From a virus, in the IMG/VR virus record IMGVR_UViG_3300027971_000227, positions 1 through 23,256 of that record: 23,256 nucleotides of DNA; one strand, given 5' to 3'. Of the stretch, positions 1 through 23,256 are shown in pieces (within the stretch, counting starts at the first letter, position 1; each line of letters opens with the position of its first letter). The notes below the pieces were generated by a model, which worked only from the letters and a program-made list of their open reading frames with translations, did no database searches and was not told the DNA's origin. The translations under genes were made by a program, and so were the position numbers.

Positions 1-1
1 C

Positions 2-31
2 ACAGGAGAAATAGCTAACTTGGGAGTTTAA
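2..31 (+). CDS. Possible 3' end of an upstream gene (partial)
   Basis: The frame beginning at base 2 reads TGEIANLGV and then stops at 29-31. The other two forward frames stop earlier, at 12-14 and 16-18. Nine codons are too few to identify a product. In T4-like genomes the gene before the tail tube gene is usually the tail sheath (gp18), so this may be its end, but that is position-based inference only. Confidence 0.25.
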   Translation, partial: TGEIANLGV

Positions 32-38
32 TACCCGG

Positions 39-53
39 TAAATAAAAAGGAAC
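39..53 (+). promoter_or_regulatory. TAAATA box and Shine-Dalgarno of the tail tube gene
   Basis: TAAATA at 39-44 resembles the T4 late -10 element TATAAATA. It is followed by AAGGAA at 48-53, a usable Shine-Dalgarno about 6 bases before the ATG at 60. This is the only TAAATA-preceded gene on the left side with room for both a leader and a ribosome binding site. Promoter activity is inferred from similarity alone. Confidence 0.45.
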
Positions 54-59
54 AAAAAT

Positions 60-686
60 ATGGCAATCTCAACATTAAGTAAATTTACAGTACCATTAGC
101 AAACGATCAGAGTTCAGCATCACAAGGTTTATTGATGCCAAAACTTCAGTATCGTTTTAGAGTAGTTCTTGAAAACTTCGGTGTATCCACTCCAAGATCA
201 GAAATCACCAAACAAGTGGTTGATGTTACCAGACCTAACTTAACGTTCGATGATGTGACACTGGATGTTTACAACTCAAGAATTTATATGGCTGGAAAAC
301 ACACATGGGAAGCTATCACATTGACATTGAGAGACGATGTTAATAACTCAGTTTCTAAATTGGTTGGTGAACAAGTTCAGAAACAATTTGATTTCTTTGA
401 ACAAGCTTCAGCTGCTTCAGGAATTGATTACAAATTCACCACTAGAATTGAAATGCTGGATGGTGGTAATGGCGCAACAGCACCAGGCATATTAGAAACT
501 TGGGAACTTTATGGCTCTTACGTACAATCAGTAAACTACAACACCTTGGCTTATGCTACATCTGAACCAGTTACAATCACCTTATCAATCAGATACGACA
601 ACGCAGTACAAACTCCACAAGGCACAGGAATTGGCACAGCATTGACAAGAACTATCGGTTCATTAGCAACAGGCGGCGGTATATAA
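60..686 (+). CDS. gp19: Tail tube protein (T4 gp19-like)
   Basis: This is the major subunit of the inner tail tube, which polymerises as stacked hexameric rings on the baseplate and forms the channel for DNA ejection. The 208-residue protein matches T4-like gp19 in its layout. An N-terminal YRFRVVLENFG strand (about 31-41) is followed by VVDVTRPNLTFDDVTLDVYNS (about 48-68), the HTWEAITLTLRDDVNN strand pair (about 81-96), and the C-terminal VQSVNYNTLAYATSEPVTITLSIRYDNA (about 154-181). It is longer than the 163-residue T4 protein; the extra length includes a Gly/Thr-rich tail after about 182. It has its own Shine-Dalgarno and is followed by a strong terminator, as expected for a highly expressed structural gene. 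Confidence 0.93.
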   Translation: MAISTLSKFTVPLANDQSSASQGLLMPKLQYRFRVVLENFGVSTPRSEITKQVVDVTRPNLTFDDVTLDVYNSRIYMAGKHTWEAITLTLRDDVNNSVSKLVGEQVQKQFDFFEQASAASGIDYKFTTRIEMLDGGNGATAPGILETWELYGSYVQSVNYNTLAYATSEPVTITLSIRYDNAVQTPQGTGIGTALTRTIGSLATGGGI

Positions 687-711
687 TTTTACATTTCGTT
701 TATAGCAAAAG

Positions 712-736
712 AAGCGCCTTTAACGGCGCTTTTTTT
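712..736 (+). terminator. Rho-independent terminator after gp19
   Basis: AAGCGCC (712-718) pairs with GGCGCTT (725-731) around a 6-base loop, with a run of seven T from 730 to 736. It sits 25 bases after the gp19 stop and just before a late-promoter-like box. It therefore separates tail tube transcription from the next block. Confidence 0.88.
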
Positions 737-741
737 GTGAC

Positions 742-749
742 TATAAATA
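742..749 (+). promoter_or_regulatory. T4-type late promoter (TATAAATA)
   Basis: This is an exact TATAAATA match to the T4 late promoter consensus, preceded by C and placed directly after the gp19 terminator. A T4 late transcript starts about 6 bases after the box, which here is at or next to the ATG at 756. No Shine-Dalgarno fits between, so the message would be leaderless or nearly so. Confidence 0.65.
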
Positions 750-755
750 TAGAGT

Positions 756-2159
756 ATGCCAAGCATTAATAATTTCTTATCAGGATTCAGCAACGGTCTT
801 CCAGGCATGAAAGATTATGCTCATGCCAGTCGCTTATACCTCGATGATAATTTTAGATTAGCACCCAAACAAAAATTTTTATTTCATGTGGTATTTGATA
901 TTGATAATGAGATACCTGCTAGGGCGTTTAGTACCAACGAAAGATTAGAACTAAACATGTTGGTAAAAAATTGCGAATTGCCCAAATACGATATGAATTT
1001 AGAAGAAAAAATACAATATAATAAAAAAACTTATGTGGCTACCAGAATAAAATACAATCCGGTCAATATAGTATTCCATGATGATCATGCAGACACTGTA
1101 AATGCTTTTTGGAAAGCATATTATGAATATAATATTTCTGATTCTTTGTCTGTTGCAAACGCTGGGGGAGCCAACGGTTTCACCAAGGATGATATGTATG
1201 GGCCTAATAGAGTGGCCACACAATTTGGTATGGACAGCGCCACAAAAAGAGCAAAACCTTTCTTAAAATCTATACAAATTTTTGCATTACATAAAAAAAG
1301 ATTCACATCATTTACTCTGATCAATCCTGTTATAGGGTCATTCAGCCACGACAATCTCGATCAAAACGATGGCGGGGGAATAATGAGCAATACCATGCAA
1401 GTATTTTATGAGACGGTCTTATACGGAGCGGGCATAGTAAACAGCAATGACATAAAAGGTTTTGCCACATTGCATTACGATCTGGAACCGTCACCACTGA
1501 GCATTCTGGGCAGAGGAACTACATCAATATTTGGTCCTGGGGGTATTGTTGATGGCATCGGTTCTGTGATCACAGATGTGGCCAACAATAATATCAACCT
1601 AGGCACGATTCTCACAGGAATCAATACCTATAATAATGCTAAAAAAATCAAAGCCAAAGAAGCAGCCAAGGAAGAGTTAAAAGGGCTCACAAAAGAGGGA
1701 GTGGTGCAGATCGGTCGACAGTCAGGCACGATAACCAACCCTGTGGGAAATTTTTCAGTTGGTAATGCCGCGATCGTGGCTGTGGCCGCAGGAGCGACAC
1801 TGGCCACTTCTAAAGGATTGGTTGACGATAAAAATAAGACCAGAAATAGGGCGATTAATAATCCTATCATTGATACACAAAATTATCTCAGCCCGACCGA
1901 ATCGTTTAATTTGTTACAATCTAATTTGTCTGCCAGAGATCAGGTGGCGTCTTCTATATATTATAAATTAAATGGTTCTAGAAAAAATTTAACCATAGCA
2001 CAGAGTGATATAGAGTATGCAGCTTCTACCGATGGCACGAAAAACATATATAGAGCCAGGGCATTGACTGATATAACTAAATTAGTAAATGAAGGATATA
2101 TCAAAATCAATAGAACTACCAACGAGGTGTATATCGTAGCAGAAAGAGCAGGATTATAA
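756..2159 (+). CDS. Tail-tube-domain structural protein with C-terminal extension
   Basis: This 467-residue protein is probably a virion component. Residues about 38-240 read like the tail-tube fold shared by T4 gp19, gp48 and gp54. A strand KFLFHVVFDID comes first, then LVKNCELPKYDMNLEEKIQYN, then KYNPVNIVFHDDHADTVNAFWKAYYEYN. A later IQIFALHKKRFTSFTLINPVIGSFSHDNLD segment resembles the late strands of gp54. Beyond about 250 it carries Gly-rich linkers, a Lys/Glu helix (about 294-312), an Ala/Val-rich stretch (about 333-350) and an unplaced C-terminal 110 residues. It could be a baseplate tube-initiator relative or a neck/tail accessory protein. It starts immediately after a late-type promoter and its stop overlaps the next start (TAATGG). 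Confidence 0.6.
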   Translation: MPSINNFLSGFSNGLPGMKDYAHASRLYLDDNFRLAPKQKFLFHVVFDIDNEIPARAFSTNERLELNMLVKNCELPKYDMNLEEKIQYNKKTYVATRIKYNPVNIVFHDDHADTVNAFWKAYYEYNISDSLSVANAGGANGFTKDDMYGPNRVATQFGMDSATKRAKPFLKSIQIFALHKKRFTSFTLINPVIGSFSHDNLDQNDGGGIMSNTMQVFYETVLYGAGIVNSNDIKGFATLHYDLEPSPLSILGRGTTSIFGPGGIVDGIGSVITDVANNNINLGTILTGINTYNNAKKIKAKEAAKEELKGLTKEGVVQIGRQSGTITNPVGNFSVGNAAIVAVAAGATLATSKGLVDDKNKTRNRAINNPIIDTQNYLSPTESFNLLQSNLSARDQVASSIYYKLNGSRKNLTIAQSDIEYAASTDGTKNIYRARALTDITKLVNEGYIKINRTTNEVYIVAERAGL

Positions 2160-2536
2160 TGGCAGAATTTTATACAAATCTACCACAGAAAGAAAAAGAT
2201 AGATTACAAAAAACAATCGATGATTTAAAAAATAATCAATATGTTGAACCTTTCCAGTTCAATATCAATGATTATGAAACTACCATAGCATTTTTTGTAA
2301 AGAGAGGATTTGATAGGCAGCCAGCAGAAGAGATAGCATATGTTATATTAAAACAATCTAAAATAGATGCTGTGCCTGTGACTCAAATACTGGATCTGTT
2401 GGGTCAATCTTCTCCCGTGCAACTGAGCGAATTAATTACAGTTGTTCTTAATGCCAATAGATTCAAGACCAGTCGACTGGGTGTCAGAAATACCAAGAAC
2501 GTTAAAGATGTAGTTTCAAGAAATGTTGTGGCCTAA
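2159..2536 (+). CDS. Small unknown protein in the structural block
   Basis: This 125-residue protein is not assigned to a family. It looks like a soluble, mostly helical protein with a charged N-terminus, a central helix-rich region (FFVKRGFDRQPAEEIAYVIL, about 47-66) and a basic C-terminal tail with SRLGVRNTKNVKDVVSRN. There is no signal peptide or membrane segment. The start overlaps the upstream stop by one base and the stop overlaps the gp4 start in the same way, so it is probably translated together with both neighbours. A head- or tail-assembly role is suggested only by that position. Confidence 0.75.
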   Translation: MAEFYTNLPQKEKDRLQKTIDDLKNNQYVEPFQFNINDYETTIAFFVKRGFDRQPAEEIAYVILKQSKIDAVPVTQILDLLGQSSPVQLSELITVVLNANRFKTSRLGVRNTKNVKDVVSRNVVA

Positions 2537-2970
2537 TGAAATTTGCAAGAGGAAAATTCATAATGAAGAATCCTGCGAAGTATGTGGGAACTAAGTCTCC
2601 AACCTATAGGAGTGGTTGGGAACACTCATTCATGCGTTTATGCGATGAGCATCCAAACGTTTATCAGTGGGCCAGTGAATCTATAAAAATTCCCTATCGT
2701 CATCCACTCACAGGCAAATACACAATTTATGTGCCGGATTTTTTCATAGTTTACATGGACAAAGATGGCAGTAAACATGCAGAATTGATAGAAGTAAAAC
2801 CCATGAATCAAATTTCCATGGCACGTGCTGGTAAAAGCACCGGTCGACAAACGCAGGTGGTTATCAATAGAGCCAAATGGGAGGCTGCCACAGCCTATGC
2901 TCGGCAGAATAGAATCACTTTTCGAGTATTGAGTGAAGAACAATTATTCCATCAAGGCAATCGTAAGTAA
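2536..2970 (+). CDS. gp4: Head completion protein / nuclease (T4 gp4-like)
   Basis: This family acts at the end of T4-like head assembly, and T4 gp4 has been reported to be a nuclease needed for morphogenesis. The 144-residue length is close to the 150 of T4. YRSGWEHSFM (24-33) contains Glu29. YVPDFF (65-70) supplies the PD of a PD-(D/E)xK core and IEVK (85-88) supplies the ExK. The following KWEAATAYAR...ITFRVLSEEQ helix-strand is typical of TnsA-like nucleases. All the expected catalytic residues are present, so it should be active. It starts one base inside the stop of the previous gene. Confidence 0.9.
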   Translation: MKFARGKFIMKNPAKYVGTKSPTYRSGWEHSFMRLCDEHPNVYQWASESIKIPYRHPLTGKYTIYVPDFFIVYMDKDGSKHAELIEVKPMNQISMARAGKSTGRQTQVVINRAKWEAATAYARQNRITFRVLSEEQLFHQGNRK

Positions 2971-2973
2971 ATA
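2968..2973 (+). promoter_or_regulatory. TAAATA box before gp16
   Basis: TAAATA lies 6 bases before the ATG at 2980. The first three bases are also the stop codon of gp4, so part of the match is forced by coding. It follows the same spacing as the other boxes in this block, and there is no Shine-Dalgarno between box and start. Confidence 0.4.
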
Positions 2974-2979
2974 TTCACA

Positions 2980-3501
2980 ATGACACGCAAACTAGAAGAG
3001 ATACTCAATTTACCAAATGTCAAGGAAGCATTTGCACAAGTGGATGCCAAGGAGAAATCTCGAGAAGACAAAGATAAACCCTCTATACCTAAAAATGTAG
3101 ACCCTCAAACTGCCAAAGCATTAGAAAAAACCTATCAAGAGTTTGACAAGATTGCAGCAGCACTGCCACAGGTTAAAGGATTGGGAGAACTCAGTGATCT
3201 GGAATTGGACAAACTGGCCATGGAAGCTGAAGAGAGCTACAAAAATCTCATGGATCTAGGCATGAACGTGGACAGCAGATATTCAGGACGTATTTTTGAG
3301 GTTGCCAGCTCGATGTTACGCAATGCCATAGACGCAAAATCTCAAAAAATTGATAAAAAATTACAGATGGTGGAGCTACAGCTCAAAAAGTTAAAAATAG
3401 ATAAAAGCGGCTCAGACGACACTAGCGAACCGGTTGAAAGCGAAGGTATGATCATTAGCGATCGTAACGAGTTAATGAAGAAACTGCTCAAGAAAGACTA
3501 A
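2980..3501 (+). CDS. gp16: Terminase small subunit (T4 gp16-like)
   Basis: The small terminase subunit forms a ring that recognises concatemeric phage DNA and regulates the gp17 motor. The 173-residue size is close to T4 gp16 (164). The central part has the two-helix pattern of the family: LGELSDLELDKLAMEAEESYK, then SRYSGRIFEVASSMLRNAIDAKSQKIDKKLQMVELQLKKL, a long amphipathic coiled-coil-like helix (about 100-140). The ends are charged and probably flexible. It lies three genes upstream of the large subunit, whereas in T4 gene 16 is directly next to gene 17. Confidence 0.8.
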   Translation: MTRKLEEILNLPNVKEAFAQVDAKEKSREDKDKPSIPKNVDPQTAKALEKTYQEFDKIAAALPQVKGLGELSDLELDKLAMEAEESYKNLMDLGMNVDSRYSGRIFEVASSMLRNAIDAKSQKIDKKLQMVELQLKKLKIDKSGSDDTSEPVESEGMIISDRNELMKKLLKKD

Positions 3502-3504
3502 ATA
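3499..3504 (+). promoter_or_regulatory. TAAATA box before the 209-residue protein
   Basis: TAAATA starts at the gp16 stop codon and ends 7 bases before the ATG at 3512. No Shine-Dalgarno is visible between. It is part of the recurring series. Confidence 0.4.
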
Positions 3505-3511
3505 CTGCATT

Positions 3512-4141
3512 ATGACAGACTTTAAACACTATCTAGCAGAATCAATTAAAGAATACAACTACAAAATCAAAGTGGCTGGTGATTTAAGCGAAGATTTTGG
3601 CACTAAATTAGAGTCGGCCTTAAAAAAATACGAAGTTAAAAGTTTGTCAAAAGGCAAAAAAACTCCTATACAGGAAATGCCATTAGATTTTCCACATTTA
3701 AAAAATCAAGCAGTGACTATATTCGAATTAACCACAATGTATCCAGCATCAGTATTTGAGATGAGAGCATTGGTTGCTGACAGCATGAGATTACATCCTA
3801 ATCAAATCGTTGTGAGAAAACCCGGAGAGCCCACAGAGGAATATCAAGAAGAAATGAAAGCCAACGCTGAGAAAAAATCAGAATTTAAATCTATGTTACA
3901 AGATGTAGAATACAAAGATGCTCCAAAAGTGAAAGCTGATGAAGTGTATGGAGATCGAGCTAATCAAAGTTTATTAAAAGAATTATTAAAAGATAGAAAA
4001 CAAAAAATGGAATTTGCTGCTAAAATTAAAGTGGAGCAGGAAATACAAAAAAACGAAGGCGATAAGAAAAATTCTGGATCACCAATCAAACCAGCACATA
4101 AAGGTCCAGTAAAAGGCAACCCAGACCCAGCAGGAAAATAA
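3512..4141 (+). CDS. Unknown protein, probably virion-associated
   Basis: This 209-residue protein is not assigned. The first ~110 residues look like a compact alpha/beta domain: YNYKIKVAGDLSEDFGTKLESALKKYEVKSLS, then a segment with PIQEMPLDFPHLKNQAVTIFELTTMYP, then VFEMRALVADSMRLHPNQIVVRKPGEP. After that comes a long, charged, low-complexity helical region rich in Lys and Glu, with a Pro/Gly/Lys tail. I believe similar proteins sit in packaging/capsid blocks of marine T4-like phages without known function. It lies between the terminase subunits and reads into the next gene after 4 bases, so it belongs to the same expression unit. Confidence 0.7.
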   Translation: MTDFKHYLAESIKEYNYKIKVAGDLSEDFGTKLESALKKYEVKSLSKGKKTPIQEMPLDFPHLKNQAVTIFELTTMYPASVFEMRALVADSMRLHPNQIVVRKPGEPTEEYQEEMKANAEKKSEFKSMLQDVEYKDAPKVKADEVYGDRANQSLLKELLKDRKQKMEFAAKIKVEQEIQKNEGDKKNSGSPIKPAHKGPVKGNPDPAGK

Positions 4142-4145
4142 ATTT

Positions 4146-5264
4146 ATGGAAATGATCGATATCTTATCTAGACTTAAACAAATTCAAGAGAGCAATCCTA
4201 ATATAGATGTTAAAGATGCAATCTCTAGTGTTGAAAAAACCAATGGTGCAGTTTCTGAAAAAGCAAAAAATCCATACGCAATTGGAATGGCTGCTGCAAT
4301 GAAAGCAACTGGAGACAAACCACCTTTAAAAAAATCTACAATCACTAAAGCTCATGACATTGCTAAAGGCATTGAAAAAAATGAAGGTGAAATAGATGAG
4401 ACAATGACTCGTCAACATTTTCAACTGTTTGCCGACACAGTGAAACAGATTGAAGATCCAATCAAACGTGCAGAAACTGCCCAACTATTAGCCGGAGTAT
4501 TTGCTAAAAGTAATCCAAGATTTGATAATGCGACATTTATGTCAGCGGCAGGCGTAGCAGAAGGCAACGAAGTGGAAGAAGGTCGAGTTAAAGATTGGTT
4601 GATGGATATGGAATCCGATGCTGTGGACATGACCAGAGAAGAATTTATCAAGAAACACGGACAATCACAGGCTCATGTATGGGATCGAGTGCAAAAACAA
4701 GAAAAAGAAAACGAATCAGTACAAGAAGCAAAACCAGACTTCTTAGATCTTGATAAAGACGGTAACAAAAAGGAACCTATGAAAAAAGCTATCAAAGATA
4801 AAGAAAAGAAAATGAATGAATCTGTTGTGATTGCAACCGACAGTCCAGAAGAAGCATCTATGATGATGCAACTATTAAAATTAGCAGGAGTACAACCAGT
4901 GAGTCAAGATATGATCAATCAACCTGCAGCAGATGTACAAGCAGATGAAGATTATGCTAACACTCCAAAAGAAAAATACAGCGACATCAAAGCAGCAGTA
5001 CCAAATGGCACAGATCTAAATCGTGAAAAAGGTGCTTATGTTAAAGCAGCTGGTGGTGATAATCCTATGGCAATTAGAACAGAAGGATCTGACATCACAG
5101 AAGAACAACTATCTAATAGTCTAAGAGCTCAATATGAGAGTTTTAAACAAACATATCAAGAGGCTGCCAAGGCAAAACCAGACTATTTGGATTTTGACAA
5201 AGATGGTAATAAAACAGAGCCCATGAAGAAAGCTCTCAAAGATAAAGAAAAGAAGGATAAATAA
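4146..5264 (+). CDS. Acidic/lysine-rich repeat protein with DxDxDGN motifs
   Basis: This 372-residue protein has no assigned function. It is strongly charged and appears modular. KNPYAIGMAAAMKATGDKPP (41-60) comes first, followed by a helical segment (about 86-180). Then come two near-identical units (196-222 and 344-370) carrying the DxDxDGN pattern of EF-hand-like calcium loops. Between them lies SPEEASMMMQLLKLAGVQPVS (233-253), a type of short segment I recall from other marine phage proteins. No catalytic motif, signal peptide or membrane helix is visible. A capsid core, scaffold or internal-protein role is a guess from its neighbours. CAGGAAA at 4131-4137 may serve as Shine-Dalgarno. Confidence 0.7.
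   Translation: MEMIDILSRLKQIQESNPNIDVKDAISSVEKTNGAVSEKAKNPYAIGMAAAMKATGDKPPLKKSTITKAHDIAKGIEKNEGEIDETMTRQHFQLFADTVKQIEDPIKRAETAQLLAGVFAKSNPRFDNATFMSAAGVAEGNEVEEGRVKDWLMDMESDAVDMTREEFIKKHGQSQAHVWDRVQKQEKENESVQEAKPDFLDLDKDGNKKEPMKKAIKDKEKKMNESVVIATDSPEEASMMMQLLKLAGVQPVSQDMINQPAADVQADEDYANTPKEKYSDIKAAVPNGTDLNREKGAYVKAAGGDNPMAIRTEGSDITEEQLSNSLRAQYESFKQTYQEAAKAKPDYLDFDKDGNKTEPMKKALKDKEKKDK
4731..4811 (+). repeat. First copy of a 27-residue DxDxDGN repeat
   Basis: It encodes residues 196-222 of the 372-residue protein, beginning KPDFLDLDKDGNKKEP. It matches the second copy at 23 of 27 residues. D201, D203 and D205 followed by Gly-Asn resemble the first half of an EF-hand loop. Confidence 0.85.
5175..5255 (+). 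repeat. Second copy of the 27-residue DxDxDGN repeat
   Basis: It encodes residues 344-370, beginning KPDYLDFDKDGNKTEP. It differs from the first copy at four positions (F/Y, L/F, K/T, I/L), all except K/T conservative. It forms almost the whole C-terminus of the protein. Confidence 0.85.
5258..5263 (+). promoter_or_regulatory. TAAATA box before the 123-residue protein
   Basis: GATAAATA ends at 5263, 6 bases before the ATG at 5270. It overlaps the end of the upstream gene, whose stop codon is 5262-5264. An AGGA at 5253-5256 could act as a distant Shine-Dalgarno if the gene is translated from a longer message. Confidence 0.4.
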
Positions 5265-5269
5265 TTTAT

Positions 5270-5641
5270 ATGGCATCAGTAACAAGAGTAACAGGTTTAA
5301 AAGCAACAGTAGGAACATTATACGATGTTAACTGCAATCTTTTCAAACTCATAGTAAAAAAAAGAGACGGTGTAGCGGTGGATCTTCGAGATGAAGACGA
5401 TGCTGTTGAAGAAGCTGTTGAACAGATATTAAAAGAACTTAATCCATTAGCATATTTTATCGCTGATGCTAGCACAGGACTAATTCATCTAGTTATGGAT
5501 AAAAATGCAACTGCTGCAGATATGCAATACAGAGTGAGAAACATCGGCAATTCCGATGACGACGGCTCAACTGTTGGTCCAAACTTGATCGACATTGGTG
5601 GATCTACAGTTACAGCAGCTACATCATTTACAGTAACTTAA
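5270..5641 (+). CDS. Unknown small protein in packaging block
   Basis: This 123-residue protein is not assigned. It looks like a small beta-rich domain. MASVTRVTGLKATVGTLYDVN is followed by an acidic helix with DEDDAVEEAVEQILKELNPLAYFI (about 42-65), then LIHLVMDKNATAADMQYRVRNIG and a Thr/Val-rich C-terminus ending in TVTAATSFTVT. That last pattern is common in phage capsid-decoration or structural proteins but is not diagnostic. It has no Cys other than one near the start, no transmembrane segment and no signal peptide. A virion component is the likeliest role, from context. Confidence 0.65.
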   Translation: MASVTRVTGLKATVGTLYDVNCNLFKLIVKKRDGVAVDLRDEDDAVEEAVEQILKELNPLAYFIADASTGLIHLVMDKNATAADMQYRVRNIGNSDDDGSTVGPNLIDIGGSTVTAATSFTVT

Positions 5642-5659
5642 TTTTACCAGATAACCCAC

Positions 5660-5665
5660 TAAATA
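5660..5665 (+). promoter_or_regulatory. TAAATA box before the 87-residue protein
   Basis: CTAAATAT lies in the 29-base gap between genes, with 5 bases between the box and the ATG at 5671. It does not overlap a stop codon, so coding constraint does not explain it. This is one of the cleaner examples in the series. Confidence 0.5.
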
Positions 5666-5670
5666 TTTTT

Positions 5671-5934
5671 ATGAATTTCTTTGGAGAGTATTCTGACGGA
5701 TTGAGATACACTTCTATAAAAGTGACCTACAAGATGCCTAATTACCAAAATATATTACAAGAGTTTTGGTGGCAGACCATGGATGTGCCTCCACGATATC
5801 CTCGAATGAAACAATTCGTGGACTATTGGAACGATTATGTGGAAGCTGTGATACACAGTCTTGAAATAGGTCATATGGATCGTTTTGGAGCCACATCATA
5901 TACCAACGTGACGGATTGGTATAAACTTAAATAA
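5671..5934 (+). CDS. Small conserved-looking unknown upstream of gp17
   Basis: This 87-residue protein is rich in aromatic residues. It begins with a short strand (YTSIKVTYKMPNY) and continues with a Trp/Tyr-rich helical part: ILQEFWWQTMDVPPRYPRMKQFVDYWNDYVEAVIHSLEIGHMDRFGATSYTNVTDWYKLK. I recall similar small proteins beside the large terminase gene in marine T4-like phages, without a known function. No catalytic motif is evident. It is separated from gp17 by 5 bases and probably shares its message. Confidence 0.7.
   Translation: MNFFGEYSDGLRYTSIKVTYKMPNYQNILQEFWWQTMDVPPRYPRMKQFVDYWNDYVEAVIHSLEIGHMDRFGATSYTNVTDWYKLK
5928..5933 (+). promoter_or_regulatory. TAAATA box before gp17
   Basis: CTTAAATAAT overlaps the end of the 87-residue gene, and the box ends 6 bases before the gp17 ATG. 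No Shine-Dalgarno lies between the box and the start. It is part of the recurring series. Confidence 0.4.
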
Positions 5935-5939
5935 TAGCC

Positions 5940-7535
5940 ATGGCATATATATCATTGGACAGTGACCAGATAAAAAAGGCACACAAGAAACACAAATATA
6001 CCACTGATCAGGTATTGAAATTAGAACAATGCATGGATCCCAAGACCGGTCCTCTTTTCTTTATGAAAGAATTTATGAGAATACAGCATCCTACCAAAGG
6101 AGAGATGCGATTTGAACCGTATCCTTATCAGGAAAGGTTGATTGAAAGTTATAATAATCACAGATTTAGTATCGCCATGCTGCCACGACAAACAGGTAAG
6201 ACCACTTGTGCTTCTGGCTATCTTTTATGGTATGCAATGTTCAAACCAGATTCTCAGATACTGATCGCAGCACACAAATATCAAGGAGCATCAGATATTA
6301 TGAGCAGGGTGCGATATGCCTACGAGATGTTGCCATCATGGATCAAGGCAGGTGTCACACAATACAATAGGAACTCTATAGAATTTGATAACGGATCCAA
6401 GATCATGGCAACCACTACCACTGAAAACACCGGTAGGGGTATGTCACTTTCTCTGATATACTGTGACGAGTTTGCATTCGTACAACCTCCCGAGAAGGCC
6501 AAAGAATTCTGGACTTCATTATCTCCCACATTGAGTACAGGAGGTAAATGTTTGATCACTTCCACACCAAACTCAGATGAGGATCAGTTCGCTCTAATTT
6601 GGAAAGAAGCCTGTAAGAGGTTTGATGATTATGGAGTTGATCGAGTAGTGGGTACCAATGGTTTTTACGCCATGAAGGCTCATTGGTCAGAACATCCGGA
6701 TAGAGATGAAAAATGGGCTGAGCAAGAGAGAAGTCGAATTGGAGAAGAAAGATTTCGCAGAGAGCACGAGTGCGAATTTTTAATATTTGATGAAACATTA
6801 ATATCTAGTATAAAATTAGTAGAATTAGAAGGCAAAGATCCGTTAATCAATATGGGACAGGTGCGTTGGTGGAAAACACCCACACCAGGAAATGCCTACA
6901 TGGTGGCACTGGATCCGAGCTTAGGCACCGGAGGGGATTTCGCTGCCATACAGGTATTTGAATTGCCAAGTTTTGAACAAGTGGGAGAATGGCATCATAA
7001 CACCACACCGGCCAATCAACAGGTTAGAATATTACAAGCGATCACAAAACATATCTATGATTCTATCGTAGAAAAAAATCCCACAGAGACTCCCGCGATA
7101 TACTACAGCATGGAGAACAATACTCTAGGTGAAGCTGTGTTATTGCGAGTGATGGATCTGGGAGAAGAGAATATTCATGGTCAATTCTTGAGCGAACCTA
7201 TACGAAAAGGACATCGTAGAAAATTTCGAAGAGGATTTAATACCACTGCTAAACATAAAATAGCAGCCTGTGCCAAATTTAAAGAATTGGTAGAATCGGG
7301 CAAGATGAAGCTTAATAGTAAACCATTAATATCAGAATTAAAAGACTTCGTAGCATCGGGCGTTTCTTATAAAGGTAAACCCGGACAACACGATGATCTA
7401 GTGAGTGCTTGCTTATTAATGACTCGTATGATGCAGGTTTTGGCCACATTTGACCCTAAAATATTTGAAAGATGGACCGATAGGACCACTGAATGGACCG
7501 CTCCAATGCCTATATTTGCCAACCTGGGTACGTAA
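5940..7535 (+). CDS. gp17: Terminase large subunit (T4 gp17-like)
   Basis: This is the packaging motor ATPase and headful nuclease, which docks on the portal and translocates DNA into the prohead. All key residues are present in the 531-residue protein. The Walker A is LPRQTGKTT (81-89), the Walker B is LIYCDE (172-177, D176/E177) and the coupling motif is TSTP (207-210). The RNase H-fold nuclease acids are D325 (VALDPS), E392 (SMENN) and D485 (GQHDDLVSA), matching D401, E458 and D542 of T4 gp17. It is shorter than T4 gp17 (610), mainly at the N-terminus. The ATG at 5940 is placed 5 bases after the preceding stop. Function is assigned with high confidence. Confidence 0.96.
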   Translation: MAYISLDSDQIKKAHKKHKYTTDQVLKLEQCMDPKTGPLFFMKEFMRIQHPTKGEMRFEPYPYQERLIESYNNHRFSIAMLPRQTGKTTCASGYLLWYAMFKPDSQILIAAHKYQGASDIMSRVRYAYEMLPSWIKAGVTQYNRNSIEFDNGSKIMATTTTENTGRGMSLSLIYCDEFAFVQPPEKAKEFWTSLSPTLSTGGKCLITSTPNSDEDQFALIWKEACKRFDDYGVDRVVGTNGFYAMKAHWSEHPDRDEKWAEQERSRIGEERFRREHECEFLIFDETLISSIKLVELEGKDPLINMGQVRWWKTPTPGNAYMVALDPSLGTGGDFAAIQVFELPSFEQVGEWHHNTTPANQQVRILQAITKHIYDSIVEKNPTETPAIYYSMENNTLGEAVLLRVMDLGEENIHGQFLSEPIRKGHRRKFRRGFNTTAKHKIAACAKFKELVESGKMKLNSKPLISELKDFVASGVSYKGKPGQHDDLVSACLLMTRMMQVLATFDPKIFERWTDRTTEWTAPMPIFANLGT

Positions 7536-7541
7536 TAAATA
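7536..7541 (+). promoter_or_regulatory. TAAATA box before the 917-residue protein
   Basis: AATAAATA follows the gp17 stop directly, and 4 bases separate the box from the ATG at 7546. The arrangement TAAATATAG-TATG closely copies that at 744-758, where the exact late consensus occurs. No Shine-Dalgarno is present. Confidence 0.45.
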
Positions 7542-7545
7542 TAGT

Positions 7546-10299
7546 ATGATCAAGCCCAAAACATCACAGGATTTATTCAATAAAATACGCAGCAAGTTTG
7601 CTAATATACAATTAGGGGACAGTGCGGGCAACGTGACTGCAGATCCCAAATCAGCAGTGTTCTTTGATTTTGAATTCAGTGAATCATCTGATAATTTTGG
7701 CAGAGTAAGCATCAGTATTGCTGATGGAGAGAGTATGAAAGTGTTCTACAATCAAGGATTAGTGGAAAAGATTGATGATACTGCTCGAGCAGATTGGTAT
7801 TCATTCCTTAAAGAGTTAAAAGACTTTGCAGTGGAACATCAAATAGGTTTTGATGTAAGAGATATCACAAAAAATAGCCTTACACAGCAGGATTTTAAGA
7901 ATCTTGCAGATGTGAATCAAACGGTAAATACAGACGATAATATGTCTGAAGAATTAAACAAACTTACAAAATTAGCGGGTATTCCGGTAGCAGAGAGTCT
8001 TAGAGGAACTAAAAAGTCTTCTTACGAAAATTTAGACAAAACAAGATTAATTATTAGACATGCGAAACCTGTGGATGAATCTGTGCCAGGAGCAAGAAGC
8101 AGACAGATCAATAGTTTATACATTGAAAATTCACAAGGTGAAAGATTCAAATATCCAATGAAGCATCTAGCAGGTGCAAGAGCAATGGCTCGTCATGTGG
8201 CCAATGGTGGTGTACCTCATGATGATTTTGGGCAACATATTATTAAAATGAGTGAACAGATTGCTCAGCTTAATAGTTTTTCAAGATACGCTGCCAACAA
8301 AGATCAGTTAAACAATTCAGTGGGCGACATCATAGAAAAAAGTCAACTTAAATTAGAAAACATGAGAAATTATGTAAAAAATTTAAGTAAACAAACACAT
8401 TACATGAAAGCCAAAGAAGGTTTTCAGCCTGCCACTATCGCCGAATTAGATGACGCTACTAGAAATAGCCTAAGAGAAAAATTTACATTAAAACATCTCG
8501 ATGACAAAGTGGAATCAGCTCTGCCATTGATTCATTCGATCATGAAAGAGTATGATGATCGAGATGGAGAGATGTCTCCACCAGTGGACCAGTCAGCAAT
8601 GGTACAATCATTCCTTGCTAATCCAGAAAAGAAATTGGTATTAAGAGCAGATCCCGCTGCTGATAAGATGTTATCAGTAACAAAATTTTCAAATAAGAAT
8701 ACTATGTTAAGTTCTATTCTATCAGATATCGCTTCAAGAATGTTAACAAGAAATAACGAAGAAGATAGAATTGCTAACTTTGCCAGCCAAGTGGCTGATG
8801 ATATGGGCAATGAAGGAGCACCATTCTTCAAACCCGATGAAAATTATACAAGAAATAAAAAGATTGCAATACAATTGGCAAAAAGATATATCGACGATTA
8901 TAGAAAAATGCAACAGGATCCAGCATATGCTGACGAAGTGAGACAAGATCCTAGCAAGTTTGCTCCTAAAAAAGATCGTCAAGGCAGAGCCAAAGGTGAG
9001 GGAGAAGAATTTGAAAAATGGGCCAACCGAGTAGAATCTAAAGTCACAGAAGGCATACATTCTTTACCAGATGAAGATCATGCTGGTGAGAATTTCAGCA
9101 AATTAAAAGATGTGATGAGCAAACATTTTCCTGTGGGCACCGAAGCGGTCAATGCTGTTACCACATTACAAAGTTTAGGATTTGGAGATGATGATCTATT
9201 TGATCAATTGGGCGAATTGGCAGATAAGGAAGGACCAGATGCTTGTGCTTGTGAAACAGTTAAAAATTATATCATGAACACTCTGTTAAAGAGTCCAAAT
9301 ATCAGCAATTACTACACACCAGAACAGATCACAGCTCTACAAGATGCTGCATCTGCTTCTGATAATAGAAAAGAGAAAGAACCAAACAAATCCGATGACT
9401 CTTTTGATTATGCGATGAGCACAACCAAGGCGCCGGCAGAATCAGTGGTAAAAGAATCCGATCGACCTATCATGATCGATGGCAAGCAAGTGGACCTAAA
9501 CACCATAGAATATGAAATGCAAGATATCGGTGATAATATATACGACCTACAAGGTGCTAAGTTTGTGGATGGCACAGAGTTATCCGATGAACAAATGGAA
9601 AAATTAATGGTTGATATGGATTTCAATGATTGGGTGCAGCAGGATCATGCAGAAAGATATGCAGATGCCATGCAGGAAGCACCAGTAGACACTTCAGATA
9701 TGCACATAGTTGGCATAGGACGAGGAGAAAAAGAAGAAGTGCAGCAGATATTAGACAGAAACAAAGAATCATATGATGCTATACTGGGTGGGGAAGATCT
9801 AATAACTTTTGGCAAACTATACCGCGAATTGATATCCTATTACATGAGCAATGGAGAAATGCCATATGAAGTAGCGAAGGCTAGAGAAGGAGATCCCGAA
9901 CAGTGGATCATGGATCGATTGGACAGCATGGGATTGCTAGAAACGACCCAAGAATCTCAGGTTAGCATTGATGATGAATATAGATTTCGTGATTGGTTGA
10001 AAAAAACACATAACAAAGAAGTAGGGCTACTGACACCACAGGAATATATTATAGTTTCTAAACAGTACAGAGACGAGCAAGATAAAAAGAAACAAGAGAG
10101 CGTGGGCGGTGGACCAACTGTAAGCCAGATGAGTGACTTAGAATTAGCTAATTTCCTACACACGTCAGTGGCAGAAGTTAAAAAAGACAGAGAAGCTGCT
10201 GAAGAAGCAGCACAAGAAATAAATCAAAAATATGCCAGCGATAACGAGTCGGTAAAAGAAGACGAATTAGCAGTGATCAAAAGACTATCCGGCATCTAA
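7546..10299 (+). CDS. Large unknown protein after gp17
   Basis: This protein is 917 residues from the ATG at 7546. An upstream in-frame ATG at 7450 would overlap gp17 by 86 bases and is rejected. Function is unknown. The first ~130 residues form a distinct module (SAVFFDFEFSESSDNFGRVSIS...DWYSFLKELKDFAVEHQIGFDVRDITK) that I recall from other large marine phage proteins. Met133 then opens MSEELNKLTKLAGIP. The rest is mostly helical, charged and lacks membrane segments, with a short patterned piece FVDGTELSDEQMEKL. The C-terminus repeats the theme (LAVIKRLSGI). VAES and VTEG resemble T4 prohead protease sites, so an internal head protein is possible but unproven. The next gene starts immediately after its stop. 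Confidence 0.75.
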   Translation: MIKPKTSQDLFNKIRSKFANIQLGDSAGNVTADPKSAVFFDFEFSESSDNFGRVSISIADGESMKVFYNQGLVEKIDDTARADWYSFLKELKDFAVEHQIGFDVRDITKNSLTQQDFKNLADVNQTVNTDDNMSEELNKLTKLAGIPVAESLRGTKKSSYENLDKTRLIIRHAKPVDESVPGARSRQINSLYIENSQGERFKYPMKHLAGARAMARHVANGGVPHDDFGQHIIKMSEQIAQLNSFSRYAANKDQLNNSVGDIIEKSQLKLENMRNYVKNLSKQTHYMKAKEGFQPATIAELDDATRNSLREKFTLKHLDDKVESALPLIHSIMKEYDDRDGEMSPPVDQSAMVQSFLANPEKKLVLRADPAADKMLSVTKFSNKNTMLSSILSDIASRMLTRNNEEDRIANFASQVADDMGNEGAPFFKPDENYTRNKKIAIQLAKRYIDDYRKMQQDPAYADEVRQDPSKFAPKKDRQGRAKGEGEEFEKWANRVESKVTEGIHSLPDEDHAGENFSKLKDVMSKHFPVGTEAVNAVTTLQSLGFGDDDLFDQLGELADKEGPDACACETVKNYIMNTLLKSPNISNYYTPEQITALQDAASASDNRKEKEPNKSDDSFDYAMSTTKAPAESVVKESDRPIMIDGKQVDLNTIEYEMQDIGDNIYDLQGAKFVDGTELSDEQMEKLMVDMDFNDWVQQDHAERYADAMQEAPVDTSDMHIVGIGRGEKEEVQQILDRNKESYDAILGGEDLITFGKLYRELISYYMSNGEMPYEVAKAREGDPEQWIMDRLDSMGLLETTQESQVSIDDEYRFRDWLKKTHNKEVGLLTPQEYIIVSKQYRDEQDKKKQESVGGGPTVSQMSDLELANFLHTSVAEVKKDREAAEEAAQEINQKYASDNESVKEDELAVIKRLSGI

Positions 10300-10860
10300 A
10301 TGACATCTCTTACACAACTTAACGAGCAGCACAAGAGTGATAAAGGCAAGATCGGGAAAAAAAAAGATAGTATATTCGAAGGACACAGTTATATTTCCCA
10401 TTATTATGAAAATGTTTTCCTTCCTTTAAAAGAAAAAACAAAAACTGTTGTCGAGATTGGCGTGTTTGCTGGAGCTTCAATGAAATTATGGCATGACTAT
10501 TTTTCAAATGCCACAATATACGGTATTGATAAGAGACCTGCTTGGAAAAATATAGGAAATTATAACAATAGATGTAAAGTAATTATAGGTAGTTCCAATG
10601 ATATTTCCACATATAAAGAAATACCCAACGATATTGATATAGTAATTGATGATGGTTCTCACAAACTCGTTGATCAAATAAAATCTTTTAATATATTATT
10701 TCCTAAACTTAGAACTGGTGGATTATATATCATAGAAGATATAGTTTCTATAGACGAAGTTAAACAAACATTTATCGATCTGCACAGCAGTGCAAAAATA
10801 TACGATTTTAGAAATATTACCAATAGACACGATGATGTGTTGGTAGAAATAATAAAATAA
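10300..10860 (+). CDS. Class I SAM-dependent methyltransferase
   Basis: This 186-residue protein has a Rossmann methyltransferase core resembling the macrocin/TylF type of O-methyltransferase. Motif I is VVEIGVFAGASMKLW (50-64), and an acidic residue ends strand 2 in YGIDKRP (74-80). DIVIDDGSH (113-121) and GGLYIIEDI (140-148) follow, the latter two with acids that could bind a metal ion. The substrate is not visible; the TylF relatives methylate sugars, which would fit the glycan genes further right. The ATG follows directly on the stop of the 917-residue gene, so it is probably co-expressed. The gene looks more A+T-rich than its left neighbours and may have been acquired. Confidence 0.82.
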   Translation: MTSLTQLNEQHKSDKGKIGKKKDSIFEGHSYISHYYENVFLPLKEKTKTVVEIGVFAGASMKLWHDYFSNATIYGIDKRPAWKNIGNYNNRCKVIIGSSNDISTYKEIPNDIDIVIDDGSHKLVDQIKSFNILFPKLRTGGLYIIEDIVSIDEVKQTFIDLHSSAKIYDFRNITNRHDDVLVEIIK

Positions 10861-10961
10861 TTCACTTGCTCTTTGATAAATAAGTGTGTATATTATTCTT
10901 TATGTCTAATATACATTAGGCAAATATAAAACAAACATAGGCACATTAGGAGGCTTACATT
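10861..10961 (+). promoter_or_regulatory. gp32 leader: promoter-like boxes and strong Shine-Dalgarno
   Basis: This 101-base gap holds a TAAATA box (10877-10882) and a weak host-type pair TTGCTC (10866-10871) / TATATT (10889-10894) spaced 17. A small hairpin CTAAT/ATTAG (10906-10919) is followed by a near-perfect Shine-Dalgarno AGGAGG (10948-10953), 8 bases before the gp32 start. ACATTAGG occurs twice, at 10913 and 10943, the second overlapping the Shine-Dalgarno. T4 gp32 represses its own translation through its leader, so this A+U-rich leader could do the same; that is inference. Confidence 0.5.
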
Positions 10962-11933
10962 ATGGCTACACTAGCTGAAATAAGAGCGAGGTTAAAATCT
11001 CAAGAAGTGAATCGCTCCACTTCATCAACAGGCGGCGACAACGCCATCTACCCTCACTGGAACATACAGGAAAATCAAGAAGCAGTAGTTCGTTTCTTAC
11101 CTGACAAAGATCCAAATAACACTTTTTTCTGGACCGAAAGAGCAATGATTAAATTGCCTTTTGCTGGGATCAAAGGACAAGCGGATTCAAGACCAGTGCA
11201 AGTACAAGTACCATGCATGGAAATGTATGGTGAGACCTGCCCAGTGCTAACCGAGGTTAGACCGTGGTTTAAAGACAAGTCAATGGAAGACATGGGCAGA
11301 AAGTATTGGAAAAAGAAAAGTTACATATTCCAAGGTTTTGTGTTACAAAATCCATTGTCCGATGACAAAACACCAGAGAATCCAATAAGAAGATTCATCA
11401 TTGGTCCACAAATTTTCAACATAATCAGATCCGCGTTACTGGATCCAGAAATGGAAGAGTTACCAACTGATTCTGTGAGAGGTGTAGATTTTAGGATCAC
11501 CAAAACATCCAAAGGTGGATATGCTGATTACTCTACTTCAAAATGGAGCAGAAGAGAAAGAGCTCTGGACGAAGCAGAGAGAGCAGCTATTGACAAGTTT
11601 GGGTTGTTTAATCTTTCAGACTTCAGACCTAAGAAACCCACTGAAGCAGAAATAAAAATAATCAAAGAATTATTTGAAAAATCTGTAGAAGGTGAAGCTT
11701 ATGATCTAGAAAAATATGGTCAGTATTTCAGACCAGCTGGAGTATCAGCTACAGCAAATGGTTCTGCAAACGGATCATCTTCTGTAACTGCTACAGTTGA
11801 CGGAGAAGCTGTTGTTACCAAAGTAGAAGAGGTAAAAGCGGCTCCTGCTGCGGCAGCACCTCAGCCATCCACTGATAGCGCTAAAAGAGCAGAGGATATC
11901 TTGAAACTGATCAGATCAAGACAAAGCAAATAA
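10962..11933 (+). CDS. gp32: Single-stranded DNA-binding protein (T4 gp32-like)
   Basis: It coats single-stranded DNA during replication, recombination and repair, and works with UvsX and UvsY encoded just downstream. The N-terminal MATLAEIRARLKSQE helix (1-15) is the expected cooperative-binding segment. The OB-fold core follows (about 30-250), including RFIIGPQIFNII and VDFRITKTSKGGYADYS. KKKSYIFQG (116-124) corresponds to the KRKTSYWAN segment of T4. The zinc site seems incomplete: only C85 and C93 are present, the CPVC of T4 reads CPVL, and no equivalent His is obvious. The C-terminal region is Ala/Val/Pro-rich and ends in a basic helix (AEDILKLIRSRQSK) rather than the acidic tail of T4. 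The strong Shine-Dalgarno suggests abundant expression. Confidence 0.92.
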   Translation: MATLAEIRARLKSQEVNRSTSSTGGDNAIYPHWNIQENQEAVVRFLPDKDPNNTFFWTERAMIKLPFAGIKGQADSRPVQVQVPCMEMYGETCPVLTEVRPWFKDKSMEDMGRKYWKKKSYIFQGFVLQNPLSDDKTPENPIRRFIIGPQIFNIIRSALLDPEMEELPTDSVRGVDFRITKTSKGGYADYSTSKWSRRERALDEAERAAIDKFGLFNLSDFRPKKPTEAEIKIIKELFEKSVEGEAYDLEKYGQYFRPAGVSATANGSANGSSSVTATVDGEAVVTKVEEVKAAPAAAAPQPSTDSAKRAEDILKLIRSRQSK

Positions 11934-11985
11934 CACTAATTTCCCTTTTGGCTCCAGCATATTGACACTGGAGCCAATTAGTGTT
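11932..11985 (+). repeat. Nested inverted repeat between gp32 and uvsX
   Basis: A perfect 10-bp inner stem, TTGGCTCCAG (11948-11957) with CTGGAGCCAA (11968-11977), surrounds a 10-base loop. An outer pair, AACACTAA (11932-11939) with TTAGTGTT (11978-11985), could extend it across an 8-base bulge on the left side. There is no T-run after it on either strand, so a standard rho-independent terminator is unlikely. It could protect the gp32 message 3' end or regulate the promoter it overlaps. Confidence 0.75.
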
Positions 11986-11990
11986 AATAT
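11962..11990 (+). promoter_or_regulatory. Host-type promoter of uvsX
   Basis: A perfect TTGACA -35 (11962-11967) is followed 17 bases later by TAATAT (11985-11990) as -10, with TATAAG (11988-11993) as an alternative. The start point would be near 11997, giving a short leader with AGGA before the ATG at 12009. The -35 lies exactly in the loop of the hairpin at 11948-11977. This looks like an early promoter read by the host housekeeping sigma factor. Confidence 0.65.
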
Positions 11991-12008
11991 AAGAACATAG
12001 GAATAAAA

Positions 12009-13079
12009 ATGACAAAAGTATTTGACGCAACAAAATTTAGAAAAAGTATTACAAAATCAATTCAAGGTTTAGGTTTAGGATTTAATGATCCCACAGACTG
12101 GATTTCCACAGGTAATTACGCATTAAACTATTTGATATCAGGGGATTTCAACAAAGGTATTCCTCTGGGAAAAGTATCTGTACTGGCGGGAGAGTCGGGT
12201 GCAGGTAAGTCTTACATAGCGTCAGGCAACATAATCAAGAATGCACAGGCACAAGGTATCTATGTTATTCTAATTGACACTGAGAATGCTTTAGACGAGT
12301 CTTGGTTGCAGGCATTGGGTGTGGACACTGATGAGAAGAAATTATTAAAATTGAGTCTTTCAATGGTGGATGATGTGGCTAAAACCATATCAGAATTCAT
12401 GAAAGGTTACAAAGAGGAAAATTTAGAAAATAGAGAGAATGCACCCAAAATTCTATTTGTGATAGATTCTTTGGGTATGTTATTGACTCCCACAGATGTG
12501 AATCAATTTGAAGCAGGAGAGATGAAAGGTGATTTAGGAAGAAAACCCAAGGCGCTGACAGCTCTGGTTAGAAACTGCGTGAATATGTTTGGGTCCTACA
12601 ATGTAGGATTAATAGCAACCAATCACACGTATGCATCACAGGATATGTTTGATCCAGATGATAAAATATCTGGAGGTCAGGGATTTATCTATGCTTCTTC
12701 TATTGTGATAGCAATGAAAAAATTAAAATTAAAAGAAGACGAAGCGGGTAATAAAATTTCAGAAGTGAGAGGTATTCGAGCAGCATGTAAAGTTATGAAG
12801 ACTCGTTATGCTAAACCTTTTGAGAGTGTGCAGGTTAAAATTCCATATGACACAGGTATGGATCCTTATTCTGGGTTGGTTGATCTTTTTGAAAAACAAG
12901 GAGTACTGGTTCAATCTGGAAACAGATTAAAATATGTGGACAGCAAAGGCAAAGAACATCTAGAATATAGAAAAGACTGGGATGGAGATAAATTAACAAT
13001 GATAATGAACGATTATCAAAATGTTAAAAAACCAGAACCAAAAGAAGATGAGAAAGAAACTAAAAAAGAAAAAAAATAA
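12009..13079 (+). CDS. uvsX: UvsX recombinase (RecA/Rad51-like)
   Basis: This strand-exchange ATPase forms filaments on single-stranded DNA and drives recombination-dependent replication in T4-like phages. The 356-residue protein shows the RecA core in order. The Walker A is GESGAGKS (61-68), ILIDTENAL (87-95) carries the catalytic Glu92, the Walker B is ILFVIDS (148-154), and NHTY (205-208) lies in the sensing region. The DNA-binding loop region contains DDKISGGQGFIYAS (217-230). The C-terminus is highly charged (Lys/Glu repeats), and T4 UvsX also ends in a variable tail. It has its own promoter upstream and is followed after 4 bases by a tiny ORF. UvsY lies close downstream, as in cooperating recombination modules. 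Confidence 0.95.
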   Translation: MTKVFDATKFRKSITKSIQGLGLGFNDPTDWISTGNYALNYLISGDFNKGIPLGKVSVLAGESGAGKSYIASGNIIKNAQAQGIYVILIDTENALDESWLQALGVDTDEKKLLKLSLSMVDDVAKTISEFMKGYKEENLENRENAPKILFVIDSLGMLLTPTDVNQFEAGEMKGDLGRKPKALTALVRNCVNMFGSYNVGLIATNHTYASQDMFDPDDKISGGQGFIYASSIVIAMKKLKLKEDEAGNKISEVRGIRAACKVMKTRYAKPFESVQVKIPYDTGMDPYSGLVDLFEKQGVLVQSGNRLKYVDSKGKEHLEYRKDWDGDKLTMIMNDYQNVKKPEPKEDEKETKKEKK

Positions 13080-13083
13080 AGGA

Positions 13084-13158
13084 ATGTGGTCAGATGTTTT
13101 ATGGATAGGAGGAACATCGTTGATTACCTATTTAATTATTACAATATTTCAATTATGA
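13084..13158 (+). CDS. Tiny hydrophobic peptide (24 residues)
   Basis: It reads MWSDVLWIGGTSLITYLIITIFQL. About 18 consecutive residues are hydrophobic or small, so it could span the membrane once. The ATG lies 4 bases after the uvsX stop, with AAAGGA directly in front. The stop overlaps the next ATG in an ATGA junction, which is the main reason to believe it. T4 encodes the small membrane-associated gp40 after uvsX, but there is no sequence basis here to equate them. It may be only a translational bridge. Confidence 0.45.
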   Translation: MWSDVLWIGGTSLITYLIITIFQL

Positions 13159-13256
13159 AAAAGAAAAAAAATAAAAAAATTGCAGGTTACTACGGTTACT
13201 GGGATAGTAAAAAGAAAAAAAGAGTTTTTAAAACACTTTGGCAGGATAAAAATTAA
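13155..13256 (+). CDS. Tiny very basic protein (33 residues)
   Basis: The protein starts MKKKKNKKIAGYYGYWDSKK and continues KKRVFKTLWQDKN. About two fifths of the residues are Lys or Arg, with Tyr/Trp clustered in the middle, as in small nucleic-acid-binding peptides. It begins in an ATGA overlap with the hydrophobic peptide, and its TAA overlaps the ATG of the acidic 74-residue protein by one base. The overlaps on both ends support translation. Function is unknown. Confidence 0.55.
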   Translation: MKKKKNKKIAGYYGYWDSKKKKRVFKTLWQDKN

Positions 13257-13480
13257 TGCAAGAATTTACACACGAAGAAATAGAACAGATATGGAACTCA
13301 ATCAGTCACTATGTGCCTGATAGACAGAAAGTAGACTGTGCCGTGGACTTTATTAAGACACTGGTAGATATTGGTGTTCCCACTAAAGTGATCAAATCCG
13401 CTGGAGAGTATGATGAAAAATTAGAAGAAGCAATTGAGAGCGTGTTTGATGATGAAGAAGAAGACGGATACGACGAATAA
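13256..13480 (+). CDS. Small acidic protein between uvsX and uvsY
   Basis: This 74-residue protein ends in a strongly acidic tail (FDDEEEDGYDE). The body, HEEIEQIWNSISHYVPDRQK followed by CAVDFIKTLVDIGVPTKVIKSAGEYDEKLEEAI, is probably helical. I recall similar small acidic proteins beside uvsX in marine T4-like phages, without a known role. It is translationally linked at both ends: the start overlaps the basic peptide stop and the stop overlaps the uvsY start by one base. A partner role in recombination is plausible from location only. Confidence 0.75.
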   Translation: MQEFTHEEIEQIWNSISHYVPDRQKVDCAVDFIKTLVDIGVPTKVIKSAGEYDEKLEEAIESVFDDEEEDGYDE

Positions 13481-13938
13481 TGAGCTGGTATACAAAAGTA
13501 AGTCAGGATATTAGTTTAATACCTGATTGTATAAAACATTTTGATCAGGAACTAGAAACAGCAAGAAAAGAAATATACATCTTTGGAAATCTTGAAAAGG
13601 CAGCAGCATCTTTGCCGGGAGTGGTCGAGCAAAGATTCAATCAGTTACAAGAGATAGAAGCCATATTAGAATATCTTAACATAGAAAATCGAAGATTAAG
13701 ATCCAAAACATTTAAGAAATTTTTAGAAAATTACAATAGAGCATTAACATCTCGAGATGCTGACAAGTATGTGGATGGAGAGGCAGATGTAGTGGATATG
13801 GAAAAAATTATCAATGAGTTTGCTCTATTAAGAAATAAATGGTTGGGCATAACCAAAGGATTAGATCAAAAACAATGGCAGTTAACTAACATAGTTAAAC
13901 TACGAGTGGCTGGAATGGAAGATGCCACGATCAGATAG
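13480..13938 (+). CDS. uvsY: UvsY recombination mediator
   Basis: UvsY helps load UvsX on gp32-covered single-stranded DNA. The 152-residue protein is slightly longer than T4 UvsY (137). It is helical, with conserved-looking segments HFDQELETARKEIYIFGNLEKAAASLPGVVEQRFNQLQEIEAILEYLN (about 20-67) and RLRSKTFKKFLENYNRALTSRDADKYVDGEADV (about 72-104). The C-terminal LDQKQWQLTNIVKLRVAGMEDATIR is typical of the family. The start overlaps the preceding stop by one base, and the end overlaps the HAD gene by 17 bases. Confidence 0.88.
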   Translation: MSWYTKVSQDISLIPDCIKHFDQELETARKEIYIFGNLEKAAASLPGVVEQRFNQLQEIEAILEYLNIENRRLRSKTFKKFLENYNRALTSRDADKYVDGEADVVDMEKIINEFALLRNKWLGITKGLDQKQWQLTNIVKLRVAGMEDATIR

Positions 13939-14515
13939 AATAATACTCACAGACGTTGACGGTGTACTATTGGAATGGGAAGACCATTTTAGTAAATGGA
14001 TGTCTACCAAAGGATTTCCTCAATTAGAGAACACAGATCATGAATACGATATGAGTATTCGATATGGCATACACAAAGATCTTTCTCGAGAATTAGTTAG
14101 AGAATTTAATAAAAGTGCATGGATGAGTACACAACTGCCAATGCCCGATGCACAAACTTGGGTAAAATTATTACATGCAGAAGGGTGGACATTTATACCT
14201 ATAACATCACAAACATCTGACATACCGGCACAGGAATTAAGGAAAAGAAGACTAGCAGAATTATTTGGTGATACTGTATTCACAAATTTTTTTATATTAG
14301 AAACTGGCGATCACAAAGATGCAGCATTGGCGGAATTTCACGGCACAGGTTTATGGTGGGTGGAAGATAAATGGACTAATGCTAAAAAAGGTTTAAAATA
14401 TGGTTTAAGACCATTATTATATAATCATGATTACAACCAAGGCTTAGAAGATGAAAATATTATCCGAGTAAATAATTGGCAACACATACATAAAATCATC
14501 AATGGCAAAAAATAA
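13922..14515 (+). CDS. HAD-like phosphatase
   Basis: This 197-residue protein has the HAD hydrolase motifs. Motif I is ILTDVDGVLLEW (8-19), with nucleophile D11 and acid/base D13. Motif II is PITSQT (93-98, T94 or S95), the motif III Lys is probably K132 in GDHKD, and motif IV is WVEDKWTN (146-153) with E148/D149. The substrate is unknown; a phosphosugar or nucleotide is likely for this size and an inserted helical cap (about 20-80). It overlaps uvsY by 17 bases and the downstream kinase-nucleotidyltransferase by 14. That suggests the phosphatase and fusion enzyme work in one short pathway. Confidence 0.75.
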   Translation: MPRSDRIILTDVDGVLLEWEDHFSKWMSTKGFPQLENTDHEYDMSIRYGIHKDLSRELVREFNKSAWMSTQLPMPDAQTWVKLLHAEGWTFIPITSQTSDIPAQELRKRRLAELFGDTVFTNFFILETGDHKDAALAEFHGTGLWWVEDKWTNAKKGLKYGLRPLLYNHDYNQGLEDENIIRVNNWQHIHKIINGKK

Positions 14516-15281
14516 AAAAATATTAGTGATGGGCTTGCCAGGATCGGGCAAGAGTTATCTCTCCGATAAACTAGCAAATATATTAGGTGCTGTATGGCTG
14601 AATGCTGACAGAGTGAGAGCAGAAGCTAACGATTGGGATTTTTCTCTTGAAGGCAGAATAAGACAAGCAGAGAGAATGAAACATTTAGCAAAAGAAGGAT
14701 TAGATAGTGGTCGACATGTGATTGCAGACTTTGTTTGTCCTACTGAAAAAACTAGACAAGATTTTGCTGCTGATTATATTGTATGGATAGATACCATTAA
14801 AGAAGGACGTTTTGAAGACACTAATCAAATGTTTGTGCCTCCACAGGAATATGATTTTCGAGTGCCTACACAGAATGCAGAGTTGTGGTCACTAAGAATA
14901 GCAGATGAAATACAAGAGTATGTTTGGGATAATCGTAGGCCCACAGCCCAAATGTTGGGCAGATGGCAACCGTGGCACGAAGGACATCAGGCTCTGTTTG
15001 AAGAGATTGTTAAAAAAACAGGACAGGTAAACATACAGGTTCGCGATGTGCAAAATGTGGGAGACAATCCTTTTGATTTTGAAACTGTTAAAAAGAATAT
15101 AGAACAAGCATTAACACCTTACAAGAACAGAATTAGAATAACTCTAGTACCAAATATAACTAATATTTGTTATGGCAGAGGAGTTGGTTATAAGATAGAA
15201 GAGATTGTTTTGCCAGAGAATATACAAAAAATCTCTGCCACAGATATTAGAAAGAAAATGCGAGAGGAAGGAAAATTATGA
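14502..15281 (+). CDS. P-loop kinase (APS-kinase-like) fused to a nucleotidyltransferase
   Basis: This is a two-domain protein of 259 residues. Residues 1-~120 resemble adenylylsulfate (APS) kinases: P-loop GLPGSGKS (11-18), LNADRVR (33-39) in place of the usual DGDxxR, FSLEGRIRQAERM (47-59) and ADFVCPTEKTR (75-85). Residues ~148-259 resemble cytidylyltransferase-like nucleotidyltransferases: GRWQPWHEGH (153-162) carries HxGH (H159, H162) and ISATDIR (244-250) is the second signature. The order kinase then transferase matches animal PAPS synthetase, but the second domain is shorter than ATP sulfurylase. The likely reaction is phosphorylation and NTP-activation of a small substrate; sulfate or a sugar phosphate are both possible. 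It overlaps both neighbours. Confidence 0.8.
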   Translation: MAKNKKILVMGLPGSGKSYLSDKLANILGAVWLNADRVRAEANDWDFSLEGRIRQAERMKHLAKEGLDSGRHVIADFVCPTEKTRQDFAADYIVWIDTIKEGRFEDTNQMFVPPQEYDFRVPTQNAELWSLRIADEIQEYVWDNRRPTAQMLGRWQPWHEGHQALFEEIVKKTGQVNIQVRDVQNVGDNPFDFETVKKNIEQALTPYKNRIRITLVPNITNICYGRGVGYKIEEIVLPENIQKISATDIRKKMREEGKL

Positions 15282-15952
15282 AAGTATATGTAGGTTATGA
15301 TCCTCGAGAAGATATCACATATCAAGTGTGCGAGCATTCTATAAAACGTAGAAATAGAGGTACCGAAGTAGAACCTCTAAAAATGAAAACTCTTAGAGAA
15401 GCTGGAATTTATACTAGAGAAATAGATCGACTTGCCAGCACAGAATTTACATTTACAAGATTCTTTATACCGTATCTGCAAAATTATCAAGGATGGGCAG
15501 TATTCTGTGATTGTGATTTTGTTTGGCGAATAGATGCCGACGAATTAAAACAATACTGTGATGACAGCAAAGCAGTGGTATGTGTGCAACACGATTACAC
15601 TCCCCCAGAAGGTGTCAAAATGGATGGACAAATGCAACTGGCATATCCTAGAAAAAATTGGAGCTCTATGGTATTGTGGAATTGCGCTCATCCTAAAAAT
15701 AAAATTCTTACTCCAGAATTATTGAATAAGGAAACGGGTAAATTTTTACATAGATTTAATTGGTTAGAAGATTCGGACATAGGATCTCTACCCCACGAAT
15801 ATAATTGGTTAGTGGGTTGGTACAAAGAACCACAGGATGGCTCTCCAAAAATATTACATTATACTGAAGGTGGTCCGTGGTTTGAAAATTACAGAAATTG
15901 CGAATACGCTGATATTTGGAAGAAAGAATTAATAAATCTTTTCTCATCATGA
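15278..15952 (+). CDS. GT-A-fold glycosyltransferase (GT8-like)
   Basis: This 224-residue protein probably transfers a sugar from a nucleotide-sugar donor. The N-terminus MKVYVGYDPREDITYQVCEHSI and a central FCDCDFVW (76-83) supply the fold start and the metal-binding DxD (D78, D80). STEFTFTRFFIPYL precedes the DxD, as in GT8-type enzymes. A late ILHYTEGGPWFENY (192-205) supplies the conserved His. There is no membrane segment. It starts in a 4-base overlap with the kinase-nucleotidyltransferase gene, which could make its donor, and ends in an ATGA overlap with the next ORF. Acceptor unknown. Confidence 0.8.
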   Translation: MKVYVGYDPREDITYQVCEHSIKRRNRGTEVEPLKMKTLREAGIYTREIDRLASTEFTFTRFFIPYLQNYQGWAVFCDCDFVWRIDADELKQYCDDSKAVVCVQHDYTPPEGVKMDGQMQLAYPRKNWSSMVLWNCAHPKNKILTPELLNKETGKFLHRFNWLEDSDIGSLPHEYNWLVGWYKEPQDGSPKILHYTEGGPWFENYRNCEYADIWKKELINLFSS

Positions 15953-16407
15953 TAGAAGATATTTGGAAAATAGAAAAAAAACACTGTTATACAATGCCTT
16001 TTGTGCATATCTATTGTCAAAAATTTATTTCTTTAAAAATATATGAAAGATTATACGAACAATGGAATAATATAGAACATATACATTGGCAAAAATTTAT
16101 TGAAGAAAATAATATTGAAGTTTATTTTCATGAGAATCTTATAGAACAACCTATTTTAAAAAAAAATAATCCTTACGTAGGTTATTGGTTTTTTAAACAA
16201 AGAACAGACAAAAAAGCCGATAATTCTTTAAATCTTTCGATGAAAGGAAAAGATAAGGTCATGTCTTGTCTAGGTAATGATATTTTAATTTTAAATAAAG
16301 AAAATAAACTTCATGTCAGACCTAGAAAAAGTATAATGAAAATTCCTTTTTGTGAAATATATTTTGGCGAATCTGCTAATGAAAAAATTAGAATTTTGTT
16401 AAATTAA
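15949..16407 (+). CDS. Unknown protein linked to the glycosyltransferase
   Basis: This is a 152-residue protein from the ATG at 15949, which overlaps the upstream stop as ATGA. An in-frame ATG at 15916 would need a longer overlap and is less likely. I recognise no family. It is rich in Ile, Lys, Asn and aromatic residues, starting MIEDIWKIEKKHCYTMPFVH, with a GYWFFKQRTDKK segment in the middle and FCEIYFGES near the end. The gene is visibly more A+T-rich than the phage core. It converges with the leftward gene and the two coding ends overlap by 4 bases. Confidence 0.6.
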   Translation: MIEDIWKIEKKHCYTMPFVHIYCQKFISLKIYERLYEQWNNIEHIHWQKFIEENNIEVYFHENLIEQPILKKNNPYVGYWFFKQRTDKKADNSLNLSMKGKDKVMSCLGNDILILNKENKLHVRPRKSIMKIPFCEIYFGESANEKIRILLN

Positions 16408-17135
16408 TTTTTATAACTATCTATAAATTCTTGTAATTTTTTTACATCTGCATTTAAATGTCGATCTCGAACTTTTTCCCAAACATAATTATCTCGAATG
16501 TTAATATTTAAATTTTTTCTAACTAATACTGCAGTATCATCGAAAACTTTTTTTGCTTGAACTAATGTTTTAGTTAGAAAAAAACAACGACCAAGTTTTG
16601 CAGCAACTTTTTGAGTGTAGGTATCTACATACCAATGCCAAAAAAATGGAGGAACAAAATAGCCGAGTGCTTTCATCCAGTTTCGATGCACAGCAAAGTG
16701 CGGACTGCCTACTCTTTCATTTTCTTTTAATTGATAAGGCTCTTCGTGTATCAATAACGCATTTCCATTTCCTTTGCCGTTGCCATCGAATGGTGCTGCC
16801 ATACAAATTTTATCTGGAAACATTTCAAAAATTTTAATAATATTGAGATCCCAGTTTTTAGTCATAAACTGTATGTCATCGCCTGCTAAAAATAATATAT
16901 CGTGTTTGGCCGCTTCAGCTAATTGATTCCAACTATAACAAGTGCTTTGATTAGGTCCTATTGTGTAATATTTTTTATCAATATATTTTTTATAATCATC
17001 CAACGTTGTATCATCTTCGTTTAGATATAACAATATTTCTATATTGTTAGATTGGCTAACTGTTTTATAGGCAGTGTCTATCATTCTTTTAGCGAGCTTC
17101 GGGCGTCCTCTAGACGGACATAAAATTGATATCAT
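16404..17135 (-). CDS. Family 2-like glycosyltransferase
   Basis: This 243-residue GT-A enzyme begins MISILCPSRGRPKLAKRMID, the classical GT2 N-terminal strand and loop. LYLNEDD (36-42) follows, and LFLAGDDIQF (81-90) carries the GDD (85-87) at the metal-binding DxD position. PHFAVHRNWMKALGYF and HWYVDTYTQKVA (167-178, D171) are placed like acceptor-site and catalytic-base regions. It has no transmembrane segments, so it acts on a soluble or peripheral acceptor. It is the last gene of a three-gene leftward unit and overlaps the epimerase stop by 4 bases. Confidence 0.8.
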   Translation of the reverse strand: MISILCPSRGRPKLAKRMIDTAYKTVSQSNNIEILLYLNEDDTTLDDYKKYIDKKYYTIGPNQSTCYSWNQLAEAAKHDILFLAGDDIQFMTKNWDLNIIKIFEMFPDKICMAAPFDGNGKGNGNALLIHEEPYQLKENERVGSPHFAVHRNWMKALGYFVPPFFWHWYVDTYTQKVAAKLGRCFFLTKTLVQAKKVFDDTAVLVRKNLNINIRDNYVWEKVRDRHLNADVKKLQEFIDSYKN

Positions 17136-18133
17136 ATTAATCTATCTTTCCAGGTCTTAGGAGTCTTGTCACTGATTATTTCTAGAGGAAGATGATATTT
17201 GAATTTTCGTGTGCCTCTTTGTCGTATATAATCTGCGGTTTTCTTTACAGCAGTTTTTAAATTAGTGGTGGTACGATAATTTAACAATCGACGAGCTTTG
17301 TCAGCCGAGCAAGTGGCCAGTTTTACTTCTTTCGGTCGGTCCTCGTAATGTATAGGATCCAAGTTGCAGCCTGTTTCATTGGCACACAGTTCTGATAGTT
17401 GATTAATACTTACAAATTCTTCGTCTGGGCCAATATTGATTATTTCTCCCTTGACATTCTCATTGAATGCTAGCTCATTTAAACAATAAAGACAGTCATC
17501 GATATAACTGAAACATCTTTTCTGTTCTCCGTCCCCATAAATTACAGGTGCTTTACCTTGTAACATTCTATTCAACATAATACTCATTACATTTCGGAAA
17601 GGATCATCATATTTCTGTCTAGGTCCTACAATGTTGTGTGGCACTGCTATATTCCATTCTATGCCGTGTGTGTCACATAAATTTTTAATCACTCTCTCGC
17701 CTGCTTCTTTGGCAATGCCATATGGATCCTGTGGTTTGGGCTCATATTCTTCGCGGAAAGGCACCTGATTGGTTCCATATCTTGCCATAGAACTGCAGTA
17801 AACAAATCTTTTAACTTGATTCTTTATTGCTGCTGTCACTGTGGATACTGATGCTTCAAATATATTTTGAGTTACTAACAGTGGGCTGAATACACTCAAC
17901 CCCTCGTAGGCAGTAGCGGCACAATGATACACTATGTCGCTGCCTCGCATGGCTTCTGTCATCTTATCTAAGTCTCGACAATCAATCTGATGAAACTCTA
18001 CACCTTCTGGTATATTATCGCTGTATCCACCGATCATGTTATCATTACCGGCTACCTGATGACCATTAGATATCATTAGATCTGCTAAATGCGATCCTAA
18101 AAATCCAGCAACACCTGTTATAAAAATCTTCAT
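17132..18133 (-). CDS. NAD-dependent sugar epimerase/dehydratase (extended SDR)
   Basis: This 333-residue enzyme probably acts on nucleotide sugars and resembles UDP-glucose 4-epimerases. TGVAGFLG (6-13) is the NAD-binding GxxGxxG. IDCRDLD (50-56) is followed by the HCAA segment (70-73), catalytic YCSS (112-115), Y138 and K142 in YGIAK, and the substrate-binding PHNIVGPRQKYDD (165-177). All catalytic residues are intact and the length is normal. It shares an operon with the GT2-like gene below it (4-base overlap) and the capsule-like protein above it (28-base gap). It would supply a modified sugar donor to the neighbouring transferases. Confidence 0.9.
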   Translation of the reverse strand: MKIFITGVAGFLGSHLADLMISNGHQVAGNDNMIGGYSDNIPEGVEFHQIDCRDLDKMTEAMRGSDIVYHCAATAYEGLSVFSPLLVTQNIFEASVSTVTAAIKNQVKRFVYCSSMARYGTNQVPFREEYEPKPQDPYGIAKEAGERVIKNLCDTHGIEWNIAVPHNIVGPRQKYDDPFRNVMSIMLNRMLQGKAPVIYGDGEQKRCFSYIDDCLYCLNELAFNENVKGEIINIGPDEEFVSINQLSELCANETGCNLDPIHYEDRPKEVKLATCSADKARRLLNYRTTTNLKTAVKKTADYIRQRGTRKFKYHLPLEIISDKTPKTWKDRLI

Positions 18134-18161
18134 TATATATTAATTATTCCTATTTTTATAT

Positions 18162-18974
18162 TCATAACATTCTGATTTCTTTTAAAATACTGATTGCCTT
18201 GCCATTAGCATATTCTTGAGGGGTGAACTGTTGATAAGCTAATGAATATAACCATTCCGTTGGATCTACATATAATGGATTTTCTATTTCGGCTAGGCTA
18301 GACGATGATACGGACCAAGCAAAACTTTTTGGATCACTGAATATTGGCACCCCTTCTAATGCTGCCTCTACGGCACTGATGCTGCAACTGGTCACGCAAG
18401 CCCACGCATTCTTTAAATCTTGTTCTAACGGCACATCGGCCACAGCCGGACCAGATGTCCCAGCCTTCCTGGGTTTCTCTCTTATCTTGATAGGACGATC
18501 AGTATATTTTTTTATTTCTTTTATAGTGTTATCTAACCAATTGGTTTTTTTAAGATATTTGTGTATGACTATACTGCTAGGACAAATAAGAATATACTCG
18601 CCCTGATTTTTATCTCTCATCTTAATTTTTAAATTAAACTTATCAAATCTATCCGGGGGACAATCTCTCCAATATCTAGCATGTATTTGATTCTTGCAAA
18701 TCCTCCAATAATGATTATCATCTTTTAAATTGTTATTATCAAACCTTCCAAAATAAGGAGTATCGGTGTACCAATAATCTAAACCTTGCTGCTCTAACTG
18801 ATGTACAAGATCGATATTGTTATTAACAAATCCCCAAAACATTGCAGGAGATTCTGCTGTGTTTTCCAAATTACTCTTTATCTTAACCGCGGTGGGCCAA
18901 GACTGCTTGATTCCATCAAACACTTCCCAGCATTTACTTTTGGTATTTTCTAGAGGTGCGTATATGGTTAACAT
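18162..18974 (-). CDS. Capsule-synthesis-like protein, paralogue A
   Basis: This 270-residue protein is related to the genes at 20869-21684 and 21674-22660. Shared landmarks are a YWYTDTPYFGR segment (67-77) and CPPDRFDKF (105-113). ILICPSS (128-134) is followed by WLDNTIKEIKKYTDRPIKIREK (146-167). The C-terminal half has VTSCSISAVEAALEGVPIFSD and YSLAYQQFTPQEYANG. The overall plan resembles the GT-B C-terminal half of capsule enzymes such as KpsC/KpsS, but the HP motif is replaced by REK. Activity is therefore uncertain. It is the first gene of the leftward unit and is divergent from the GT61-like gene, with 35 bases between. Confidence 0.65.
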   Translation of the reverse strand: MLTIYAPLENTKSKCWEVFDGIKQSWPTAVKIKSNLENTAESPAMFWGFVNNNIDLVHQLEQQGLDYWYTDTPYFGRFDNNNLKDDNHYWRICKNQIHARYWRDCPPDRFDKFNLKIKMRDKNQGEYILICPSSIVIHKYLKKTNWLDNTIKEIKKYTDRPIKIREKPRKAGTSGPAVADVPLEQDLKNAWACVTSCSISAVEAALEGVPIFSDPKSFAWSVSSSSLAEIENPLYVDPTEWLYSLAYQQFTPQEYANGKAISILKEIRML

Positions 18975-18996
18975 CTGTACTATTTTATAGTATAAT
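18968..18996 (+). promoter_or_regulatory. Near-consensus host-type promoter, divergent region
   Basis: TTAACA (18968-18973, five of six) and a perfect TATAAT (18991-18996) are spaced 17 and point right toward the ATG at 19010. The -10 lies in the palindrome TATAATTATA (18991-19000). On the other strand CTATAAAATA (18990-18981) lies 6 bases before the leftward ATG at 18974, like the TAAATA boxes on the left side. Both genes could start from this 35-base gap. Confidence 0.65.
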
Positions 18997-19009
18997 TATA
19001 GAAAATACA

Positions 19010-20086
19010 ATGATTGTAAAAAACATATCGACCATACAATACTTCCAAGAACGCTTCGATATTCTGGATGTACCATATCAATACACTGTGGATTATCATC
19101 CTGCTGCTCCTAAGAAAACTTTTACCACTAATCCTACTTTTATAGCAGAATTTCATGATTGTGTGACACACAGTCTACCATTGATAATCACTAATGAAAA
19201 TCATATGATCACTTCACATATCTGGCCATTGTTGCACAATACTCGATATAAACCACACAAGACTCACGGATTATGGCAGACCTGGGGAGAGAATGTAGAT
19301 ATATCTCTACCTGCTCCTAGCAAACAACTTTTTGAAGAGTACAAATACGTATGGTTACCTATCGACGAGCAGAGTGCTAACAATGCCTGGCACATATGGA
19401 TTGATGTAATATCAAAGTTTAGATTAATAGAAAAATATTTCAGTCTCAAATACACAGATTTTATCTATGTGTTGAGTAGTCCTAGTGAATATTTTGATCG
19501 TGTAGCCAAAGAATTATTTCCAGATCTAAGATATTATGTGATGCCTAAAAACACCACATGGAAATTTGCACATCTATTGGCCCCTTCTATGAGTAATCAC
19601 GAAGACGGTATAACAGTGCCTGACGCAGTGAAATGGTTGAGACATAAATTTGGTAGAAAACTAAACCCTACTAGAAAAATCTTTATCAGCAGAGATGATG
19701 CACCTGCAAGGAAATTGATCAACGCCGAAGAGGTGTTCATGGCTCTGCAAGGCTGGGAAACAATAACGCTAACTGGAATGAGCACACAAAAACAGATAGG
19801 ACTTTTTTCAGAGGCCGGTCATGTAATATCTACACACGGTGCCGGATTAACTAATCTACTATGGTGCCAACCAGGAACAAAAGTGGTAGAAATAAGTCAA
19901 AAAGAATTGTTAGAAAAGAAAGTTTACCCTATCCTAAGCCATCACCTGGGATTATCTCACCATGTGTTATTAGGAAAAAAAGTGCCAATTAGAGGAAACA
20001 AAGTTAAAGGAGTTAAAAGAAAAAAAGATTTTAATAACATATCTGTTAATCCATCTGTGCTATTTGAATTAATTAACAAACTGTGA
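19010..20086 (+). CDS. GT61-like glycosyltransferase (DUF563 type)
   Basis: This protein is 358 residues from the ATG at 19010. An in-frame ATG at 18956 lies upstream of the likely promoter and inside the divergent gene, so it is rejected. The N-terminal part contains an AWHIWIDVISKF segment (126-137), followed by ISRDDAPARK (226-235). THGAGLTNLLWCQPGTKVVEI (275-295), the hallmark of GT61/DUF563 proteins, comes next. These enzymes transfer pentoses or GlcNAc to glycans or proteins; the donor here is unknown. No membrane segment or signal peptide is evident. Its 3' end overlaps the convergent gene by 18 bases. Confidence 0.82.
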   Translation: MIVKNISTIQYFQERFDILDVPYQYTVDYHPAAPKKTFTTNPTFIAEFHDCVTHSLPLIITNENHMITSHIWPLLHNTRYKPHKTHGLWQTWGENVDISLPAPSKQLFEEYKYVWLPIDEQSANNAWHIWIDVISKFRLIEKYFSLKYTDFIYVLSSPSEYFDRVAKELFPDLRYYVMPKNTTWKFAHLLAPSMSNHEDGITVPDAVKWLRHKFGRKLNPTRKIFISRDDAPARKLINAEEVFMALQGWETITLTGMSTQKQIGLFSEAGHVISTHGAGLTNLLWCQPGTKVVEISQKELLEKKVYPILSHHLGLSHHVLLGKKVPIRGNKVKGVKRKKDFNNISVNPSVLFELINKL

Positions 20087-20821
20087 AAAATCTATTTTTA
20101 TTTCTGGATAAAGATTGGACAACACGTTCCACATATTACCTTTTTTATGTTTTTTCCCCCCGGCAGCATGTAAAAAATATGTAAACTTTTTATTAAACTT
20201 TTCGCAACCGTTGTTTTTAAAATTCCAATTTGGAATCATGTCTTTGGAAGATACTCCGCTTTTTACTATGCAATAATTTAAAAACATACCATCGTCTATT
20301 TTATTATCTGTAATATCTTTATATCGGCTAATGTAAGGTAACATATCTTCTGTGCATTTTTTGTTCAACATGAATACTCCCGGTTGTATAAATTTTGCTT
20401 TTATATCTTCTCCATTTATGTCTTGAAATAAACTAATATTTTTAGTAATTTCTTTACATTGTTGTGCTGTTCCTCCTCTATATTTTTCATATCTTGCTCC
20501 CTTAAAAGTATCTAGATCCGGATATTCATTGAATATATTTGGAGCATATGGCAACGCAAAAACATCACTATCCACATATAGTATTCTATCATATCTATTC
20601 CACCATGAACGATCTAACCATAGATCAAATCTTTCCCAAGTTGGATGTTTAAATTCTAATTTAGGTTTGGTAATTTTAATATAGTCGATTGAATATTTTT
20701 TACAATACAATTGAAAACTATAGCTAGAATATTGCTCGGCGGGACTAGGACCAAGATTATTGAAATTTGGTTGAGTATATAGTTTGGTATCTATATAATA
20801 TTGAATTATGAGATTCTTCAT
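20069..20821 (-). CDS. GT-A glycosyltransferase with DxD motif
   Basis: This 250-residue protein starts MKNLIIQYYIDTKLYTQPNF. ILYVDSDVFA (80-89) contains the DxD (D84, D86) expected to bind metal and the nucleotide-sugar. Upstream FKHPTWERFDLWLDR is placed like the GT8/GT-A pre-DxD helix. FIQPGVFMLNKK (144-155) and YFLHAAGGKKHKK (215-227) supply the acceptor loop and the late conserved His. It is very A+T-rich. It stands alone on this strand, convergent with the GT61-like gene and divergent from paralogue B. Sugar and acceptor are unknown. Confidence 0.75.
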   Translation of the reverse strand: MKNLIIQYYIDTKLYTQPNFNNLGPSPAEQYSSYSFQLYCKKYSIDYIKITKPKLEFKHPTWERFDLWLDRSWWNRYDRILYVDSDVFALPYAPNIFNEYPDLDTFKGARYEKYRGGTAQQCKEITKNISLFQDINGEDIKAKFIQPGVFMLNKKCTEDMLPYISRYKDITDNKIDDGMFLNYCIVKSGVSSKDMIPNWNFKNNGCEKFNKKFTYFLHAAGGKKHKKGNMWNVLSNLYPEIKIDFSQFVN

Positions 20822-20868
20822 GACAATCTTTATATTTAAGCGATAGAAAAAACAAATAATTAATAATA
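20822..20868. promoter_or_regulatory. Divergent intergenic gap
   Basis: This 47-base A+T-rich gap lies between two outward-reading genes. On the minus strand CTTAAATA ends at 20833, 11 bases before the ATG at 20821, again like the late-type box. I see no clear -35/-10 pair or Shine-Dalgarno for the rightward gene, only AATAATTAATAATA directly before its ATG. Confidence 0.35.
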
Positions 20869-21684
20869 ATGATTTACCTAAGTAAAACTGACAGACCTGC
20901 TACAGAAAAATATATAAATTGGATACATCAAGGATTACCAGGATCAAGAATTTTATCATGGAATCAATTGATACAACAACGAGATGCAAAAAAAGTCGTA
21001 TTACTTGGAATATTACGAGGCACCAACATAGTCTATAATTGGGCTCAAAAAAATAAAATTGATTTTTATTTCATGGATCGACCTTATTGGGGAGAAAGTC
21101 GAGGCGAACCGTATCTGATGAGAATAACTAAAAATGGTCATGTAAAAAATTTCTTAGAAGCTAGACCCAGTGATAGATTTAAAAAATATTTTCCATTCAA
21201 AATAGAACCATGGAGGAAAGGTGGTCGTAAAATTGTGGTGTGTCCACCCACACACAGTATGGCGGTTATGTTTGAACAGGAAAATTGGTTATCTAAAACT
21301 TTAGAAACACTTCGTACCAATACTGATAGAGAGATAGTTATAAGAAATAAAGGTTATAACCCAGATAGTAAGATTGACGAATTGGGTCGACTAATGCCAG
21401 GACCCAATGATACCGAAGACACAACAACACCAATTGATTGGGACAACACACATGCTATTGTAACATTTAACAGCAACATAACCATAGAAGCTACAGCAAG
21501 AGGCATACCTGTGTTCACAGATATCATGAATTCTTGTGCGCCTATAGCAGAACAAGATTTTTCAAAAATAGAAACACCTAAATATGTAGACAGAGAGCCG
21601 TGTTATTACTCGCTGGCATATGGACAATTCACAAAAGAAGAAATGAGCAACAAATGGATGTGGAGTATATTAGATGGATGTTGA
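20869..21684 (+). CDS. Capsule-synthesis-like protein, paralogue B
   Basis: This 271-residue relative of the proteins at 18162-18974 and 21674-22660 shares their landmarks. They are GILRGTN (47-53), FYFMDRPYWGE (66-76), RPSDRFKKYF (99-108), IVVCPPT (122-128) and WLSKTLETLRTNTDREIVIRNK (140-161). The C-terminal VTFNSNITIEATARGIPVFTD is followed by YSLAYGQFTKEEMSN. The last part is typical of GT-B-like capsule transferases (a Ser/Asn-rich donor loop followed by EA..RGIPVF). As in paralogue A the HP motif is lost (RNKG). It overlaps paralogue C by 11 bases in another frame, so both are probably translated together. Confidence 0.65.
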   Translation: MIYLSKTDRPATEKYINWIHQGLPGSRILSWNQLIQQRDAKKVVLLGILRGTNIVYNWAQKNKIDFYFMDRPYWGESRGEPYLMRITKNGHVKNFLEARPSDRFKKYFPFKIEPWRKGGRKIVVCPPTHSMAVMFEQENWLSKTLETLRTNTDREIVIRNKGYNPDSKIDELGRLMPGPNDTEDTTTPIDWDNTHAIVTFNSNITIEATARGIPVFTDIMNSCAPIAEQDFSKIETPKYVDREPCYYSLAYGQFTKEEMSNKWMWSILDGC

Positions 21685-22660
21685 GATTTTTAGAAGGACA
21701 GTAAAAGATAGGCGTCGAGGAGCCAGCTGGGACCTTCTTAAACACATGGCCGAAGGAATACGAGCTTGTGGAGATAATCCTATCATTGTGAATGAAAAAC
21801 TAGACGGTCCAACTATCAAAGGAGAAATGGAACCCACAGCGCCAATTGGTTGTATGTTTGGTTATGGAGGTACGAATCAAAGACATCATACCAAAGGCAG
21901 AAGATTAGAATTAGTAGAACGTGCCAAAGAGAAAGGTATCTATATTATCACATTCGATGGTGGTCTATTGAGCAGTTTTGGAAACACAGTGGATCATCCA
22001 CGTCATCACTGGAGAGTGGCTCTATATTCTCCTATGAATAACGGCAATTTCCTATCAGATAACTCTCCACCAGATCGTTGGGAAATGATGAAAAACTTAT
22101 GGAGTATTAAGAACGATCCGTGGAAAAAATCCAACCCAGAAGATCCAATACTATTTGTGCTGCAACCTAAAGACAACTGGAGTATGAATGAATTAGATCC
22201 TATTGATTGGTTTAATAGAGTTTATAAAATATTAAGACCGTTGACTTCTAAAAAATTTTTAGTGAGGCCACATCCTAATCATATGGCTGTAATGGAAGAT
22301 AGAAGAAAAGAATTTCCACAAGATGTTGAATTAATTATAGGAGATAAAAAGTTTTGGTCGGGCGATGAAAAAAAATATTATCGATATAATTTTCAAGAAG
22401 CAATTGCTAATTGTCATGCAGTGGTGACACACAATTCAACAGCTAGCACAGACAGTTGTGTGAGAGGTATACCCACCTTCTGTACTTCAGATCTAGCGAT
22501 ATGCTGGCCGGTGGCCAATAAAGATTTAACCAAAATAGAATCACCAGAATATCCTGATAGGACACAATGGTTGAATGACTTAGGATATAAAATGTGGACC
22601 ACTGAAGAAATTAAAAACGGTACGGTGTTTCGTAGATTTAAACAGCGATTAGGATTATAA
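21674..22660 (+). CDS. Capsule-synthesis-like protein, paralogue C (QP/HP motifs kept)
   Basis: This 328-residue protein is the longest of three related proteins and the closest to bacterial capsule beta-Kdo transferases of the KpsC/KpsS type. FVLQPKDNWS (161-170) and FLVRPHPNHM (195-204) resemble their QP and HP motifs. VVTHNSTASTDSCVRGIPTFC (250-270) is the donor-loop region. The first 120 residues include GYGGTNQRHH (63-72) and IITFDGGLL (91-99). Shared C-terminal pieces are IESPEYPDRTQWLNDLGYKMWTTEEIKNG (288-316). It overlaps paralogue B at the start and is followed after 1 base by the asparagine synthetase-like gene, so the three rightward genes form one unit. Confidence 0.7.
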   Translation: MDVEIFRRTVKDRRRGASWDLLKHMAEGIRACGDNPIIVNEKLDGPTIKGEMEPTAPIGCMFGYGGTNQRHHTKGRRLELVERAKEKGIYIITFDGGLLSSFGNTVDHPRHHWRVALYSPMNNGNFLSDNSPPDRWEMMKNLWSIKNDPWKKSNPEDPILFVLQPKDNWSMNELDPIDWFNRVYKILRPLTSKKFLVRPHPNHMAVMEDRRKEFPQDVELIIGDKKFWSGDEKKYYRYNFQEAIANCHAVVTHNSTASTDSCVRGIPTFCTSDLAICWPVANKDLTKIESPEYPDRTQWLNDLGYKMWTTEEIKNGTVFRRFKQRLGL

Positions 22661-22661
22661 T

Positions 22662-23256
22662 ATGTGCGGCATATATGGTATAACCAAACGAGATAGAGAA
22701 TTTGTAGAAAAATATATAAAGATTTGCGAACATCGAGGACCAGATGGGCACGATATCTGGAACGACGACTATATTACTTTAGGACATAATCTTTTAAGTA
22801 TAACCGATCAACCCGAAGTCTCTCATCAGCCATGGAGCACTGGCAGAGGTAACATATTAATCTATAATGGAGAGATCTTTAACTATTTTGATTTAATAAA
22901 AAAATATAGAGAATTTCAACCCAAGACCTCATGTGATACAGAATTATTAGCATGGGGATTGGATTATTACGGTGTAAGATTTATTGAGCAAATTGATAGT
23001 ATGCATGCCTTTGCTTATTATAATACTCAAACAAGACAACTTATATTAAGTCGAGATCACGCTGGCATTAAACCTCTGTACTACGCTGAAACAGAAGAAG
23101 GGTTGATATTTGGTTCTGAAATAAAAGGTATGTTAGATCGAGTACCTAACTCTAGAAGGATAGATCAGTTAGCAATCAGTTGTATGAGTCTCACAGGTAT
23201 TAATGCTACCAGAAACACATTCTTTTCTAACATAAAACAATTAATGCCTGGAGAAA
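22662..23256 (+). CDS. asnB: Glutamine-dependent asparagine synthetase-like protein (5' part)
   Basis: The reading frame is open to the window edge (198 codons, incomplete). It begins MCGIYGI, giving the N-terminal nucleophile Cys2 of class II glutamine amidotransferases. Further family signatures are HRGPDG (24-29), YNGEIFNY (68-75), CDTELLAWGL (91-100), LSRDHAGIKPLYY (129-141) and FGSEIKGML (150-158). The Arg that binds the glutamine carboxylate in E. coli AsnB (LAHERLSI) is a Leu here (LGHNLLSI, L44). The synthetase domain lies outside the window. In glycan clusters such enzymes can amidate uronic acids. The start is 1 base after the stop of paralogue C. Confidence 0.88.
   Translation, partial: MCGIYGITKRDREFVEKYIKICEHRGPDGHDIWNDDYITLGHNLLSITDQPEVSHQPWSTGRGNILIYNGEIFNYFDLIKKYREFQPKTSCDTELLAWGLDYYGVRFIEQIDSMHAFAYYNTQTRQLILSRDHAGIKPLYYAETEEGLIFGSEIKGMLDRVPNSRRIDQLAISCMSLTGINATRNTFFSNIKQLMPGE

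Follow-up and report, generated by a model that had tools for sequence, protein, structure and literature searches.

The 23,256-nucleotide stretch of viral DNA analysed here (the window) carries the hexamer TAAATA immediately before seven gene starts, at a short and conserved distance. These boxes are best explained as late promoters of the T4 type (gp55 class) whose start point has shifted to the start codon itself or to within about two bases of it, giving leaderless late mRNAs, a reading to which we assign a probability of roughly 0.8. A phage late sigma factor would direct the host RNA polymerase to the box and RNA synthesis would start about 5-6 bases past it, so that the mRNA would begin at or beside the AUG and, having no Shine-Dalgarno sequence, would be translated by the leaderless route. 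Every near-box gene would be an independent late unit. The use of the boxes, the RNA start point, the late timing and the route of translation are what we infer from the patterns described below.

TAAATA boxes beside start codons

A sequence-only reading of this DNA had placed TAAATA 4-7 bases before ATG in seven genes, which is correct for all of them (Table 1; genes are named by their first position, and the gap is the number of bases between box and start codon). The position 742 that it gave for the first box is the first base of TATAAATA, TAAATA proper beginning at 744. This full 8-mer is found only once in the window, at that position, and the TAAATA core is present in 7/7 boxes; the two bases preceding it vary from gene to gene and are not conserved. 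The contrast it drew with the classical arrangement of the tail tube gene was also borne out, and orthologues of that gene mostly have a far box (38/51) and a Shine-Dalgarno sequence (46/51).

Table 1. Boxes, genes and terminator-like hairpin of the window, with near-box counts in orthologues.
Feature	Position	Strand	Remarks
Box of tail tube gene (60-686), contrasting classical type	39..44	+	gap 15, Shine-Dalgarno AAGGA between
Hairpin GCGCC/GGCGC + seven T, intrinsic-terminator-like	714..736	+	3' end 7 bases before box of gene 756
Box TATAAATA, second tail tube-like gene	742..749 (TAAATA at 744)	+	gap 6 to ATG 756; near in 55/55 orthologues
Tail tube-like gene, predicted near-leaderless	756..2159	+	phrog_4542 6e-9, phrog_13438 9.6e-9
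Box TAAATA, begins with stop of 2536-2970	2968..2973	+	gap 6 to ATG 2980; 64/67 orthologues
Gene with weak small-terminase similarity	2980..3501	+	phrog_16202 1.3e-13, phrog_445 5e-4
Box TAAATA, begins with stop of 2980-3501	3499..3504	+	gap 7 to ATG 3512; 71/71 orthologues
Virion structural protein gene	3512..4141	+	phrog_14802 8.1e-8
Box TAAATA, last two bases overlap stop of 4146-5264	5258..5263	+	gap 6 to ATG 5270; 19/21 orthologues
123-aa gene, function not assigned	5270..5641	+	no PHROG or Pfam match
Box TAAATA, free of stop overlap	5660..5665	+	gap 5 to ATG 5671; 16/19 orthologues, other 3 TAAGTA
Usg-like gene	5671..5934	+	PF06233 1.7e-19
Box TAAATA, last two bases overlap stop of 5671-5934	5928..5933	+	gap 6 to ATG 5940; 74/79 orthologues
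Terminase large subunit gene	5940..7535	+	PF03237 2.5e-23
Box TAAATA, right after terminase stop, no overlap	7536..7541	+	gap 4 to ATG 7546; 78/78 orthologues
Virion structural protein gene	7546..10299	+	phrog_13484 8.9e-14

Near boxes (gap 4-8; 4-7 in the window) occur at 7 of the 27 gene starts of the window against 0.02-0.09 expected (P about 1e-16 to 3e-12), and when the 20 bases upstream of each start were shuffled 5000 times, seven was never reached. A pattern shuffle of the whole window leads to an expectation of 5.4, which is no contradiction because any ATG was counted there, not gene starts. The enrichment that the sequence-only reading had proposed to seek in related genomes is present in the clade made up of the window and 80 relatives (84/373 deduplicated starts at gap 4-8; shuffle mean 3.9, maximum 9), in a wider set (168/1355; shuffles 13.8, maximum 23) and in the whole records G019 (30/412 versus 7.1 in shuffles) and G020 (33/415 versus 3.4). 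Gene starts were taken from uncurated first-ATG open reading frames, and loci are partly redundant, being deduplicated where stated. No hexamer is commoner than TAAATA at gap 4-7 in the clade, and TAAATA is the commonest among its 15 letter permutations.

Such a match may be forced by coding, when a TAA stop and the A/T-rich bases after it run up to a nearby start codon. Four of the seven window boxes begin with or overlap an upstream stop, distributed as the sequence-only reading had described, as do 25/84 near boxes in the clade. However, the other 59/84 overlap no upstream stop, so the enrichment extends beyond stop-codon overlaps, and shuffles fall far short of it. The box of gene 3512 is kept where the upstream gene and its stop differ, and the starts of genes 2159 and 2536 also adjoin stops yet have a near box in 0/65 and 0/67 orthologues. 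The non-overlapping boxes, orthologue data and shuffles thus refute stop-codon forcing as the main cause, and we regard it as extremely improbable.

Conservation across orthologues (Table 1) was counted after dropping loci with a late-beginning match, no nearby ATG or less than 60 bases upstream, so that n differs between genes. When upstream stretches at least 85% alike were dropped for the five genes examined, near boxes remained at 11/11, 21/24, 13/13, 27/29 and 18/18 starts. Gap 4 is found in 38/78 orthologues of gene 7546.

Two spacing modes and the Shine-Dalgarno sequence

Over 2508 starts the gap distribution is bimodal, with modes at 4-8 (peak at 5, n=142) and at 18-24 (about 20 per position), and 3.7 per position at gaps 9-11. 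Gaps 9-17 were expected to be avoided but instead are at chance versus shuffles (10 vs 6.5; 29 vs 23.4), which limits the claim to nothing being enriched between the modes. A Shine-Dalgarno sequence accompanies 7/305 starts at gap 4-8 (superseding a smaller count of 0/84), 84/142 at gap 18-24 and 43/291 in A/T-hexamer controls. In gene 5270 an AAGGA stands 12 bases ahead of the ATG; it lies within the previous gene, further upstream than the box. Start codons at gap 5-7 are ATG in 645 cases, GTG in 4 and TTG in 0, a weak criterion since starts with AGGAG are also mostly ATG (366, with GTG 5 and TTG 3). A CA following the start has been reported to help leaderless translation (PMC9031893); CA enrichment was looked for after near-box starts and none was found.

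The same geometry would be expected if TAAATA were not a promoter and acted instead as a ribosome-recruiting or unstructured A/T element in place of the Shine-Dalgarno sequence: a gap of 5-7 lies within the usual Shine-Dalgarno spacing, the near-box genes almost lack that sequence, and structure at the 5' end is low (first 30 nt, -1.11 vs -1.67 kcal/mol). Against this, near boxes are absent at the starts of gp32 (0/58), UvsX (0/40) and UvsY (0/31), and some orthologues carry the same box at promoter distance, 18-24 bases upstream, together with a Shine-Dalgarno sequence. Among 107 orthologues of gene 3512 outside the clade, counted after the same exclusions of loci, the box is near in 19 and far in 88.

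Promoter signs in the DNA and the late sigma factor

Within clade genes the ratio to synonymous shuffles is 0.38 for TAAATA and 0.29 for its antisense TATTTA, and in the genes of G001, of the same clade, 0.23 and 0.12. The corresponding ratios are 1.14/1.33 and 1.04/0.93 in two control phages without gp55 (defined as no phrog_234 match in their records), and T4 genes show weak strand-symmetric depletion (0.79/0.57). Depletion on both strands points to a promoter in DNA and not to a ribosome site, antisense depletion as strong as sense being unpredicted by an RNA element. Chiefly for this reason, and also because a terminator adjoins the box of gene 756, the ribosome-element explanation is disfavoured and appears unlikely. 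Divergent pairs of boxes were also found and counted as a promoter sign.

The terminator-like hairpin and T-run before gene 756 keep their fixed distance of 7 bases from the box in 55/55 orthologues, and the fourth stem pair is C-G in 28, T-G in 21 and T-A in 6. Before gene 756 a terminator would be fused directly onto the promoter. This arrangement bears on the suggestion that the boxes are minor promoters, most late mRNA arising by read-through from far promoters with leaderless RNA as a by-product. The window genes are packed tightly on one strand and have the tail tube gene's far box upstream of them, both as read-through would have it, but a terminator directly before the 756 box, starts almost devoid of the Shine-Dalgarno sequences needed to translate read-through RNA, and near-complete conservation of the boxes make it improbable.

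At the level of sequence, these signs support the interpretation of the boxes as T4-like late promoters that the sequence-only reading had put forward. Its description of the products as virion messages fared less well: it had been expected that whole records would show near boxes at virion genes only, and this was not clearly seen in G019 (5/40 virion orthologues versus 4/56) or G020 (5/33 versus 6/56).

A T4-type late promoter consists of the TATA box TATAAATA and is served by a gp55-class sigma factor, the gp45 clamp as activator and the gp33 co-activator. A gp55-type late sigma is encoded in the relatives G001, G005, G019, G020 and G022, with phrog_234 matches of 2.3e-24 and 2.9e-25 in the same-clade G001 and G005; it was not found in the window, which as a short fragment need not contain it. 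The gp45 clamp (phrog_223) was matched in T4 only (1/9 records), and 8/8 jumbo records, some of them fragments, were negative, although a diverged clamp could escape such a search. A study of the jumbo phages CBB and GAP32 likewise reported no gp45 homologue (PMC5259590).

The T4 box precedes the start by about one helical turn, its first base at -13 (PMC2988020). With the box at -13 to -6, a gap of 5 sets +1 on the A of the ATG, as in gene 5671, and leaders of 1, 1, 2, 1, 0, 1 and -1 nt are predicted for the seven genes in order. Applied strictly, T4 geometry would place +1 within the AUG of gene 7546 (gap 4), so transcription there must begin one base earlier.

Relation to known systems and implications

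T4 late transcription yields mRNAs with leaders and Shine-Dalgarno sequences. The window phage resembles T4 in the TAAATA core, the late genes and the gp55-type sigma (in relatives), but the consensus is relaxed at its first two bases and the leader is predicted to be gone, whereas 0/51 T4 starts have a box at gap 4-8 (49 kb examined) and 11/15 T4 far-box genes have a Shine-Dalgarno sequence. CBB and GAP32, jumbo phages of the same kind, carry a late motif ATAAATA before structural genes and a gp55-like protein (PMC5259590), but the box of GAP32 is far upstream (42 kb examined; 0/49 starts have one at gap 4-8). The cyanophage late motif NATAAATA (PMC2984593) shares the core and the gene class, but in 49 kb of Syn9 a box at gap 4-8 precedes 0/23 starts. 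The box is mostly far upstream in T4, GAP32, Phosso and PA5oct. Alphaproteobacterial leaderless mRNAs start at the A of the AUG; in Caulobacter they are translated about as well as led ones and in Sinorhizobium all begin with AUG (PMC4117421, PMC3616915). Those are cellular genes, in contrast to the phage late regulon read here from sequence.

The nearest named relative by terminase is Pseudomonas phage PA5oct (55.7%). A terminase tree was made by a quick method from 135/242 rows, without a shuffle control. PA5oct gp262 (144985), annotated as a structural protein with ESI-MS/MS, lacks a Shine-Dalgarno sequence and has its box at gap 5. However, gap 5 is seen at only 2/371 PA5oct starts, gaps 4 and 6-8 do not occur, and the majority of its boxes are far. 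A search for a named translation factor found no Pfam family in the G001 protein that matches the PA5oct 'IF-2-like' gp139. Five contigs in bacterial bins carry four different labels and point to no single host.

Tentatively, a large and uncultured branch of the jumbo phages related to T4 might run much of its late programme leaderless through fusions of promoter and start codon, with orthologues switching between leaderless and Shine-Dalgarno forms; the late phase could favour leaderless initiation, perhaps via phage translation proteins such as bS21. Across a widespread environmental lineage, promoter and translation start appear to have merged; a single mutation would then hit both, and each late gene would be its own unit. 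Natural pairs of orthologues that share this promoter box, one with a leader and one lacking it, offer a way to study why phages would drop leaders, and the gap-5 gene of the cultured PA5oct makes the idea directly testable. A TAAATA-ATG rule would also help to place gene starts correctly in jumbo phages from metagenomes.

Conservation of TAAATA boxes next to start codons

The window, a virus record of 23,256 bases, holds genes resembling those for tail tube, head closure, terminase, gp32, UvsX and UvsY, as well as a block of sugar/glycan genes 3' of the recombination genes (Table). By terminase, the closest named phages are PA5oct-group jumbo phages (55.7% identity), followed by Phosso (47.9%) and GAP32-type phages (~41%), while eighty viral contigs with terminases 82-98% identical to that of the window form, together with it, the clade considered here. 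The sequence-only reading had described seven genes with TAAATA ending 4-7 bases before ATG, proposing T4-type late promoters that would yield leaderless or near-leaderless virion mRNAs. All seven boxes and their gaps, the overlaps with stop codons (coordinates checked) and the differing box arrangement of the tail tube gene are as it described. These seven, among 27 ATG starts, compare with 0.02 to 0.09 expected, and none of 5000 shufflings of the upstream stretches attained seven.

Enrichment in related genomes, on which that reading depended, was borne out: near boxes (gap 4-8) precede 84 of the 373 deduplicated starts from the window and 80 related loci, against a mean of 3.9 and a maximum of 9 in dinucleotide shuffles. 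It also holds outside stop-codon overlaps, with 17 of the 84 boxes starting with the upstream stop, 8 overlapping one at the box end and 59 overlapping none, which argues against forcing by an upstream stop codon as the main cause of the near box. Further loci of a wider set have near boxes at 168/1355 starts (13.8 in shuffles), as do two larger viral records, G019 (328 kb; 30/412 starts, 7.1 in shuffles) and G020 (354 kb; 33/415, 3.4 in shuffles). Near boxes were found at none of the starts in the covered parts of T4 (0/51; 49/169 kb), GAP32 (0/49; 42/359 kb), Phosso (0/48; 42/469 kb) and Syn9 (0/23; 49/177 kb), at 1/300 in PA5oct (about 241/287 kb) and at 2/56, the shuffle maximum, in HTVC008M (49/147 kb). 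Counted without deduplication, near starts become rarer as terminase identity to the window falls, from 123/307 (>=92%) and 266/770 (80-92%) through 63/245 (60-70%), 245/1501 (54-60%) and 46/442 (50-54%) to 5/221 (45-50%).

Near boxes are kept in most or all orthologues of the seven genes (Table), also when near-identical upstream stretches are dropped (11/11, 21/24, 13/13, 27/29 and 18/18 for the five genes examined), and the six TAAATA letters are constant while flanks and spacers differ. No near box was found in orthologues of two start-stop-coupled neighbour genes (0/65, 0/67), gene 4146 (0/22), gp32 (0/58, with a Shine-Dalgarno in 58/58), UvsX (0/40) or UvsY (0/31).

Coordinates of features, with near-box gaps and conservation
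Sequence	Position	Strand	Feature	Near box
Window	756 (start)		gene	kept in 55/55 orthologues
Window	2980 (start)		gene	64/67
Window	3512 (start)		gene	71/71
Window	5270 (start)		gene	19/21
Window	5671-5934	+	Usg-like gene (PF06233, 1.7e-19)	own box, gap 5; 16/19
Window	5940 (start)		terminase	74/79
Window	7546 (start)		gene	78/78
Window	16404-23255	both	glycosyltransferases, NAD-dependent epimerase, glutamine amidotransferase domain
G020, piece L311	13397-13426		two divergent genes 29 bases apart	5-6 bases before each ATG
G020	232944-233180		ribosomal protein bS21	gap 7
PA5oct, piece L081	36092-36961 (record 144985-145854)		gp262	gap 5, no Shine-Dalgarno

Two spacings and gene classes

Across 2508 deduplicated starts, boxes number 30, 142, 48, 57 and 28 at gaps 4, 5, 6, 7 and 8, then 3.7 per position at gap 9-11, 7.3 at 12-14 and 5.0 at 15-17, and rise again to 19.0 at 18-20 and 21.2 at 21-24; counts between the two modes are at chance level, with no depletion relative to shuffles. 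A Shine-Dalgarno accompanies 7/305 boxes at gap 4-8 versus 84/142 at gap 18-24, compared with 33% of 1785 boxless starts and 43/291 starts that have a different A/T hexamer at this position. A weak preceding-base preference is common to near and far boxes in a wider set. Outside the clade, all 107 orthologues of gene 3512 have a box (19 near, 88 far), and the 117 of gene 7546 include 70 near and 32 far. A terminase tree with 135 rows, made without a control, requires at least 3 near/far switches for 3512 and at least 9 for 7546, some of which possibly reflect recombination.

In G019 and G020, near boxes are not clearly confined to virion genes, occurring respectively at 5/40 and 5/33 virion orthologues, 4/56 and 6/56 other orthologues, and 21/316 and 22/327 genes without orthologue; the counts in the clade record G001 are 7/28, 2/23 and 9/100.

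Promoter-like sequence features of the box

Inside genes, the observed counts of TAAATA and its complement TATTTA, divided by those in synonymous-codon shuffles, are 0.38/0.29 for the clade, 0.23/0.12 for G001, 0.45/0.66 for G019 and 0.47/0.57 for G020. Depletion is weak in PA5oct (0.77/0.92) and absent from HTVC010P (1.14/1.33) and Staphylococcus phage K (1.04/0.93), both without a gp55 match. Eight other words tried in the clade show less depletion or none (0.76 to 1.13); in G020 some are nearly as depleted as TAAATA (ATAAAT 0.53). Antisense-strand depletion would be expected of a promoter but not of an RNA signal.

Upstream of gene 756, a five-base-pair hairpin with a T-run ends exactly 7 bases before TAAATA in 55/55 orthologues (distance displayed for 17 distinct ones), and its fourth stem pair varies (C-G 28, T-G 21, T-A 6). 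In the window, 19 bases separate the last T of this putative terminator from ATG, so that RNA begun in between would be nearly leaderless. The divergent genes in L311 are a minimal predicted back-to-back promoter pair; 3 divergent pairs at most 70 bases apart have two near boxes, out of 26 pairs with at least one, and ORF-calling artefacts may account for some of them.

In T4, gp55 reads an 8-base late-promoter box whose first base is at -13, roughly one helical turn upstream of the start (PMC2988020). With this geometry, +1 would precede the A of ATG by 1, 1, 2, 1, 0 and 1 bases in six window genes (0 being the A itself) and lie one base beyond it in gene 7546, where a one-base shift would be required. 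A gp55-class protein was matched in two of 18 viral records in one search (G001 and G005, of the clade), in three of 5 in another (G019, G020 and G022) and in PA5oct, GAP32, Phosso and T4; the records lacking a match are possibly fragments. A search for the gp45 clamp in jumbo records, some of them fragments, including these five, PA5oct, GAP32 and Phosso, gave no match, and the clamp has likewise been reported missing from jumbo phage CBB (PMC5259590). With gp55 present and no match to the T4 clamp, late activation may differ from that of T4.

Proposed leaderless translation and possible hosts

The late transcripts of phiKZ have very short leaders. The Usg family is known from alphaproteobacteria, and the Usg-like gene, flanked by a near-box gene and terminase, together with bins labelled Pelagibacter and Rickettsiales, hints at alphaproteobacterial hosts, but other bins are labelled Beta- and Gammaproteobacteria. 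Leaderless mRNAs need an AUG at or close to the 5' end (PMC9031893) and are numerous in some alphaproteobacteria (PMC4117421, PMC3616915). The phage-encoded bS21 was found in 7/14 records searched, and in none of five clade records, which are fragments.

Among papers listed from an open library that lacks most subscription journals, none has a title or abstract opening describing a combined leaderless and late-promoter arrangement. The PA5oct annotation lists gp262 as a structural protein with ESI-MS/MS. The gene offers a test case at hand, in a cultured phage, for reading near boxes as late promoters that abut the AUG.
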